This document shows positions 1 to 64,000 of a DNA stretch of 64,000 nt, piece by piece. The position numbers and the translations under genes are program-made. Position 1 is the first letter of the stretch, and the number at the start of each line of letters is the position of its first letter. Origin of the DNA: Halomonas sp. H10-9-1 (GTDB taxonomy: Bacteria; Pseudomonadota; Gammaproteobacteria; Pseudomonadales; Halomonadaceae); the NCBI RefSeq assembly GCF_040147005.1, contig NZ_JAMSHO010000001.1, positions 1,178,001 through 1,242,000 of the forward strand, in the 5' to 3' direction. The notes beneath the pieces were generated by a model. That model searched no databases. It was not told the DNA's origin and saw only the letters and a list, made by a program, of their open reading frames with translations.

Positions 1-119
1 GGACAGGGTGAGACGTTAGGCTAACATGGTGTCCCGTCACCGGTAGTGCCAATTATTTGATGTTCGTCATGTTTTTTGGCGAAGCCACTGTTTCCAGATT
101 ATTTACGCAAGGAAGCCCC

Positions 120-1031
120 ATGTCGAAAGCCTCCATACTTCCCCGCCCGCTGGCCATTACGCTGCTGTGTAGCGTGGCCACGCTGTTCGCCGCCAATCAT
201 GTCGCCGCGCGGGTGGCCTTCGACGAGGGCACCGGGCTGCTGCTGGCGATCCTGGTGCGCTCCAGCGTGGCGCTGGTGGTGTTAGGTGCCCTGGTGATGT
301 TTCAGCGCAAGTCGCTGCGTCTGCCGGCCGGCACCGCCGGCTGGCAACTGCTGGTGGGCTTGCTGGTGGTGGTGCAGAGCCTCTCCCTCTATTCGGCGGT
401 GGCGCGCATCCCGGTGGTGGTGGCACTGCTGCTGATGAACACTCTGCCGATCCAGCTGGCGCTGATCAGCTGGGCGATGGGCGGGCCGCGCCCGACGCCG
501 CGGGCGGCGCTGGTCATGGGGGTGATCCTCGTCGGCCTGGTGGTGGTGCTGGATGTACCGACCTGGCTCGCCGACCCCGGTGCCATGGGATCCGGCTGGT
601 TCCTCGGCGTGGGGCAGGGGCTGGCCGCCGCCTTCGTCTTCGCCTGGGCGTTGTGGATCACCGAGCACCACCTGGACGAGGTGGGCAGTACCCTGCGCAG
701 CCTGCTGACCATGCTCACGGTGCTGGTCAGCATGCTGGCGGCAGGCGTCGCCGGCCTGGTTCCGGGCGGCATGGACCTGCCACAGAGCCTTGCCGGTGCC
801 TGGGGCCTGGCCGCGCTGGGGCTCTTCTACGGCGTGGCCTTTTCCATCCTGTTCATCAGCGTGCCGCGCCTGGACATGGCGCGTAATGCCCCGGCCATGA
901 ACATGGAGCCGGTGGCGGCACTGGTGCTGGGTTACCTGGTGCTCGGCCAGACGCTGTCGCCCGTTCAACAGCTGGGGGGTGGCCTGGTACTGGCGGGAAT
1001 CGTGATCCTGGGGCTGTCGAAGCAGGAGTGA
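120..1031 (+). CDS. EamA/DMT-family transporter
   Basis: Inner-membrane drug/metabolite transporter of the EamA (RhaT-like) family, probably an exporter of a small metabolite; the substrate cannot be read from sequence. The 303-residue protein is almost entirely hydrophobic with about ten membrane segments, the usual length and layout of two repeated five-helix EamA units. The second half contains the typical NMEPVAALVLGYLVLGQ stretch. I chose the ATG at 120 because AAGGAAG lies just upstream at 109-115. An in-frame ATG at 57 has no such site and would add a non-membrane leader. It is convergent with the broken lipid kinase gene, 7 bases away. Confidence 0.85.
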   Translation: MSKASILPRPLAITLLCSVATLFAANHVAARVAFDEGTGLLLAILVRSSVALVVLGALVMFQRKSLRLPAGTAGWQLLVGLLVVVQSLSLYSAVARIPVVVALLLMNTLPIQLALISWAMGGPRPTPRAALVMGVILVGLVVVLDVPTWLADPGAMGSGWFLGVGQGLAAAFVFAWALWITEHHLDEVGSTLRSLLTMLTVLVSMLAAGVAGLVPGGMDLPQSLAGAWGLAALGLFYGVAFSILFISVPRLDMARNAPAMNMEPVAALVLGYLVLGQTLSPVQQLGGGLVLAGIVILGLSKQE

Positions 1032-1038
1032 AGGTGGC

Positions 1039-1907
1039 TCAGCAGGGCCCGACAATCACTCGTAGCGCCGCAGGCTCGACGCGTAGCGTCAGCTCCCGGA
1101 AGTGGCCCAACGACTCGCCGTCGGCGGTCACCCGGTGCCCGTGATGCATGGCGATGCGGCATGTCGACGGCCGGCGCACCAGCACGCTGTCGTCATCCTG
1201 CGGCGTATGGCCGAGCAGGCGAGTGACCATGAAGGTCCAGAGCAGGCGCCACCAGGGGTGTGGGCGTACCGCCACCAGGGTCAGGTGGCATCCCAGGCAC
1301 AGGCGCCCGGCACCTTTGATCCGCCGCCGAAGAAGGCCCCCGAGGCGATGGCCAGCGACAGCCAGCGCTCCTCGATGATCTCGTTGTCGGTCTCCAGGCG
1401 CGCCTGGAAGCCGCGCAGCAACCCAAGGCGGCGCAGCTGCGGCAGGACGGCGGCATAGCTGAAGCGCCCCAGCCAGCGCTTGAGGCGCGGTGAGGCCTGA
1501 GTGGCCGGCAGCGTGCCGAGGCCCACATGGACCACGTTGAGGAACAGCTGGTCATCGAGCCAGCCGACATCGACCCGCGCGCTCGGTGCCCGCGCGACCA
1601 GCTCGCAGAGGGCATCGGGATCCTCCGGCAGGCCGAGGTTCCTGGCGAAGTCGTTGGCGGTACCCGACGGCAGCACGCCCAGGATGGCTCCGCAGGCATG
1701 ACACGCGCGAGCAGCCCGGTTGACCGAGCCGTCGCCGCCCGCGACCAGCACGATATCGTCGGCCGAAAGCGCCGTCTCCCAATCATCCTCGGCGAGATCA
1801 CGCACCTGCAGCGAGGTGATGCCGGCGCGCTCGAGGCGTGGCTTCCAGAAGCCCTCGCCGCGGGAGCCGTTACCGGCCCGGGTATTGGCGATCAACCAGT
1901 GGCGCAT
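1039..1907 (-). pseudogene. YegS/DAGK-type lipid kinase, single frameshift
   Basis: Diacylglycerol/lipid kinase catalytic-domain protein. The N-terminal part begins MRHWLIANTRAGNG and carries the VLVAGGDGSVNRAA nucleotide-binding motif and LPSGTANDFARNLGLP, both hallmarks of the family. The reading frame then ends early at 1281. The expected C-terminus (LTLVAVRPHPWWRLLW onward, ending at 1039) continues in another frame. The switch is best placed at the GGCGGCGG run near 1319-1330, where restoring one base would give FFGGG-IKGAGRLCLG. The span is 869 bases, one short of 290 codons, which agrees with a single-base deletion. It could be a real mutation or an assembly error. Confidence 0.75.
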
Positions 1908-2083
1908 CCTCGGGTCCTGTCCAGCGTGAAGGCTCAGTATAGCCGGGAGTACAGGTGGGCGGCATGTCGCCACTCGCCGACGCGGCGTAGCGCAACTTTA
2001 CACATTTGTCCCTTGATACATTGTCGTAGAGGGACCACACTTATCGGCGTTAGGAAACGGTGTTCATTAATGAGGAGTACGTC

Positions 2084-2584
2084 ATGAAGACCCTGACCAT
2101 TGCCGCTCTGACTTCCGCCCTGTTCGCCGCCGGCGCCACCGCTGCCCAGGCCCAGCAGCCTCCCTATCCCCAGGGCTATGTGGGTGGTGACGCCATGTTC
2201 TGGGAGGTCGATCCCGATGGTCGTGCCGACAGCCGTGATGGCACCGGCCTGCGCGTCAACGGCGGTCTGAAGTTCAACGACTACTTCGCCGTGGAGGGCC
2301 ACCTGGGTGGCGGCGGCTCCGATGGGAGCGTGGAGCTCGACTCCCTGGTGGGCCTCTATGCCAAGGGTATCCTGCCGGTTTCCCAGGAGTTCCGCCTCTA
2401 TGGCCTGGCCGGCATGACCGACGTGGACTTCGACGTCGACAGCGAGTCGGGCTTCTCCTACGGTGCCGGCGCCGAGTTCGACGTGGCGCCCAACCTGGCG
2501 CTGGGTGCCGACTACATGCGCTATCTCGACGAGGACCAGTACGACTTCGATGCCGCCAGCGTTGGCGTACGCTATCGCTTCTGA
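2084..2584 (+). CDS. Small outer-membrane beta-barrel protein
   Basis: 166-residue predicted outer-membrane protein. It starts with a Sec signal peptide (MKTLTIAALTSALFAAGATA, cleavage near AQA-QQ). The rest alternates polar and hydrophobic residues, has repeated Gly/Asp-rich turns, and ends with the barrel signature SVGVRYRF (terminal Phe). This fits an eight-stranded OmpA-like or OmpW-like porin-family domain without a peptidoglycan-binding domain. The ATG at 2084 follows GAGGAG at 2071-2076. It is a single-gene unit closed by a strong hairpin. The function is unknown, and many such proteins are only annotated as porin family or outer membrane beta-barrel. Confidence 0.8.
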   Translation: MKTLTIAALTSALFAAGATAAQAQQPPYPQGYVGGDAMFWEVDPDGRADSRDGTGLRVNGGLKFNDYFAVEGHLGGGGSDGSVELDSLVGLYAKGILPVSQEFRLYGLAGMTDVDFDVDSESGFSYGAGAEFDVAPNLALGADYMRYLDEDQYDFDAASVGVRYRF

Positions 2585-2611
2585 TGTTTGGCACTACCCG
2601 TTGTAATGCGC

Positions 2612-2642
2612 GACGCCCCCGCTGCCAAGCAGCGGGGGCGTC
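2612..2642 (+). terminator. Strong hairpin after the beta-barrel gene
   Basis: A perfect 14-bp inverted repeat (GACGCCCCCGCTGC and its complement) around a CAA loop, 28 bases after the stop codon. No T-run follows, so it may act in both directions between the convergent beta-barrel and tenA genes. Confidence 0.6.
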
Positions 2643-2702
2643 CTGCGTCTGGGGTGCCGGGTCACTTCGGGCGTGACCGTCGCCGCTCCCGGGCGGGCTC
2701 CG

Positions 2703-3371
2703 TCACAGGCTGCGGTCCAGCCCCATCTGCCAGAAGTCGATCTCCAGGCGCGTGGCGTCTCGGAACACCTGGACGAGCTCGTCGAAGCGACGCGGGGTGA
2801 CCTCGGCCAGGCGGGCGTCGAGCCAGGCCTCCTCGGTGCGTCGGGCGGCCTGGAACTCCTCGCTCTCGTACATGGCGATCCAGGCGTCATAGGGGTTGGC
2901 GTTGCCGCGCAGGGTGGCGGGGCGTGAATTGAGCCAGTCGGCGATCACGCCGTAGCCCACCAGGCAGGGGGCCAGGGCCACATGCAGGTCGAGCAGGTCG
3001 CCGCGGTTGCCGGTATCCAGCACGTAGCGGGTGTAGGCCATGGTGGCGCGCGCTTCCGGCAGCTCGGCAAGGTCGGCCTCCGAAATGCCCCAGTCCCGGC
3101 AGTAGTCGATATGCAGGCCAAGCTCGACATCGATGATGGTCTTGAGGCCCTCCAGGCTATGGCGCAGCTCGGTGATATCACGGCTCTTGTAGGCCGCCAG
3201 GGCATAGGCGCGACCGAAGTGGATCAGGAACAGGTAGTCCTGCTGCAGGTAGTGGCGAAAGGCGTCTGAGGCGAGGGTGGCGTTACCCAGGTCGCGTACG
3301 AAGTCGTGCTCGATATAGGCGCGCCAGTCGGCGTGGCAGGCGGCGGTAAGGTCGCTGAAGCGATAACCCAT
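2703..3371 (-). CDS. tenA: TenA-family thiaminase II / aminopyrimidine aminohydrolase
   Basis: 222-residue cytoplasmic TenA-like protein. TenA hydrolyses 4-amino-5-aminomethyl-2-methylpyrimidine to the hydroxymethyl form, salvaging the pyrimidine half of thiamin. The helical TenA fold is recognisable from LQQDYLFLIHFGRAYALA (Asp45) and VALAPCLVGYGVIADWL, which holds the expected nucleophile Cys136. The length matches the family. The start at 3371 is the family-like MGYRFSDL; the longer upstream reading frame is not protein-like. It lies 23 bases after the lpxL-type gene on the same strand and is probably co-transcribed with it. No other thiamin gene is nearby, so the salvage role rests on homology alone. 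Confidence 0.85.
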   Translation of the reverse strand: MGYRFSDLTAACHADWRAYIEHDFVRDLGNATLASDAFRHYLQQDYLFLIHFGRAYALAAYKSRDITELRHSLEGLKTIIDVELGLHIDYCRDWGISEADLAELPEARATMAYTRYVLDTGNRGDLLDLHVALAPCLVGYGVIADWLNSRPATLRGNANPYDAWIAMYESEEFQAARRTEEAWLDARLAEVTPRRFDELVQVFRDATRLEIDFWQMGLDRSL

Positions 3372-3394
3372 GGTCGTCTCCGTAGTGGAAGGGG

Positions 3395-4324
3395 TCAGTA
3401 GATCCGGAAGCGGCGGTGCTCGGGATGGCCTTCCTGCTCCTGGATCACCTTGCGGTAGCGCTTGTACTCCCACTGGTACTGGGCGGGATCCAGGGCGATG
3501 GCGGCCTCCACGCAGGCGTTGACCCCGGTGGCCGACTCGACCTCGTCTGCCTGATAGACGCGCTGGTCGGCGGGCAGGAAGTGGATCTCGAAGCCCCGGC
3601 CGGGAATCCGGCGTGCCACACCGGTGACCACACGGGCCTCGGTGCGGGCGACGAGCTTGGGCAGCAGGGTGGCGGTGTAGGCGAGACGACCGAAGAAGGG
3701 CGCGAAGACGCCACTGCCCCAGTTCGGTTCCTGGTCGGGCAGGATGCCGATCGCCTCGCTGCGCTTGAGCGCCTTGAGCAAGGCGGCCACACCGCGCGGA
3801 TTGGTGGGCACCAGGCTCGCCCCCATGCGTTCGCGTCCGGCGCGGGTCACGGCGTCGAGCTCGATGATCTTGGGTGGCTCGTACATGGCGGTGAAGGGGA
3901 AGTGGCTGGAGAGCCAGAAGTTGAGCACCTCCCAGTTGCCGAAGTGGGGGGCCAGCACGATGACTCCACGCCCCTCGGCGCGCGCCTCGTCGAGCAGTTC
4001 ACGGCCATGCACGGCGAGTATCGAGGCCTCGACCCGACCGGGTTCGCCCATCCAGGCGAAGCCGATCTCGAGCATGGTGGCGGCGGAGTGGGTCAGGCTC
4101 TCGCCGGTGAGGCGGCGACGATCGGCAGCGCTCTGCTCCGGGTAGACCTGGGCCAGGTTTGCCTCGGTGACCTCGCGCTCGCGGCGGCTGAAACGCCGCA
4201 CCAGCGGACCGATCAGGCGCGCCAGGCGCCACAGGGTGGCGAGCCGGCGACCGGCCAGCGATCGCCACAGGGTCTCGATGGCGCGGGCCTGCAGTGCGCT
4301 CGTGCGGGAAGAAGCCTTGGCCAT
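3395..4324 (-). CDS. Lipid A biosynthesis acyltransferase (LpxL/LpxM family)
   Basis: 309-residue inner-membrane-associated acyltransferase of the HtrB/MsbB family, which adds the late acyl chain to Kdo2-lipid A from acyl-ACP. The catalytic HX4E motif is present as H127-FGNW-E132. Further family signatures are GILPDQEPNWGSGVFAPFFG and the C-terminal QYQWEYKRYRK (compare WxxKRFK). The length is normal. It follows the small membrane protein gene by 4 bases and precedes tenA, suggesting one transcript. Whether it is the lauroyl or myristoyl enzyme cannot be decided. The deacylase LpxR encoded at 57.4 kb would act on the same lipid. Confidence 0.88.
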   Translation of the reverse strand: MAKASSRTSALQARAIETLWRSLAGRRLATLWRLARLIGPLVRRFSRREREVTEANLAQVYPEQSAADRRRLTGESLTHSAATMLEIGFAWMGEPGRVEASILAVHGRELLDEARAEGRGVIVLAPHFGNWEVLNFWLSSHFPFTAMYEPPKIIELDAVTRAGRERMGASLVPTNPRGVAALLKALKRSEAIGILPDQEPNWGSGVFAPFFGRLAYTATLLPKLVARTEARVVTGVARRIPGRGFEIHFLPADQRVYQADEVESATGVNACVEAAIALDPAQYQWEYKRYRKVIQEQEGHPEHRRFRIY

Positions 4325-4328
4325 GCCG

Positions 4329-4706
4329 TTACACCAGCCAGGTGTCCACGTTCTCGGGAGAACGCTTCTCCTGCAGCCCCTTGAAGCCCTTGACGCAGCG
4401 GATCACCAGCCACACCACGGCCACCAGCCACAGCACGAAGCCGATCAGCACGAACATCAGTACGCCGGACAGGCAGAAGTAGAGCAGGCCGATCCAGAAG
4501 GTGCGTACCTGGTAGCGATAGTGCTGGTCGAGCCACTCCGGCCCCTTGCCGCGGTAGACATAGGCGATCACCACGCCAACCAGGGCGGTGAGTCCCCCGG
4601 TGACGATGCTCGCCAGGTAGAGGGCGTAGATGACCATGGGGAGCGTCGTGTCGACCGGCTCGGGACTCTCGATGACCACATTGTCGTTCTGCAGGTTGTC
4701 GCTCAT
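4329..4706 (-). CDS. DUF4870-like small membrane protein
   Basis: 125-residue membrane protein with a polar, acidic N-terminus and three hydrophobic helices: one near residues 22-45, one near 65-85, and one before the charged tail CVKGFKGLQEK. The pattern (short loop, YVYRGKGPEWLDQHYRYQVRTFWIGL, paired helices) matches the widespread DUF4870/TM2-like family of unknown function. The start at 4706 is MSDNLQNDN. The gene abuts the acyltransferase gene (4-base gap) and is likely the first gene of the 4706-2703 operon. No function is assigned. Confidence 0.75.
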   Translation of the reverse strand: MSDNLQNDNVVIESPEPVDTTLPMVIYALYLASIVTGGLTALVGVVIAYVYRGKGPEWLDQHYRYQVRTFWIGLLYFCLSGVLMFVLIGFVLWLVAVVWLVIRCVKGFKGLQEKRSPENVDTWLV

Positions 4707-4790
4707 GGCGTGGGCTAACGTCCTGGTTCGGTATGGAAAGCTGGCCACCCATGATACCCAGCGAGGGCGGCAATGCCAGTGTTGGAGGTC

Positions 4791-5189
4791 TCAGTCGGCG
4801 TCGGGTGCGCTGCGCAGCGGTCGGCTGATCTCGAGCAGGTTGCCGTCCGGGTCGCGCAGATAGAGGGACTCGATGGCCCCGGTGGCGCCCTGGCGCTGTA
4901 CCGGCCCCAGCTCGATCTCCACGTCCAGTGCCTCGAGGTGGCGGGCCACCTCATCCAGCGGCAGCAGGCTGCGCAGGCAGAGGTCCAGGCTGCCGGGAGT
5001 CGGCGTGGCGGCCCGGGGCTCGATATCGGTGGCGGTCCAGTGCAGGCGCAGGGCCAGGTCGCCGAGGATCAGGTCGACGCGTTCGCGATCGCGGTAGCGT
5101 ACCTCCAGCCCCAGCACCCGGGAGTAGAAGTCCACGGCGCGGGAAATGTCGGTCACGGTGATGACCAGATGGTCCAGACCTGACAGCAT
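4791..5189 (-). CDS. VOC-family (glyoxalase/dioxygenase fold) protein
   Basis: 132-residue vicinal-oxygen-chelate protein. It opens MLSGLDHLVITVTDISRAVDFY, the first beta-alpha-beta module with metal-ligand His, and ends with YLRDPDGNLLEISRP, which carries the C-terminal metal-ligand Glu. This single-domain architecture is shared by glyoxalase I, fosfomycin-resistance and dioxygenase-like enzymes, and the substrate is unknown. The start at 5189 is preceded on its strand by an AAGGAGAG ribosome-binding site. The gene is divergent from the methyltransferase gene, with about 58 bases between them. Confidence 0.8.
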   Translation of the reverse strand: MLSGLDHLVITVTDISRAVDFYSRVLGLEVRYRDRERVDLILGDLALRLHWTATDIEPRAATPTPGSLDLCLRSLLPLDEVARHLEALDVEIELGPVQRQGATGAIESLYLRDPDGNLLEISRPLRSAPDAD

Positions 5190-5247
5190 TCGTCTCTCCT
5201 TGCAGGATTGTTCAGGCGTAAATGGCTCTGCCACAGAGGATACGATG

Positions 5248-5889
5248 ATGCCGACCTGCCCGCTATGCGCATCCGCCGATACGGCGTTCTACCACTGCGA
5301 TGCGCGGCGCGAGTACCACCGCTGCCGATGCTGCACGCTGGTCTTCGTGCCGCCGGCCTTCCGGCTCGATCCCCAAGCGGAGCGGGCGGTCTACGACCAG
5401 CACGAGAACTCGCCGGACGACCCCGGCTACCGGCGCTTCCTGTCGCGGCTCTTCGAACCGCTTAAGGCCAGGCTCGAGCACGGTGCCCGTGGGCTCGACT
5501 TCGGCGCCGGGCCGGGGCCGACGCTGTCGGTGATGTTCGAGGAGGCCGGTCACCGCATGGCGATCTATGACCCCTTCTATGCCCCCGGCGCCTCGGTACT
5601 TGAACAGTCCTACGATTTCATCACCGCCACCGAGGTGGTCGAGCACCTGTTCGCGCCCGGCAAGGAGCTGGCGAGGCTGGCGAGCCTGCTGCGGCCCGGT
5701 GGCTGGCTCGGGTTGATGACCAAGCGGGTCACCGACCACGCCGCCTTCACCCGCTGGCACTATATTCTCGATCCCACCCATGTGAGCTTCTTCGGCGAGG
5801 CGACCTTCCGCTGGTTGGCCGATGAACTCGGGATGAGCATCGAGTTTCCCGCCGCCGATGTGGTGCTGCTGCACAAGAGGCCGAGCTGA
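5248..5889 (+). CDS. Class I SAM-dependent methyltransferase with N-terminal zinc ribbon
   Basis: 213-residue methyltransferase. The N-terminus (MPTCPLC, then HRCRCC) supplies four or more cysteines for a rubredoxin-like zinc ribbon. A Rossmann methyltransferase follows, with motif I GLDFGAGPGPTLSVM and the post-motif ATEVVEHLFAPGKEL. LLRPGGWLGLMTKRV is the usual motif near strand 5. The substrate is not predictable; these are often annotated only as class I SAM methyltransferase. AGAGGA at 5235-5240 suits the ATG at 5248 better than the adjacent ATG at 5245. It stands alone between the VOC gene and the MFS gene. Confidence 0.8.
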   Translation: MPTCPLCASADTAFYHCDARREYHRCRCCTLVFVPPAFRLDPQAERAVYDQHENSPDDPGYRRFLSRLFEPLKARLEHGARGLDFGAGPGPTLSVMFEEAGHRMAIYDPFYAPGASVLEQSYDFITATEVVEHLFAPGKELARLASLLRPGGWLGLMTKRVTDHAAFTRWHYILDPTHVSFFGEATFRWLADELGMSIEFPAADVVLLHKRPS

Positions 5890-6101
5890 TGGCGGAGGAT
5901 ATTGCCGAAATGCCCTCCGTTGCCGGAAGAAAACGCTGGCATCGTCCCCGGCTCCGGAAAAGCGATTGACTGGCGGATGATCGGGCGTATGATTCGCGCG
6001 CTCAGCATGGCGGGCGAGGGCGTCTCGATGCCTCCTGCCAGGCGCCTTTGCGGCGCATCTGCCACTCTTCTCTTCTACCTCCTTCCCGTGTGAGGCATGC
6101 A

Positions 6102-7511
6102 ATGTCGCGGCAACTGCTGGCCATGGCCCTCGCTCCCCTGCTGGGGCTCTTCATCCTCGGTATCGGCAACGGCTTCCTGGCCACGCTGATCACCCTGCGC
6201 CTGGACGCCGCCGGGGAGTCGGCGGCGGTGATCGGCGGGGTGTCGGCGGCCTACTTCATTGGCCTGGCGCTGGGGGCCATGCTGAATGACCGCCTGCTGT
6301 TGCGCATCGGCCATATCCGCGCCTACGGTAGCTTCGCCTCGCTGGTGGCGGTCACCGTGCTGCTGCAGGGGCTGGTGGAACATCCCTGGGCCTGGTTCGC
6401 CCTGCGTCTGGTGGGCGGCTGGGCCACGGTGGGGGTCTACCTGGTGATCGAGAGCTGGCTGCTGGCCTCGGGGGAAGCCCGGGTGCGTGGCCGCCTGCTG
6501 GCGCTCTACATGATTGCGCTCTACGCCGCGGGGGTGCTCGGCCAACTGTTGCTGGGCGTCACCGAGGCCATGGGCGGGGCGTCGTCGTTCATGGTGATCG
6601 GCATGCTCGCCTCGCTCTCGGTGCTGCCCATGGCGATGATCCCTCAGTTCACGCCGATGGTTGAAAAGGCCGAGCCGCTCTCGCCCCTGCGCCTGATCAT
6701 GCTGACCCCAACCGGGGTGATGGGCAGCTTCGGTTCGGGGCTTGTCGTGGCGGGGGTCTACGCCCTGCTGCCGCTCTACCTGCAGCGCGCCGGCTTCTCG
6801 GTCGATCGCGTTGGCCAGATGATGGCGGTGGTGGTGCTCGGGGCGCTGCTGCTGCAGTACCCGGTGGGGCGCTGGTCGGACCGCCATGACCGCCAGCTGG
6901 TACTGATCCTGATCGGGGCCTTCTGCGCGCTGATCTCCGCGGCGATGCTGTGGTTGCCGCTGAATACCTGGAGCCTGGCCGGGCTGCTGTTCCTGCTGGG
7001 TGGCGGCGTCTTCTCGCTCTACCCGGTGGCGCTGGGCCACGCCGCTGACCGCGCCCCGGCGGGAGCGCTGGTGCGCATGAGCCAGGGCCTGCTGCTGATC
7101 AACGCCATCGGCTCGGCGGTGAGCCCGCCGCTGATCTCGCCGGTGATGACGCTGCTTGGCGATGCCGGCCTGTTCTGGAGCTTCGGGGCCATAGGGCTCT
7201 TCCTGGTGGCCTTCTTCGGCTGGCGACGCAGCGTGCGCCCGGCGCCGGTGCCGGTGGCGCCCTTCCATCCCACCGCGCCGATGTCCGCCGCGGGCGCCGA
7301 GCTGGTGGTCACCGAGGAACTGGTGCAGGGCGCCATCGAGCACGAGCACATGGAGGACCTCTCCGACGCCGTGCCCGAGGTGGAGGTGGCGGAGCCGCTG
7401 GTGGGCCCGCCGCCGCCCGACGAGTCGCATGTCGCCTACTTTGAGGAGGCCGAGCCCGGGGAGGCGCCGACCCAGGCGGAACTGGCGCTGGAGCCCGCCG
7501 AGGGGCGCTGA
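6102..7511 (+). CDS. MFS transporter (YcaD-like)
   Basis: 469-residue major facilitator with twelve predicted helices, closest in style to the YcaD group: LGLFILGIGNGFLATLITLRL in helix 1, then LNDRLLLRIGHIRAYGSF as the loop 2-3 motif. The last about 80 residues form a cytoplasmic tail very rich in Glu, Pro and Ala (from about residue 390), not needed for the transport fold and perhaps halophile-specific. The ATG at 6102 starts the membrane domain directly. An in-frame ATG at 6048 would add a Cys/Arg leader and is unlikely. Substrate unknown. Confidence 0.83.
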   Translation: MSRQLLAMALAPLLGLFILGIGNGFLATLITLRLDAAGESAAVIGGVSAAYFIGLALGAMLNDRLLLRIGHIRAYGSFASLVAVTVLLQGLVEHPWAWFALRLVGGWATVGVYLVIESWLLASGEARVRGRLLALYMIALYAAGVLGQLLLGVTEAMGGASSFMVIGMLASLSVLPMAMIPQFTPMVEKAEPLSPLRLIMLTPTGVMGSFGSGLVVAGVYALLPLYLQRAGFSVDRVGQMMAVVVLGALLLQYPVGRWSDRHDRQLVLILIGAFCALISAAMLWLPLNTWSLAGLLFLLGGGVFSLYPVALGHAADRAPAGALVRMSQGLLLINAIGSAVSPPLISPVMTLLGDAGLFWSFGAIGLFLVAFFGWRRSVRPAPVPVAPFHPTAPMSAAGAELVVTEELVQGAIEHEHMEDLSDAVPEVEVAEPLVGPPPPDESHVAYFEEAEPGEAPTQAELALEPAEGR

Positions 7512-7617
7512 GGGCGTCTGCGACACGGTGCCTGAGATCGTCTGCGACCTAGGGCTAATGGCCGGCGAAAAGTAGGGAATCTACTATCGGCGTTATCATT
7601 TTCCCTGAGGTGTTTCG

Positions 7618-9411
7618 ATGACTCCCTTCGCCGCCCCCGTCCGCGACCTCCGCTTCGTGCTCGAGGAACTGCTCGAGCACGGCTCGCTCTCGCTACCCGG
7701 CTTCGAGGAGGCCAGCCCCGACCTGGTGGAGGCCGTGCTGGAGGAGGCGGCGAAGCTCGCCGGTGAGGTATGGGCGCCGCTCAATGCCAGCGGCGACCGC
7801 CAGGGGTGCGCCCGGCGCGACGATGGTGGCGTCAGCGTACCCGACGGCTTTATCGAGGCCTATCAGGCCTACGCCGAGGGTGGCTGGAACGGCATCGGCG
7901 TCTCCGAGGCGCTGGGTGGTCAGGGGCTGCCCGAGGTCGTAGCAAGCTCGGTCCAGGAGATGCTCCACGGCGCCAACATGGCGCTGGGCCTGTGCCCGAT
8001 GCTGACCGCCGGTGCCATCGAAGCGCTGGCCCACCACGGTAGCGACGAGCAGCAGGCGACCTACCTGCCGAAGCTGGTCGAGGGCACCTGGACCGGCACC
8101 ATGAACCTCACCGAGCCCCAGGCCGGCTCGGACCTCTCCAAGGTGCGCACCCGCGCCGTGCCCCAGGAGGATGGCAGCTACCGGCTCTTCGGCCAGAAGA
8201 TCTTCATTACCTGGGGCGAGCACGACGCCGCCGAGAACATCATCCACCTGGTGCTGGCGCGCAAGCCCGATGCCCCCGAGGGCAACAAGGGCATCTCGCT
8301 GTTCCTGGTGCCCAAGTTCCTGGTCAACGAGGACGGCTCGCTGGGCAGCCGCAATGACGTCACCTGCGCCTCCATCGAGCACAAGCTGGGCATCCACGGC
8401 TCGCCCACCTGCACCCTCGCCTTCGGCGAGAACGACGGCGCCACCGGCTACTTGGTGGGCGAGGAGGGGCGCGGCCTCAACCACATGTTCACCATGATGA
8501 ACGAGGCGCGCCACAAGGTGGGCATCCAGGGTATCGGCGTGGCCGAGCGCGCCTGCCAGCACGCCTTCGCCTACGCCCTGGAGCGTACCCAGGGGCGCAG
8601 CCCGCGCTCCGGTCGCAGCGACTGCACCATCAGTGACCACCTGGATGTGCGCCGCATGCTGCTCTCCATGCGGGCGCGCACCGATGCCCTGCGGGCGCTC
8701 GCCCTCTACTGCGCCGCCCAGCTCGACGTGGCCCGCCACGCCGCCGATGATGACGAGCGCAAGGCGGCCCAGGCGCGGGTCGACGTGCTGATCCCGGTGG
8801 TCAAGGCCTTCTCCACCGACCAGGCAGTGGAGATCGCCTCGCTGGGGGTTCAGGTCCACGGCGGCATGGGCTTCATCGAGGAGACCGGCGCCGCCCAACT
8901 GCTGCGCGATGCGCGAATCGCCCCGATCTACGAGGGCACCAACGGCATTCAGGCGCTGGACCTGGCGGGGCGGAAACTGCAGCGCGACGGCGGTGCGGCC
9001 CTCGAGGGCCTGATCGATAAAGTGGAAGCCACCGCCGCGGAGCTCGAGGCGAGTGCCGAACACGTCGAGCTCGGCAGGAGCCTGGCCGGGGGTGCCGCCG
9101 ACCTGCGTGCCGCCATGGTGGCGGTGCTGGAGGCGGGTGCCGACCCCGAGAGTGGCGCCGATGCCGTCCAGGCCTACGCGACTCCCTTCCTGAATCTCGC
9201 CGGTCACGTGCTGTGCGCCTGGCAGATGGGACGGGCGGCCCTCAAGGCCAGTGCCGCCCAGGCCAGCGGCAGTCAAGAGCCGTTCTACTCGGCCAAGCGC
9301 CAGAGTGCCGACTATGCTATCCGTCAGTGGCTGCCGTTGGGCCGCGCCCAGCGTGCGGTGATCGAGGCCGGCATGGCGAGCCTGGCAGCCTTCGACGCCA
9401 CCCCCCACTGA
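7618..9411 (+). CDS. Acyl-CoA dehydrogenase with C-terminal extension (DmdC/FadE-like)
   Basis: 597-residue FAD acyl-CoA dehydrogenase, oxidising acyl-CoA to 2-enoyl-CoA. It contains MNLTEPQAGSDLSKVRTRA (FAD/substrate loop), GEEGRGLNHMFTMMNEAR, VQVHGGMGFIEETGAAQ and IYEGTNGIQALDLAGRK, which holds the catalytic Glu. At about 600 residues it belongs to the long group with an extra C-terminal domain that includes 3-methylmercaptopropionyl-CoA dehydrogenases (DmdC), as opposed to the 380-residue type. It begins a same-strand series with acyl-CoA synthetase, 3-hydroxyacyl-CoA dehydrogenase and enoyl-CoA hydratase genes. The native chain may be fatty acid or methylthio-propionyl; sequence alone does not decide. 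Confidence 0.85.
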   Translation: MTPFAAPVRDLRFVLEELLEHGSLSLPGFEEASPDLVEAVLEEAAKLAGEVWAPLNASGDRQGCARRDDGGVSVPDGFIEAYQAYAEGGWNGIGVSEALGGQGLPEVVASSVQEMLHGANMALGLCPMLTAGAIEALAHHGSDEQQATYLPKLVEGTWTGTMNLTEPQAGSDLSKVRTRAVPQEDGSYRLFGQKIFITWGEHDAAENIIHLVLARKPDAPEGNKGISLFLVPKFLVNEDGSLGSRNDVTCASIEHKLGIHGSPTCTLAFGENDGATGYLVGEEGRGLNHMFTMMNEARHKVGIQGIGVAERACQHAFAYALERTQGRSPRSGRSDCTISDHLDVRRMLLSMRARTDALRALALYCAAQLDVARHAADDDERKAAQARVDVLIPVVKAFSTDQAVEIASLGVQVHGGMGFIEETGAAQLLRDARIAPIYEGTNGIQALDLAGRKLQRDGGAALEGLIDKVEATAAELEASAEHVELGRSLAGGAADLRAAMVAVLEAGADPESGADAVQAYATPFLNLAGHVLCAWQMGRAALKASAAQASGSQEPFYSAKRQSADYAIRQWLPLGRAQRAVIEAGMASLAAFDATPH

Positions 9412-9426
9412 TTCCCGCTTCGATTC

Positions 9427-9456
9427 GCCGCCGGCCCTGCGCCGGCGGCCTCCTTT
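9427..9456 (+). terminator. Hairpin between acyl-CoA dehydrogenase and synthetase genes
   Basis: A 9-bp perfect stem (GCCGCCGGC) with loop CCTGC, followed by CTCCTTTC. It could be a weak or partial terminator, or an mRNA-stabilising loop, separating the first gene from the rest of the acyl-CoA cluster. Confidence 0.45.
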
Positions 9457-9504
9457 CGGTCCACGAATTCTTCCATGGCCAAGCGCCAGATCACGGAGCC
9501 TCCC

Positions 9505-11136
9505 ATGAGCCAGAGCATCTTCGAACAGGGCCTGCCGCAGACGCCGGCCAACCACGTGGCGCTCTCGCCGCTGACCTTTATCGAGCGTACCGCCTCGGTC
9601 TATCCGGACTACCCGGCGGTGGTCCACGGCGAGATCCGTCGCGACTGGGGTACCACCTGGGAGCGCTGCCGCCGGCTCGCCTCTGCGCTTGCGAAGCGCG
9701 GCATCCAGCCGGGCGAGACGGTGGCCGCCATGCTGCCCAACGTACCGGCGATGTTCGAGGCCCACTTCGGCGTGCCGCTGGCAGGCTGCGTGCTCAACAC
9801 CCTGAATATCCGCCTGGATGCCGAAGCGATCGCCTACATGCTGGAGCACGGCGAGGCGAAGGCAATCCTGGTTGACCCCGAGTTCAGTGATGTCATCGAG
9901 GAGGCGGTGGCGAAGCTGGACGACAAGCCGCTGATCATCGATGTGGCGGACCCCGAATTCATGCCCGAGGGGCGTGCCATCGGCGAGCTGGAGTACGAGG
10001 CGCTGATCGCCGAGGGTGACCCGGCCCACCCTTACCGGCTGCCCGAGGACGAGTGGCAGGCGATCTCGCTGAACTACACCTCGGGGACCACCGGCAAGCC
10101 CAAGGGGGTGGTCTACCATCACCGCGGTGCCTACCTGAACGCCACCAGCAACATCCTGGTGTGGGCGATGCCCCACCATCCGGTCTACCTGTGGACCCTG
10201 CCGATGTTCCACTGCAACGGCTGGTGCTTCCCCTGGACCATCGCCGCCGCCGCCGGCACCAATGTCTGCCTGCGCAAGGTGGAGCCGAAGAAGGTGATGG
10301 ACCTGATCGCCGACGAGGGTGTGACCCACTTCAGCGGCGCGCCCATCGTGCTCAACGGCCTGGTCAATCTGCCCGCCGAGGACAAGCGCGACTTCGATCA
10401 CCCGGTGAAGGTCACCACCGCGGGTGCGGCACCGCCTGCCTCGGTGATTGCCGGCGTCGAGAAGCTCGGCATCGACGTGACCCACGTCTACGGCCTCACC
10501 GAGGTCTATGGTCCGGTCACCTCCTGCGCCTGGCGCGAGGCCTGGAATGAGCTGCCCATGGAGGAGCGAGCCAAGCTCAAGTCTCGCCAGGGGGTGCGCT
10601 ACCACATGCTGGAGGCGCTCTGCGTGGCCGATCCCAACACCCTGGAACCGGTGCCCAAGGATGGTCAGACCATCGGCGAGATCCTGATGCGCGGCAACAA
10701 CGTGATGAAGGGCTACCTCAAGAACGCGGCGGCCACCGAACAGGCGCTCGAAGGCGGCTGGTACCATACCGGCGACCTGGCCGTGTGGCATGCGGACGGC
10801 TACATCGAGATCAAGGACCGCTCCAAGGACATCATCATCTCCGGCGGCGAGAACATCTCCACCATCGAGGTGGAGGATTGCATCTACTCGCACCCGGCGG
10901 TGGAAGAGGCCGCGGTGGTGGCCAAGCCCGACGAGAAGTGGGGCGAGACCCCCTGTGCCTTCGTCAAGCTGAAGGTCGGTTACGGCGAGGTCACCGAGCA
11001 GGAAATCATCGACCATTGCCGGACGCACCTGGCGCACTTCAAGGCGCCCAGGACGGTGGTCTTTACCGAGTTGCCCAAGACCTCCACCGGCAAGATACAG
11101 AAGTTCGTGCTGCGCGACGAAGCGCGCAAGCAATAA
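9505..11136 (+). CDS. Acyl-CoA synthetase, AMP-forming (DmdB-like)
   Basis: 543-residue acyl-adenylate-forming ligase: carboxylate + ATP + CoA to acyl-CoA. Visible motifs are the P-loop-like [16 protein letters not shown] (A3), [13 protein letters not shown] (A5), [36 protein letters not shown] (A7-A8, cited from about residue 415), and the catalytic-lysine region TSTGKIQKF at the C-terminus. The whole resembles the medium-chain/methylmercaptopropionate CoA ligase group (DmdB). The start at 9505 follows GGAGCCTCCC; an upstream in-frame ATG at 9475 is less likely. The product would be the substrate of the preceding dehydrogenase. Confidence 0.87.
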
Positions 11137-11169
11137 TTGCCCAGCCCAAAAAACCAAGGAGAGAGTGCA

Positions 11170-12018
11170 ATGAGTGAGCAAGCGATCGGCGTGGTGGGTG
11201 CCGGCACCATGGGGCAGGGCATCGCCCAGGTACTGATCCAGAGCGGCTTCGCCGTCAAGCTCTATGACGTGGCCGACGAGCAGCTTCAGCGCGCCCGCGG
11301 GGCCATCGACAGGGGGTTGGGCAAACTGGTGGCCAAGGACAGGCTCGCGGAAGCCGACAAGGACGCCGCCCTGGCGCGCCTGGATGCCTCCACGGCACTG
11401 GATGCCCTGCGCGACTGCGAGGTGATCATCGAGGCCGCCCCCGAGCAGCCGGCGCTCAAGGAGAAGCTATTCCGCGACCTGAGCCGTCTGACCCACGACG
11501 CCATCCTGGCCTCCAACACATCCTCGCTGTCGCTGACCCGGCTGGCCGCGGTGTGCGAACGCCCCGAGCGGGTGATCGGCATGCACTTCTTCAATCCGGT
11601 GCCGGTGCTCAAGCTGGTCGAGGTGATTCGCGCCGAGCAGACCTCTGATGCCACCGTGGCGCGCATCGAAGCGCTCACCGAGGCCTTGGGCAAGACCGCC
11701 GTCGCCATCGGCGACTCTCCGGGGTTCGCGGTCAACCGCCTGCTGGTGCCGATGATCAACGAGGCGGCCTTCCTGCTCCAGGAGGGCGTGGCCAGCGCCG
11801 CGGACATCGACGCATCCATGCAACTGGGCGCCGCCCACCCCATGGGCCCGCTGGCGCTGGGTGACCTGATCGGCCTGGACGTCTGCCTCTCGATCATGGA
11901 GGTGTTGCAGGAGGGCTTCGGCGATCCCAAGTATCGCCCCTGCCCGCTGCTCAGGCGCATGGTGGCTGCCGGCTATCTGGGGCGCAAGAGCGGCCGCGGC
12001 TTCCATAGCTACGCCTGA
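11170..12018 (+). CDS. 3-hydroxyacyl-CoA dehydrogenase (PaaH/Hbd type)
   Basis: 282-residue NAD-dependent 3-hydroxybutyryl/3-hydroxyacyl-CoA dehydrogenase. The N-terminal Rossmann motif is GVVGAGTMGQGIAQVL. SNTSSLSLTRLA is the conserved substrate loop. GMHFFNPVPVLKLVEV contains the catalytic His, and GFAVNRLLVPMINEA begins the dimerisation domain. The length is that of the single-domain PaaH/Hbd enzymes, not the fused FadB type. The ATG follows AAGGAGAG. It lies 33 bases after the synthetase gene and probably belongs to the same transcript. Confidence 0.9.
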   Translation: MSEQAIGVVGAGTMGQGIAQVLIQSGFAVKLYDVADEQLQRARGAIDRGLGKLVAKDRLAEADKDAALARLDASTALDALRDCEVIIEAAPEQPALKEKLFRDLSRLTHDAILASNTSSLSLTRLAAVCERPERVIGMHFFNPVPVLKLVEVIRAEQTSDATVARIEALTEALGKTAVAIGDSPGFAVNRLLVPMINEAAFLLQEGVASAADIDASMQLGAAHPMGPLALGDLIGLDVCLSIMEVLQEGFGDPKYRPCPLLRRMVAAGYLGRKSGRGFHSYA

Positions 12019-12134
12019 TCCGGCTCCGACAAAAGAGGGGATTGCCGCCCAACCAAGCGTTCGCTAGGGTTGGGCGGTATCATCGCTGATAGCGCTACAA
12101 CCCCGTCCTAACAATCATCCCAGAGGAGCCTCCC

Positions 12135-12929
12135 ATGAGCGAGACACTGATCGATGTGGTAGACAACGCCGGCATCGTGCGCCTGACCATCAACCGTCCC
12201 AAGGCACTCAACGCCCTGAACAGCGCCGTGCTGGCGGAGCTGGAGCGCGTGCTGGCGGAGCTGGAGCGCGTGCTGGCGGGCCTGGAGGGTCGCGAGGACC
12301 TGCGTGCCGTGGTCATCACCGGCGCCGGCGAGAAGTCCTTCGTGGCCGGCGCCGATATCGCCGAGATGCGCGAGAAGACCCCGGAACAGGCCCGCGACTT
12401 CGCCCGCCAGGCGCTGGATACCTTCAAGCGCCTGGAGACCCTGCCGGTGCCCACCGTGGCGCTGGTCAACGGCTTCTGCCTGGGCGGCGGCTGCGAGCTG
12501 GCGCTGGCCTGCGACTGGGCGGTGGCCAGCGACAACGCCATCTTCGGCCAGCCCGAGGTGCTGCTCGGCGTGATCCCCGGTTTCGGCGGCACCCAGCGGC
12601 TGCCGCGCCGCGTAGGCCCGGCCATGGCCCTGGACCTCTGCACCACCGGACGCAAGATCGACGCCGCCGAGGCGCTGCGCATTGGCCTGGTCAACCGGGT
12701 GATGCCCCAGGCCGAGCTCGAGGGCTACGTGGAGGAGCTGGCCAAGCAGCTCGGCGGCAACGGCCCTCAGTCGGTGCGTGCCGCCAAGCAGGCGATCCAC
12801 GACGGCATGGGCCAGGAGCTGGACAGCGCCCTGGCGCTGGAGAATGCTCTGTTCGCCTTCTGCTTCGCCGGCGGCGAGCAGACCGAGGGCATGAACGCCT
12901 TCGTCGAGAAGCGCAAGCCGAACTTCTGA
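12135..12929 (+). CDS. Enoyl-CoA hydratase (crotonase family)
   Basis: 264-residue crotonase-fold enzyme hydrating 2-enoyl-CoA. The oxyanion-hole segments are KSFVAGADIAEM and GFCLGGGCELALACD. QPEVLLGVIPGFGGTQRLPR carries a catalytic Glu. The length is normal except that seven residues (LAELERV) near residues 32-45 occur twice in tandem, from a 21-base duplication in the DNA. It completes the beta-oxidation set with the three genes upstream and ends before a clear terminator. RBS AGAGGAG precedes the ATG. Confidence 0.9.
   Translation: MSETLIDVVDNAGIVRLTINRPKALNALNSAVLAELERVLAELERVLAGLEGREDLRAVVITGAGEKSFVAGADIAEMREKTPEQARDFARQALDTFKRLETLPVPTVALVNGFCLGGGCELALACDWAVASDNAIFGQPEVLLGVIPGFGGTQRLPRRVGPAMALDLCTTGRKIDAAEALRIGLVNRVMPQAELEGYVEELAKQLGGNGPQSVRAAKQAIHDGMGQELDSALALENALFAFCFAGGEQTEGMNAFVEKRKPNF
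12228..12287 (+). repeat. 21-bp tandem duplication inside the enoyl-CoA hydratase gene
   Basis: The unit GTGCTGGCGGAGCTGGAGCG(C) occurs at 12228-12248 and again, identical, at 12249-12269, followed by a degenerate third copy at 12270-12287. It is in frame and lengthens one helix by seven residues (two turns). Confidence 0.9.
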
Positions 12930-12955
12930 TTCCTCAGTGTTTCTGCGCGTGACGG

Positions 12956-12991
12956 CCGGCCGTGGCAGCGATGCCACGGCCGGGTTGTTTT
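12956..12991 (+). terminator. Rho-independent terminator of the acyl-CoA cluster
   Basis: A 12-bp perfect stem (CCGGCCGTGGCA) with tetraloop GCGA, followed by GTTGTTTT. It stands 27 bases after the hydratase stop. Confidence 0.85.
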
Positions 12992-13111
12992 GTCACCCCA
13001 TGCCACGCCGAGGGGGAGGCGGCCGATCAGGCCGCATAGCCACGGGGCTGGTCCATATCGGCGACTCTCCCTGGGGCGTCGGACGCGTGAGGCACAGCAG
13101 GTCGCGCGGCC

Positions 13112-13537
13112 TCACTTGGCGAACAGCTGGCCCATGTCCTTGAACGCCTTGAACTCCAGAGCGTTACCGCAGGGGTCGAGCAGGAACATGGTGGCCTGCT
13201 CGCCCACCTGACCCTGGAAGCGCACATAGGGTTCAATCACGAACGCGGTGCCGCGCTCACGCAGCCGCTTGGCGAGCGCCTCCCAGTCGTCCCAGCCGAG
13301 CACCACGCCGAAGTGGGGCACCGGCACGTCATGGCCGTCCACGGCGTTGGTGTGGGCATTGTCCTGGTAGGGCATCTTCGGGTGCTCGTGGATCACCAGC
13401 TGGTGGCCGAAGAAGTCGAAGTCCACCCAGTGGTCGCTGGAGCGACCCTCCTCGAGGCCGAACACCTCGCCATAGAAGGCGCGTGCCGCGGGCAGGTCAT
13501 GGACGGGAATCGCCAGGTGGAAGGGGGCAAGGCTCAT
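13112..13537 (-). CDS. VOC-family protein
   Basis: 141-residue vicinal-oxygen-chelate protein beginning [27 protein letters not shown], with a metal-ligand His in the first strand and a final module [18 protein letters not shown] with the ligand Glu. It resembles uncharacterised glyoxalase-like proteins with a [16 protein letters not shown] segment. Substrate unknown. It lies downstream of the peroxiredoxin gene on the same strand with a 46-base gap and may be co-transcribed with it. Confidence 0.82.
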
Positions 13538-13583
13538 GGCAGTCTCCTCTTGCGTGGAAGGGGCGAGGCAGGGCAGTCCTGCC

Positions 13584-14060
13584 TTACAGCTGGGCCAGCA
13601 GGGTCTCGGCGCTGCTCTGGTCGACCCCCTTCTCGTCGATGCCCAGGTATGTCACCACGCCGTCGTCGAGGAGCATGGCGAAGCGCTGGCAGCGGGTGCC
13701 CATGCCGGCGGCGCTGGCGTCCTTCTCCAGCCCCAGCGCCCGAGTGAGCTCGGCGTTGCCATCGGCCAGCATGGTGATGGCCTGAGCATTCTGGTCCCGC
13801 TGCCAGGCGCCCATCACGAAGGCGTCGTTCACCGCCAGGCAGGCGATGGCGTCGACCCCCTTGGCGAAGATCTTGTCGGCATTGACCACGAAGCCCGGCA
13901 TGTGGGTGTTGGAGCAGCCGGGAGTGAAGGCGCCGGGTACCGCGAACAGCACCACCTTGCGGCCGGCGAAGAAGTTGCCGGTGCTGAGGTCCTCGGGGCC
14001 ATCGGGGCCGTTGGTCTTGATGGTGACGTCGGGGAACCGGTCGCCGGTGGCAATCGTCAT
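13584..14060 (-). CDS. Peroxiredoxin (Prx5/AhpE-like, atypical 2-Cys or 1-Cys)
   Basis: 158-residue thiol peroxidase. The peroxidatic motif [16 protein letters not shown] places the reactive cysteine at Cys49 in the TPxCS context characteristic of Prx5 enzymes. [16 protein letters not shown] is the family's conserved mid segment. A further cysteine ([13 protein letters not shown]) may or may not resolve. It reduces hydroperoxides in the cytoplasm, usually with glutathione/glutaredoxin. The start at 14060 follows a GGAAG site on its strand. It is divergent from the alcohol dehydrogenase gene. Confidence 0.9.
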
Positions 14061-14247
14061 GGGGTACTTCCTTCTTCTGATGAAAGGGTGGGATACCGCG
14101 ACTCGCCAGTCTGCCTCGACCAGGCGGAGAACACCAAACACCGCCTTTCACGCTTGGCCGGCCACTCCTTGATGTCTGTCATGGTGGAATCGCGTTTGCC
14201 TGCTATAGCTGTAGGGGTCACCCTTCCTCGCCATCCAGGAGTCCGCC

Positions 14248-15327
14248 ATGCCCGCCATGATGAAAGCCGCCGTCTTCGTCGAGCCCGGCCGCATTGAGAT
14301 CGATGACCGCCCGATCCCCGACATCGGCCCCAACGACGCCCTGATCCGGGTGACCACCACCACCATCTGCGGCACTGACGTGCATATCCTCAAGGGCGAG
14401 TACCCGGTGGAGAAGGGGCTCATCGTGGGCCACGAGCCGGTGGGGGTGATCGAGAAGCTCGGGGCCAACGTCCAGGGCTATCGGGAGGGTCAGCGAGTGA
14501 TCGCCGGCGCCATATGCCCGAGCTTCACCTCCTACGCCTGCCAGGACGGCTGCAGCTCCCAGGACGGCGGCCACCACGCCCACGGCTACAAGCCCATGGG
14601 TGGCTGGCGCTTCGGCAATACCATCGACGGTGCCCAGGCCGAGTACCTGCGGGTGCCGGATGCCCAGGCCAACCTCTCTCCGGTGCCCGACGGTCTCACC
14701 GATGACCAGGTGCTGATGTGCCCGGACATCATGTCCACCGGCTTCGCCGGGGCGGAGTCGGCCAACATCAAGATCGGCGACAGCGTGGCGGTGTTCGCCC
14801 AGGGCCCCATCGGCCTGTGCGCCACCGCCGGCGCCAGGCTGCGCGGCGCGGGGCTGATCATCGCCGTGGATGGCGTCGACGAGCGCCTCGAGATGGCCAG
14901 GAAGATGGGTGCCGACGTCACCCTCAACTTCCGCCAGGTGGACGTGGTGGACGAGATCCGCAAGCTCACCGGCGGACGCGGGGTGGACGCCTCCATCGAG
15001 GCGCTGGGGCTGCAGCAGACCTTCGAGCAGGCGCTGCGGGTCATCAAGCCCGGCGGCACCCTGTCGAGCCTCGGGGTCTACTCCGAGAACCTGAGCATCC
15101 CGCTGGACGCCTTCTGCGCGGGCCTGGGTGATCACCGCATCGTCACTTCGCTCTGCCCCGGCGGCAAGGAGCGCATGCGCCGGCTGATGCAAATCATCGA
15201 CAGCGGCCGCCTGGATCTCGGCCCCATGGTCACCCACCGCTATCCGCTGGAGAAGATCGTCGACGCCTACGACCTCTTCTCCCACCAGCGCGACGGCGTC
15301 CTCAAGATCGCCCTGGAGGTCTCTTGA
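14248..15327 (+). CDS. Zn-dependent NAD(P) alcohol dehydrogenase (secondary-ADH type)
   Basis: 359-residue medium-chain dehydrogenase. The catalytic zinc ligands are Cys41 (ICGTDVH), His62 (GHEPVG) and Asp160 (LMCPDIMSTGF), the Cys-His-Asp set of Clostridium beijerinckii and Thermoanaerobacter secondary alcohol dehydrogenases. The usual four-cysteine structural zinc lobe is absent or altered, as in those enzymes; AICPSFTSYACQDGCSSQ stands in its place. The C-terminal SLCPGGKERMRRLM also matches that group. It probably interconverts secondary alcohols and ketones or aldehydes; direction and substrate are unknown. RBS AGGAG precedes the ATG. A terminator follows. Confidence 0.87.
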   Translation: MPAMMKAAVFVEPGRIEIDDRPIPDIGPNDALIRVTTTTICGTDVHILKGEYPVEKGLIVGHEPVGVIEKLGANVQGYREGQRVIAGAICPSFTSYACQDGCSSQDGGHHAHGYKPMGGWRFGNTIDGAQAEYLRVPDAQANLSPVPDGLTDDQVLMCPDIMSTGFAGAESANIKIGDSVAVFAQGPIGLCATAGARLRGAGLIIAVDGVDERLEMARKMGADVTLNFRQVDVVDEIRKLTGGRGVDASIEALGLQQTFEQALRVIKPGGTLSSLGVYSENLSIPLDAFCAGLGDHRIVTSLCPGGKERMRRLMQIIDSGRLDLGPMVTHRYPLEKIVDAYDLFSHQRDGVLKIALEVS

Positions 15328-15343
15328 GGTTCGCTACTCCCCG

Positions 15344-15375
15344 GCCGGGCGGAATGTTCCGCCCGGCAATCCTTT
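15344..15375 (+). terminator. Terminator of the alcohol dehydrogenase gene
   Basis: A perfect 11-bp inverted repeat (GCCGGGCGGAA) with almost no loop, followed by AATCCTTTAT, 16 bases after the stop. It marks the end of the GC-rich core block. Confidence 0.7.
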
Positions 15376-15883
15376 ATTCCCTGTCGGCAATGTCTCACAG
15401 GCCATATGGTGAATCGCTGACAGGGTGACTGGCGGATTGCGTAATCTGGACCAACGTTGACGGGTGATGCCGCAAATATGGGCATTATCGGTTAGGCTGC
15501 TGGCTAATGGTCCTTTGGGTAATGAGGTGCAGGGGCTTATGCCGCAGTCAGCGTCTTCCCTCGCGTCGTCGTCATGTTGCCTGTAGGAGCTCGATTTATC
15601 GGGCGAAGAGCCGCTATCGACCCATAGCTGCCATTAAGATGAAAAGCGCGCGCCTATGGACCGCCTCGCCGCTACTGGATTCCATGCTTTGGCAAATCGG
15701 AGCCGGAAGCAGTGATGAAGCTACTATCGATGAGGGGTTAAAGCGGACCGATGGCCAGCAGCCAATGCACATACCATCATGAGATGATCAATTTTTATCT
15801 CTTCCTGGTCAGTCGCAAAAATAGCGCTAAGTTACACTGAAGAATTGGTGCGAGATCATGGTATGACAGTCACGGAGAGCTGT
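15376..15883 (+). other. Gene-poor left boundary of the accessory island
   Basis: About 500 bases with falling GC and no convincing gene. A 91-codon open frame (15507-15782) has no ribosome-binding site and low-complexity Arg/Ser content and was not accepted. The stretch holds a REP-like palindromic element at 15581-15612 and the upstream region of the membrane protein gene. No tRNA or integrase remnant was recognised, so the mode of island insertion is not visible. Confidence 0.55.
15581..15612 (+). repeat. REP-like extragenic palindrome
   Basis: The motif CTGTAGGAGCTCGATTTATC and following GGGCGAAG resembles the GTAGGAGC-type REP elements of Pseudomonas and relatives, with a small CGAT-TT-ATCG palindrome at its centre. 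Only one copy is in this window, so repetition elsewhere in the genome is inferred. Confidence 0.35.
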
Positions 15884-16630
15884 ATGGAAGTTTTCAGCCA
15901 ATTCGACACGTACAGCCTGAAGGCACGTGTCTTCCCTGCTCTAATATCGGGCCTACCTACACTCGTTTTATTGTTCATGCTTGTACCTTGGGATCGCCTC
16001 GCTCTCTCCCAAGTGATCGCAGCCAGCATGGGCCTAGTGCTTATTTTTGCATTCGCCGACATGGCTAGGCACAAAGGGAAAAAGCTCCAAGAGCGTCTAG
16101 GAACGGGCGAAACGCCGAACCAATGGCACCGGGGAAACCCGGATGTTCCGGAAGCTTCGAAGGATCGGTACCGAAGCTTCATCGCCGAGCAGTTGGCGCT
16201 AACCGCACCTACACCCGAGGATGAGCAAAATTTTCCGAAGCGTTCCACCGATTTTTACCGGTCTGCTAACGCCTGGTTGCGCGAAGAAACACGCGATCAC
16301 ACTGCATACCCACTTCTCTTTGCTGAAAACATTACGTACGGTTTCCGCCGAAATCTCTCAGGCCTCAAGCCAATCGCTCTGGTGTGCAATCTGTTGGTAC
16401 TGCTTCTCTGTGTTGGAATATTGTACTTAGAACCAAGTTACTTTGTCGCGCTTCCAAATATGGGGGAAAAAATCTATCTGACCGTAGCCGCCGTATTTCT
16501 GCACTCTGCTTACTTAATGACCGCAGTTAACGAATCGGCAGTGAAAGAGGCCTCTCGAGCCTATGGCCGACAACTAATCCTGAGTTGTGAAGCACTGATT
16601 CGCTCCCACAAATCCAACATGACCAAGTAA
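15884..16630 (+). CDS. Four-helix membrane protein of unknown function, island-encoded
   Basis: 248-residue protein in the AT-rich island, not assigned to a named family. It has two close transmembrane helices near the N-terminus (about residues 15-35 and 38-60), a polar cytoplasmic-looking middle of about 100 residues, and a second helix pair (about 161-182 and 197-216) before a basic tail. The ATG at 15884 is preceded by GGAGAG at 15874-15879; the reading frame also contains earlier TTG and ATG codons without such a site. It is convergent with the E2-E1-JAB operon and separated from it by a decayed phospholipase gene. Membrane proteins of this layout occur as effectors beside CD-NTase or ubiquitin-like defence genes, so a pore or stress role is possible but unproven. 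Confidence 0.7.
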   Translation: MEVFSQFDTYSLKARVFPALISGLPTLVLLFMLVPWDRLALSQVIAASMGLVLIFAFADMARHKGKKLQERLGTGETPNQWHRGNPDVPEASKDRYRSFIAEQLALTAPTPEDEQNFPKRSTDFYRSANAWLREETRDHTAYPLLFAENITYGFRRNLSGLKPIALVCNLLVLLLCVGILYLEPSYFVALPNMGEKIYLTVAAVFLHSAYLMTAVNESAVKEASRAYGRQLILSCEALIRSHKSNMTK

Positions 16631-16785
16631 GGTGCGCCATGGCCGTACGCGATCACACGATGAGCTGCGGCCGATTTTGCCGTAGGTTCTTCAGCAAAGA
16701 GCCCTTGAAGGTCTTGCTGAACACTTTGCGCATGATGGTCTTCCGAATAACATTACGCAGAAACGGAACGGAGTTCGGCCAGCAC

Positions 16786-17135
16786 TCACTCGGCGTCCAC
16801 TTCCCCAAATTTGCTGGCCGACACGCCAAATGAAGACAGCCGACCGCTCGGCGACCAGCGCACTTAGGTAGGCCACAGCTTTAACGCCGTCTGAGGGAGT
16901 CAGCGCCCTTCTGAGAGCGGGCTTGGCGAATCTACAACGAGGGAGTTCCCGCGCCCTGGCCTCGAATGCCTCATAGTCTCCTGGGTAGCTTCAGCAAAGG
17001 CCCGCCAGTACACTTCCACTCGAAACGGCGTTGATCGTTAAAATCCACTGAAGTACCCCCAGGTCGCAACGCACGCAGGCAGCCCAAATGGAAGGTCATA
17101 GCTCTGGAACCACCGGCTGACAAAGCCAATGTATC
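16786..17135 (-). pseudogene. Decayed patatin-like phospholipase
   Basis: Reading the minus strand through several frames gives a protein-like mosaic. At 17135-17030 it encodes DTLALSAGGSRAMTFHLG, the oxyanion-hole motif of bacterial patatin-like phospholipases (family consensus LALSGGGSRA.. FHLGCLRAL). It then jumps, with the GxSxG and catalytic Asp regions missing, to a C-terminal portion in shifting frames: VYWRAFAEATQE, DYEAFEARARELP, LTPSDGVKAVAYLSALVAE, FGVSASKFGEVDAE and a stop at 16786. A large internal deletion and at least three frameshifts are needed. It lies directly downstream of the E2-E1-JAB gene on the same strand, where a CBASS-type effector gene would be plausible. A further protein-like tail continues to 16653. 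Confidence 0.6.
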
Positions 17136-17174
17136 TTATCGGTATCCTGAGCCTAAGAGGCTAATAAAGCTTCA

Positions 17175-19400
17175 TTAATGGCCATGCGTTACCACTCCTT
17201 CGACCGCCCCACGCTCAGTCCAACCAGCTCGAATCCAGGAATCACGTTCACCGCAAATGGCCATAATGTACGGTGAGCCTACCGATCCCAAATGAGTTTC
17301 GAGGTGGGCAAATACCCCTTCGTCATCATCACTGGGTCTGGCAGGCACGGCTCCAGGGTGGCTATGCCATTCTCCGATATAATGCAAACGCCCCGCTGAG
17401 CTAGCTGCCAATGCTTCAATCCGAGGCTTGAGATCTTCCTTGCCACGAATGAAAAAAGTCGGGGCTTGCTTGCTGTCGGGAGGAGCCGTAAGCGCCGCAA
17501 CGACATGAGCCACATTACGAACCAGGTCAAAGGTGCCTACAAGTACACCTCCTGTTTCGTTTCTGCCCGCTTTACGACGAAGCTCCCGCATCGTGCTGAC
17601 GACGTCTTCCGTAATAGATACCCGCATAGAGCCTACTTGATAGCGATGTACCTGTTGCACAGGGATAATCACTGCTTGGACAGCTCCCGTCTCAGGTTCC
17701 AACCTCCAGACCTTAAAGCATGCGTCGTCGCTCTCGATTAGCTGTGCCACTTGCCCGGCAGCAAGACCACAGAGCGTTTGAAGCTGCCATGGCGGAAGCG
17801 GACGTGACAGGTCTTGACAGGCATTGGCATAGCGAATTTTATCCAACCGTGCAGCAGACAAATGTCCGTTCAACTGTGGCTCTGTGGCCACAGACCAGAA
17901 GTACTGAGCTTCTATTTCATCAACTTTGACTGCACGTGATTTATTCTCTGCGAGTACAACCAGGTCGGAACCATCGGGCCCGAAGAAGGCACTGGCTCCC
18001 CGCCTTACAGGCTGATCAGACAGCCAACCTAATACCGCAGGTGACGCACTGAAATCGATAGCAATCTCAGCTTTTTCTACAGCAGCATCCAGCACAGGTG
18101 CCTGCTCCCCAGGTGCGAAAACATTGGCAGGAATCGCTGTATTCCCGCCTTCTTCAAATACCTGATCAAGCTCAATCTCCAATACCGAAGCCTTCGGAAA
18201 GCCTATGGAGCCATTTTTCTGCACTTGGCGAACTGTGTTATGTGGCAGAGTAATGTCCTCGTCAACCACCGCCCATGGTCCTATACCGGAGCGAGTCGCC
18301 ATCATGGTCACGTTCGACCCGATAGCACCGGCACCGATTGCTAGTAAAGGGGTATCTGTTTTATGCGCTGTGCCCGCAAAGTGGCGCGCTGAGGCACGAT
18401 CCAGCCTTTGTACAACTCGCCAAGGGAGCATGTGAACAGATGCAAGATTTGCATTACTGACATTCCCAAAAAGCTTTTCTGTGGTCAGTCCCGTCTTCTG
18501 TTCAGTAATCGTGACGTTCAGCTGTTCTCCAAGCTCAGCTAGGCTTTCGCCAAGGGTATAACACCAAACTTCCGGCTGCTCATCAGGCCCTTCCTCCACA
18601 CGACGTTTTGGTACCGTAATAATCAACATGGGTTGACGGTTACGCGCGTTTCTCAACTGCTCGGGCGAAAGCAACCACTGCACTAAGCCTTCAATCAAAT
18701 TGAAACCAAAGCCTAAACATAAGCGCTGTAGGGCTCCTAAATCGAAGGGCGTTCTAGCAAGACCGCGATGCAGTTGACTAGGAAGTTCAGGCGTATAGAT
18801 GGCGAAATTGTGGTTAGTGACTTCTTTTTCAGGCTTCTCTTTAGACATGCCAAGAGTGATAAGCCCGTTATGCTCGAAGGCCAAACTGGTGTACCAAGGA
18901 CCTTGCATTTCACCAGACGGGATGATCAGCGTATGTGGGCTTGAGAAGATCAACGGCTCCAAGAACTGATCATCAGCATGAGCGGTGCCAGCGGCCATTA
19001 AAGAGAACCAGGTACGCATTCTTTCGATAAGTGCCTGACCTGTGAGATTGGTCGCCAAATCCGACCACGCCTCCTCCCATATACACAGGGCTAACCCGCC
19101 CGCCTCACGATCCAGGTTGGTATGGACCATACCGACCGGAAAGTCCTCACGCCTCGACAGCACTCGCGGATGACAAGCGTCGTCGTTCGACATGAAAATG
19201 AGCCGAACTGGCTCTCTAGGTCGAATCGGTACTTTGCGACGCTGCTCCAGCTCGATCTCAAGCTCGATATCTAAAACATCAAATGTGTCGTCTCGGCTGA
19301 TGCTGGTTACCGTCGCATAGGGATGATTCGGAGACTCGACCAGATACCGGACAACCGAGCGAGCCAACTGAGATCGGAGTGCTTCGAACGCCTCACCCAT
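17175..19400 (-). CDS. E2-E1-JAB triple-domain ubiquitin-like conjugation protein
   Basis: 741-residue fusion of three ubiquitin-pathway modules. (1) Residues about 1-160: E2/UBC-like domain with the candidate catalytic Cys106 in GLALCIWEEAW, then WFSLMAAGTAHADDQFLEP. (2) About 345-565: ThiF/E1 adenylating domain with GAGAIGS (356-362), Asp380 in VVDEDITLPHNTVRQ, Arg391, and candidate E1 thiol cysteines Cys528 or Cys544. (3) About 593-741: JAB/JAMM isopeptidase with Glu615 (NETGG) and the zinc motif H679-S-H681-P and S690-D-D-D693. All catalytic residues are kept. The ATG at 19400 has AGGAG 7 bases upstream, lying inside the end of the MBL gene; the gap between the genes is 2 bases. The composition is clearly AT-richer than the host. 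It resembles Cap2/Cap3 chemistry of CBASS fused into one chain. Confidence 0.9.
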   Translation of the reverse strand: MGEAFEALRSQLARSVVRYLVESPNHPYATVTSISRDDTFDVLDIELEIELEQRRKVPIRPREPVRLIFMSNDDACHPRVLSRREDFPVGMVHTNLDREAGGLALCIWEEAWSDLATNLTGQALIERMRTWFSLMAAGTAHADDQFLEPLIFSSPHTLIIPSGEMQGPWYTSLAFEHNGLITLGMSKEKPEKEVTNHNFAIYTPELPSQLHRGLARTPFDLGALQRLCLGFGFNLIEGLVQWLLSPEQLRNARNRQPMLIITVPKRRVEEGPDEQPEVWCYTLGESLAELGEQLNVTITEQKTGLTTEKLFGNVSNANLASVHMLPWRVVQRLDRASARHFAGTAHKTDTPLLAIGAGAIGSNVTMMATRSGIGPWAVVDEDITLPHNTVRQVQKNGSIGFPKASVLEIELDQVFEEGGNTAIPANVFAPGEQAPVLDAAVEKAEIAIDFSASPAVLGWLSDQPVRRGASAFFGPDGSDLVVLAENKSRAVKVDEIEAQYFWSVATEPQLNGHLSAARLDKIRYANACQDLSRPLPPWQLQTLCGLAAGQVAQLIESDDACFKVWRLEPETGAVQAVIIPVQQVHRYQVGSMRVSITEDVVSTMRELRRKAGRNETGGVLVGTFDLVRNVAHVVAALTAPPDSKQAPTFFIRGKEDLKPRIEALAASSAGRLHYIGEWHSHPGAVPARPSDDDEGVFAHLETHLGSVGSPYIMAICGERDSWIRAGWTERGAVEGVVTHGH

Positions 19401-19402
19401 TA

Positions 19403-20506
19403 TCAAACTCCTGCGCGCGGTGCAGCAGTAGTGATGACAACCTTGGAGGTCTGCTTCTGGATCTTGTAACCATTGCTCTTTATCTCGATTACCAATGGCT
19501 CTGGTTTAGTTTTCGTGGGGTGCTCCATCGAAACGACCCACTCGCCGTTCAGCTGTTTGGCAACATCCTTGTAGTAAGCAGCTGCCTGCCGATGTGGAGG
19601 CTGCCTGTCCTCATCATCAGTTGGAATGACCTTGGAGGTGCTGACCAGCAGCCCACCGGGCTGACCAGCCACTTCGTACAACCACTTGGATGTATCCGTA
19701 GGCTTGGTCTTGTTGTCACCCTTCTCAGCAGAAAGAGATTTGTAGCTACAGTGATGCGGGATGTTGTTGATATCCCATTCGAGTCGAGACTCTCGACCGT
19801 GAAACTTGGTCACCTCAACAATATCGTCGATGACCTCATGAGTGACGTCAGCCGACAAAATCATCTTCGTCTGATGACCATCCACCTCAAACGCAGCCTG
19901 CATAAACAGGGCGTCGTTATTCCGGACGCGCACCACATCATCTTCATCACGTTTACCGAAAGGCGAATGCACGAAAAACTCCACCCCGTCGTGACCCTGG
20001 TTGAACTCCGGGCAAAGGGTGCCGGCGTCGCTAATCAGGTTTCGGCGCTTAGCTGGATCGATGTCGCGCTCGGTGAGAAAATCATTCAGCTCTTCAGGCC
20101 GGGAAAACACCCGTACCCCTTCGCCGTTAATAAAGCGGTGCCGTGCTTCCGCGCGAAGGGTGCGTGCTTGGCCTTTGATCCCCTTCTCCAGCACAGCATG
20201 GGCAGGAACCCAGAGCGTTTTGATCTTGATCCGATCATCATCCTGGTACTTTTCAGCGTGCTCCAGCCAAAAAATTTCCTTGGCGCGGTGACAATGGTCA
20301 CGGTCCAGATGAGTAAACGCAACAACGTCTATGACCTTCTCATCCCCGAGAATATCGCGTAGCTCTTTCTCAAGGTCGCAACGCCTGTCATCAGGGTCAT
20401 CGGGGTTATGCATATCCGCATAGTCGAAGAGGATTCGACGACCGTTGGCAAGCTCAATCAGGCAGGTATCGGCGTTACCGATAGGGAAAAAACGAACAAT
20501 ATGCAT
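19403..20506 (-). CDS. MBL-fold (ComEC-like) metallohydrolase of the E2-E1-JAB operon
   Basis: 367-residue metallo-beta-lactamase-fold protein, opening MHIVRFFPIGNADTCLIEL. The metal motif HxDxDH is present as H66-L-D68-R-D70-H71 (AFTHLDRDHCH). LSADVTHEV (Asp220) and IPHHCSYKSL (His251) supply further ligands, so the fold should bind two metals. It resembles the hydrolase domain of ComEC-type and related nuclease or phosphodiesterase proteins; no membrane segment is present. The C-terminus is a flexible tail ending TTAAPRAGV. It is first in a two-gene operon and coupled to the E2-E1-JAB gene. MBL-fold genes beside such triple modules were noted in comparative work on prokaryotic ubiquitin-like systems. 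Substrate unknown. Confidence 0.88.
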   Translation of the reverse strand: MHIVRFFPIGNADTCLIELANGRRILFDYADMHNPDDPDDRRCDLEKELRDILGDEKVIDVVAFTHLDRDHCHRAKEIFWLEHAEKYQDDDRIKIKTLWVPAHAVLEKGIKGQARTLRAEARHRFINGEGVRVFSRPEELNDFLTERDIDPAKRRNLISDAGTLCPEFNQGHDGVEFFVHSPFGKRDEDDVVRVRNNDALFMQAAFEVDGHQTKMILSADVTHEVIDDIVEVTKFHGRESRLEWDINNIPHHCSYKSLSAEKGDNKTKPTDTSKWLYEVAGQPGGLLVSTSKVIPTDDEDRQPPHRQAAAYYKDVAKQLNGEWVVSMEHPTKTKPEPLVIEIKSNGYKIQKQTSKVVITTAAPRAGV

Positions 20507-20902
20507 GCTAAGTCCCTTAGGGTGGGTCGTCGTTAGACTGGCTGAAAGCCTTTACTCATCAAAATACCAGCATACTACATGCTGTAATGCAAAATCAACA
20601 TAGGTACTATATGAGCCATTTCGCTGAAAATTTGCCTATATGAGAAAGAACTGCTTTAACATGCTTATGGGTAATCTTGCTAAGCGTGTAAAGTCCGAAT
20701 GGGCTCACCCTACCCGGTAGCGCATCCGGATTGCTGCAATCAGATCGGTTGAATCAACTGACCGCTTTTGGCCGAAACCGGTCCTCCGACATGTTGGTCA
20801 ACAGCGACACCAGCCCCGCGTCATGCGGGATGCGGACGATAGTGATGGCTTCGGCGCAACTTCTGGTACACTCCCGCCATCCCTGAAGTAGACGGAGACA
20901 CG
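20507..20902 (-). other. AT-rich intergenic region upstream of the MBL/E2-E1-JAB operon
   Basis: Nearly 400 bases without a credible gene. The part next to the MBL gene is AT-rich and should hold its promoter, including an inverted repeat at 20568-20584. The far part (about 20700-20800) is more mixed and contains a GACCG...CGGTC imperfect palindrome near 20760-20784 that resembles widespread intergenic remnants. It is the right boundary of the low-GC island; host-like GC returns at the next gene. Confidence 0.5.
20568..20584 (-). promoter_or_regulatory. Inverted repeat, candidate operator for the MBL/E2-E1-JAB operon
   Basis: CAGCAT-ACTAC-ATGCTG, 6-bp arms with a 5-bp centre, about 65 bases upstream of the MBL start. 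On the minus strand it overlaps a possible TTGATT...TAGTAT promoter with a short 15-base spacer. No dedicated regulator gene is seen nearby. Confidence 0.35.
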
Positions 20903-21253
20903 ATGGAAACGGAATTGAGCGAGTTCGAGCGGCAGATGCGCCGCGACATCAACGCCTTCATGGACAACGCGCAGGAAACACGCCGCAAGGCGGCTACCGC
21001 GCCCCCCGAGTGGCCCAGGGAAGCCGGTGAAGAGCCCAAGGCCAAGGCGCCGCGCAGCAAGCCCGAAGGCGCACCCAAGACCGGCCATCTGGTGAAGCTG
21101 GCCGTACGCACCAAGCAGCTCGAGATGGACACCGTGTTCGAGCATGTCTCCTCCAGCATCTCCAAGGTCGAGGCCCAGTTGGAAGCCGAGAAGGCCGCGC
21201 GCAAGGCCGGCTATCCCATCATCGGTTATGTGATCGAAACCAGCCGGCTGTAA
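20903..21253 (+). CDS. Hypothetical protein, 116 residues
   Basis: Small highly charged protein (METELSEFERQMRRD...) with a predicted helical N-terminus, a Lys/Pro/Ala-rich linker (about residues 30-60) and a second helical part with alternating Glu and Lys ending KAGYPIIGYVIETSRL. There is no membrane segment and no known motif. It has host-like GC, a GGAGA ribosome-binding site and normal codon use, so it is probably a real gene of the core genome. It precedes the MOSC gene by 51 bases. I do not recognise the family. Confidence 0.7.
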   Translation: METELSEFERQMRRDINAFMDNAQETRRKAATAPPEWPREAGEEPKAKAPRSKPEGAPKTGHLVKLAVRTKQLEMDTVFEHVSSSISKVEAQLEAEKAARKAGYPIIGYVIETSRL

Positions 21254-21304
21254 TCCCCCCTCGGCTGGGATAGGCTTTGGGCATCGCCCTGCCAGGAGCC
21301 CGCC

Positions 21305-22153
21305 GTGAAGATCACCCAGCTCAACATCTATCCGGTCAAGTCGCTGGGCGGCATCGCCCTGGACACAGCCGAGCTGACCGCCGAGGGTCTCGCCTGGGAT
21401 CGCCGCTGGATGGTGGTGGACGACGTGGGGCGTTTCGTGACCCAGCGTCAGCTGCCGGCCATGGCACGCATCCGTGTGCATCTCGAAGCCGATGCCCTGG
21501 TGCTCAGCCACCCCGAGGCGGCGCCGCTGCGCGTGCCGCTGGCGGTGGGGGCGCTTCCCCTCCTCCCGGTGTACGTGTGGGAGGACCGTTGCGAGGCCCT
21601 GGAGGAGGGCGTCGAGGCACGCGACTGGCTGGGCGACGTGCTTGGCGACTGGCGCGGCAGCGGCCTGCGCCTGGTGCGTTTCGCCCCCGAACAGCGTCGT
21701 GCCGTCGAGCCCCACTACCTGGCGCCCGGCGAGCGGGCCCATACCGGCTTCGCCGACGGCTATCCGCTGCTGGTGGTGAGCGAGGGCTCGCTTGACGAGG
21801 TGAACCGCCGGCTGGCCGCCAAGGGGCTCGATCCGGTGCCCATGAGCCGTTTCCGGCCGAGCCTGGTGGTCGATGACGCCGCCCCCTTCGCCGAGGATGG
21901 CTGGGACACCCTGGCCGCCGCTGACAGCAGCTGGCGCCTGGGGCTGCGCAAGCCCTGCCAGCGCTGCAAGATCACCACCGTGGACCAGCACAGCGGGGAG
22001 ATCGCCGTGCCCGGCGAGCCGCTGCGCACCCTGGTGGAGATGAGTACCCGCGCCGCTCCCGGCGGCTACTTCGGCCAGAACGCCATCGTCCTCGAGGGTG
22101 AAGGGACGAGGCTTTCGGTAGGTGATGGCATCACCATGAGGACACACTCATGA
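21305..22153 (+). CDS. MOSC domain protein (YcbX-like)
   Basis: 282-residue MOSC-domain protein. The N-terminal beta-barrel begins MKITQLNIYPVKSLGGIAL and contains GLAWDRRWMVVDDVGRF. The MOSC core has the conserved cysteine in KPCQRCKITTVDQ. Such proteins bind molybdenum cofactor and can reduce N-hydroxylated compounds (YcbX in E. coli, there with an added 2Fe-2S domain). That C-terminal ferredoxin domain is missing here, as in many relatives. Its stop overlaps the start of the GHKL ATPase gene (ATGA at 22150-22153), so the two are translationally coupled. Confidence 0.85.
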   Translation: MKITQLNIYPVKSLGGIALDTAELTAEGLAWDRRWMVVDDVGRFVTQRQLPAMARIRVHLEADALVLSHPEAAPLRVPLAVGALPLLPVYVWEDRCEALEEGVEARDWLGDVLGDWRGSGLRLVRFAPEQRRAVEPHYLAPGERAHTGFADGYPLLVVSEGSLDEVNRRLAAKGLDPVPMSRFRPSLVVDDAAPFAEDGWDTLAAADSSWRLGLRKPCQRCKITTVDQHSGEIAVPGEPLRTLVEMSTRAAPGGYFGQNAIVLEGEGTRLSVGDGITMRTHS

Positions 22154-24048
22154 CCATTGGCGCCATTCCCGTCGACCAGCGGGTTATCGGCATCGACTCG
22201 CGCCGTTTCGCCTCCATCGAGAAGGCCCTGGTGGAGCTGATCACCAACAGCGACGACAGCTACGGGCGCCTCGCGCGCGCGGGCGAGAGGGGGAGGGAAG
22301 AGGACCCGAGCGGCGAGATCCGTATCGAGTACGAGCGCCACCAGAACGGTGCCCTGCTCAAGGTGACCGACCAGGCGGAGGGCATGTCGTTCGAGCGTGC
22401 CGCCAGCATCCTCACCTACGGCGGTGCCCACAGCCCGCTCTCCCGCGGCGAGGGGGAGGGGCGCGGCTTCTTCGGCCGGGGCCTCAAGCAGGCGATCTAC
22501 GGCCTCGGCCACGGCTGGCTGGAGACCCTCCATGAGGGCCGCCACACCCGCATCGAGCTGTTCCGTGACGCCAATGGCGGCTACCTCTTCGATGACGGTG
22601 AAGGCGACCGCGAGGCCACCGAAGGCGACCAGCGTCGGCTCGGTATCCATCGCAACGGCACACGGGTGACCATCGTGGTGGAGAACCCCCAGGTCGCCAT
22701 CACCCAGTTCCATACCCTGGTGCAGGCACTGGCCGACAACGTCTACCTGCGCGATATCCTCGAGCGGCGCGAGATGAGTCTGGCGCACCTGAGGCGCGGC
22801 CGGGTGGTGGAGGAGAGTGGGCGCGTCTGCTTCCAGGAGCCGCCGTCGCTGCTGCTGGTCGGGCCGGAGCAGGCGAGCAGTTTCGTCTTCCAGCAGCAGG
22901 AGTTCCCCTTCACCCTGACCCTCAAGCGCTCCCGCGAGGCCGAACTGACCCAGCATGGCGACGACCGCACCAACGGCCTGGTGGTGTTCTCCGGCATGGC
23001 GGCCCTGGACTGCCAGCTGTTCGAGTTCGAGAACCAGGTGGGCACCGAGTACCTGTTCGGCAGCGTGCGCTGCCCGGCGCTGCTCGAGAAACTCGCCGAG
23101 GGCGAGGCGATCATCAGCGACGAGCGCGAGGGGCTCAATCCCCGCAACGCCTTCGTCAAGGACTTCTCCCGCGCCGTCAGCCGCCTGGTTGCGCCTCACG
23201 TGCTCGCCGAGCAGGAGAAGCTCAAGCATCTGGCCCGGGCGACCACCTCGCAGCGCACCGACCATATGATCGAGCACCTGCTGCAGCGCATGAGCCGCGC
23301 GGCGGTGCAGGACCTGGGGCTTACGCCACCGCTGGCGAGCGAGCCCGCCGAGGCGCCTGCGCTCGACACCGCCCTGCGCTTCACCACCCCCTTCTACTAC
23401 CGCCGGCCGGGCCACTCCTTCCATGTCACGCTGCTGGTGGACCGCGCGCAGCTTCCCCAGGGGGCGGAACTTGCCATCGACTATGTGCTGCCCGACTCGC
23501 TCGCCATCGACGCCACTCCCACGCAGGTGAGGGTGGAGGAGCTCGGCGAGGAGGGGCGCCTCACCTGGACCCTGAGCGGCGAGGAGGAGGGGGCCCGGGG
23601 CGAGATCAACGTGCGTGCCGGCGCCTACTGGGCCTGGTGCGAGATCGTGCTGGCCCGCCACGCCTCCCACCACGGCCATGGCGGCGTGCCCCATGCGCCG
23701 CGTCGCGGCCCGTCGCGAGATCACGGCGAGGCGATGTTCCTGGGCTACGAATTCCGCAACCTCGAGGAGACCCTGGACCGTGCCGTCTACAGCCCCGAGG
23801 AGCGCAAGATCCTGATCAACACCGGGGCCCCGACGGTACAGCTCTACGTGGATGGCCGTGGGCACTTCCGTGACTCCGCCAGGCTGCTGTTGGCCGAGCT
23901 CTTCCTGGAGGTGATCGCCGAGGAACTGGCCACGCGCACCCTGGAGAAATCGGGGCGCCAGGGCAGTGTCGCCGACTTTCACGCCACCAAACGGGCGATC
24001 GTCCGGCGCTATGGAAGCGAGATCCATCGCTCCTTCCTGAGCGTCTGA
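22150..24048 (+). CDS. GHKL-superfamily ATPase of unknown role
   Basis: 632-residue protein with an N-terminal Hsp90/MutL/histidine-kinase-type ATP-binding domain. The N-box is ALVELITNSDDS (Glu29, Asn33, Asp35), the G1-like box is TDQAEGM (Asp74), and the lid is GRGFFGRGLKQA (about 105-115). No kinase His or sensor domain is present, so it is not a histidine kinase. The rest (about 220-632) is mostly soluble and unassigned, with a long acidic middle and a helical end. The overall plan recalls MORC- or MutL-like ATPases that appear near restriction and defence genes. The ATGA overlap with the MOSC gene is unusual. GC is host-like. Confidence 0.75.
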   Translation: MTIGAIPVDQRVIGIDSRRFASIEKALVELITNSDDSYGRLARAGERGREEDPSGEIRIEYERHQNGALLKVTDQAEGMSFERAASILTYGGAHSPLSRGEGEGRGFFGRGLKQAIYGLGHGWLETLHEGRHTRIELFRDANGGYLFDDGEGDREATEGDQRRLGIHRNGTRVTIVVENPQVAITQFHTLVQALADNVYLRDILERREMSLAHLRRGRVVEESGRVCFQEPPSLLLVGPEQASSFVFQQQEFPFTLTLKRSREAELTQHGDDRTNGLVVFSGMAALDCQLFEFENQVGTEYLFGSVRCPALLEKLAEGEAIISDEREGLNPRNAFVKDFSRAVSRLVAPHVLAEQEKLKHLARATTSQRTDHMIEHLLQRMSRAAVQDLGLTPPLASEPAEAPALDTALRFTTPFYYRRPGHSFHVTLLVDRAQLPQGAELAIDYVLPDSLAIDATPTQVRVEELGEEGRLTWTLSGEEEGARGEINVRAGAYWAWCEIVLARHASHHGHGGVPHAPRRGPSRDHGEAMFLGYEFRNLEETLDRAVYSPEERKILINTGAPTVQLYVDGRGHFRDSARLLLAELFLEVIAEELATRTLEKSGRQGSVADFHATKRAIVRRYGSEIHRSFLSV

Positions 24049-24128
24049 TGGCGTATAGTGGAACTATTTTCCAATAACTGTTCGCCGCGTTATCATGGGT
24101 CTTCAGCCTCGACATTCAGGAGCCCTGC

Positions 24129-24569
24129 ATGAGCTTTCACGTCTATCTATCCGGCGAGATCCATACCGACTGGCGCGACGAGATCCAGCGTGGCGCCGAG
24201 GCGGCCGGCCTCGACGTGGTGTTCACCGCTCCGGTGACAGACCACGACGCCAGCGATGCCGCCGGCGACCACCTCGGCGAGACCCCCAGCCAGTTCTGGC
24301 GCGACCACCAGTCCTCCAAGGTCAACGCCATCCGTACCCGCACCCTGATCGAGCAGAGCGACATGGTGGTGGTGCGTTTCGGCGACAAGTACAAGCAGTG
24401 GAACGCGGCCTTCGACGCCGGCTACTGCGCGGCACTCGGCAAGCCCTACGTGACCCTGCATGGCGAGGAGATCGTCCATCCGCTCAAGGAGGTCGATGCC
24501 GAGGCCCAGGCCTGGTGCACCACCACCGACCAGGTGGTCGAGATCCTGCGCTACGTGCTCAAGGCCTGA
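24129..24569 (+). CDS. ytoQ: YtoQ-family protein
   Basis: 146-residue protein matching the YtoQ family throughout: MSFHVYLSGEIHTDWRDEI at the start, VTDHDASDAAGDHLG, and GDKYKQWNAAFDAGYCAALGKP, the nucleoside 2-deoxyribosyltransferase-like core. The fold suggests a nucleotide- or nucleoside-modifying activity, but the biochemical role of YtoQ is not established. The ATG follows AGGAGCC. It is followed 47 bases later by the DUF488 gene. Confidence 0.85.
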   Translation: MSFHVYLSGEIHTDWRDEIQRGAEAAGLDVVFTAPVTDHDASDAAGDHLGETPSQFWRDHQSSKVNAIRTRTLIEQSDMVVVRFGDKYKQWNAAFDAGYCAALGKPYVTLHGEEIVHPLKEVDAEAQAWCTTTDQVVEILRYVLKA

Positions 24570-24616
24570 GGTCGGTCGGCTACACTGGGGGCGTCACCCA
24601 TCACAGGAGGACGCCC

Positions 24617-24973
24617 ATGAGCCTGGCCCTCAAGCGCGCCTTCGAGGCGCCTGCCCCCGAGGATGGACACCGTGTGCTGGTCGACCGGCTATGGCCACGG
24701 GGCGTGGCCAAGGCCGACGCCAGCATCGATGCCTGGCCGAAGGAGGTCGCTCCCAGCGACGCCCTGCGCAAGGCCTTCCACGCCGGGGAGCTCGGCTGGG
24801 GCGAGTTCCGGCTCCGCTACCTGGCCGAGCTCAAGGCGCACCGCGAGACCCTGCGCCCGCTGGCTGAGCGCGCCGCCCGGGAGCCCGTGACCCTGGTGTT
24901 CGCCGCCAAGGATGAGCGCCACAACAACGCCGTGGTGCTCGCCCAGTATCTGGCCATGCTCAAGCCGCGCTAG
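24617..24973 (+). CDS. DUF488 family protein
   Basis: 118-residue protein of the DUF488 family, shown by RVLVDRLWPRGVAKADASI near the N-terminus and the C-terminal VTLVFAAKDERHNNAVVLAQYL. The family is widespread and its function is unknown; some members sit near stress and transport genes. The start at 24617 is set by a strong AGGAGG (24606-24610 region). A longer reading frame extends upstream but overlaps ytoQ out of frame and is not real. Confidence 0.87.
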   Translation: MSLALKRAFEAPAPEDGHRVLVDRLWPRGVAKADASIDAWPKEVAPSDALRKAFHAGELGWGEFRLRYLAELKAHRETLRPLAERAAREPVTLVFAAKDERHNNAVVLAQYLAMLKPR

Positions 24974-25074
24974 GTACCTGATAGTCGTTAACGGGACAAG
25001 GCGGCCAAATCCGCAGCAACTGCTAACTTCAAGGTTAAGGCGGTGTCTTGCCGCCATCCTGCGAGGTGGCCGTC

Positions 25075-26049
25075 ATGCTGTTCATCACCAACCGTTTTCC
25101 TACCCAGAGCATCCGTACCCGAATCGACCGCAACTTCACCTTCGATCTCAACAACAACGCCTCCAGCAACTCGGTGTTCTACTGCGAGCGCCAGGCAGAG
25201 GGGAATTATCAGGAAATCGGCAGCTCAGCTTTCCTCCAGCGGCTCAAGGAGACCGAGGCTCGCCAGGTGCTGATCTATATTCATGGCTTCTCCAACCTGC
25301 CCGAAGACGTATTCACTGCGGTTCGGGAGTTTCAGGGGCTCTGTGATGCCGCCAGGCCCGGCGAGGTGCTGGTGGTCCCTTTGGTCTGGCCCTGCGACAA
25401 CGACCTGGGCGTGGTCAAGGATTACTGGGACGATCAGGAATCTGCCGACTTGAGCGCCTTCTCCTTCGCCCGGGTGCTGCAGCGTTTCCTGGACTGGCGC
25501 GAGGGCGAGCAGTTCGAGCAGGATCCCACCCCCTGCCTCAAGCGCATCAATGTGCTGGCCCACTCCATGGGCAACCGCGTGCTGCGCGAGACACTGCGCG
25601 TCTGGCGCAAGTACTCGCTGCCGGGCGGGGTGCCGCTGCTGTTTCGCAACACCTTCCTTGTCGCCGCCGATATCGTCAATGAGTCGTTGGAGGAGGGGCG
25701 CAGTGGCGAGCTGATCGTGCATAGCTCACGCAACGTGACCGTCTACTTCGCCTCCGATGATCTGGCGCTGCGTGCCAGCAAGGCCTCCAACCTGAAGAAC
25801 CGCATCGCCTCCCGGCGGCTCGGCCATACCGGGCCGGAAGACATGACCCGGGTGGCACGCAATGTGTTTGCGGTCGACTGCGACGACGTCAACACCCGCT
25901 ATGACTACCCCAAGGGGCACTCCTACTTCCGTTCCGGCGAGAAGCACGGCGAGCCCGGTGTGGTATTCCAGCATCTGTTTGTTGCCCTGGAGAGTGGCCG
26001 TGTCTTCCCCGAAGACGAGACACGCCGCATGACCATCCTGCGGGGCTGA
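25075..26049 (+). CDS. Alpha/beta hydrolase, DUF900 family
   Basis: 324-residue predicted serine hydrolase. ARQVLIYIHGFSNLPEDVF is the oxyanion-loop HGF motif. INVLAHSMGNRVLRETL contains the nucleophile elbow, with Ser in AHSMGN, the form found in DUF900 hydrolases. FLVAADIVNESLEEG follows, where the acid is expected, and His residues near GHSYFRSGEKHGE are candidates to complete the triad. No signal peptide is seen, so it is probably cytoplasmic. The ATG at 25075 or a nearby upstream start at 25048 are both possible; GAGGTGGC favours 25075. Substrate unknown. Confidence 0.8.
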   Translation: MLFITNRFPTQSIRTRIDRNFTFDLNNNASSNSVFYCERQAEGNYQEIGSSAFLQRLKETEARQVLIYIHGFSNLPEDVFTAVREFQGLCDAARPGEVLVVPLVWPCDNDLGVVKDYWDDQESADLSAFSFARVLQRFLDWREGEQFEQDPTPCLKRINVLAHSMGNRVLRETLRVWRKYSLPGGVPLLFRNTFLVAADIVNESLEEGRSGELIVHSSRNVTVYFASDDLALRASKASNLKNRIASRRLGHTGPEDMTRVARNVFAVDCDDVNTRYDYPKGHSYFRSGEKHGEPGVVFQHLFVALESGRVFPEDETRRMTILRG

Positions 26050-26060
26050 GGTGCCTGGCA

Positions 26061-26876
26061 TCATAGCTTGACCGCCTGCACGTGCATCCAGTCGAAGTTG
26101 CGTGTGCGTCCCAGGCTGACCCAGCCCTCCTCTTCCCAGAGGCGCCACCAGGTGTCGTATTCTGGCCGGGCCAGCCGTGCCCGGTCGCGTCCCCACTTGA
26201 GCTTGTTGTGGGCCGGGTCCCAGTCGATGGCCAGGCCCCAGGCATGGGTCGACCAGCGGGTGCCGCCGCGCTTGCGACGCTTGTTGTAGCAGCCGCCATA
26301 CCGGTGAAGACCCAGTTCCCTGAGGCGTTGCGGCCCGTAGTGGTCATGCGCCCGACTCAGGATGCGAGCCAGGCTGTCGGCTACCAGTTCGTGGCAGCCG
26401 ATGCCGCTGGGGCAGGTGTTGAGGTCCCAAGCCAGCGCGAGTTTCCAGGGGCAGGGTACTACCGTCAGCGGCGGCTTGCGTGTCGGCGAGCCCAGCGCCT
26501 GTTCAAGCTCGGCCTCTCGATACCAGTTATTGGGGTTGGCATCCGTCGGCTGCCGGTCGCGCCAGGGATCTGGCTTGCTGCCGGTTGTCTGCAGCGTGGC
26601 CAGAACGCTCGCCGCATACTCGGTCTGGGGACCCCAGAGACCGTCGATGGGGCCGGCCTCGATCTTGCTCAGTTGGCAGGCCAGCTGCAGGCACGCGACG
26701 GCGCGTCGTCGGTCGCTCCAGCGCTCTGCCCCGTCGGGCAATTGGCTGGCATGGTTCCTTAACGTGGCATTGACGGCGGCAAGGGTCTTCGGTCCGCGAA
26801 TGCCATCGATACTGCCATGGTAGGTCTTCTGGTCAGAAAGGAACTGTTGCAGGGTGCGAACGGCGCTCTTGTTCAT
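26061..26876 (-). CDS. Peptidoglycan-binding M15-type peptidase (endolysin-like)
   Basis: 271-residue protein. Residues about 1-110 resemble one or two peptidoglycan-binding modules (SIDGIRGPKTLAAVNATL and PIDGLWGPQTEYAASVL). The C-terminus is an M15/VanY-like metallopeptidase, with the zinc motif HAWGLAIDWD (HxxxxxxD) and the second ligand His in DWMHVQAV. No signal peptide is visible, as in phage endolysins. The ribosome-binding site GGAGGAGGAG is very strong. No other phage gene is near, so this is either a captured lysin or a bacterial cell-wall enzyme. It is convergent with the DUF900 gene and divergent from hsdM. Confidence 0.8.
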   Translation of the reverse strand: MNKSAVRTLQQFLSDQKTYHGSIDGIRGPKTLAAVNATLRNHASQLPDGAERWSDRRRAVACLQLACQLSKIEAGPIDGLWGPQTEYAASVLATLQTTGSKPDPWRDRQPTDANPNNWYREAELEQALGSPTRKPPLTVVPCPWKLALAWDLNTCPSGIGCHELVADSLARILSRAHDHYGPQRLRELGLHRYGGCYNKRRKRGGTRWSTHAWGLAIDWDPAHNKLKWGRDRARLARPEYDTWWRLWEEEGWVSLGRTRNFDWMHVQAVKL

Positions 26877-27054
26877 GTTTTGGTCTCCTCCTCCCGTGAT
26901 CCTGGCGCACCTGTCAGCATGGCTAGGCGGCTGCCCTTAGTGTAGGCGGCTGATGCCCAGCGCGTTCGGTGGTACTGTTCCCTCATTCGAATGAACTCAG
27001 GCTTGGGCGGCGTTAGGCCGCCCGGGGCAACAGGGAACAGCAACGGAGCGGGCC

Positions 27055-29181
27055 TTGGCTCAACTCGAACATATCCAGGCGCTGGAGAAGCGCCTGTGGA
27101 GCGCCGCGGACAACTTGCGCGCCAACTCGAACTACGCCAGCAATGAATACTTCCTGCCGGTGATGGGCCTGGTCTTCCTGCGCCACGCCTACAGCCGCTA
27201 CCTGGCGGTGAAGGACGATATCCAGGCCAGCCTGCCGTCGCGGGGTGGCAAGACCCGCGAGATCACCAAAGAGGATTTCTCCCAGCGCAGCGCCATCTAC
27301 CTGCGCCCGGAGGCGCAGTTCGACCACCTGGTGAGCCTGCCGGACAGCGCCGATCGCGCCCGCGCCATCATCGACGCCATGGAGGCGATCGAGAACGACT
27401 ACACCTCGCTCAAGGGTGTGCTGCCCAAGAGCGAATACCAGGAGCTCGACAACGAGGTGCTGGGCCAGCTGCTGCGTACCCTCAACCCCGACGAGCTCAA
27501 GCGGGTGAAGGGCGACGTCTTCGGCCGCATCTACGAGTACTTCCTCACCCAGTTCGCCGACCAGGGCGCCCACGACGGCGGCGAGTTCTTCACCCCGGTG
27601 TCGCTGGTCTCACTGATCGCCCATGTGCTCGACCCAGAGCGCGGCACCGTACTGGATCCGGCCTGCGGCTCCGGCGGCATGTTCGTGCAGAGCGCGCGTA
27701 CCGTGGAGGAGCATGGCGACAACCCTAGCGAGCGGCTCACCTTCCGCGGCCTGGAGAAGAACGCCACCACCGTGCGACTGGCCAAGATGAACCTGGCGGT
27801 TCATGGCCTGGAGGGCGATATCCAGCGCGCCATCACCTACTACGAGGACCCCCACGAGCTGGTCGGCAAGGCCGACTACGTGATGGCCAACCCGCCGTTC
27901 AACGTCGACGAGATCGATGCCGAGAAGATCAAGGCCGACCCGCGCCTGCCCTTCGGCTTGCCGGGGGTGAATAAGAAGGGCAAGGTCTCCAACGGCAACT
28001 ATGTCTGGATCAGCTACTTCTACAGCTACCTGAGCGAGCGCGGCAGAGCGGGCTTCGTGATGTCCTCCCAGGCCTCCAGCGCAGGTCGAGACGAGGCGCG
28101 GCTGCGCCAGGCGCTGGTGGAGACCGGCGACGTCGACGCCATGATCGGCATCCGCGGCAACTTCTTCTATACGCGCAGCGTGCCCTGCGAGCTGTGGTTC
28201 CTGAACCGCGCCAAGCCTGCCGAGCATCGCGACAAGGTGCTGATGATCGACGCCCGCCAGATCTATCGCCAGGTGACGCGCAAGATCTACGACTTCAGCC
28301 CCGAACAGCAGCAGAACCTGCAGGCCATCGTCTGGCTCTACCGTGGCGAGACCGAACGCTACCTGGCGCTGGTGGAAGCGTATGGCCGGCGCACCCTGGC
28401 CGAGGCCGCCGGTTGCTTCGAGCGGCAGGATGAGGAGGGCAGCACCGACGCCCCCCTGGCCGACTTCGACACGGCTCTGGATGCCCTGGGCGAGAGCGCC
28501 TCGCCCTTCCTCGATAGCCTCAACGACGCCTCTCCCTCGCTGGCGCCGCTCGCGGAGGCCCGCGAGGAGCTGGCCCAGGCGCGTCGCGCTTTTGCTACCG
28601 ATGTCGCGGCCTTCCGCGAGACGCTGGCCGCCGAGCAAGCAGAATGGCGCGGGCCGTCATTGACCAACGTTGCCCTCAAGCGGGCCGTCGACCGCCTGAC
28701 GCCCCTGGCCGAGGCGAGCCGCGATCTGGTCAGGCAGACGGACCTGCTCTACAAGCTGGCCTGCCGGGTCATCGACAGCTGCGAGCAGGAGTATGCCGCC
28801 AAGAAGAGCCGCCTGTGGCCCAGCCGCGAGATCAACCGTGCCCGCAAGACCGCCGACGCGGCGCGCCATGAACTGGTCGAGAAGCTCAAGGCCGTGCGCT
28901 ATGTCTGGAAGCAGGCCCACTGGCTCACCGAACGCTTCCCGGAGGCCAAGCTGCGCGACGTGGAGGGCCTGGTCAAGCTGGTCAGCATCGAGGAGATCGC
29001 CGCCAACGACTGGAGCCTGACCCCCGGCCGCTATGTGGGTGTCGCCCCGGAAGAGGAGGACGAGGACTTCGATTTCGAGGAGGCCCTGCGCGAGATCCAT
29101 GTGGAACTCGCTGATCTCGACGCCGAGGCGACCAGGCTGGCTGCGAAGATACGCCGCAACTTCGAGGAGTTGGGGGTATGA
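27055..29181 (+). CDS. hsdM: Type I restriction-modification methyltransferase subunit HsdM
   Basis: 708-residue N6-adenine DNA methyltransferase. The N-terminal HsdM helical domain starts AQLEHIQALEKRLW. SAM motif I is LDPACGSGGMFVQS (about 199-212), the catalytic motif IV is NPPF (about 279-282). The protein is about 200 residues longer than the classical HsdM; the extra C-terminus (about 470-650) is rich in Ala, Arg and Glu and likely coiled. The start is a TTG at 27055 with GGAGCGGG upstream. Its last four bases overlap hsdS (ATGA), giving a coupled operon. It forms the modification complex with HsdS. Confidence 0.92.
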   Translation: MAQLEHIQALEKRLWSAADNLRANSNYASNEYFLPVMGLVFLRHAYSRYLAVKDDIQASLPSRGGKTREITKEDFSQRSAIYLRPEAQFDHLVSLPDSADRARAIIDAMEAIENDYTSLKGVLPKSEYQELDNEVLGQLLRTLNPDELKRVKGDVFGRIYEYFLTQFADQGAHDGGEFFTPVSLVSLIAHVLDPERGTVLDPACGSGGMFVQSARTVEEHGDNPSERLTFRGLEKNATTVRLAKMNLAVHGLEGDIQRAITYYEDPHELVGKADYVMANPPFNVDEIDAEKIKADPRLPFGLPGVNKKGKVSNGNYVWISYFYSYLSERGRAGFVMSSQASSAGRDEARLRQALVETGDVDAMIGIRGNFFYTRSVPCELWFLNRAKPAEHRDKVLMIDARQIYRQVTRKIYDFSPEQQQNLQAIVWLYRGETERYLALVEAYGRRTLAEAAGCFERQDEEGSTDAPLADFDTALDALGESASPFLDSLNDASPSLAPLAEAREELAQARRAFATDVAAFRETLAAEQAEWRGPSLTNVALKRAVDRLTPLAEASRDLVRQTDLLYKLACRVIDSCEQEYAAKKSRLWPSREINRARKTADAARHELVEKLKAVRYVWKQAHWLTERFPEAKLRDVEGLVKLVSIEEIAANDWSLTPGRYVGVAPEEEDEDFDFEEALREIHVELADLDAEATRLAAKIRRNFEELGV

Positions 29182-30335
29182 GCTGGGCCACCATGAAGCT
29201 TGGCGATGCAATAACACTCAAACGCGGCCATGATCTGCCAAGCTCTCAACGAAAGGAGGGTGCGGTTCCGGTGGTGTCATCATCAGGCATTACCGGCTAT
29301 CACACAGAGGCGAAAGCCACTGGGCCTGGGGTTGTGACCGGGCGCTATGGGACCTTGGGGGAGGTTTTCTATGTCGAGGGCGACTACTGGCCTCTAAATA
29401 CCTCGCTGTATGTCTGTGACTTCAAAGGCAATAGCCCGAGATACGTGGCTTACCTTCTTAGGAATTTGCTGAGGAATTTCCAAAGCGAGAAGGCGGCCGT
29501 TCCGGGAGTCAATAGAAACGCCCTGCATCAGCTTGAAATCAGGATGCCATGCGTGAGCCTTCAGCAAGAAATTGAAGGAGTTTTGTCCTGCTACGATGAC
29601 CTCATCGATAACAATCAGCGCCGCATCCAGCTCCTCGAGGAATCGGCTCGATTGCTCTACAAGGAGTGGTTCGTCCATCTACGTTTCCCCGGCCATGAGC
29701 ACGTCAAGGTCACTAATGGCGTGCCGGAGGGGTGGTCAAGAAGAAAGCTTGTTGATGTGACTTCGAAAATTGGCAGCGGTGCAACCCCGAAAGGAGGGGC
29801 TTCGGCCTACCAGTCGGAAGGCATTGCCTTGATCAGAAGTCAGAATGTCTATGACTATCGTTTTGACTCTAGTGGACTCGCCTTTATCAATGATGAGCAG
29901 GCTGATAGGCTCTCCAACGTTGAAGTTAACGGCTCCGATGTGTTGCTGAATATCACTGGGGCATCGGTAGGGCGATGTTGCTTGGCCCCCGATTATCACC
30001 TTCCTGCCCGCGTCAATCAGCATGTGATGATCATTCGATCCGATTCTGAAAAGTGCGGGCCACACTACCTGCTGCATTTCATTAACAGCTATCGTGAGAA
30101 GCAGAGAATCCTTGCCTCGGCGGGTGCAGGTGGCTCCACTCGCGAGGCCTTGACCAAGAGCTTTGTACAGAACCTTAAGATTACGCTTCCTTCAAGAACT
30201 CTGATGGAGCAGTTCGAGGAATTTTCCAAAGACTGTTTCGAGCAGAAGCAAAAGCTGGAAATGCAGAATATTCGCCTCGCCAAAGCCCGCGATCTGCTGC
30301 TGCCCAAACTGATGAGCGGAGAGCTGGCCGCATGA
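29178..30335 (+). CDS. hsdS: Type I restriction-modification specificity subunit HsdS
   Basis: 385-residue specificity subunit with two target-recognition domains. The first opens WATMKLGDAITLKRGHDLP. The second opens GWSRRKLVDVTSKIGSGATP. Each is followed by a conserved helical spacer: DLIDNNQRRIQLLEESARLL after the first and LAKARDLLLPKLMSGEL at the end. The recognition sequence cannot be read from the protein. The base composition is visibly lower in GC than in hsdM and hsdR, as expected for horizontally swapped specificity genes. It overlaps hsdM and the AlbA_2 gene by four bases each. Confidence 0.92.
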   Translation: MSWATMKLGDAITLKRGHDLPSSQRKEGAVPVVSSSGITGYHTEAKATGPGVVTGRYGTLGEVFYVEGDYWPLNTSLYVCDFKGNSPRYVAYLLRNLLRNFQSEKAAVPGVNRNALHQLEIRMPCVSLQQEIEGVLSCYDDLIDNNQRRIQLLEESARLLYKEWFVHLRFPGHEHVKVTNGVPEGWSRRKLVDVTSKIGSGATPKGGASAYQSEGIALIRSQNVYDYRFDSSGLAFINDEQADRLSNVEVNGSDVLLNITGASVGRCCLAPDYHLPARVNQHVMIIRSDSEKCGPHYLLHFINSYREKQRILASAGAGGSTREALTKSFVQNLKITLPSRTLMEQFEEFSKDCFEQKQKLEMQNIRLAKARDLLLPKLMSGELAA

Positions 30336-31318
30336 ATCGCCAGGCGCTGAACGACCTGCTCGCGCTCGGGGAGGGCTTTACCACCGAGTTCAAGAAGGCC
30401 GGTACCTCCGGCCTGGGCCGGGAGATCTGCGCCTTCGCCAACGCCACCGGCGGGGTGATCCTGATCGGCGTCACCGATGCCGGCGAGGTGGTCGGCGTGG
30501 CCGACCATAACAAGCTGAAGTCCGACGTGCAGGCCACGGCGCGCTCCGCCGAGCCGCCCATCGCCGTGGAGGTGGAGAGCACCGGCGAGGTGCTGTGCGT
30601 GACCGTGCCGGCCCAGCACAGCAAACCCTACTCCTTCGGCGGCAAGTTCTACCTGCGCGAGGGCGCCTCCTCCCAGCAGATGTCGCGCCAGGAGATCCGC
30701 GAATTCTTCTACCATGTCTACGTGTTCAAGGATCGGGTCGAGGTGGTCAGCCCCGGCGGCCTGCCCGCTGGCATGAGCGAGGCGGACCTGGGCATCAAGA
30801 GTATCCCGCGCAATCCGCTTCTGTTCGGCATGCTGCACCGCATGGAGGCCGTGGAGCATATCGGCTCCGGCATCCGGCGCATCCGCCGGCTGTGCGCCGA
30901 GTATGGCGTGGCCGAGCCCGAGATCGAGGTATCGCCCCACTGGTTCGTGCTGCGTTTTCCGCGGCCGAGTATTGCCGAAGAAGCGGGCCAGGAGCGACTG
31001 GGTCCCGATGCTGCGGAAGTCACCCCGGAAGTCACCCCGGAAGTCACCCCGGAAGTCACCCCGGAAGTCACCCCGGAAGTTCGCCTGTGTGGGGTCTTGG
31101 ATGGGGAAATGTCGCGGCAGGCGCTTCAGGAGAAGCTTACCTTGAAGGATGCCGAGTATTTCCGTAAAGCTTATTTAGTGCCTGCCTTGGAAAAGGGGCT
31201 GATAGAGATGACCCTGCCCGACAAGCCCCGCAGCAGCAAGCAGCGCTACCGGCTGACCGAGCGCGGTCGCCGCTATCTTGAGGAACACGCCCCGGAGCAG
31301 AACGACAAGGATGCGTGA
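30332..31318 (+). CDS. AlbA_2 (Schlafen-like) putative DNA-binding protein, apparently internally deleted
   Basis: 328-residue protein in the R-M operon. Residues 1-125 are an AlbA_2/Schlafen-type domain (EGFTTEFKKA, then ICAFANATGGVILIGV). At about residue 126 the sequence passes directly into YHVYVFKDRVEVVSPGGLPAGM, part of the GHKL-like ATPase domain that in relatives lies some 150 residues further on. The missing middle includes the HRDY-type segment. A flexible linker of repeated TPEV (residues about 229-250) leads to a winged-helix C-terminus. Family members of about 450-480 residues are common in type I operons. It may be regulatory, but this copy may be inactive. It overlaps hsdS by 4 bases and hsdR by 1. 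Confidence 0.8.
   Translation: MNRQALNDLLALGEGFTTEFKKAGTSGLGREICAFANATGGVILIGVTDAGEVVGVADHNKLKSDVQATARSAEPPIAVEVESTGEVLCVTVPAQHSKPYSFGGKFYLREGASSQQMSRQEIREFFYHVYVFKDRVEVVSPGGLPAGMSEADLGIKSIPRNPLLFGMLHRMEAVEHIGSGIRRIRRLCAEYGVAEPEIEVSPHWFVLRFPRPSIAEEAGQERLGPDAAEVTPEVTPEVTPEVTPEVTPEVRLCGVLDGEMSRQALQEKLTLKDAEYFRKAYLVPALEKGLIEMTLPDKPRSSKQRYRLTERGRRYLEEHAPEQNDKDA
31016..31080 (+). repeat. 12-bp tandem repeat in the AlbA_2 gene
   Basis: Five exact copies of GAAGTCACCCCG (starting at 31016, 31028, 31040, 31052 and 31064) plus a partial sixth. They encode an EVTP linker. The unit length keeps the reading frame, so copy number can vary without breaking the gene. Confidence 0.95.
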
Positions 31319-34300
31319 TGAGCCCGAGCCCCTACAGCGAAGATACCCTGGTCCAGCAGACCACCGCCGACTATCTGGAACAGCGGCTCGGCTGGCGCTC
31401 GGTGCTGGCTTGGAATCAGGAGGACTTCGGGCCGGATAGCCTGCTGGGGCGAAGCTCCGAGCGCGAGGTGGTGCTCACTCGCACGCTGCGCGAGCGGCTG
31501 GTTCGGCTGAACCCCGGGCTGCCGGCCGAGGCCTACGACGATGCCGTGCGCCAGGTAGTGGCCTCGCCGGTGGCCCAGTCCCTGGCGGCCACCAACCGCG
31601 ACAAGTATGCCCTGCTGCGCGACGGCGTCTGGGTCACCTTCCGCGACGCCAAGGGCGAGCGCTGCCGCGAGCGCCTGCGGCTGATCGACTTCGACGAGCC
31701 GGACAACAACGACTTCCTCTGCGTGCGCGAGCTGTGGGTGCAGGGCGACCTCTACCGCCGCCGTGCCGATATCATCGGCTTCGTCAATGGCCTGCCGCTG
31801 CTGTTCATGGAGTGCAAGAACATCGGCAAGCACCTGCGTGCTGCCTTCGAGCAGAACTTCTCCAGCTACAAGGGCGAGGTGCCGCACCTCTTCCATCACA
31901 ATGCCCTGGTGGTGTTCGGCAACGGTGAGAAGGCCAAGCTGGGGTCGCTGACCAGCCGCTGGGAACACTTCACCGACTGGAAGCGCCTGGCCGAGGAGGA
32001 CCCGGGCTCGGTGGACATGGAGACCCTGCTCAAGGGTGTCTGCGAGCGGCGCAACTTCCTGGATATCGTCGAGAACTTCATCCTCTTCGACGATTCGGCA
32101 GGTGAGCCGAAGAAGATCATCGCCCGCAACCACCAGTTCCTGGGCGTCAACCGGGCGGTTCAGGCCGTGCGCGAACGCCACCAGCGGCAGGGCAAGCTGG
32201 GCGTGTTCTGGCATACTCAGGGCTCCGGCAAGAGCTACTCCATGGTGATGTTCACCCGCAAGGTGCACCGCAAGCTGGGCGGCAACTTCACCTTCGTGGT
32301 GCTTACCGACCGCGAGGACCTCGATACCCAGATCTACAAGACCTATGCCGGCTGTGGGCTGGTGGACAACGATCGGGACCCCTGCCGTGCCGGCAGCGGC
32401 GACCACCTGGAAGCGCTGCTGGGGCAGCACAAGGCCTACCTGTTCTCGCTGATCCAGAAGTTCCGCCCGGAGATGCCGCCCAACCGGCGCGACGACATCA
32501 TCGTCATCTCCGACGAGGCCCACCGTACCCAGTACGGCAGCCTGGCACTGAACATGCGCAACGCCCTACCGCAGGCCAGCGTGATCGGTTTCACCGGCAC
32601 GCCGCTGTTCAAGGACGACGAGATCACCCGGCGGATGTTCGGCGACTACGTTTCCACCTATGACTTCCAGCGCGCCGTGGAGGACCAGGCCACGGTGCCG
32701 CTTTACTACGACGCCCGCGGCGACAAGCTGGGTGTGGCCATCGGCGATATGAATGAACGCATCGCCGAACGCCTGGAGCAGTTCGAGACCGACGATGTGG
32801 ACGTGGAGCAGCGCCTCGAACGGGATCTCAAGCGGGACTATCACATCATCACCGCCGGCAAGCGGCTGGACAGGGTGGCCCAGGACTTCGTCGAGCACTA
32901 CGCCAACGCCTGGGAGACGGGCAAGGCGATGCTGGTGTGCATCGACAAGATCACCTGCGTGCGCATGCACAAGCTGATCGGCTTCTACTGGGACGCGAAG
33001 ATCCACGAGCTGGAGAGGTCACTGGCCAGGTGCGCCGATGAGCAGGAGGAGCTGTTCCGGAGTCGGCAGCTCGCCTGGATGCGCGAGACGCGCATGGCTG
33101 TGGTGGTCAGTGAGGAGCAGGGCGAGGAGGAGAAGTTTCGCCGCTGGGACCTGGATATCACACCCCACCGACGGCTGATGAAGGAGGGCATGGCGCTCCC
33201 CGAATCGATGCGCGAGCTGCCCCAGTTCCGCCACATGCAGCGCATGGCCCTGGATGACGCCTTCAAGGCCGAACAGCACCCGTTTCGTATCGCCATCGTC
33301 TGCGCCATGTGGCTGACCGGCTTCGACGTGCCGAGCCTCGCCACCCTCTACCTCGACAAGCCGCTCAAGGCTCACACCCTGATGCAGACCATCGCCCGCG
33401 CCAACCGGGTCAGCGAGGGCAAGAACAACGGCCTGATCGTCGACTACTGCGGCATCCTGCGCCATCTGCGCAAGGCGCTGGCGACCTTCGCCGGCACCAC
33501 CGGGAGCGGCGACCCGGGGGATGGCCGCGATCCTGCACGCCCAGAGGTAGAGCTGCTGGCCGACCTGGATGAGGCGGTGGCGATGACCAAGGCCTTTCTT
33601 GAGGAGCGCGGGGCCTCGCTGGCGGCGGTGCAAACCACCAGCGGCTTCGAGCGTAACGCGGCCATCGTCGCTTGCAAGGAGGCGGCCAACCAGAGCGACG
33701 AGAGCCGCAAGCGCTTCGAGGTGATGTGCCGCGAGGTGTTCAAGAAGTTCAAGGCCTGTCTGAACGCCAAAGGCATCAACGCCCGCCGTGCCGACCGGGA
33801 TGCCATCGATATCGTCTACAAGAGCCTGCAACAGGACCGCGAGCAGGCTGATATCTTGCATATCATCCGCGAGCTGCATGGCGTGGTGGATGAAGCCATC
33901 GAGGTTCGCGAGCCGAACGATCGCGTGCGTGAAGCCGGCGTCTACGATATCAGCGCCATCGACTTCGAGCGCCTCAAGAAGGAGTTCGAAAGGCACAAGC
34001 AGCAGCGCACCCTGGTGCAGGAGTTGAGCCAGGTGGTCGAGCAGAAGCTGCAGCGTCTGCTGCTGCAGAATCCGTTGCGTACCGACTTCCAGAACCACTA
34101 CGAGAAGCTGGTGGCCGACTACAACCGCGAGAAGGATCGCGCGACTGTCGAGCAGACCTTCGAGGGACTGCTGGATACGCTGTCTGAACTGGATGAAGAA
34201 GCGGCCCGGGCCAAGCGGGAGGGGCTGGATGAAGAGTCGCTGGCGATCTTCGATCTGCTGCGCAAGCCGGAGCTCAGCGGCGCCGAGATTCGCCGCATCA

Positions 34301-34557
34301 AGCGGGTGTCGGTGGAACTGCTGGAGAACCTGAAGGTGAGGATCACCGAGATCGACCATTGGCAGGAGCGCGAGTCCAGCCGCGATTCGGTTCAGATCAT
34401 CATCCGCGACTTCCTGTGGGACGACCGCACCGGTTTGCCGGTGGACCATTACAGCGAGGAAGAGGTGCTGGAGAAGACAGGCGAGGTCTTCCGGCACGTG
34501 ATGCGAGCTTACCCGCGTGTACCCTCGCCGGTCTACTCAGGGCAGGCGTTGCACTGA
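31318..34557 (+). CDS. hsdR: Type I restriction endonuclease subunit HsdR
   Basis: 1079-residue restriction and translocation subunit. The N-terminal nuclease domain has ADIIGFVNGLPLLFMECKN (Asp and ExK). The SF2 helicase motor has Walker A HTQGSGKSYSMV (about 299-310), VISDEAHRTQYG (DEAH near 399) and GFTGTPLF (motif III). A long helical C-terminus provides the MTase-binding part. The length is normal and no disruption is seen. The ATG at 31318 shares its A with the stop of the AlbA_2 gene (TGATG). It forms the complete R-M complex with HsdM and HsdS and cleaves unmodified foreign DNA at a distance. Confidence 0.93.
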   Translation: MSPSPYSEDTLVQQTTADYLEQRLGWRSVLAWNQEDFGPDSLLGRSSEREVVLTRTLRERLVRLNPGLPAEAYDDAVRQVVASPVAQSLAATNRDKYALLRDGVWVTFRDAKGERCRERLRLIDFDEPDNNDFLCVRELWVQGDLYRRRADIIGFVNGLPLLFMECKNIGKHLRAAFEQNFSSYKGEVPHLFHHNALVVFGNGEKAKLGSLTSRWEHFTDWKRLAEEDPGSVDMETLLKGVCERRNFLDIVENFILFDDSAGEPKKIIARNHQFLGVNRAVQAVRERHQRQGKLGVFWHTQGSGKSYSMVMFTRKVHRKLGGNFTFVVLTDREDLDTQIYKTYAGCGLVDNDRDPCRAGSGDHLEALLGQHKAYLFSLIQKFRPEMPPNRRDDIIVISDEAHRTQYGSLALNMRNALPQASVIGFTGTPLFKDDEITRRMFGDYVSTYDFQRAVEDQATVPLYYDARGDKLGVAIGDMNERIAERLEQFETDDVDVEQRLERDLKRDYHIITAGKRLDRVAQDFVEHYANAWETGKAMLVCIDKITCVRMHKLIGFYWDAKIHELERSLARCADEQEELFRSRQLAWMRETRMAVVVSEEQGEEEKFRRWDLDITPHRRLMKEGMALPESMRELPQFRHMQRMALDDAFKAEQHPFRIAIVCAMWLTGFDVPSLATLYLDKPLKAHTLMQTIARANRVSEGKNNGLIVDYCGILRHLRKALATFAGTTGSGDPGDGRDPARPEVELLADLDEAVAMTKAFLEERGASLAAVQTTSGFERNAAIVACKEAANQSDESRKRFEVMCREVFKKFKACLNAKGINARRADRDAIDIVYKSLQQDREQADILHIIRELHGVVDEAIEVREPNDRVREAGVYDISAIDFERLKKEFERHKQQRTLVQELSQVVEQKLQRLLLQNPLRTDFQNHYEKLVADYNREKDRATVEQTFEGLLDTLSELDEEAARAKREGLDEESLAIFDLLRKPELSGAEIRRIKRVSVELLENLKVRITEIDHWQERESSRDSVQIIIRDFLWDDRTGLPVDHYSEEEVLEKTGEVFRHVMRAYPRVPSPVYSGQALH

Positions 34558-34590
34558 GCCACGTTCGACATGGGTATGTGCCCGTTACAG

Positions 34591-34625
34591 CGACGCCGCC
34601 TCCGGCCAGTGCCGGGGCGGCGTCG
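34591..34625 (+). terminator. Hairpin between convergent hsdR and DUF411 genes
   Basis: A 10-bp perfect stem (CGACGCCGCC) enclosing a smaller CCGG/CCGG stem. No clear T-run on either side. Likely a bidirectional transcription stop. Confidence 0.55.
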
Positions 34626-34645
34626 TGATCAGTGGTGGGTACGCC

Positions 34646-35086
34646 CTACAGCGTCATGAAGGGCTGGGCCTCGCCGTCACGGAACTGGTAGACGTTCCAT
34701 GCCTCCTGCTTGGGTCCCGGCATGCCGGGGGTGCCGATGGGCATGCCGGCAAGGCCGATGCCATCGGTGTCAGGGCGCTCCTCGAAGAGCCTCTCCAGCG
34801 CCTCCATGGGCACATGCCCCTCGATGACATACTCGCCCATCTCGATGGTGTGGCAGGAGCCCAGGCCATAGGGCAGGCCGGCGTCCTGCTTGACCTTGCC
34901 CAGCTCGACATCATCGACGATGGTCACCTCAACGCCATGCTCCTCGAGATGGCGGGCGTACTCGTCGCAGCAGCCGCACTGCGGGTTCTTGTAGAGGGTC
35001 GCCTCGGCGGGCAGGGCGGCATGGACGGTGCCGGCGCCCAGCAGAAGCGCCGCGGAGACCAGCAGGGAGGAAGGGGTTCGTTTCAT
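34646..35086 (-). CDS. DUF411 periplasmic metal-binding-like protein
   Basis: 146-residue secreted protein. The signal peptide MKRTPSSLLVSAALLLGAGT ends at VHA-A. The mature part has the DUF411 core: NPQCGCCDEYARHL (paired cysteines, thioredoxin-like context), SCHTIEMGEYVIEGHVP with a further Cys-His, and GLAGMPIGTPGMPGP. DUF411 proteins are found with copper and other metal-handling genes and are thought to bind metal in the periplasm, but their role is not settled. It is a single gene; the start at 35086 coincides with the signal peptide. Confidence 0.85.
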   Translation of the reverse strand: MKRTPSSLLVSAALLLGAGTVHAALPAEATLYKNPQCGCCDEYARHLEEHGVEVTIVDDVELGKVKQDAGLPYGLGSCHTIEMGEYVIEGHVPMEALERLFEERPDTDGIGLAGMPIGTPGMPGPKQEAWNVYQFRDGEAQPFMTL

Positions 35087-35363
35087 ATGAGGGTTCTCCT
35101 GAGTGGCGAAAGGCGTCCGGGGCTTGCCGGTCATGCGACGGCCGGCCTTATGGATGCCCCATTGTGCACCGTGCGTCTTCCGGTCGTATATGATCCAGCG
35201 CAAGTGACGCTGCGGCGACCGACCGGCGCCTGATGGCAAGCAGCCGGGGGCAAGGCGCGTCATCATGAGGCTAGTGGGGATGACGAGACTGGCATTCACC
35301 ATGAGCTTACAACCTATGGGTTACCCCATGGTCAAGGGCTGCCTGTCACGAATCACGGATGGA

Positions 35364-36011
35364 TCAGTCGCTGTCGGCGGGATGTTGCGGCAGCGCTTCC
35401 ACCAGGCCCAGCGCCACGCACAGACGCACCAGCACGGCCAGGTTGGCGGCACCCAGCGCCTTCATGGCGCGCAGCCGGTAGACTTCCACCGTCTTGGGGC
35501 TGATCCCGAGATGGTCGGCTACCTCGCGGCTGGTCAGGCCCCGGGCCACGTGGACCAGGATCTGGCGCTCCTTGGGGCGCAGCGCCGCATAGCGTTCACG
35601 CAGTGCCTCCAGGCGGGCGAGGGCCTGGCGCGCCTGCTGGTGGGCCAGCAGTGCCTGCTGCACGGTATCGATCAGCTGCTGGTGGTTGAAAGGCTTCTCG
35701 AGGAAGTCGCGGGCCCCGGCCTTGAGGGCGGCGACGGCCATGGGCACGTCGCCGTGGCCGGTCATGAAGATGACCGGCGGGGTGTTCTCCCGCTCGGCGA
35801 GGCGCTGCTGCACCTGGAGGCCCGAGAGACCGGGCATGCGCACGTCCAGCAGCACCGTGTCGAATCCTGCAGGATCGGCGGCCAGGAAGGCCTCGCCATC
35901 GGCGAAGGGGCAGCTGGCGATGCCCACGGAATCCAGCAGCCAGGCCAGGGAGTCACGCAGGGCCTCATCGTCGTCGACGATAGCGATGCAGGGTGGAGCT
36001 GTGTCGGTCAT
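35364..36011 (-). CDS. FixJ-type response regulator
   Basis: 215-residue two-component regulator. The receiver domain has the acidic pair in AIVDDDEALRD, the phosphoacceptor Asp in DTVLLDVRMPG and the Lys in DFLEKPF. A short linker leads to a LuxR/FixJ helix-turn-helix (ALRPKERQILVHVARGLTSR, then GISPKTVEVYRLRAMKAL). Its start overlaps the histidine kinase stop by 4 bases (ATGA), so the pair is coupled. Target genes are unknown; the genes immediately around (oxygenase, NUDIX) are the nearest candidates. Confidence 0.9.
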   Translation of the reverse strand: MTDTAPPCIAIVDDDEALRDSLAWLLDSVGIASCPFADGEAFLAADPAGFDTVLLDVRMPGLSGLQVQQRLAERENTPPVIFMTGHGDVPMAVAALKAGARDFLEKPFNHQQLIDTVQQALLAHQQARQALARLEALRERYAALRPKERQILVHVARGLTSREVADHLGISPKTVEVYRLRAMKALGAANLAVLVRLCVALGLVEALPQHPADSD

Positions 36012-37573
36012 GGGCGCGTCATGGCGTCGGCGTGGGAGGGCTCGGCGAGCAGTGTAGCGGCAAAGGTGGCGCCGCCGGAACCATCCGGCGAGAACAGGCG
36101 CAGGTTGCCGCCCATGGCCTCCATCAGCGAGCGGCTGATGGCCAGGCCCATGCCCAGGCCCTCGGCACGGCCCGAATGGAAGGGTTCAAAGATGCTCTCT
36201 GCCTGGTCGACCGGTACCCCGGGGCCCTGGTCGTTGACCGTCAGGGTCACCTCGCGACGCCCACTGCGCCGGGCCCTGATCTCGACCCGCCCGGCGTGGG
36301 GCTGTTCGCGACTCGCCTCCAGGGCGTTGAGCAGCAGGTTGACAAGCACCTGTTCCAGCGCCACCGGATCGGCGATCACCCGCGGCAACGGGTCCGCGAG
36401 GACCAGTTCGAGGTCGACCCGGGCCTGCTGGTACTGCCATTCACAGAGCCGGCAGGCGGCGTCCACCACCTCGGCCAGCGTCACGGGGCGCGACCGGACC
36501 TGTCCCTTGCGCACGAAACTGCGGATATGGCGCAGGCGCTCCGCGAGACGCTCTACCTGTGCCTGGATCCGCTCGAGAGGCAGGCGCAATGCCTCGGCGG
36601 GCTGGCCTGCATCGAGCTTGAGCAGGGCGCCGCTGGCGTAGTTGGCGATGGTGCCCAGTGGCTGGTTGAGCTCGTGGGCGATATTGGAGGCCAGCTCGCC
36701 GGTGGTCGCCAGCCGATTGGCATGGGCGATCTGCGCCTGATGCTGGCGCGCCTGCTCCTCGGCGGCCTGGCGCAGGCGGATATCGCGATTGAGCAACGAC
36801 ACATGGCCAGGCTCGGAGCCGGGGCCCGAGTGCGCCATGACCACGCTGAGTACCGGCACCGGCCCCTCGGGGCCGCGCATCTCCAGCTCCCCGCTCCAGG
36901 AGCCGTAGCGGGCCACGGCGGGCAACACGATATCGCGCAGGTCGGTCAGCGAGCCCTCGACATAGGCATCGGACAGGTGCACGGTACCGCCCGTGCGCGG
37001 CAGCTGCAGGAGATGGCGTGCGGCCTGGTTGGCGTAGAAGAGCCGCTCATCGTCATCCATGAACAGCACGAACTCGGTGGTCGACTCCACCACCCGCGCC
37101 AGGCGTTCGCGGTTGGCCTCGGCGTGGATGCGACGGCCCACGTCCCGGGAGACGCAGAGGATATCGAGCAGCTCGCCGCTCTGCGGGTCGCGCCGGGTGC
37201 GGCTGGTGGTCTCGAACCAGACGTAGTGGCCGTCCCGGGCGCGGAAGCGGTAGGTCTGCTGGTAGAAGCCATCGTGGTAGTAGACCCGCGGCGACTTGTT
37301 GAGCAGGTCGGCCAGGTCGGCGGGGTGGAAGAGGTCGTAGGCGGAGACCCCGATCAGTTCCTCCGGCTCATAGCCGAGCAGGTCGCGGGCGGCACGGGAG
37401 GCGTACAGGAAGGTGCCATCCCGGGCATGGCGCGAGATCAGGTCGGTGCTGCTCTCGGCCAGCCACTGGTAGTGGTCGCGCTGCGCCGCGAGGGCGCGGT
37501 TGTGCTCCTCCAGCTCGGCACAACGCGCCTCCAGGTCGGCCAGGCGGGTGGTGCTGTCGCCTTGCCTGGTCAT
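36008..37573 (-). CDS. PAS-domain sensor histidine kinase
   Basis: 521-residue soluble sensor kinase. A short coiled N-terminus is followed by two PAS domains (about 45-165 and 170-285), HisKA with the phosphoacceptor His in NIAHELNQPLGTIANYA, and HATPase with VLVNLLLNALEASRE (N-box), VNDQGPGVP (G1) and GLGMGLAIS (G2). No membrane segment is seen, so it senses an intracellular cue such as redox, oxygen or a ligand, as FixL/TodS-type kinases do. No heme ligand can be claimed. It overlaps the oxygenase gene upstream by 1 base and the response regulator gene downstream by 4. Confidence 0.9.
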   Translation of the reverse strand: MTRQGDSTTRLADLEARCAELEEHNRALAAQRDHYQWLAESSTDLISRHARDGTFLYASRAARDLLGYEPEELIGVSAYDLFHPADLADLLNKSPRVYYHDGFYQQTYRFRARDGHYVWFETTSRTRRDPQSGELLDILCVSRDVGRRIHAEANRERLARVVESTTEFVLFMDDDERLFYANQAARHLLQLPRTGGTVHLSDAYVEGSLTDLRDIVLPAVARYGSWSGELEMRGPEGPVPVLSVVMAHSGPGSEPGHVSLLNRDIRLRQAAEEQARQHQAQIAHANRLATTGELASNIAHELNQPLGTIANYASGALLKLDAGQPAEALRLPLERIQAQVERLAERLRHIRSFVRKGQVRSRPVTLAEVVDAACRLCEWQYQQARVDLELVLADPLPRVIADPVALEQVLVNLLLNALEASREQPHAGRVEIRARRSGRREVTLTVNDQGPGVPVDQAESIFEPFHSGRAEGLGMGLAISRSLMEAMGGNLRLFSPDGSGGATFAATLLAEPSHADAMTRP

Positions 37574-38241
37574 CAGCGCGCCGGGTCGACCAGGCCGCCC
37601 AGCGAGGCATTGCGCCGGAACCAGCCGGCGATGCTGGCGCGGGGCAGGCGGGTGGGGAGCACCTCATGGGGTACCGTCTCGGAGAGGAAGCAGGCGAAGT
37701 TGCCGGCCGCCGGCCGGACTCGAGCCACCTCGCGCTCGGGGTCGTCGGCAGCGAATATCAGCATCTCGCCGCCGCCGTCCTCGGGCCAGTCGGGGTTGAG
37801 GTAGCCCACCGTGGAGATCACCCGGTTGGCGCGGCCACGGAAGCTGTCGAGGTGCTTGCGATAGAAGGCCCCGGGCGGATAGTGGGCGAAGTGCGCCTCG
37901 TACTCGAAGAGCCCCAGGAACAGCGCCTGGTTGAGCGAATGCTGCAGCTCGCCCATGGCGGCCAGGTAGCGCCGCTGGGCCTGACTCTCGCGGTCGAGCC
38001 AGTGGATGGCGTCACCGCGGATGTCGCGGCGCAGGGCGTGCTCGTTGCCGCGGCCGATACCGGCCGCGGCCAGGGCATCGCGCTCGGCGCGCTCGCATAG
38101 CTCGGCATGCAGGGCGGCGCAGACTCCGGCATCGAGTACCCCTTCGCCCAGGTACCAGCCCTGTTCCACCAGAGCGTCGATCAGGTGGGGCAGGGTCGCG
38201 GGGGACAGCACGGGAGGGGCATTCGGCGTGGCAATCTGCAT
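37573..38241 (-). CDS. 2OG-Fe(II) oxygenase (SM-20/prolyl-hydroxylase-like)
   Basis: 222-residue non-heme iron dioxygenase. The facial triad is H130-L-D132 (YRKHLDSF) and H192 (ETVPHEV). The Arg of RASIAGWF is the expected 2-oxoglutarate anchor. The fold and the YPPGAFY...NRVISTVGYLN pattern match the SM-20/Ofd1-type hydroxylases that modify proteins or small molecules. It is followed without a gap by the histidine kinase gene (1-base overlap), suggesting the enzyme and the signalling pair share a transcript. Substrate unknown. Confidence 0.85.
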   Translation of the reverse strand: MQIATPNAPPVLSPATLPHLIDALVEQGWYLGEGVLDAGVCAALHAELCERAERDALAAAGIGRGNEHALRRDIRGDAIHWLDRESQAQRRYLAAMGELQHSLNQALFLGLFEYEAHFAHYPPGAFYRKHLDSFRGRANRVISTVGYLNPDWPEDGGGEMLIFAADDPEREVARVRPAAGNFACFLSETVPHEVLPTRLPRASIAGWFRRNASLGGLVDPAR

Positions 38242-38260
38242 TCGGCGTCGGATCCGCGGC

Positions 38261-38896
38261 TCAGGTGGTGGCGTGCTGCTGGATGCGCAGCAGGCGATCG
38301 GGAAAATAGCACAGCGGCCCCGGAGGTTCGCGATGCAGGTCGATCGGCTGGCCGAAGCCCTCGGCCAGCAGTTCCACCAGCATCATCGCCGAGAGCCCCC
38401 AGATCACCTGGCCGTCGACGTGGTAGTTGGGCACATACCAGGGGCGGCCGTCCACCGGGATGACGTCGGTATGGTGGCGGCGATCCTCCAGGAACAGCGC
38501 CAGCGGCACCTCGAAGATGATGTCCAGTTCGGTGGGGTCGGCGACCAGTGGCAGGTCGGGCGGAATAAGCCCCACGAAGGGAGTGACTCTCAGGCCGTGC
38601 AGCGAGACCACCTCCGAGAGCCGGCCGAGCAGCTCCACGCGCTGGGGGGGCAGGGCGATCTCCTCCTCGGATTCGCGCAGGGCGGTGCTCAGCAGGTCGG
38701 GATCGTGGGCTTCGCGCTTGCCACCGGGAAAGGCCACCTGGCCGCTGTGGGTATTGAGGTGGGCGGCACGGCGGGTAAACAGCAGGGTCGGCTCGGGGCG
38801 GTCGACGAGGGGCATCAGCACCGCCGCCTCGGGCAGGCGCAGCCCCAGGCGGCGGGGACGGTGCGCTTGCAGGCGTTCGCGAAGTTTCTCTAACAT
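38261..38896 (-). CDS. NUDIX CoA pyrophosphatase-like hydrolase
   Basis: 211-residue NUDIX protein. The NUDIX box is FPGGKREAHDPDLLSTALRE followed by SEEEIAL, matching GX5EX7REUXEEXGU in outline; the family's N-terminal AAVLMPLV and TLLFTRRAAHLNTHSGQ are present. The LNTHSGQVAFPGG sequence is typical of the YeaB/NudL coenzyme A diphosphatase group. It is the first gene of the minus-strand series leading into the oxygenase and two-component genes (19-base gap). The start at 38896 avoids an implausible upstream extension that overlaps the divergent NUDIX gene. Confidence 0.87.
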   Translation of the reverse strand: MLEKLRERLQAHRPRRLGLRLPEAAVLMPLVDRPEPTLLFTRRAAHLNTHSGQVAFPGGKREAHDPDLLSTALRESEEEIALPPQRVELLGRLSEVVSLHGLRVTPFVGLIPPDLPLVADPTELDIIFEVPLALFLEDRRHHTDVIPVDGRPWYVPNYHVDGQVIWGLSAMMLVELLAEGFGQPIDLHREPPGPLCYFPDRLLRIQQHATT

Positions 38897-38974
38897 GGGG
38901 TGTCCGTCGGGTTTGCTTCCTTCTACCCGGCCCCCTTCCGCGGCGTCAAGCCCGCCAGCCTGCCAGGGAGCCCC

Positions 38975-39532
38975 ATGAACTTCTGCAGCCACTGCGGCCA
39001 TACCGTGCGCTTCGCGATTCCCCAGGGCGACGACCGTCCCCGCTACCTCTGCGACGCCTGCGGCACCATCCACTACCAGAACCCGCGCATCGTCGCCGGC
39101 ACCCTGCCGGTGAGTGGCAGCCGGGTTCTGCTGTGTCGCCGCGCCATCGCCCCGCGCAAGGGCTACTGGACCCTGCCGGCGGGCTATATGGAGAACGCCG
39201 AGACCACCGTCGAGGCGGCCGCCCGGGAGACCCTCGAGGAGGCCTGCGCCGAGGTCTCAGTCCATGGCCTCTACACCCTGATCAACCTGCCGCATATCAA
39301 CCAGGTCTACATGATGTTCCGGGCCGACCTGGTCGGCGGCTTCGACGCCGGGCCAGAGAGCCTTGAGGTGGCGCTCTTCGAGGAGCATGAGATTCCCTGG
39401 GACGAACTCGCCTTCCCGACCATCGAGCGCACCTTGCGGTACTTCTACCGCGACCGCCTGGAAGGCGACTTTCCGCTGCATATCAGCGACATCACCGCCG
39501 AGGATCGCGAGCGCTATTTTGGTTCAGCCTGA
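38975..39532 (+). CDS. NUDIX hydrolase with zinc ribbon (NudC-like fold)
   Basis: 185-residue NUDIX enzyme. It begins with a zinc ribbon (MNFCSHCGH then LCDACGTIHYQNPR), followed by the NUDIX box LPAGYMENAETTVEAAARET and LEEACAEV. The ribbon plus NUDIX layout resembles NADH pyrophosphatase but lacks its SQPWPFPxS array, so it is one of the short ADP-ribose or general nucleotide-diphosphate hydrolases. The ATG at 38975 gives the ribbon at once. It is divergent from the other NUDIX gene and precedes the SorC-type regulator gene by 51 bases. Confidence 0.87.
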   Translation: MNFCSHCGHTVRFAIPQGDDRPRYLCDACGTIHYQNPRIVAGTLPVSGSRVLLCRRAIAPRKGYWTLPAGYMENAETTVEAAARETLEEACAEVSVHGLYTLINLPHINQVYMMFRADLVGGFDAGPESLEVALFEEHEIPWDELAFPTIERTLRYFYRDRLEGDFPLHISDITAEDRERYFGSA

Positions 39533-39583
39533 CGGGCTCGGCCTGGCGCCGACCCCGCGGAGCAGCGAGGACAAGGACGCACC

Positions 39584-40540
39584 GTGGACAAGTTCGAGGT
39601 AAAGCTGGATCAGGCGGCGCGTGCGGCCTGGATGTCCTTCGTGGGGGGCATGACCCAGGACGAGATCGCCCAGCAACTGGGCGTGTCGCGCCCCGGGGTA
39701 CAGCGCCTGCTGGCCCTGGCCCGCCAGGAGGGGCTGATCAAGGTGCACATCGACCACCCCATTGCCTCCTGCATGGCCCTGGCCGGCGCCATTCGCGAGC
39801 GCTTCGCCCTGGACTTCTGCGACGTGGTGCCCGCCGAGCCGGGTGCCTCCGATGGCGCCGCGAACTACCTGGCGGTGGCCGGCGCCGAGCGCATCGCCCG
39901 CCTGGTGGAGCGCAGCGAGCCGCTGACCCTGGCGCTGGGTACCGGCCGTTCGGTGCGCGCCACCGTGGAGTCGCTCAGCCGGATGGAGCGCCCCCAGCAC
40001 CGCTTCGTCTCGCTGGTGGGCAACGTCGCCCGCGACGGCTCGGCCAACCGCTACGACGGCGTCATGGTGCTGGCCGACAAGACCGGCGGCGAGCGCTTCT
40101 TGTTGCCGGCGCCGGTGGTGGCCGGCTCCGTGGAGGAGAAGGAGGCGATGCAGCAGCAGTACCTCTTCCGGGCCATCACCGAGGTCGCCCGCCGGGCCGA
40201 GGCGGGTTTCATCGGTATCGGCAAGATCGACCGCCAGGCGACCCTCTTCCAGGATCACTTCATCACCGAGGAGGAACTCGAGGAACTCCTCGACCTGGAG
40301 GCGGTGGGCGAACTCCTCGGGTGGCCGATGAACGCCCGAGGCGAGTTGATCGACTGCTCGACCAGCCGCCGCATCACCAGCCTGCCGCTGGAGATGCTGG
40401 CCGGCCAGTCGCTGGTGGCCCTGGCCGGGGGGCTCGACAAGGCGCCGGCCATCCTCGCCGCCCTGCACGGCGGTTGGCTCAAGGGGCTGGTCACCGATGA
40501 GGTGGCGGCGCGCTATATCACCGAGCGGGCGGGGAACTGA
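39584..40540 (+). CDS. SorC/DeoR-type sugar-binding transcriptional regulator
   Basis: 318-residue regulator. The helix-turn-helix lies near residues 20-45 (GMTQDEIAQQLGVSRPGVQRLL). The remainder is a SorC effector domain (LALGTGRSVRATVESL, then FISLVGN-like FVSLVGNVARDGSA and GIGKIDRQATLF). Such proteins sense a sugar phosphate or free sugar and control polyol operons. The start is a GTG at 39584. It lies upstream of the smoEFGK-like operon with a palindromic site between, strongly suggesting it controls that operon and itself. Confidence 0.88.
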   Translation: MDKFEVKLDQAARAAWMSFVGGMTQDEIAQQLGVSRPGVQRLLALARQEGLIKVHIDHPIASCMALAGAIRERFALDFCDVVPAEPGASDGAANYLAVAGAERIARLVERSEPLTLALGTGRSVRATVESLSRMERPQHRFVSLVGNVARDGSANRYDGVMVLADKTGGERFLLPAPVVAGSVEEKEAMQQQYLFRAITEVARRAEAGFIGIGKIDRQATLFQDHFITEEELEELLDLEAVGELLGWPMNARGELIDCSTSRRITSLPLEMLAGQSLVALAGGLDKAPAILAALHGGWLKGLVTDEVAARYITERAGN

Positions 40541-40617
40541 GCCGCCCGTCCACCCGACTCTCTCCGACCAAAGTCTAGGGCTCCAGGCTTTGCTTTTTTT
40601 GGGTCCGTGTCCAATCA

Positions 40618-40638
40618 TTTGATTGATCGATGATCAAA
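40618..40638 (+). promoter_or_regulatory. Palindromic operator candidate for the SorC-type regulator
   Basis: TTTGAT-(9 bp)-ATCAAA, with a central GATCGATG, located between regulator and SBP genes about 53 bases before the SBP start. A further TTGATCAA half-site follows at about 40639-40646. SorC-family proteins bind such AT-rich palindromes near the promoter they control. Confidence 0.5.
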
Positions 40639-40690
40639 TTGATCAAGATGACGCGACACACAACAACACGAGTCCCGAGAGGAGCCCATC

Positions 40691-42010
40691 ATGAAGCTCA
40701 CCCGAGCCCTGCCGCTGGCCACCCTGACGGCGGCCGTCGCCGCCGCCTCCCAGGCCCAGGCACAGACCGAGATCACCGTCGCCACGGTCAACAACAACGA
40801 CATGGTGATCATGCAGAGCCTCACCGAGGAGTTCGAGGCGGCGCATCCCGATATCGAGCTCGACTGGGTGGTGTTGGAGGAGAACGTGCTGCGCCAGCGC
40901 ATGACCACCGATATTGCCACCCAGGGCGGCCAGTTCGACGTCATGACCATCGGCACCTACGAGGTACCCATCTGGGCCGAACGCGGCTGGCTGACGCCCC
41001 TCGACGACCTGCCGGAGGCGTATGACGTCGACGACCTGTTGCAGACGGTTCGCGATGGCTTATCACACGGCGGCACCCTGCATGCGCTGCCGTTCTATGG
41101 CGAGAGCTCGATGATGTTCTACCGCACCGACCTGTTCGACGAGGCGGGCATCGAGATGCCCGACCAGCCCAGTTGGGAGCAGGTCTACGATTGGGCCGGC
41201 CAACTCCACGACCCCGACAATGAGGTCGCCGGCATCTGCCTGCGGGGCAAGCCGGGCTGGGGCGAGAACATGGCCTTCGTGTCGACCCTGGTGAACACCT
41301 TCGGTGGTCGCTGGTTCGACATGGACTGGAACCCCGAGATCGATTCCCCCGCCTGGCAGGAGGCGATCTCGTTCTACGTCGACCTGCTGGGTAACTATGG
41401 CCCGCCGGGTGCCAGCTCCAACGGCTTCAACGAGAACCAGGCCCTGTTCTCCAGTGGCAAGTGCGCCATGTGGGTCGACGCCACCTCGGCGGCGGGCCGC
41501 ATCTACAATCCCAATGAGTCCGAGGTCGCCGATCGGCTGGGCTTTGCCCCGGCCCCGGTCGCCGAGACACCCAAGGGCTCCCACTGGCTGTGGTCCTGGG
41601 CACTGGCCATCCCGGCCTCCTCCGAGAAGCAGGAAGCCGCCAAGACCTTCATCCAGTGGGCGACCTCCAGGGAGTATATCGAGCTGGTCGGCGAGACCGA
41701 GGGCTGGACCAGCGTGCCGCCGGGCACCCGCGAGTCCACCTACGCCAACGAGAACTACCAGCAGGCGGCTCCCTTCGCCGACTTCGTGCTCGAGGCAATG
41801 CGCGGTGCCGATCCCACCGATTCGACGCTCGAGCCCAATCCCTACGTCGGCGTGCAGAACGTCGGCATTCCGGAGTTCCAGTCGATCGGCACCCAGGTCG
41901 GCCAGACCATCGCCTCGGCGTTGACCGGTGACGTCACGGTGGAACAGGCGCTGCAGAGCGCCCAGCGTGCCACCGAGCGCACCATGCAGCGCGCCGGCTA
42001 TCTGGACTGA
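40691..42010 (+). CDS. smoE: Polyol ABC transporter substrate-binding protein (SmoE/MtlE-like)
   Basis: 439-residue periplasmic binding protein of family 1. The signal peptide MKLTRALPLATLTAAVAAAS ends near AQA-Q24. The mature part has features of sorbitol/mannitol-binding proteins: TVNNNDMVIMQSLTEEFE, FDVMTIGTYEVPIWAERGWL, and a WFDMDWNPEI loop. GAGAGGAGCC precedes the ATG. It is the first gene of the importer operon, and a strong stem-loop follows it, the usual arrangement that raises binding-protein mRNA over permease mRNA. The precise polyol is inferred from the operon. Confidence 0.9.
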   Translation: MKLTRALPLATLTAAVAAASQAQAQTEITVATVNNNDMVIMQSLTEEFEAAHPDIELDWVVLEENVLRQRMTTDIATQGGQFDVMTIGTYEVPIWAERGWLTPLDDLPEAYDVDDLLQTVRDGLSHGGTLHALPFYGESSMMFYRTDLFDEAGIEMPDQPSWEQVYDWAGQLHDPDNEVAGICLRGKPGWGENMAFVSTLVNTFGGRWFDMDWNPEIDSPAWQEAISFYVDLLGNYGPPGASSNGFNENQALFSSGKCAMWVDATSAAGRIYNPNESEVADRLGFAPAPVAETPKGSHWLWSWALAIPASSEKQEAAKTFIQWATSREYIELVGETEGWTSVPPGTRESTYANENYQQAAPFADFVLEAMRGADPTDSTLEPNPYVGVQNVGIPEFQSIGTQVGQTIASALTGDVTVEQALQSAQRATERTMQRAGYLD

Positions 42011-42018
42011 TCCCTCGC

Positions 42019-42043
42019 GCCGGCCGGGGCCACCCCGGCCGGC
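42019..42043 (+). terminator. Intercistronic stem-loop after the SBP gene
   Basis: A perfect 11-bp stem (GCCGGCCGGGG) with loop CCA, 9 bases after the stop, no T-run. It is likely an mRNA-stabilising or partly terminating element between the SBP and permease genes, as in malE-malF. Confidence 0.6.
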
Positions 42044-42061
42044 TGAATTCCCCCCATCCCA

Positions 42062-42964
42062 ATGGGCCAGATCATGACCAAGACACGAGCCGCCGGGCGC
42101 ACCGTCGGGGGCCTGCGTACCCTGTCGTTGCAGGCGCCCGCCGTTACCCTGCTGTTGCTATGGATGATCGTGCCGCTGGCGATGACCGTATGGTTCTCGC
42201 TGCAGCGCTACAACTTGCTGATGCCGGAGATGACCGGTTTCGCCGGTCTGGAGAACTACCGCTACCTGTTTACCGACCCCGCGCTGTGGACGGCGATGGG
42301 CAATACGCTGCTGCTGGTCGGCGCGGTGCTGGTGATCACCGTGGTCGGCGGCACCCTGCTGGCGGTGCTCTTCCAGCAGGAGTTCCCCGGGCGCGGCGTG
42401 GCGCGGGTGCTGGCCATCTCGCCGTTCTTCGTGATGCCCACGGTGAGCGCCCTGGTATGGAAGAACATGATGATGCACCCCTCCAACGGCGTGCTCTCCT
42501 GGGTGGCCGAATCCTTCGGCCTGCCCGCCGTGGACTGGTTCTCGTCGCTGCCGTTGACCTCGATCATCATCATCGTGGCCTGGCAGTGGCTGCCCTTCGC
42601 CCTGTTGATCCTGCTCACCGCCATCCAGTCGCTGGACGAGGATCAGGTGGAAGCGGCGCGCATGGACGGTGCCGGGCCGGTGGCGATCTTCTTCTTCATC
42701 ACCCTGCCGCACCTCAAGCGGGCGATCAGCGTGGTGATTATGATCGAGATGATCTTCCTGCTGACCATCTTCGCCGAGATCTTCGTCACCACCTCCGGCG
42801 GGCCGGGGCTGGCTACCACCAACCTGGCCTACCTGATCTACATCCAGGCCCTGCTCGACTTCGACGTGGGCATGGCTTCTGCCGGCGGGGTGATCGCCAT
42901 CATTCTCGCCAACATCGTCGCCATCTTCCTGGTCCGCATGGTGGCCAAGAACCTGGAAAGCTGA
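42062..42964 (+). CDS. smoF: Polyol ABC transporter permease (SmoF/MtlF-like)
   Basis: 300-residue inner-membrane permease with six predicted helices. The cytoplasmic EAA loop is visible as EAARMDGAGPVAIFFFITLPHL, where the ATPase docks; the first 20 of these residues begin near 196. The MalF-like, single-domain size fits the sorbitol/mannitol importer family. Two starts are possible (42062 or 42074); neither has a strong ribosome-binding site. It pairs with the next gene product to form the channel. Confidence 0.9.
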   Translation: MGQIMTKTRAAGRTVGGLRTLSLQAPAVTLLLLWMIVPLAMTVWFSLQRYNLLMPEMTGFAGLENYRYLFTDPALWTAMGNTLLLVGAVLVITVVGGTLLAVLFQQEFPGRGVARVLAISPFFVMPTVSALVWKNMMMHPSNGVLSWVAESFGLPAVDWFSSLPLTSIIIIVAWQWLPFALLILLTAIQSLDEDQVEAARMDGAGPVAIFFFITLPHLKRAISVVIMIEMIFLLTIFAEIFVTTSGGPGLATTNLAYLIYIQALLDFDVGMASAGGVIAIILANIVAIFLVRMVAKNLES

Positions 42965-42979
42965 CGCCGGAGGCCTCTC

Positions 42980-43876
42980 ATGACCACTGCCAAGACCAAG
43001 ACCCTCGCCACCACCGGTGGCCAGGCTTCGGCCACCCCGGTACCCCGCACCTCGCCGCGGGGTTCGGCGCGGACTCGCCGGCTGGGCCTGACGCTGTTGG
43101 GCTGGGCGATCGCCTGCCTGATCTTCTTCCCGATCTTCTGGATGGTGCTGACCGGCTTCAAGACCGAGGCGGCGGCCATTGCCGACCCCAGCCTGATCTT
43201 CTCGCCGACGCTGGAGAGCTATGCGGCCGTCCAGGGACGTGCCGACTACTTGAAGTTCGCCCTGAACAGCGTGGTGGTGGCCTTCGGCTCGACGCTTGCG
43301 GCGCTGCTGATCGCCATCCCCTCGGCCTACTCCATGGCCTTCCTGCCCACCAAGCGCACCAAGGGCACCCTGCTGTGGATGCTCTCCACCAAGATGCTGC
43401 CGCCGGTGGGCGTGCTGGTGCCGATCTATCTGCTGTTCCGCGACGTCGGGCTGCTCGATACCCGCACCGGCCTGGTCATCGTCTATACGCTGATGAACCT
43501 GCCGATCGTGGTGTGGATGCTCTACACCTTCTTCAAGGACCTGCCCAAGGACATCCTCGAGGCGGGCCGCATGGACGGTGCCAGTACCCTGCAGGAGGTG
43601 GTGTTCCTGCTGCTGCCGCTGACCCTGCCGGGCATCGCCTCCACCGGGCTGCTGTCGGTGATCCTCAGCTGGAACGAGGCCTTCTGGAGCCTCAACCTCA
43701 CTTCCTCCAAGGCGGCGCCGCTGACCGCCTACATCGCCTCCTTCTCCAGCCCCGAAGGCCTGTTTTGGGCCAAGCTCTCCGCTGCCTCGACCATGGCCAT
43801 CGCGCCCATCCTGGTGTTCGGCTGGTTGACCCAGAAACAGATGGTCCGCGGCCTGACCTTCGGCGCGGTGAAATAG
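42980..43876 (+). CDS. smoG: Polyol ABC transporter permease (SmoG/MtlG-like)
   Basis: 298-residue MalG-type permease, with six helices after an unusual polar Thr/Ala/Arg-rich N-terminus of about 30 residues. The EAA motif is DILEAGRMDGASTLQEVVFL. The C-terminus KQMVRGLTFGAVK is the family ending. A second, diverged copy of just this ending follows the stop codon at 43887-43970. It begins 15 bases after smoF. With SmoF, SmoK and SmoE it would import sorbitol, mannitol or related polyols. Confidence 0.9.
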   Translation: MTTAKTKTLATTGGQASATPVPRTSPRGSARTRRLGLTLLGWAIACLIFFPIFWMVLTGFKTEAAAIADPSLIFSPTLESYAAVQGRADYLKFALNSVVVAFGSTLAALLIAIPSAYSMAFLPTKRTKGTLLWMLSTKMLPPVGVLVPIYLLFRDVGLLDTRTGLVIVYTLMNLPIVVWMLYTFFKDLPKDILEAGRMDGASTLQEVVFLLLPLTLPGIASTGLLSVILSWNEAFWSLNLTSSKAAPLTAYIASFSSPEGLFWAKLSAASTMAIAPILVFGWLTQKQMVRGLTFGAVK

Positions 43877-43886
43877 GCTTTCGACG

Positions 43887-43970
43887 ATGCCGAACACTGG
43901 TCTTCGGCTGGCGCTCTCGCCAACCACAAAACAGATGGTCCGCGGCCTGACCTTCGGCGCCGTCAAGTAA
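43887..43970 (+). pseudogene. Remnant of a second smoG 3' end
   Basis: The 32 bases beginning AAACAGATGG at 43927 are identical to the smoG end (43834-43865). Both copies then encode Val-Lys-stop with different synonymous codons (GTC AAG TAA here, GTG AAA TAG in smoG), so this is a diverged homologue, not a fresh copy. Upstream the similarity continues (GGTCTTCGGCTGG) but out of frame. Confidence 0.8.
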
Positions 43971-43985
43971 TCCGGGAGTCCCCAC

Positions 43986-45134
<1,149 letters not shown>

Positions 45135-45143
45135 GGGGACTCC

Positions 45144-45812
45144 ATGGAGACCCTGATCTTCGACTGCGACGGCGTGCTGGTGGACAGCGAGGCGATCGCC
45201 GAGGCGACCCTGGTGGAGCTGCTCGGCGAGTGGCTGCCGGACCTGGATGCCGACACCGTGCTCAGCCAGGCGCTGGGCATGACCACCGCCCATATCCTGC
45301 GTCACCTCGAGGGCCTGAGCGCGCATCGCCTGCCGCCGGCGGCCACCGAGCGGGTCGACGAGACCATCGAGGCGCGGCTGGCCCGGGAGCTCCAGGCGAT
45401 GCCCGGGGTGGCTGCGGCGATCGCCGCCATCGACCTGCCCAAGGCGGTGGTCTCCAATAGCCGCCGCCGGCGCGTGCTGGCGTCGCTGGCCACCACCGGG
45501 CTCGACGCCTGGCTCGACGGAGCGCCGGTCTTTACCGCCGAGCAGGTGGCTAGCCCCAAGCCGGATCCCGCCCTCTATCGCTTGGCCGCCGAGACGCTGG
45601 GCATCTCGCCGGCGCACTGCCTGGTGGTGGAGGACAGCGTCTCCGGGGTCACCGCCGCTCACGCCGCCGGCATGACGGTGATCGGCTTCATCGGCGCCAG
45701 CCATGTGCAGGCGGGCCAGGCCGAACGCCTCCAGGCGGCCGGCGCCTGGCGGGTCATCGACCGCATGCAGGCGCTGCCGGCACTGGTGGAGGCGGCCCTG
45801 CGTTCTTCCTGA
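45144..45812 (+). CDS. HAD-family sugar phosphatase/phosphomutase-like
   Basis: 222-residue HAD subfamily IA hydrolase. Motif I FDCDGVLVDSEA (nucleophile Asp, acid/base Asp), motif II VVSNSRRRRV (Ser), motif III Lys in SPKPDPALY, motif IV VVEDSVSGVTAA. The cap domain lies between motifs I and II. Members next to polyol operons often dephosphorylate sugar or polyol phosphates that accumulate. It is co-directional with the importer, 9 bases after smoK, and was likely recruited into the operon. The exact phosphate ester is not predictable. Confidence 0.87.
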   Translation: METLIFDCDGVLVDSEAIAEATLVELLGEWLPDLDADTVLSQALGMTTAHILRHLEGLSAHRLPPAATERVDETIEARLARELQAMPGVAAAIAAIDLPKAVVSNSRRRRVLASLATTGLDAWLDGAPVFTAEQVASPKPDPALYRLAAETLGISPAHCLVVEDSVSGVTAAHAAGMTVIGFIGASHVQAGQAERLQAAGAWRVIDRMQALPALVEAALRSS

Positions 45813-45859
45813 GACGGGCGATTCTCTCGATTCATTACCACAACTGCGAGGAACGAGAC

Positions 45860-46648
45860 ATGAAACTACAAGATCAGAGCGCCGTCGTCACCGGTGGCGC
45901 CCGCGGTATCGGCCTGGCCATCGTTCGCGCCTATGTGGAGGAGGGCGCCAACGTGGTGGTCGCCGATATCGACCAGGGCGCCATCGACGAGGCCCTGGCC
46001 ACGCTGGAAGGCGAGGGTCACGCCGTCTCGCGTCTGATGGGCGTGCGCCTGGACGTCTGCGATCGCCAGGCCATCGACGCCATGGTGGAAAGCGTCACCG
46101 AGCGTTTCGGCGGCATCGACATCCTGGTCAACAACGCCGCGGTCTTCGACATGGCCCCGGTGCTGGAGGTGACCGAGGCGAGCTACGACAAGCAGTTCGC
46201 CGTCAACGTCAAGGGCCTGTTCTTCACCCTCCAGGCGGTGGCCAAGGCCATGGTGGACCGCGGCCAGGGCGGGAGAATCATCAATATGGCCTCCCAGGCG
46301 GGGCGCCGCGGCGAGCCGCTGGTGAGCATGTACTGCGCCACCAAGGCGGCGGTGATCAGCCTGACCCAGTCCTGCGCCCTGGACCTGATCCAGCACGGCA
46401 TCCGCGTCAACGGCATCGCCCCCGGGGTGGTGGACACCCCCATGTGGGGCGAGGTGGACGCCCTCTTCGCCCGCTACGAGGGCCGGCCCCTCGGCGAGAA
46501 GAAGCGCCTGGTGGGCGAGGCGGTGCCCTACGGACGCATGGGGCGACCGGAGGACTACGCCGGCCCGGCGGTCTTCCTGGCCAGCGACGACAGCGAGTAC
46601 GTGGTCGCCCAGACGCTGAACGTCGACGGCGGCAACTGGATGAACTGA
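45860..46648 (+). CDS. smoS: SDR polyol dehydrogenase (SmoS sorbitol dehydrogenase-like)
   Basis: 262-residue short-chain dehydrogenase. The NAD motif is TGGARGIG, NNAAV follows, the active-site pair is Tyr-x-x-x-Lys in YCATKAAVISLTQS, with Ser in NMASQAGRRGEP. The family is that of SmoS, which oxidises sorbitol to fructose and galactitol to tagatose. Its end VAQTLNVDGGNWMN is typical. It is followed 3 bases later by the sugar kinase gene. The product would feed the downstream kinases. Confidence 0.88.
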   Translation: MKLQDQSAVVTGGARGIGLAIVRAYVEEGANVVVADIDQGAIDEALATLEGEGHAVSRLMGVRLDVCDRQAIDAMVESVTERFGGIDILVNNAAVFDMAPVLEVTEASYDKQFAVNVKGLFFTLQAVAKAMVDRGQGGRIINMASQAGRRGEPLVSMYCATKAAVISLTQSCALDLIQHGIRVNGIAPGVVDTPMWGEVDALFARYEGRPLGEKKRLVGEAVPYGRMGRPEDYAGPAVFLASDDSEYVVAQTLNVDGGNWMN

Positions 46649-46651
46649 ACC

Positions 46652-47605
46652 ATGTTCGATATCGCAACCAGCGGCGAGCTACTCGCCGAGTTCATGGCCG
46701 AGGCCCGTGGCCAGCGCTTCGACGCTTCCGGGCGTTTCTCGGGCCCCTTTCCCAGTGGGGCGCCGGCGATCTTCGCCTCCCAGGCGGCACGCATGGGGGC
46801 CCGGGTCGCCTATGCCGGACGGGTGGGGTGCGACGGCTTCGGCGACCTGGTGGTCGAGCGGCTGCGCGGCGACGGCATCGACGTCACGGCGGTTCAGCGT
46901 GACCCCGAACGTCCCACCGGCACCGCCTTCGTCAGCTACCAGGAAGATGGCAGCCGACACTTCATCTTCAACCTGGCCCACAGCGCCAGCGGCCAGCAGA
47001 CCCTGAGCGAGGGGGAGCTGGAACACCTCTCGGCCTGCCGGTACTTCCATGTGATGGGCTCCTCGCTGGCCTCAAAGGGAGCCATCGAGATCCTGCTGCG
47101 CCTGGTGGAGCGGGTGAAGGAGAGAGGCGGCAGGATCAGCTTCGACCCCAATGTGCGCCTGGAGCTGGTGGCGAGTCCCGGGGTGCGCGAGGCGCTGCTC
47201 GCGGTGCTGGCGCGCTGCGATCTCTTCCTGCCCAGCGATGCCGACCTGGAGTGGTTGGCCGAGCCGGGGGAGGATGCCGACGCCACCGTGGCGCGGCTGC
47301 TGAGCGAATACCCCATGTCGCTGGTGGTGCTCAAGCGCGCCGCGGCGGGCTGCCGGGCCTATACCGGCGAGGAGGTGATCGAGATGCCCGGACTCAGCGT
47401 GGAGGAGGTGGATCCCACCGGTGCCGGCGACTGCTTCGGTGGTGCCCTGGTCGCCGCCCTGGTGGCCGGGCGCCCGCTGCCGGAGGCGCTGCGCCTGGCC
47501 AATGCCGCCGGCGCCCACGCCGTGACCGTGCTGGGACCCATGGAGGGCTGCAGCGACCTGACCACCCTGGAACGGCGGCTGGCCGCCGCGGGAGAGACAA
47601 CATGA
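46652..47605 (+). CDS. PfkB-family sugar kinase (tagatose/fructose kinase-like)
   Basis: 317-residue ribokinase-fold kinase. PSGAPAIFASQAARMG is the substrate-binding motif 1 region, and DPTGAGDCFGGALVAALVAG is motif 2 with the catalytic Asp in GAGD. In polyol operons of Agrobacterium-like bacteria such kinases phosphorylate D-tagatose to tagatose 6-phosphate. That assignment fits the adjacent GatZ-like gene but is inferred. Its stop overlaps the GatZ-like start (ATGA at 47602-47605), so the two products are probably made in equal amount. Confidence 0.87.
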   Translation: MFDIATSGELLAEFMAEARGQRFDASGRFSGPFPSGAPAIFASQAARMGARVAYAGRVGCDGFGDLVVERLRGDGIDVTAVQRDPERPTGTAFVSYQEDGSRHFIFNLAHSASGQQTLSEGELEHLSACRYFHVMGSSLASKGAIEILLRLVERVKERGGRISFDPNVRLELVASPGVREALLAVLARCDLFLPSDADLEWLAEPGEDADATVARLLSEYPMSLVVLKRAAAGCRAYTGEEVIEMPGLSVEEVDPTGAGDCFGGALVAALVAGRPLPEALRLANAAGAHAVTVLGPMEGCSDLTTLERRLAAAGETT

Positions 47606-48882
47606 TCCATCCCCTCGACGCCATCGTCGCCGCCAACCGTCGCGGCGAGCAACAGGGCATCACTTCCGTCTGCTCGGCTCACCCCCTGGTGCTGGAGGCG
47701 GCCTGTGAACGCGCCCTGTCCGATGGCTCGCCGCTGCTGGTGGAGGCCACCTGCAACCAGGTCAACCAGGAGGGCGGCTACACCGGCATGACCCCGGCGG
47801 ATTTCCGGGATGCGGTAGGGATCATCGCCGATCGGGTGGGCCTGTCCGCCTCGCAGCTGATCCTGGGGGGCGACCATCTGGGCCCCTCGCCCTGGCAGGG
47901 ACTGCCGGCGGAGGAGGCCATGGCCCGCGCCGAGGCCATGGTGGCGGCCTACGCCGCGGCGGGTTTCGAGAAGCTGCATCTGGACGCCAGCATGGCCTGC
48001 GCCGACGATCCAGGCGTGCTGGACGACACGACGGTGGCGCGGCGTGCCGCCCGCCTGGCCCGGGCCGCCGAGGCGGCCGCCGGCGACGGGCGCGACCGGC
48101 TTCGCTACGTGGTGGGCACCGAGGTGCCGGTACCCGGCGGCGCCCAGGAGCACCTGGACTCTCTTGCCGTCACCGATACCGCTGACCTGCGGGCGACCCT
48201 GGAGACGCATCGCGAGGTGTTCGCTCGGGAAGACCTGGACGCTGCCTGGGGCAGGGTGCGAGCGGTGGTGGTACAGCCCGGGGTGGAATTCGGCCATACC
48301 GAGGTAGTGGACTTCGTGCCCGAATCGGCCCGCGAGCTGAGCCGTGCCATCCATGCCTGGCCCGACCTGGTGTTCGAGGCCCACTCCACCGACTACCAGA
48401 CGGCATGGGCCTACCGGGAACTGGTGGCGGGTCACTTCGCCATCCTCAAGGTCGGGCCGGCGCTGACCTTCGCCATGCGCGAGGCGCTGTTCGCCCTGGA
48501 CCGTATCGCCGAGGAGGCGCCGGGCATGCATTGGCCGGTATCGCTACGCGAGGTGCTGGAAGCGGAGATGCTGGCCGAGCCGCGCTACTGGCAGGCCTAT
48601 TACGAGGACGATGCGGACGAGCAGCGCTTCGCCCGGGCCTACAGCCTGAGCGACCGCAGCCGCTACTACTGGTCACGCCCCAGGGTCGCCGAGGCCTTGG
48701 AGAGTCTCTTCCAGACCCTGTCGGCGGCACCAATTCCGCCCACTCTGATCAGCCAGTACCTGCCGGGCCAGTATGTCGCCATCCGTCGCGGTGAGCTCGC
48801 CCCCGAGCCACGTGCCCTGGTCCGGCATCGCATCGACGAGACCCTGGCGGCCTATGCCGCGGCCTGCCGACCGAGCCATTGA
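47602..48882 (+). CDS. GatZ/KbaZ-family protein, possible tagatose-6-P 4-epimerase
   Basis: 426-residue protein of the GatZ/KbaZ family. In enteric bacteria this is the non-catalytic subunit of tagatose-bisphosphate aldolase. In Agrobacterium galactitol and altritol pathways a homologue is a D-tagatose 6-phosphate 4-epimerase (EC 5.1.3.40), giving fructose 6-phosphate. Visible conserved parts are LLVEATCNQVNQEGGYTGM, LILGGDHLGPSPWQ, YVVGTEVPVPGG and VFEAHSTDYQT. No GatY/KbaY aldolase gene is in the locus, which favours the epimerase role. It is coupled to the kinase gene by ATGA. Confidence 0.85.
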   Translation: MIHPLDAIVAANRRGEQQGITSVCSAHPLVLEAACERALSDGSPLLVEATCNQVNQEGGYTGMTPADFRDAVGIIADRVGLSASQLILGGDHLGPSPWQGLPAEEAMARAEAMVAAYAAAGFEKLHLDASMACADDPGVLDDTTVARRAARLARAAEAAAGDGRDRLRYVVGTEVPVPGGAQEHLDSLAVTDTADLRATLETHREVFAREDLDAAWGRVRAVVVQPGVEFGHTEVVDFVPESARELSRAIHAWPDLVFEAHSTDYQTAWAYRELVAGHFAILKVGPALTFAMREALFALDRIAEEAPGMHWPVSLREVLEAEMLAEPRYWQAYYEDDADEQRFARAYSLSDRSRYYWSRPRVAEALESLFQTLSAAPIPPTLISQYLPGQYVAIRRGELAPEPRALVRHRIDETLAAYAAACRPSH

Positions 48883-48892
48883 GGAGACGATG

Positions 48893-49642
48893 ATGGGTGA
48901 CCTGAGGTTCGATTTTTCCGGCCGGGTGGCGCTGGTCACCGGTGCCGCCAGTGGCATCGGCAAGGCCCTGGCCGAACGACTTGCCGCCTGCGGGGCGCGC
49001 TTGGTGCTCGTGGACCGTAGCGAGTCGGTGCGCGAGCTGGCCGAGACGCTGCCCACCGAGGCCCTGGTACGGGTCCAGGACGTGGCCGACGAAGCCGCGG
49101 TGATCGAGAGCGTGGCGGCCGTCCACGAGCGTTTCGGTCGGGTCGATGTGCTGGTCAACAATGCCGGCATTGGCCCGCTGGAAGCGGCCGAAACGATGTC
49201 CTGCGAGCTCTGGGACCAGACCCAGGCGGTCAATCTACGTGGGGTTTTCTTGTTCTGCCGTGAGGTAGGCAAGGGCATGCTGGGGCAAGGCGAGGGGCGC
49301 ATCGTCAACCTGGCCTCCCAGGCGGCCAGCGTGGGACTCGACAGACACTTGGCCTATTGCAGCAGCAAGTCCGGGGTCCTGGGGCTGACGCGGACCCTGG
49401 CCCTGGAATGGGGGCCGCGGGGCGTTACCGTCAACGCCGTTTCGCCCACCGTGGTGGAGACCGAACTGGGGCGTTACGGCTGGGCCGGCGAGAAGGGCGA
49501 GCGCATGAAGGCGCTGATCCCCACTCGGCGCTTCGCGCAACCGGACGAGATCGTCGCCGCCATCCTTTATCTGGCTTCCCGGGAAGCCGCGATGGTCAAC
49601 GGCGCCGACCTGCGTGTCGACGGCGGTTACACCGCGATCTGA
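48893..49642 (+). CDS. SDR-family polyol/sugar dehydrogenase
   Basis: 249-residue short-chain dehydrogenase. TGAASGIG is the NAD loop, NNAGIG follows, the active site is Ser in NLASQAASVG and Tyr/Lys in YCSSKSGVLGLTR. C-terminal DLRVDGGYTAI is typical. It resembles galactitol, xylitol or other polyol 2-dehydrogenases; the substrate is inferred only from the locus. GAGGAG at 48881-48886 suits ATG 48893 slightly better than ATG 48890. It is the second SDR of the cluster, so two polyols could be oxidised by separate enzymes. Confidence 0.85.
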   Translation: MGDLRFDFSGRVALVTGAASGIGKALAERLAACGARLVLVDRSESVRELAETLPTEALVRVQDVADEAAVIESVAAVHERFGRVDVLVNNAGIGPLEAAETMSCELWDQTQAVNLRGVFLFCREVGKGMLGQGEGRIVNLASQAASVGLDRHLAYCSSKSGVLGLTRTLALEWGPRGVTVNAVSPTVVETELGRYGWAGEKGERMKALIPTRRFAQPDEIVAAILYLASREAAMVNGADLRVDGGYTAI

Positions 49643-49691
49643 AGCGAGAATGATGACCCACACGTATCCAGTTCATGCCCGGAGAGGCGCC

Positions 49692-50330
49692 ATGAGTTCC
49701 GTTCCCCATGTCGATTCGTTGGACGAAGTGACCCGGCGGGTCATCGATGCCGCCGACGGTCACGATCGCTTTCTGGTGGCCCTGGCCGGGTCGCCGGGTG
49801 CCGGCAAGTCCCATCGCTCGGAGCAGCTCTTCCAGGCCATCGACGAGGCACTGCCGGGGCAGGTGGTGGTGGTCCCCATGGACGGCTACCACTACGACAA
49901 CGCCGTGCTCGAGCTCCAGGGGCTGGTACCCGTGAAAGGGGCGCCGGAGACCTTCGACTGCGATGGGCTCAAGCACGACCTGGAACGCATTCGCCGCAGC
50001 GATCGCAGCATCGCCGTGCCGGTGTTCGACCGGCCCCTGGACCTGGCCCGTGCCGGGGGGCGGCTGGTCTCTCTCGAGCACCGCATCGTCATCGTCGAGG
50101 GCAACTACCTGCTGCTCGACCAGGGACCCTGGCGCGCCCTGCATGACCTCTTCGACCTGCGCGTGATGCTCGACGTGGACGACGCGATCCTGGAGCAGCG
50201 CCTGATCGAGCGCTGGCTGGCCATGGGCCAGGACGCCGAGGGGGCACGCCGCAAGGCCCTGGACAAGGACATGCCCAACGCCCGCCTGGTCAAGACCACA
50301 TCCATCCCGCCCGACCTGGTGTGGCGCTGA
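49692..50330 (+). CDS. P-loop nucleoside/sugar kinase (FrcK-like)
   Basis: 212-residue kinase of the uridine kinase/PanK-like P-loop group. Walker A is AGSPGAGKSHRSEQL, PMDGYHYDNAVL is the substrate Asp region, RIVIVEGNYLLLDQGPWRAL is the following core strand, and RWLAMGQDAEGARRKAL the lid. Homologues named FrcK sit in fructose ABC operons of Rhizobium; here it could phosphorylate the fructose produced by mannitol dehydrogenase. The ATG at 49692 has GGAGAGG directly upstream; the frame continues further upstream without a good start. Confidence 0.8.
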   Translation: MSSVPHVDSLDEVTRRVIDAADGHDRFLVALAGSPGAGKSHRSEQLFQAIDEALPGQVVVVPMDGYHYDNAVLELQGLVPVKGAPETFDCDGLKHDLERIRRSDRSIAVPVFDRPLDLARAGGRLVSLEHRIVIVEGNYLLLDQGPWRALHDLFDLRVMLDVDDAILEQRLIERWLAMGQDAEGARRKALDKDMPNARLVKTTSIPPDLVWR

Positions 50331-50380
50331 CGCCGTGCCACGGGCCGACACGCCGAGCGCGACTCGGCAGGAGACCCATC

Positions 50381-51868
50381 ATGACCCGACTCAACAACGC
50401 CAACCTGGGCCGACTGGCCCCCGAGGTCGCCACGCCGAGCTATGATCGCGGCGCCGTCACCCCCGGCATCGTCCACTTCGGGGTCGGCGGCTTCCACCGC
50501 GCCCACCAGGCCATGTACCTGGATGCGCTGATGAATCGCGGCGAGGCGCTGGACTGGGGCATCGTCGGCGTCGGGGTGATGCCCGGCGACCGCCGCATGC
50601 GGGAGGTCCTGGCCGCCCAGGACCACCTCTTCACCCTGGTGATCAAGCACCCCGACGGCCGCCGCGAGCCGCGAGTCATCGGCAGCCTGGTGGATTATCT
50701 GTTCGCCCCCGACGACCCGGCGGGAGTGGTGGAACGCCTCGCCGATCCGGCGATCCGCATCGTCTCGCTGACCGTCACCGAGGGCGGCTACAACTTCCAT
50801 CCGGTCTCCGGCGAGTTCGACCTGGAGAATCCCGACATCCGCCACGACCTGGCCCATCCCGAGGCGCCGAAGACGACCTTCGGGCTGATCGTCGAGGGCC
50901 TGGCGCGTCGCCGCGAGCGCGGCATCCCGCCCTTCACCCTGATGTCCTGCGACAATATCCAGGGCAACGGCGAGGTGGCGAAAGAGACCTTCACCGCCTA
51001 TGCCCGGGCGCGGGATCCCGAACTGGCCGCGTGGATCGCCGCCGAGGTGGCCTTCCCCAACGCCATGGTGGACCGCATCACCCCGGTGACCGCCGAGTCC
51101 GACATCGCCGAGCTGAGCGAACGCTTCGATGTCGAGGACGCCTGGCCGGTGGTCTGCGAGCCCTTCACCCAGTGGGTACTGGAGGATCGCTTCGTCGCCG
51201 GCCGCCCGCCGCTGGAGATGGCCGGGGTGCAGCTGGTGGACGACGTGGTGCCCTATGAGCTGATGAAGCTGCGCCTGCTCAACGCCAGCCATCAGGCGCT
51301 GTGCTACTTCGGCACCCTGGCCGGCTATCGCTATGCCCACGAGGTGTGCCGGGACCCGCTGTTCGTCGACTTCCTGCTCGACTACATGCGCCTCGAGGGC
51401 TCGCCGACCCTGGCCCCGGTGCCTGGCATCGACCTGGAGGACTATCGCCTGACCTTGATCGAGCGCTTCGCCAACCCCGAGGTGAAGGACACCCTGGCGC
51501 GGCTGTGCGCCGAGAGCTCGGATCGCATTCCCAAGTGGCTGGTGCCGGTGATCCGCGAGCAACTGGCCCGGGGCGGCGAGATCCGGCGCAGCGCGGCGGT
51601 GGTGGCCAGCTGGGCGCGCTACGCCGAGGGCGTCGACGAGCGGGGCGAACCCATCGCGGTGGTGGATCGTCTCAGGGAGGAATTGATGGCCATCGCCGCC
51701 GAGAATTGCATCCGGCCCACCGCCTTTATCGAGAATCGCGAACTGTTCGGCGACCTGGCCGAGGACCCCCGCTTCCGCGAGGCCTACCTGTCGGCCCTGA
51801 CCTCGCTTCACGAAGGCGGCAGCCGTGCCACACTGGAGGCACTGGTGACGACACGAGGAGAGGCTTGA
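50381..51868 (+). CDS. mtlD: Mannitol 2-dehydrogenase (long-chain polyol dehydrogenase)
   Basis: 495-residue NAD-dependent dehydrogenase, D-mannitol to D-fructose and often D-arabitol to D-xylulose. The cofactor motif is FGVGGFHRAHQA near residue 35. The catalytic Lys, Asn and His are in MKLRLLNASHQAL (KxxxxxNxxH-type). TVTEGGYN and VAFPNAMVDRITP are family signatures, and the length matches Pseudomonas enzymes. Its stop shares a base with the xylB start (TGATG). GGAGACC precedes the ATG. Confidence 0.93.
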   Translation: MTRLNNANLGRLAPEVATPSYDRGAVTPGIVHFGVGGFHRAHQAMYLDALMNRGEALDWGIVGVGVMPGDRRMREVLAAQDHLFTLVIKHPDGRREPRVIGSLVDYLFAPDDPAGVVERLADPAIRIVSLTVTEGGYNFHPVSGEFDLENPDIRHDLAHPEAPKTTFGLIVEGLARRRERGIPPFTLMSCDNIQGNGEVAKETFTAYARARDPELAAWIAAEVAFPNAMVDRITPVTAESDIAELSERFDVEDAWPVVCEPFTQWVLEDRFVAGRPPLEMAGVQLVDDVVPYELMKLRLLNASHQALCYFGTLAGYRYAHEVCRDPLFVDFLLDYMRLEGSPTLAPVPGIDLEDYRLTLIERFANPEVKDTLARLCAESSDRIPKWLVPVIREQLARGGEIRRSAAVVASWARYAEGVDERGEPIAVVDRLREELMAIAAENCIRPTAFIENRELFGDLAEDPRFREAYLSALTSLHEGGSRATLEALVTTRGEA

Positions 51869-53361
51869 TGTACATCGGCGTGGACTGCGGGACCCAGAGC
51901 ACCAAGGTGGTGGTGGTCGATGTCGACCGCGCGCGGGTCCTCGGCGAGGCGAGCCGGCCGCACCGCCTGGACGAGGGGGAGGGCGGCCGCCGCGAGCAGG
52001 ACCCCGGCGAGTGGATCGCGGCGCTGCGTGGCGCCTTCGATGAGGTGCTGGCGATGACCGGCATCGACCGTCGGGCGATCCGCGCCATCGGCGTCTCCGG
52101 CCAGCAGCACGGCCTGGTGGCCCTGGACGCTGCCGGCGAGGCGGTGCATCCGGCCAAGCTGTGGTGCGATACCGAGACCGCGGCCTGGAACGCCGAGCTG
52201 ATCCAGCGCCTGGGCGGCGAGGCGGGCTGCCTCGACCGGCTCGGCCTGGTGCTGCAGACCGGCTACACCGCCTCCAAGATCGCCTGGCTGCGTCACACCC
52301 GGCCCGAGGCCTATGCGCGCATCGCCACCCTGCTGCTGCCCCACGACTACCTCAACTTCTGGCTCACCGGCGAGCGGGTGGCCGAGGCCGGCGATGCCTC
52401 CGGCACCGGCTACTTCGACACCCGCACGCGGCGCTGGCGCCACGACGTCCTGACCGAGATCGCCCCGGAGCTCGACGCCGAGCGGGTGCTGCCGCGGCTG
52501 ATCGAGGCCCATGAACCGGCCGGCACCGTGCGCCCCGAGGTGGCCCGCGAGCTGGGGCTGGCCGACGATGTGCTGGTGTCGAGCGGGGGCGGCGACAATA
52601 TGCTCGGCGCCATCGGCACCGGCAACATCCGCCCGGGCCTGGTGACTCTGAGCCTCGGCACCTCGGGCACCATCTGCGCCCACTCCCCCGAGCCGGTGGT
52701 GCCCGACAGCGCCATGGTGGCCAACTTCTGCGCCAGCCACGGCGGCTGGCTGCCGCTGGTCTGCACCATGAACGTGACCTCGGCGACCACGCGGATCCGC
52801 GAGCTGTTCGGTCTCGACCTGGCGAGCTTCGGCGAGCGGGTGGCGGCCGCGCCCATCGGCGCCGAGGGGGTCTCCCTGCTGCCCTTCTTCAACGGCGAGC
52901 GGGTGCCCATGCTGCCCGAGGCCACCGCCAGCCTCGACGGCCTGACCAGCGTCAACACCACCCAGGCCAACCTGTGCCGGGCGGTGGTGGAGGGCGCCAC
53001 CCTGGGCCTGCGCTACGGCCTGGAGCAGTTCGGCTCGCTGGCCGAGGGGCTGCACGAAATTCGCCTGATCGGTGGCGGCTCGCGCAGCCCGGTGTGGCGG
53101 CAGATGGTCGCCGACGTCACCGGCAGCCGGGTGATCTGCCCCGAGATCGCCGACGCCGCGGCCCTGGGCGCCGCCCTGCAGGCGGCCTGGTGTCATCATC
53201 AGTTCCAGTCGGGCGGCGGCGAGCTGGCCGACCTCTGCGCGCGCCTGGTGCACCTCGACGAGGCCTCCCGGGCCGAGCCCGACCCGGCCGGCGTCGCCGC
53301 CTACCGCGAGGTCTACGCCTGCTATCGCCGGCGCCTGGCCGAACGCCATGGCACTCACTGA
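51868..53361 (+). CDS. xylB: Xylulokinase (FGGY family)
   Basis: 497-residue FGGY kinase phosphorylating D-xylulose, and often fructose weakly. Motifs are [18 protein letters not shown] (phosphate 1), [29 protein letters not shown] (catalytic Asp), [11 protein letters not shown], and [14 protein letters not shown] (adenosine). The length is typical. In mannitol/arabitol operons it supplies xylulose 5-phosphate. It is translationally coupled to mtlD and followed by transaldolase, consistent with D-arabitol or xylitol entering the pentose phosphate pathway. Confidence 0.93.
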
Positions 53362-53380
53362 ACCTTTCCGGAGGAACCGC

Positions 53381-54331
53381 ATGACCACACGACTCGACTC
53401 CCTGAAGACGCACTCCCTGGTGGTCGCCGACACCGGTGACCTGGACGCCATCGAGCGCTACCGGCCCCACGACGCCACCACCAATCCCTCGCTGCTGCTC
53501 AAAGCCTTCGACATGCCGGGCTACCAGGCGTTGATCGACGCAGAGCTCGCCGCCGTCAAGGGCGAGTTCCGGGACCCCCAGGCGCGCCTCGAGCATGCCG
53601 TGGATCGCCTCGCCGTGGCCAAGGGCGCGGAGATCGCCAAGCGCGTCCCGGGGCGGGTCTCCACCGAGGTGGCCGCGCGGCTCTCCTTCGACACCCAGGC
53701 CAGTATCCGCAAGGCCCACGAGCTGGTGGAGCTCTACGACAGGCGCGGCGTGGGCCGCGATCGCGTGCTGATCAAGCTCGCCTCTACCTGGGAAGGCATC
53801 CGCGCCGCAGAGGTACTGGAACGCGACGGCATCCAGTGCAACCTGACCCTGCTGTTCAGCGAGGCCCAGGCCCAGGCTTGCTTCGACGCCGGGGTCTTCC
53901 TGGTCTCGCCCTTCGTCGGCCGGGTCACCGACTGGTACAAGCAGGCGACCGGCCGTGACTATGCCCCCGAGGAGGACCCGGGCGTGCGCTTCGTGCGCGG
54001 GGTCTGCGAGCGGGTCGGCCGCGGCGGCTATGCCACCGTGGTGATGGGGGCGAGCTTCCGCACCGTCGGCCAGGTGCTGGCGCTGGCCGGCTGCCCGCGC
54101 CTGACCATCTCGCCGGCGCTGCTCGAGGAGTTGGCGGCCGAGGAGGGCGAGGTCGCCCGGGGGGTGGAGATCCCTGCCGCCGGCGAACGTCCCGCGCCGC
54201 TCGACGAGCCCGCCTTCCGCTGGGGTCACAACCAGGATGCCATGGCCAACGACAAACTGGCCGAGGGCATCCGCCGCTTCGACGAGGACCAGCGCACCCT
54301 GGAGGCGCGCCTCGCCGAGCGGCTGGGGTGA
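53381..54331 (+). CDS. tal: Transaldolase (TalB type)
   Basis: 316-residue transaldolase. The Schiff-base Lys is in [16 protein letters not shown] near residue 130. [12 protein letters not shown] is the substrate Asp17-equivalent motif, and [10 protein letters not shown] and [14 protein letters not shown] are family signatures. It converts sedoheptulose 7-phosphate and glyceraldehyde 3-phosphate to erythrose 4-phosphate and fructose 6-phosphate. GGAGG lies 8 bases before the ATG. It lies 19 bases after xylB and links the xylulose 5-phosphate branch to central metabolism. Confidence 0.93.
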
Positions 54332-54438
54332 CGGCGGGTGGTCGAGTCGCCTGAGCGTGGGTGCGCCGCCGGCTTGCAGGGACGATAATACTGTCGACCA
54401 ATGTCGCCTATCCCGCTGAAAGGCCCGGAGTAGAGCCG

Positions 54439-55956
54439 ATGGGGGTGCCACTCTCGCAGAAGACGCTTGCCGCCGTCGGCCCAGCGGTTCGTGTGCCGGC
54501 CTACGATCGGCGGCGATTGCGCCCCGGAGTCCTGCATATCGGCCTGGGCAACTTCCATCGCTCACACATGGCGACCTACCTGGATCGCCTCTTCGCGCAT
54601 GGCGAGGCCCATGACTGGGCGGTCATCGGTGCCGGCGTGATGCCCGCCGATGAGCGGATGCGTCGGCGCCTGCACGCACAGGACTGGCTCTCCACCGTGG
54701 TCGATCTCGAGCCCGAGGGGGCGGCGGCGCGGGTGGTGGGGGCCATGGTCGATTTCGTTCCCGTGGTGCCGTCGGCCATCGTCAAGACATTAGCCGACCC
54801 GCGTATTCGCATCGTCTCTCTGACCATCACCGAGGGGGGCTACTTTCTCGATGCCGCCACCGGACGGTTCGATGTCCGCCACCCGCTGATTCTGGCCGAC
54901 ATTGCGGATCCGAGGCATCCCCGGACCCTCTTCGGCATGATCCTCAGGGCACTGGCCGATCGCCGGGCAAGAGGGCACTCGCCTTTCACCGTGCTCTCCT
55001 GCGACAACCTCCCCGGCAATGGCGACGTGGCACGCCACGCGGTCACTGGTATGGCCGAACGCCTCGACCCTGACCTGGCCGCCTGGATCATGGGGGAGGT
55101 GGCGTTTCCCAACTCGATGGTCGACTGCATCACGCCGCGTACGACCGAGCGGGAGCGGGCACTGGTCAGCCAACGCTTCGGTATCGAGGATGCCGCCCCG
55201 GTGGTGTGCGAGCCCTTCCGCCAGTGGGTGGTAGAGGACCGCTTCTGTGCCGGTCGCCCGCCGCTGGAGAAGGTCGGCGTCGAACTGGTCGACGATGTGT
55301 CCCATTACGAGACGATGAAGCTGCGGATCCTCAATGCTGGGCACGCCAGCATCGCCTATGTCGGGGCCCTGTTGGGGTATCGCCTCGTCCATCACGCCAT
55401 GGCGGACCGGGATATCCGCGACTGGCTGGAGGCGCTGCAAACCCGCGAGATCTTGCCCGGACTGCATCCGGTCGCTGGCGTGGACTACACCGCCTACCGG
55501 GCACGGGTCATGGAGCGTCTGTGCAACCCCGAGATCGGCGACACCATCTCGCGGCTGTGTGCCAACGGCTCGACTCGCCAGCCCAAGTTCATCCTGCCGG
55601 CGCTCCGCGACGCCCTGGGTCGGGGCCTCTCCGTGGCGGGGCTCGCCCTCGAGCTGGCGCTATGGTGCCACTATTGCCGCGTGGCCGACGACACTCCCGG
55701 GATGCCCCCACTCGCCGACCCCTTGGCCTCACGCCTGAGGTCGGCGGCCCGGAAAGCTACCGCGTCGCCCCTCGCCTTCCTGGGGATCCGCGAGGTGTTC
55801 CACGACCTGGGAGACGAGTACGGGCTACGAGACGCCTTCGCCGGCTGGCTGGCGACCATCGAGCGCCAGGGGCCACGGGCAGCGATTCGGCGCTACCGCG
55901 ACCATGGCGATCACAGCGTCTCCAGCCGCCAGACATCGAAGGCCGGCTCCTCGTAG
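54439..55956 (+). CDS. Second mannitol-2-dehydrogenase-like polyol dehydrogenase
   Basis: 505-residue long-chain polyol dehydrogenase, a paralogue of mtlD in the same locus. The cofactor motif is IGLGNFHRSHMA, and the active-site set is in MKLRILNAGHASI. It keeps TITEGGYF and VAFPNSMVDCITP. It differs throughout from mtlD, so it is an old paralogue or an acquired gene, perhaps for another polyol. A GGAG site lies about 9 bases before the ATG. Its 3' end overlaps the convergent NIF3-like gene by 46 bases (55911-55956). Confidence 0.9.
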   Translation: MGVPLSQKTLAAVGPAVRVPAYDRRRLRPGVLHIGLGNFHRSHMATYLDRLFAHGEAHDWAVIGAGVMPADERMRRRLHAQDWLSTVVDLEPEGAAARVVGAMVDFVPVVPSAIVKTLADPRIRIVSLTITEGGYFLDAATGRFDVRHPLILADIADPRHPRTLFGMILRALADRRARGHSPFTVLSCDNLPGNGDVARHAVTGMAERLDPDLAAWIMGEVAFPNSMVDCITPRTTERERALVSQRFGIEDAAPVVCEPFRQWVVEDRFCAGRPPLEKVGVELVDDVSHYETMKLRILNAGHASIAYVGALLGYRLVHHAMADRDIRDWLEALQTREILPGLHPVAGVDYTAYRARVMERLCNPEIGDTISRLCANGSTRQPKFILPALRDALGRGLSVAGLALELALWCHYCRVADDTPGMPPLADPLASRLRSAARKATASPLAFLGIREVFHDLGDEYGLRDAFAGWLATIERQGPRAAIRRYRDHGDHSVSSRQTSKAGSS

Positions 55957-56222
55957 GGGTGGGCACGCTTCAGCGCCGCGATTGCCTCGCGGATCAGCGC
56001 ATCCTCGCAGACCAGCTCCACCTTGAACTCCTCCACCCGCTCCAGGTCGCCGACCCGGCCGATATGCGGGTCGGCGCCCTCCAGGGGGCGAAACTGGCCC
56101 GTGCCCCGGGTCTGGAAACAGCACGCCTCGTAGTCACCGATGCGCCCGGCGCCGGTGGCGAACACCGCCTCCTTGACCGCCTCGGCATCCTCTGCGGGGA
56201 CGAAGAAGGCTAGTTTGTACAT
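55911..56222 (-). CDS. NIF3-like (YqfO C-terminal domain) protein
   Basis: 103-residue protein corresponding to the inserted/C-terminal PII-like domain of NIF3/YqfO proteins: MYKLAFFVPAEDAEAVKEAV, GAGRIGDYEACCFQTRGTGQ, ALKRAHPYEEPAFDVWRLE. Stand-alone copies are common in Gammaproteobacteria and are annotated as NGG1p-interacting-factor-3-like or YqfO family; function unknown. A GGGAGAG site precedes the ATG on its strand. Its last 46 bases overlap the 3' end of the second polyol dehydrogenase gene in convergent orientation. Confidence 0.87.
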   Translation of the reverse strand: MYKLAFFVPAEDAEAVKEAVFATGAGRIGDYEACCFQTRGTGQFRPLEGADPHIGRVGDLERVEEFKVELVCEDALIREAIAALKRAHPYEEPAFDVWRLETL

Positions 56223-56486
56223 GATCGCTCTCCCTTGATGCCTGCCATCTGCAGTGGACCGCTGGTCTCATGCGCCAAAAAATATCTCGCATCACGTGTG
56301 AATAATTCAACAGCAGTGGCTTGGCCCGCTGCTAATTTACATGGGCCAGGCTTGGCCATTCGAGTGCGCTAAGCCCTGCCGGTTCATTGGCGGCGCTCCA
56401 TGGCGTTGGCATCACTGACCGAGACGCTTGTTCGTGTGCTCGGTCAATCGAAAACTCGTAACCTGACTCCTCAAGAGATACAGCCC

Positions 56487-57092
56487 ATGACCAAGGTTCT
56501 TGTTCTTTATTACTCCATGTACGGCCATATCGAGACCATGGCGAAAAGCGTTGCCGACGGCGCGCGCCAGGTGGATGGCGTTGAGGTGACGGTGAAGCGT
56601 GTGCCGGAAACCATGGCTCCGGAGGCCTTGAAGGCAGCGGGGGGCAAGTCTGACCAACAGGCTCCGGAGGCGTCTCCCAAGGAACTGGCCGACTACGACG
56701 CGATCATCTTCGGCACGCCTACGCGTTTCGGCAACATGGCCGGCCAGATGCGTACCTTCCTCGACCAGACCGGTGGCCTGTGGGCCAACGGCGACCTGGT
56801 GGGCAAGGTGGCCAGCGTCTTCACCTCCACCGGTACCGGTGGCGGCGAGGAGATGACCATCGCCTCGACTTGGACCACCCTGGCCCATCACGGGATGATC
56901 ATCGTGCCGCTCGGCTATGCCACCCCTGAACTGTTCGATATCTCCCAGGTCGGCGGCGGGACGCCCTATGGCGCCTCTACCATCGCCGGGGGAGATGGCT
57001 CGCGCCAGCCCGATGACCGCGAGCTGGCCATCGCCCGCTTCCAGGGCGAGACCGTGGCCAGGGTCGCGGCCAGGCTCAAGGCCAACGCCTGA
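56487..57092 (+). CDS. wrbA: NAD(P)H:quinone oxidoreductase WrbA
   Basis: 201-residue flavodoxin-like quinone reductase. The FMN phosphate loop is [12 protein letters not shown], followed by [32 protein letters not shown] and [19 protein letters not shown], all diagnostic for WrbA. It reduces quinones by two electrons, protecting from oxidative stress. The ATG at 56487 gives the family N-terminus [10 protein letters not shown]; the open frame back to 56400 is not conserved. It is a single gene ending at a good terminator. The 264 bases upstream (56223-56486) hold no other gene that I can see. Confidence 0.93.
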
Positions 57093-57131
57093 TTCCACCA
57101 CCGCAATCCAGCCACCTCTGATGTCACCCGT

Positions 57132-57168
57132 CGGCAAGGACCCGTATCGCGGGCCTTGCCGCCTTTTT
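57132..57168 (+). terminator. Rho-independent terminator of wrbA
   Basis: Stem CGGCAAGG-CCCG with one bulged A, loop TATC, followed by CCTTTTT. It begins 40 bases after the wrbA stop. Confidence 0.8.
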
Positions 57169-57303
57169 ACCATGGAGCTCCATTTCCTGCGGATCTGGAT
57201 CGGGCCGCGGCAACCCGGTATCGCGCCCGGCTACGAGCAGCAGGCCTTTCCGACCCAGGAACGGCAGGGAGAGTGGCGCCTGGGGAGCGTCGGGTGTTTC
57301 TCG

Positions 57304-57331
57304 TTGACTGGGCCATTGGTTGCTTTATTAT
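57304..57331 (+). promoter_or_regulatory. Sigma-70-like promoter of the lpxR-like gene
   Basis: TTGACT at 57304-57309, 16-base spacer, TATTAT at 57326-57331. It lies about 40 bases before the start codon at 57372, with AAGGG at 57361-57365 as ribosome-binding site. Confidence 0.55.
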
Positions 57332-57371
57332 TCCCGATAAATACATTCTTGTTTGTATGTAAGGGTTTCGC

Positions 57372-58367
57372 ATGGTGCAGGTACGAGCCTGGGTATTGGG
57401 TGGGGTGCTGTTTGGGTTGACTTCGCTTGCGCATGCGCAGCAACCCACAAAGGGGTTGCTGACGATAAAATCCGAGAACGACAGCTATTCCTATGAGGGG
57501 GATGATGGCCACTACACCAACGGTGTGGAGCTCACCTTGTCCTTCGAGCTGGATGACGCCCATTGGCTGCGCGACCTCGCTGCTGTGTTGCCGGGGTGGG
57601 ATCGTGACGGCGTGGATGGAGGCGCTTATCGCCTGACGCACCAGATGTATACCCCCGAGGAGATCCGTATCCCCCGGCTGGTCGAGGACGACCGCCCCTA
57701 TGCGGGGGTGCTGCTGGGGGGAATCTCGCTGTTCGACAACATTCGCCACGCTGGCTGGCGCGAGGCGAGGAACCTCAACCTGGACGTGGGGATGGTGGGG
57801 CCGGCCTCGGGTGCCGAGGTCCTCCAGCGCGAGTTTCACGAGTTCATCGCCACCGACGAGCCGCGTGGCTGGGATCATCAGCTGAATAACGAGCCGGTGG
57901 TCAACCTGGCCTACAAGCACGCCTGGATCGATCGCACTTCAGTGGCGGGGCTCGACCTGGAGTACGGACCCCGGCTGGGCTTCGCGTTGGGTAACCTCTA
58001 TACCTACGCCGCCTCGGGCCTCGGGTTGCGTCTCGGCTCCAACCTCGATGCCAGCTTCGGCATCCCGGCCATCGCCCCGGCCCAGGGCGGCTGGTCATAC
58101 TTTCGACCCGACCAGGACTTCAACTGGAGTGCCTTCGCCTCTCTGGAGGGGCGCTACATGGCCCACAACCTGCTGCTCGACGGCAATACCTTCGAGGATA
58201 GCCACTCGGTGGATCGCGAGGAGTGGGTGGGGGATGCCTTGAGTGGCGTGGCGCTGTCCTGGGATCGCTGGCAGCTCTCCTTGGCTCACGCCTGGCGCAC
58301 CAAGGAATTTGCCTCCCAGAATGCCCACCACGCCTTCGGGTCGCTCACCCTGTCGCGCTGGTTCTGA
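57372..58367 (+). CDS. lpxR: LpxR-family lipid A deacylase (outer membrane)
   Basis: 331-residue outer-membrane beta-barrel of the LpxR/DUF2219 family, which removes the 3'-acyloxyacyl group of lipid A. The signal peptide is MVQVRAWVLGGVLFGLTSLA with cleavage near AHA-Q. Mature residues matching the Salmonella active site are Asn-Asp in IKSENDSY, Thr in YTNGVELT, and His in LQREFHEF. DDRPYAGVLLG is the family signature, and the chain ends with the barrel Phe (SLTLSRWF). A LpxL-type acyltransferase at 4 kb acts on the same lipid. Confidence 0.87.
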   Translation: MVQVRAWVLGGVLFGLTSLAHAQQPTKGLLTIKSENDSYSYEGDDGHYTNGVELTLSFELDDAHWLRDLAAVLPGWDRDGVDGGAYRLTHQMYTPEEIRIPRLVEDDRPYAGVLLGGISLFDNIRHAGWREARNLNLDVGMVGPASGAEVLQREFHEFIATDEPRGWDHQLNNEPVVNLAYKHAWIDRTSVAGLDLEYGPRLGFALGNLYTYAASGLGLRLGSNLDASFGIPAIAPAQGGWSYFRPDQDFNWSAFASLEGRYMAHNLLLDGNTFEDSHSVDREEWVGDALSGVALSWDRWQLSLAHAWRTKEFASQNAHHAFGSLTLSRWF

Positions 58368-58414
58368 ACGGTCGCCATCGATAAGTCCGAAGCGGCGGTG
58401 TTGGCGTAAGCCCC

Positions 58415-58470
58415 TCACTGCAGCGAGCGACGCGGCCGCGACAGGTCGATCATCAGGAAGACGCCGCCCC
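58415..58470 (-). pseudogene. Remnant of a YhhJ-like permease 3' end
   Basis: On the minus strand this encodes GGVFLMIDLSRPRRSLQ and stop, which parallels GAGFFVIALSRLRRSLQ and stop at the end of the permease gene at 59375. The last 17 bases including part of the stop region are identical (ACTGCAGCGAGCGACGC on the plus strand). No upstream permease sequence is left, and the fructosamine kinase gene lies between the two copies. Confidence 0.7.
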
Positions 58471-58528
58471 TTGACGCCCATCGCCACGACGGCAAGCCTG
58501 ATGCTCCTGGCCACAGTGGGAGAAACGT

Positions 58529-59371
58529 ATGGAGTCGAGTCTGCAGAGTTGCCTGGCCGCAGCCGGGCTGACGCCGAGAGGTGGGCTCGAGCCCCTCTCG
58601 GGTGGCGATATCGCCGCGGTCTATCGCCTGGCCACCGACTGTGGCGAGGTGGTGGTCAAGCGCGACGCCGCCGAGCGCCTGGCGGGTGAGGCCGATGGGC
58701 TGCGTGCCCTGGCTGCGGCAGGCTCTGGGTTGGTGGTGCCAGAGGTACTGGCCGAAGGCGATGGCTGGCTGGTGATGGAGGCGCTTGAGGTGGCACCCGG
58801 TCGCCGTGATCCGGTGGCCCTGGGCGAGGGATTGCGACGGTTGCATGAGGCTACCGGCGAGCCCCATGGCTGGCCTTGCGACAACGCCTGCGGGCGGACT
58901 CCCCAGCCCAATGCGCCGCTCTCCGATGGCCGTGCCTTCCAGCGCGAGCGTCGGCTGCTGCCGCTGGCCGAGGCGTGCCATGCGAAAGGTCTACTCGATC
59001 ATCGATTGCGCGCCCGGGTGGAGGCCATCGCCCACGGCCTGGAGGCATGGCTGCCTGACGCCCCGGCGAGCCTGGTGCATGGTGACCTGTGGTCGGGCAA
59101 CGTGCTCTTCACGCCGTCGGGGCCCGCGCTGATCGACCCGGCGGTCTATCGCCACTATCCGGAGGTGGACCTGGCGATGCTGACCCTGTTTGGTGCGCCG
59201 GGCGAGGCCTTCCTTGAGGCCTACTGGGATGGCGAGCCGCCAGGGGAGTGGCCGCGACGCGAGACGCTGTTCCAGCTCTACCCGCTGCTCAACCACCTGC
59301 TGCTGTTCGGCGGTGGCTATCGTGGAGCCGTGGAACGTGCGGTAGCGCGGCTGGAGGCCGGCATATCGTGA
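58529..59371 (+). CDS. Fructosamine kinase family protein
   Basis: 280-residue protein of the FN3K family (aminoglycoside-phosphotransferase fold), which phosphorylates ketosamines on glycated proteins or amino acids so that they break down. The nucleotide-binding lobe is VVVKRDAAERLAGEADGL. The catalytic loop is VHGDLWSGNVLFT, and DPAVYRHYPEVDLAMLTLFG is the diagnostic FN3K block with the metal-ligand Asp. GGAGAAACGT precedes the ATG. It is convergent with the ABC permease gene, 3 bases apart, and is flanked by a diverged repeat of that permease's 3' end. Confidence 0.88.
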   Translation: MESSLQSCLAAAGLTPRGGLEPLSGGDIAAVYRLATDCGEVVVKRDAAERLAGEADGLRALAAAGSGLVVPEVLAEGDGWLVMEALEVAPGRRDPVALGEGLRRLHEATGEPHGWPCDNACGRTPQPNAPLSDGRAFQRERRLLPLAEACHAKGLLDHRLRARVEAIAHGLEAWLPDAPASLVHGDLWSGNVLFTPSGPALIDPAVYRHYPEVDLAMLTLFGAPGEAFLEAYWDGEPPGEWPRRETLFQLYPLLNHLLLFGGGYRGAVERAVARLEAGIS

Positions 59372-59374
59372 ATG

Positions 59375-60490
59375 TTACTGCAGCGAGCGACGCAGGCGTG
59401 ACAGGGCAATCACGAAGAAGCCGGCACCGATGGCGGCCAGGGCCAGCAACTGGGGCCAGATAACCGCGACCCCGGCGCCGCGGAACAGCACCGCCTGGGC
59501 CAGTTGGATGAAGTGGGTGGTGGGGGCAGCGAGCATGATCTGCTGCACCAGCTCGGGCATGCTCTCGCGGGGTGTCATGCCACCGGAGAGGATCTGCAGT
59601 GGGATCAGCACCAGGATGATCAGCAGGCCCAGCTGAGGCATCGATCGGGCCAGGGTGCCGAACAGGATGCCCATGGAGGTGGTGGCGAAAAGGTGCAGAG
59701 CGGCGCCGAGCAGGAACAGTTCCAACGAACCTCGCACCGGCACCTCCAGCCAGCCCTGGACTACCAGGCGCAGGGCCAGCGCCGAGGCGACCAGCACTAC
59801 AGCGGCCATGGACCATACCTTGGCCAGCATGATCTCCAGTGGCGTGATCGGCATCACCAGCAGGTGCTCGATGGTGCCGTGCTCGCGTTCGCGGATCAGC
59901 GCAGCCCCGGTGAGGATGATCGACAGCATGGTGATCTGGTCGATCACCGAGTTGATCGCACCGAACCAGGCACGATCCAGGTTGGGGTTGTAGGCGGTGC
60001 GTATCACCGCCTCCACCGGCATGACCGGTTCGGCGCGGTGGCGGGCCAGGAACTCGGCCACCTCGGCGTTCATGATCTGCTGTATATGGCCGGCGCCGGT
60101 AAAGGCCTGGGAGACCTGGGTGGCGTCGACGTTGAGCTGGATTTCGGCACCGCGTCCACCAAGCAGGTCGCGCTGGAAGTCGGGGGGAATGTCCAGAGTG
60201 AAGGTAAAGCGACCACTATCCATGCCAGTGTCCATCTGTTCCCGGGTAATTGATTCAGGGGGGAGGAAGTAGGGCATTTGCAGGGCGTCCATCAGCCGCC
60301 AGGAGAGGGCCGAGGCGTCTTCGTTCACCACCCCGACGGTGGCGCGATGCGGCGACTCGGGGACGGCCGTGGCGCTGGTATGGATACTCAGGCTGAAGGC
60401 ATAGAGGATCAGAAGTACCATCGCCGGGTCCCGGGCCAGGCTGCGCAGCTCCTTGATCCCCAGCTGCAGGATGTTGCCCAGTGATGGCAT
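59375..60490 (-). CDS. ABC-2 type exporter permease (YhhJ/YbhR-like)
   Basis: 371-residue inner-membrane permease. The N-terminal helix (LARDPAMVLLILYAFSLSIH) is followed by a large periplasmic domain (about 45-165), then five helices in the C-terminal half. REREHGTIEHLLVMPITPLE is the conserved ABC-2 signature, with LSGGMTPRESMPELVQQIML near the end. It works with the RbbA-like ATPase/permease (stop to start 1 base apart) and the HlyD-type adaptor as a three-part exporter. Substrate unknown. Confidence 0.88.
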   Translation of the reverse strand: MPSLGNILQLGIKELRSLARDPAMVLLILYAFSLSIHTSATAVPESPHRATVGVVNEDASALSWRLMDALQMPYFLPPESITREQMDTGMDSGRFTFTLDIPPDFQRDLLGGRGAEIQLNVDATQVSQAFTGAGHIQQIMNAEVAEFLARHRAEPVMPVEAVIRTAYNPNLDRAWFGAINSVIDQITMLSIILTGAALIREREHGTIEHLLVMPITPLEIMLAKVWSMAAVVLVASALALRLVVQGWLEVPVRGSLELFLLGAALHLFATTSMGILFGTLARSMPQLGLLIILVLIPLQILSGGMTPRESMPELVQQIMLAAPTTHFIQLAQAVLFRGAGVAVIWPQLLALAAIGAGFFVIALSRLRRSLQ

Positions 60491-60491
60491 T

Positions 60492-63221
60492 TTATTTCTC
60501 CTGGTCGCGCAGGCCGGCCACGCTGGCCAGCGTCAGTAGCGGAATCGCCACCAGCAGCGGCACGAAGTAGGGCCACAGCTCGGTGAAGCCCAGGGCCTTG
60601 GAGAATACTCCCCGTGTGATGATCAGGAAGTGCGTGGTGGGGTAGGCCTGGCCGACCAGGGCACTGATGCCCTCCATGGCCGAGACCGGGTGGAGCATCC
60701 CCGAGAATTGCACCGCTGGGATCAGGGTGAGAACCGCGGTGCCGAAGATGGCAGCTATCTGGCTGCGCAGCAGCGATGAGATCAGCAACCCCAGGCCGGT
60801 GGCACACAGCAGATAGAGCAGGGCGGCCAGGCCAAGGGTTGCCAGGCTGCCGCTGATGGGGACCTTGAAGACCCAAACCGAAAGTGCCACCAGGGTGACG
60901 AAGTTGACCATGCCCATGGCCACGTAGGGCAGCTGCTTGCCGAGCAGGAACTCGGTACGGGTGACCGGCGTGACATAGAAATTGGTGATCGATCCCATCT
61001 CCTTCTCGCGCACCACGCCGAGCGCGGTGAGCATTGCCGGAATCATCATCAGCAGCAGTGGAATTACCGCCGGCACCATGGCGGGCAGGCTCTCCACTTC
61101 TGGGTTGTAGCGATAGCGAAGGACGATCTCCACGCCCGGGGTTGCCATGGGTGCCCCCGACTCGCGAGCCAGGGTCTGCAGGTAGTGGGCGTGCAGGCCC
61201 AGGGCGTAGCCCTTGATGGTATCGGCTCGGGTGGGCATGGCACCGTCGATCCAGAAGGCAATCTCGGGAACCGCGCCGCGCTTGAGGTCACGACCGAAGC
61301 CGGGTGGGATCTCCACCGCCAGGCTGATATCGCCACTGCGCATTCGTGCCTCCATCTCGGCCTGGCTGGTCAATGCCGGGCGTTCGGTGAAGTAGCGCGA
61401 ACCGGACAGGTTGAGGGCATAGGCCTGGCTGGTGGTGGTTTGGTCGTGGTCGAGGACCGCATAGTCGAGGTTCTCGACATCCAGGCTGATGCCGTAGCCG
61501 ATGATGAACATCAGCAGTACGCTGCCGAACAGGGCCAGGATGCCGCGCAGTGGGTCGCGGCGCAGCTCCATGCTCTCCCGCCGGGCGTAGCTCATAAGAC
61601 GCTTGAGACTGAAGGCCGGCGGATCGTGCTGGGGAGCGTTCGACCCGGTTGCACGGGGCGTGGCCTGCAGGTCGGCGGGAGGCTCGTCGGAGGCCTCCTC
61701 GAGCCAGGCGATAAAGGCCTCCTCGAGGGTGTCGGTGCCGCGTTCTTTGCGCAGCGCCTCGGGAGTGTCACAGGCCAGTACACGTCCCGCGTGCATCAGT
61801 GAGATCCGATCGCAGCGTTGGGCCTCGTTCATGAAGTGGGTGGAGATGAAGATGGTCACGCCCTCTTCCCGCGAGAGCCTGACCAGTTCGCGCCAGAAGG
61901 CATCCCTGGCCACTGGATCGACCCCGGAGGTGGGTTCGTCGAGGATCAGGATCTCGGGGCGGTGCAGCACGGCCACGGCCAGGGAGAGCCGCTGCCGAAT
62001 GCCCAGCGGCAGCCCGCCCGACAGGCTGTCGGCAACCACTGTCAATGCGAAGCGCTCGAGCATCTCCTCGATACGCGCCTCGTGTTCGGCCTGGGGCAGA
62101 TGGAAGAGCCGCGCGTGCAGGGCGAGGTTCTGGCGCACACTGAGCTCGCCATACAGGGAAAATGCCTGGGACATGTAGCCCACCCGGCGTCGGGTCGCCA
62201 GATCCCGGGGATCGACCCGCTGGCCGAACAGCTCGGCCTCGCCTTCGCTTGCCGGCAGCAGGCCGGTGAGCATCTTCATGGTGGTGCTCTTGCCGCAGCC
62301 GTTGGAGCCCAGGAAACCGAAGATCTCACCACGCTCGATGCGGAAGTCCACGCTGTCAACGGCGGTGAAGTGGCCGAAGCGCTTGGTCAGCCCGCGGGCC
62401 GTGATGGCGATGCTGTCGCTGGCGGTGCGTTGCGGGATGCTGATGGGGTGATGCTGGCGGCGCCTCGCCTCGGGCAGCAAGCCGATGAACGCGTTCTCCA
62501 GATCGTGCGTCCCGGTGCGTTCCAGTAACTCTGCAGGCGACCCGCTGGCCAGTGGCCGGCCGGCATCCATGGCGACCAGGTGATCGAAGTGCTGGGCCTC
62601 ATCCATATAGGCGGTGGCAACGATCACGCTCATTTCCGGGCGCGCTCTGCGGATGCCCGCGATCAGCGCCCAGAACTGACTGCGTGATAGCGGGTCGACG
62701 CCGGTGGTGGGTTCGTCGAGAATCAACAGGTCTGGGTCGTGGATCAGCGCACAGCACAGCCCCAGCTTCTGTTTCATGCCGCCGGAGAGCTTGGCCGCCG
62801 GTCGCTCAGTAAAGGAAACCAGCCCCGTGGCGCGGGTCAGTGTCGCGATACGTCGATCCCGTTCGGCGCCATCCTGACCGAATAGCCTGCCGAAGAACTC
62901 GAGATTTTCGCGTACCGATAGGGTGGGGTAGAGGTTCCGGCCCAGTCCCTGGGGCATATAGGCGATGCGCGGGCAGGTCAGGCGCCGGTGGTGGGCATCG
63001 CGCATATCACCGCCCAGTACCACGATTTGACCCTGCTGCAGGCGTCGAGCCCCGGCGAGCAGCGCCAGCAGGCTGGACTTGCCCACCCCGTCGGGGCCGA
63101 TCAGGCCGACCATCTGGCCGGCCGGAAGGTCCAGACTGATATTGTCCAGGGCGAGGATTTCGCCGTAGCGCTGGGTTACCCCCGCGATGCTGGCGACCTG
63201 AGCTGCCTGCTGCGGACTCAT
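60492..63221 (-). CDS. RbbA/YhiH-like ABC transporter: two ATPases fused to a permease
   Basis: 909-residue fusion, the same size and order as E. coli RbbA (YhiH). The first ATPase has [10 protein letters not shown] (about 41-50) and [20 protein letters not shown] with [12 protein letters not shown]. The second has [15 protein letters not shown] (near 300) and [20 protein letters not shown] with [12 protein letters not shown]. From about residue 540 there is an ABC-2 permease with [20 protein letters not shown]. It lies between the HlyD-like gene (4-base overlap) and the YhhJ-like gene. Despite the ribosome-associated name of its homologue, the context is an efflux operon. Confidence 0.9.
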
Positions 63222-64000
63222 GGCGTGACTCGGATCTCGAGGGTGTCGGGCCAGTTGGCTGCGTCGTCGAGCTTCAGGTAGGCCAGGCCCGGCAGCCCGG
63301 TCTTGACCTGTTCGATATGACGGCGCAACAGTTCGGGATCGATCCTGGCGCGCACGCGGAACATCAGCTTCTCTCGCTCGCTCTCGGTCTCCACGCTCTT
63401 GGGGGTGAACTGGGCGACGCTGGCCACGTAGCTGACACGCGCGGGGATCACATATTCCGGCGCGGCGTCCAGCACCAGGCGGACCTCGTCGCCGATGGCC
63501 ACCCGGCCCGCTTCGCGGGTGGGCAGGAAGAAGGTCATGTAAACGTTGGTGAGATCGACCAGGTTGAGCACCTTGCCCCCGGCCCCCAGTACCTCGCCGG
63601 GCTCGGTGATCCGGTACTGCACGCGGGCTAGGCGGTCTGCCGTCAGCACGCTGTCATCCAGGTCGGCCTGGATACGCGTCAGGGTCGCCTCACTGGCCTC
63701 GACCTGGGACTGGGCCTCGATGACCTGTGACTCGGTGGCACGGATGGCGGCACGGGCGGAGAGTACCTGGGCATTCGCCGAGGCCAGGCCCGCCTGCTGG
63801 CTCTGCCAGGCGGCCAGGGTGTCGTCGAACTGCTGTCGCGAGATGGCATTACGCTCCACCAGGCTGGTGGCGCGCTCGTAGCGCTTGCGCGCTGCTTCGA
63901 GCTCGGCCTGGCGCTGGCTGACCACCGCCTGGGCGGCGCTCAGCTCGCTCTCGCGGAGTGCCACCATGGCCCGGGCCGTTTCCAGGGCATTCTCGGCGCG
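63218..64000 (-). CDS. HlyD-family periplasmic adaptor (YhiI-like), truncated by the window edge
   Basis: C-terminal 260 residues of a membrane-fusion protein; the reading frame continues past the right edge, so the N-terminal membrane anchor is not seen. A long coiled-coil hairpin ([20 protein letters not shown], then [20 protein letters not shown]) is followed by a lipoyl-like half ([19 protein letters not shown]) and a beta-barrel ([20 protein letters not shown]). It would link the inner-membrane RbbA/YhhJ exporter to an outer-membrane channel. It overlaps the RbbA-like start by 4 bases. Confidence 0.9.

Follow-up and report, generated by a model that had tools for sequence, protein, structure and literature searches.

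The window analysed here, a stretch of 64,000 nucleotides from a contig of Halomonas sp. H10-9-1, carries a 5.5-kb insert of low GC content (15329..20852), delimited by its GC profile and by an empty site in a relative. GC content is 0.51-0.57 in the island and about 0.66-0.70 around it, as the initial annotation had noticed; beyond this, the island is an insertion relative to a related genome. In relative G084 (locus L111), the stretches 13500-15328 and 20853-22127 lie only 10 bases apart, and in G056 (L113) the insert flanks are separated by 116 bases; for the remaining three of five relatives, the DNA match is limited to the right flank. Repeats at the insert ends amount to imperfect short pairs. 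The whole locus, three genes, lies within: a metallo-β-lactamase (MBL)-fold hydrolase of 367 aa (19403..20506, minus strand); a Cap2-Cap3-like triple module of 741 aa that joins E2, E1 and JAB domains (17175..19400, minus strand); and, on the opposite strand, a 261-aa protein with four predicted transmembrane (TM) segments (15845..16630, plus strand). The longest reading frame of the triple module, 17175-19406, opens with a TTG sharing bases with the MBL stop codon; the ATG at 19400 yields the 741-aa protein, and from there 2 bases remain to the MBL stop, which is the spacing originally described.

Judged by profile scores, the system is a known one: operon type 6a of Iyer 2006, or the anti-phage 6A-MBL pair of NCBIfam. 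The window locus is identical in its two-gene core, and both cut-offs are far exceeded: the triple module scores 610.1 bits with NF058523 (cut-off 320) and the hydrolase 399.7 bits with NF058524 (cut-off 220). This agrees with the initial reading of an E1/E2/JAB system of antiphage type whose single polypeptide would both conjugate and deconjugate; the antiphage label is here the NCBIfam family name. MBL with E2-E1-JAB in one polypeptide is thus an operon type in print; added here are a modifier role for the MBL tail and a third, effector, gene, neither of which was found in the available part of Iyer 2006. No paper behind the ‘6A-MBL’ name was found; the subscription literature is thinly covered, and a role of this kind for the tail may have been published before.

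Searches with single-domain profiles, proposed at the outset, place all three domains of the triple module above Pfam cut-offs (Prok-E2_A, 122.3 bits with a cut-off of 25; Prok-JAB, 49; ThiF, 31). The key residues sit where they had been annotated: in the 741-aa numbering, the E2 catalytic cysteine C106 (19083..19085, minus strand), GAGAIG at 356, D380, R391, E615, H679, H681 and D693. Alignment A2, whose 59 sequences include that of the window, shows no variation at H93, C106, G356, G358, G361, D380, N388, R391, K403, C528, E615, H679, H681 or D693; in the 48 sequences of alignment A4, K403 and D693 are kept at 90% or more and the remainder of these are invariant. C528 (17817..17819, minus strand), which the initial annotation did not mention, is likely the E1 catalytic cysteine: by eye, it lines up with a Cys in a Cap2-like protein of the same genome. 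The best PDB match in a profile search is Cap2 (7to3, E 2.4e-17), over profile positions 214-460 only. Residues 1-160 are assigned as a putative E2 on the Prok-E2_A match and the invariant H93 and C106; when the profiles of the E2 and wing regions were set against six Cap2-type proteins, no match was significant, and the H93-C106 region was aligned with a probability of 0.5%. In the CBASS-like locus of the same genome, the E2 family is Prok-E2_B, as opposed to Prok-E2_A in 6A-MBL. Across 21 loci, the divergence of the MBL is correlated with that of the triple module (r 0.64; 0 of 10000 Mantel permutations, in a test that ignores organism relatedness).

The best solved relative of the MBL is the β-lactamase domain of ComEC (9ic4, E 2.6e-7, profile positions 3-78). 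Its metal-site motif, H66-x-D68-x-D70-H71 (20294..20311, minus strand), is completed elsewhere in the chain by D220, H251, H252 and S254; all are invariant among the 19 members of alignment A1, as are all but D68 (90% or more) among the 62 of alignment A3. By motif spacing, they would correspond to ComEC D600, D602, H603, H725 and S728. As the residues of a ComEC-type metal nuclease (H-x-D-x-D-H, H-H-x-S and a distal Asp) are retained, the enzyme probably cleaves a phosphodiester, in a nucleic acid or a nucleotide signal. A search of a phage collection gave no match to the MBL.

A separate ubiquitin-like gene was looked for in the insert and rejected: no ubiquitin-like Pfam match came from the three genes or from six additional ORFs of at least 80 aa. 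This raises the question of what gets conjugated, one that the 2006 survey left unanswered for E1/E2/JAB operons without a ubiquitin-like gene. The Bil system (BilABCD) likewise has E1, E2 and JAB, the JAB maturing the modifier in the portion of the review available (PMC11354881), but it differs in its four separate genes and its own ISG15-like β-grasp protein; among the same three genes and six ORFs, there is no dedicated β-grasp modifier gene. Nor is there a CD-NTase match among the three insert genes.

The candidate for the conjugated protein is the MBL itself, which ends in P363-R364-A365-G366 and one extra residue, V367 (19406..19420, minus strand). In 121 close sequences (at least 63% identity), P, R and A are kept at 0.99 and G at 1.00, behind a variable linker. 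The same plan, a variable linker, a conserved tail (mostly PRAG) and then 0-13 extra residues, occurs in 252 of 253 homologues listed (244 by script rule, eight by eye), among them all six IMG/VR loci; homologue lists were capped at the best 120 of 3433 and of 3948 matches. L006-L010 were omitted from the 253, though their tails fit. Dropped before counting were L011, whose tail APRAGA is readable only in a shifted frame, and two loci with downstream sequence missing: L055, which ends LSHGSD, and L053, which at 265 bits clears the cut-off of 220 yet ends without such a tail, and whose downstream region runs off the record. P0117 (336 aa) is also without a tail. Automatic alignment sometimes misaligns the tails: G366 is kept at 90% or more in alignments A1 and A5 but is unlisted for A3. 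The counts were taken from sequence ends. When 247 MBLs were reduced by greedy clustering at 60% identity, the terminal Gly was kept in 24 of 24 representatives, 16 with the triple module seen adjacent and eight known as proteins only. A Gly within five residues of the end occurs in 5 of 17 related MBLs used as controls (Fisher 8e-7), and the [AHVYQ]G form, a rule defined after the motif had been seen, in 0 of 17 (Fisher 7e-12), whereas 24 of 24 representatives have both. The controls are only distantly related, scoring no more than 37 bits with the profile (for L060, 15 at most), and their missing tail may therefore reflect subfamily history. Six duplicate matches of one control (L078, L079, L081, L085, L089 and L092) were counted once.

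One way to understand this tail is by analogy with type II CBASS. In the part of the account available (PMC10097602), the C-terminal Gly/Ala of cGAS shows conservation only where the CBASS operon also has Cap2 and Cap3, and both conjugation and full defence depend on it. The MBL tail resembles this cGAS tail, which Cap2 conjugates, and the MBL is probably the modifier: its conserved Gly would place it in the CD-NTase position, that of the conjugated protein. We hold it quite probable that the active hydrolase itself serves as the ubiquitin-like modifier, its C-terminal Gly being the point at which the E2-E1 enzyme activates and conjugates it. The explanation taken as a whole, a mobile 6A-MBL antiphage system that works like type II CBASS with MBL replacing CD-NTase, seems to us likely on balance. 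Common to the two are an E2-E1 fusion and a JAB, with Cap2 the best solved relative; E1 and E2 cysteines that are conserved; an enzyme, rather than a ubiquitin, with a conserved Gly at the C-terminus, here the putatively conjugated MBL; and an adjoining patatin or membrane gene. 6A-MBL differs in having the MBL where CBASS has the CD-NTase, in joining the Cap2 and Cap3 equivalents in one chain, and in a tail that often bears extra residues.

What has been observed is gene content, conservation of motifs and tail, insertion as one unit and the neighbour pattern. The chemistry, target, trigger and antiphage outcome are what we infer, and the course of events would be this: the JAB domain trims the residue or residues beyond Gly366; the E1 domain adenylates Gly366 and accepts the MBL on C528; the MBL passes from C528 to C106 of the E2 domain and is joined to lysines of targets, which might be the MBL itself or phage or membrane proteins; conjugation licenses or anchors the MBL; and JAB undoes the conjugation, releasing it. 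If this is true, the MBL would be a second kind of non-β-grasp enzyme, besides CD-NTases, to be used as a conjugated modifier, and with a second case the use of an enzyme as the tag would look like a general design. 6A-MBL would then mirror type II CBASS in full: an MBL at the core, conjugation as a reversible addition, and membrane effectors that can be exchanged. For the MBL branch, the sequence evidence now points to a single residue.

A second perspective supposes that E2-E1-JAB uses the tail as a docking or protease site, binding or trimming it without ever activating it, the MBL being a nuclease effector restrained by the triple module. The ComEC-type residues fit such a role, as does the lack of the tail form in all 17 control MBLs (for 14 of them, the stretch examined contains no triple module); variable extensions beyond the Gly suggest trimming. 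However, at least 121 of the 253 tails end exactly at the Gly, where trimming is unnecessary, and neither the E1 nor the E2 cysteine varies across 59 sequences, which argues that conjugation chemistry is kept; we regard this perspective as unlikely. More doubtful still is a host housekeeping modifier of the ThiS/MoaD-like β-grasp type, with the MBL merely an effector. The possibility was raised for such operons by Iyer 2006 (PMC1779556), in the part available, and suits an insert in which no ubiquitin-like domain was found, but it leaves the terminal Gly behind a variable linker in all 24 representatives unexplained; moreover, in the sister type 6b (CBASS), the operon's own enzyme is the modifier, according to the available text (PMC10097602).

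That the RAG motif is a by-product of the ribosome-binding site of the next gene has almost nothing left to recommend it: in the window GCA-GGA-G does overlap an AGGAG right before the ATG, but P and R are conserved too, all four Gly codons are used across 31 loci (GGT 11, GGG 8, GGC 6, GGA 6) and the distance to the next start, measured in 22 loci, runs from -5 to 110 bases, which rejects this origin at the codon level. A sulfur-carrier or cofactor-metabolism operon, suggested by the ThiF/MoeB-type fold of the E1 domain, is equally hard to credit and was rejected, since no metabolic gene recurs in the operon among the 28 loci whose neighbours were inspected, JAB and E2 are present, and the distribution is sporadic and often plasmid-borne.

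The same survey bears on the effector. Initially, the MBL had been taken to replace or supplement the usual effector; that idea is only partly supported, and simple replacement is not, in view of the conserved Gly tail and of separate membrane or patatin genes. After the triple module come four-TM homologues in 8 of the 28 loci and patatins in 8 of 28; in 4 of 28, no membrane, patatin or second-MBL gene lies beside it. Left out of the count were L007 (a near-copy of L006), L008 (contig end), L054 (broken), L014 and L015 (the same as L107 and L108), L069 (like L052), L053, L055, L060, L063 and L064 (triple module absent), L071 and L072. Four-TM homologues lie immediately 3' of the triple module in L006, L011, L059, L061, L062, L065 and L066. 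The neighbouring membrane gene, which had gone unremarked in the initial annotation, is a probable membrane effector, given its place in the same insert, the neighbour pattern and the family alignment (A6), although in the window it is read from the opposite strand; a separate gene, for a membrane protein or a patatin, is more likely to be the effector than the MBL. In the preferred, CBASS-like scheme, the four-TM protein, or elsewhere a patatin phospholipase, would probably attack the membrane. Scans of the protein with Pfam, PADLOC and NCBIfam, and of its L059 homologue with Pfam and PADLOC, gave nothing informative; a class-wide search found it in 2 of 274 genomes, one being the window's own.

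In L060, L063, L064, L086 and L091, members of this four-TM family have a related MBL as neighbour, with no E2-E1-JAB in the stretches examined. The three MBLs that were scanned (L060, L063 and L091) match PDC-M48B, the MBL type of the PADLOC candidate system PDC-M48. Unlike those of 6A-MBL, the MBLs of these five loci are without the [AHVYQ]G tail, and in L060 the four-TM protein has no PADLOC match.

Relatives of the system are present on many plasmids, and about half of the matches are predicted to be conjugative: 159 of 321 records matching the triple module, and 136 of 244 matching the MBL. One sequence variant is present in 30 of 5,426 complete E. coli genomes.

The gene pair lies on the minus strand and encodes an MBL-fold protein of 367 aa (19403-20506) and, 2 bases after it, a single E2-E1-JAB polypeptide of 741 aa (17175-19400), here called the triple module. 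The initial annotation had claimed these three domains; Prok-E2_A, ThiF and Prok-JAB do score above cut-off in a Pfam scan, and every active-site residue it named is found in the protein. In a 59-sequence alignment, H93, C106, the E1 loop glycines, D380, R391, K403, C528, E615, H679, H681 and D693 are invariant; K403 and D693 stand at 90% or more in a separate 48-sequence alignment. The operon is one more member of an already known system: MBL plus E2-E1-JAB is row 6a in Table 1 of Iyer et al. 2006 (PMC1779556), and NCBIfam has equivalog models '6A-MBL_cap2_3' (NF058523; score 610, cut-off 320) and '6A-MBL_enzyme' (NF058524; score 400, cut-off 220), described as 'anti-phage 6A-MBL system'. A literature search did not find the source paper for the name '6A-MBL'. 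The new content here is the mechanism: we infer that the MBL acts as the core enzyme and also as the modifier, and that the effector is a separate membrane protein.

For such systems, Iyer et al. proposed two possible modifiers, a Ub-like protein encoded in the operon and an endogenous ThiS/MoaD (PMC1779556). Among the three genes of the insert that carries the pair and six further ORFs of at least 80 aa, there is no ubiquitin-like Pfam match. Judging from its C-terminus (P363-R364-A365-G366, then V367), the MBL itself would be a better candidate than either. In 121 sequences at least 63% identical to the window MBL, P363, R364 and A365 are conserved at 0.99 and G366 at 1.00, and positions 352-360 are variable (commonest residue 0.17-0.72); Ala, Ser and Thr make up 47% of the linker. 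Tails were counted from sequence ends because automatic alignments set them unevenly; G366 reaches at least 90% in alignments A1 and A5 and is absent from the conserved-column list of A3 (62 members). The tail is present in 252 of 253 MBLs (drawn from the best 120 of 3433 matches, the best 120 of 3948 and 28 loci), 244 by script rule and eight more by eye, these being PKAG, or PRAG with longer extensions; by script count, 121 of the 253 end exactly at the tail Gly. Greedy clustering of 247 MBLs at 60% identity left 24 representatives, 16 with the triple module seen adjoining and eight known as proteins only. In all 24 the terminal Gly is kept and is followed by no more than five residues; the tails include PRAG, PTRAG, AHRVG, PMPHG, FKHG and STYG.

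Seventeen related MBLs served as controls. For 14 of them no triple module occurs in the stretch examined; these either neighbour the four-TM family described below or were matched by the Avs1a or RTasMBL model. The other three are second MBLs next to a triple module. Of these distant relatives (at most 37 bits), 5/17 carry a Gly no more than five residues from the C-terminus, versus 24/24 representatives; the form [AHVYQ]G, a rule fixed after the motif was seen, occurs in 0/17 versus 24/24. Two counter-examples lack such a tail: P0117, an MBL homologue of 336 aa, and L053, above the NF058524 cut-off, whose downstream region lies outside the record stretch. The latter (3968-5281) is actinobacterial and has a long C-terminal extension. 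An overlapping ribosome site as the origin of the tail is excluded, since the Gly codons vary across 31 loci (GGT 11, GGG 8, GGC 6, GGA 6).

Type II CBASS provides a precedent for the Gly tail in the conjugated Gly/Ala end of cGAS. This end is described as conserved only alongside Cap2 and Cap3, and its deletion as abolishing conjugation and phenocopying loss of Cap2 (PMC10097602). Among solved structures, the triple module is by profile closest to Cap2 (7to3, profile positions 214-460), and its JAB part matches the 'Peptidase' chain 9ild; the E2 part lies outside both matches, and a profile comparison of this part with six Cap2-type proteins gave no significant similarity. About 1.3 Mb away in the window's own genome (L106, C1:2527000-2537000), the genes at 3936-8165, judged by eye, make up a type II CBASS-like locus that is complete, with patatin, a CD-NTase ending ...RTKAG, a Cap2-like protein and JAB; a Prok-E2_B match was also obtained there. 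The triple-module C528 aligns with a Cys of this Cap2-like protein. Two E1-E2-JAB systems within one genome raise the question of cross-talk.

As to the enzyme, the best solved relatives of the MBL are ComEC beta-lactamase domains (profile positions 3-78; 9ic4, E 2.6e-7; 30bt, 9e-5), a domain reported to have both endonuclease and exonuclease activity in vitro (PMC12455585). H66, D68, D70, H71, D220, H251, H252 and S254 are invariant in the 19 members of A1, and these residues make activity on a phosphodiester probable.

The third gene (15845-16630, plus strand, opposite to the pair) encodes a protein of 261 aa for which four TM segments are predicted. Its family has 13 invariant columns across 15 members, and the two members scanned gave no Pfam match. 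CapV is a patatin, and membrane proteins likewise serve as CBASS effectors. Across 28 inspected, partly non-independent loci, a four-TM homologue directly follows the triple module in eight (the window, L006, L011, L059, L061, L062, L065, L066), and a patatin-like phospholipase lies downstream in eight, by Pfam (L009, L010, L057), annotation (L043, L045, L046, L050) or eye (L107); it sits behind a small membrane protein in L043 and a transposase-like gene in L107. CapV is named as a CBASS effector (PMC10097602). Five loci have other small proteins with hydrophobic segments (L047, L048, L051, L056, L067), three a second MBL (L052, L070, L108; the only copy scanned, that of L052, matches PADLOC PDC-M48B) and four none of these (L044, L049, L058, L068). 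Second MBLs without the [AHVYQ]G tail stand beside the triple module at L052 7480-8550, L070 8535-9620, L090 1447-2511 and L108 5047-6117, with the four-TM family also present in L052, L090 and L108. MBL plus four-TM units without conjugation enzymes in the stretch examined (L060, L063, L064, L086, L091) lie on Microvirga, Rhodococcus and Acinetobacter plasmids and in further genomes; such a unit is possibly a minimal form of the system.

Distribution is sporadic in the window's family, as 3/275 genomes, its own counted, exceed the NF058523 cut-off. Among 72,556 plasmid records, 321 match the triple module, part of which may be CBASS Cap2, and 244 the MBL. An IS3 element splits the triple module of E. 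coli plasmid pVR50B (L054 5167-8708). In 9/24 plasmid regions (L044, L049-L052, L054, L058, L059, L065), the annotation shows a WYL-domain regulator gene oriented divergently to the MBL gene or to the position that gene would occupy; none was recognised within the window's insert.

The window flanks (13500-15328 and 20853-22127) are only 10 bases apart in the related genome G084 and 116 in G056; in three further relatives the DNA match is limited to the right flank. The close-set flanks show that 15329-20852 is a single 5.5-kb low-GC piece, gained or lost as a whole; the three genes recognised in it encode the MBL, the triple module and the four-TM protein. At 22150-24048 lies a 632-aa protein without a PADLOC match and with a weak HATPase_c_3 match under the Pfam cut-off. 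A type I restriction-modification locus occupies 27055-34557, at a distance of about 6 kb from the insert. PADLOC identified its M, S and R subunits; the additional gene that separates S from R (30332-31318) has no PADLOC match.
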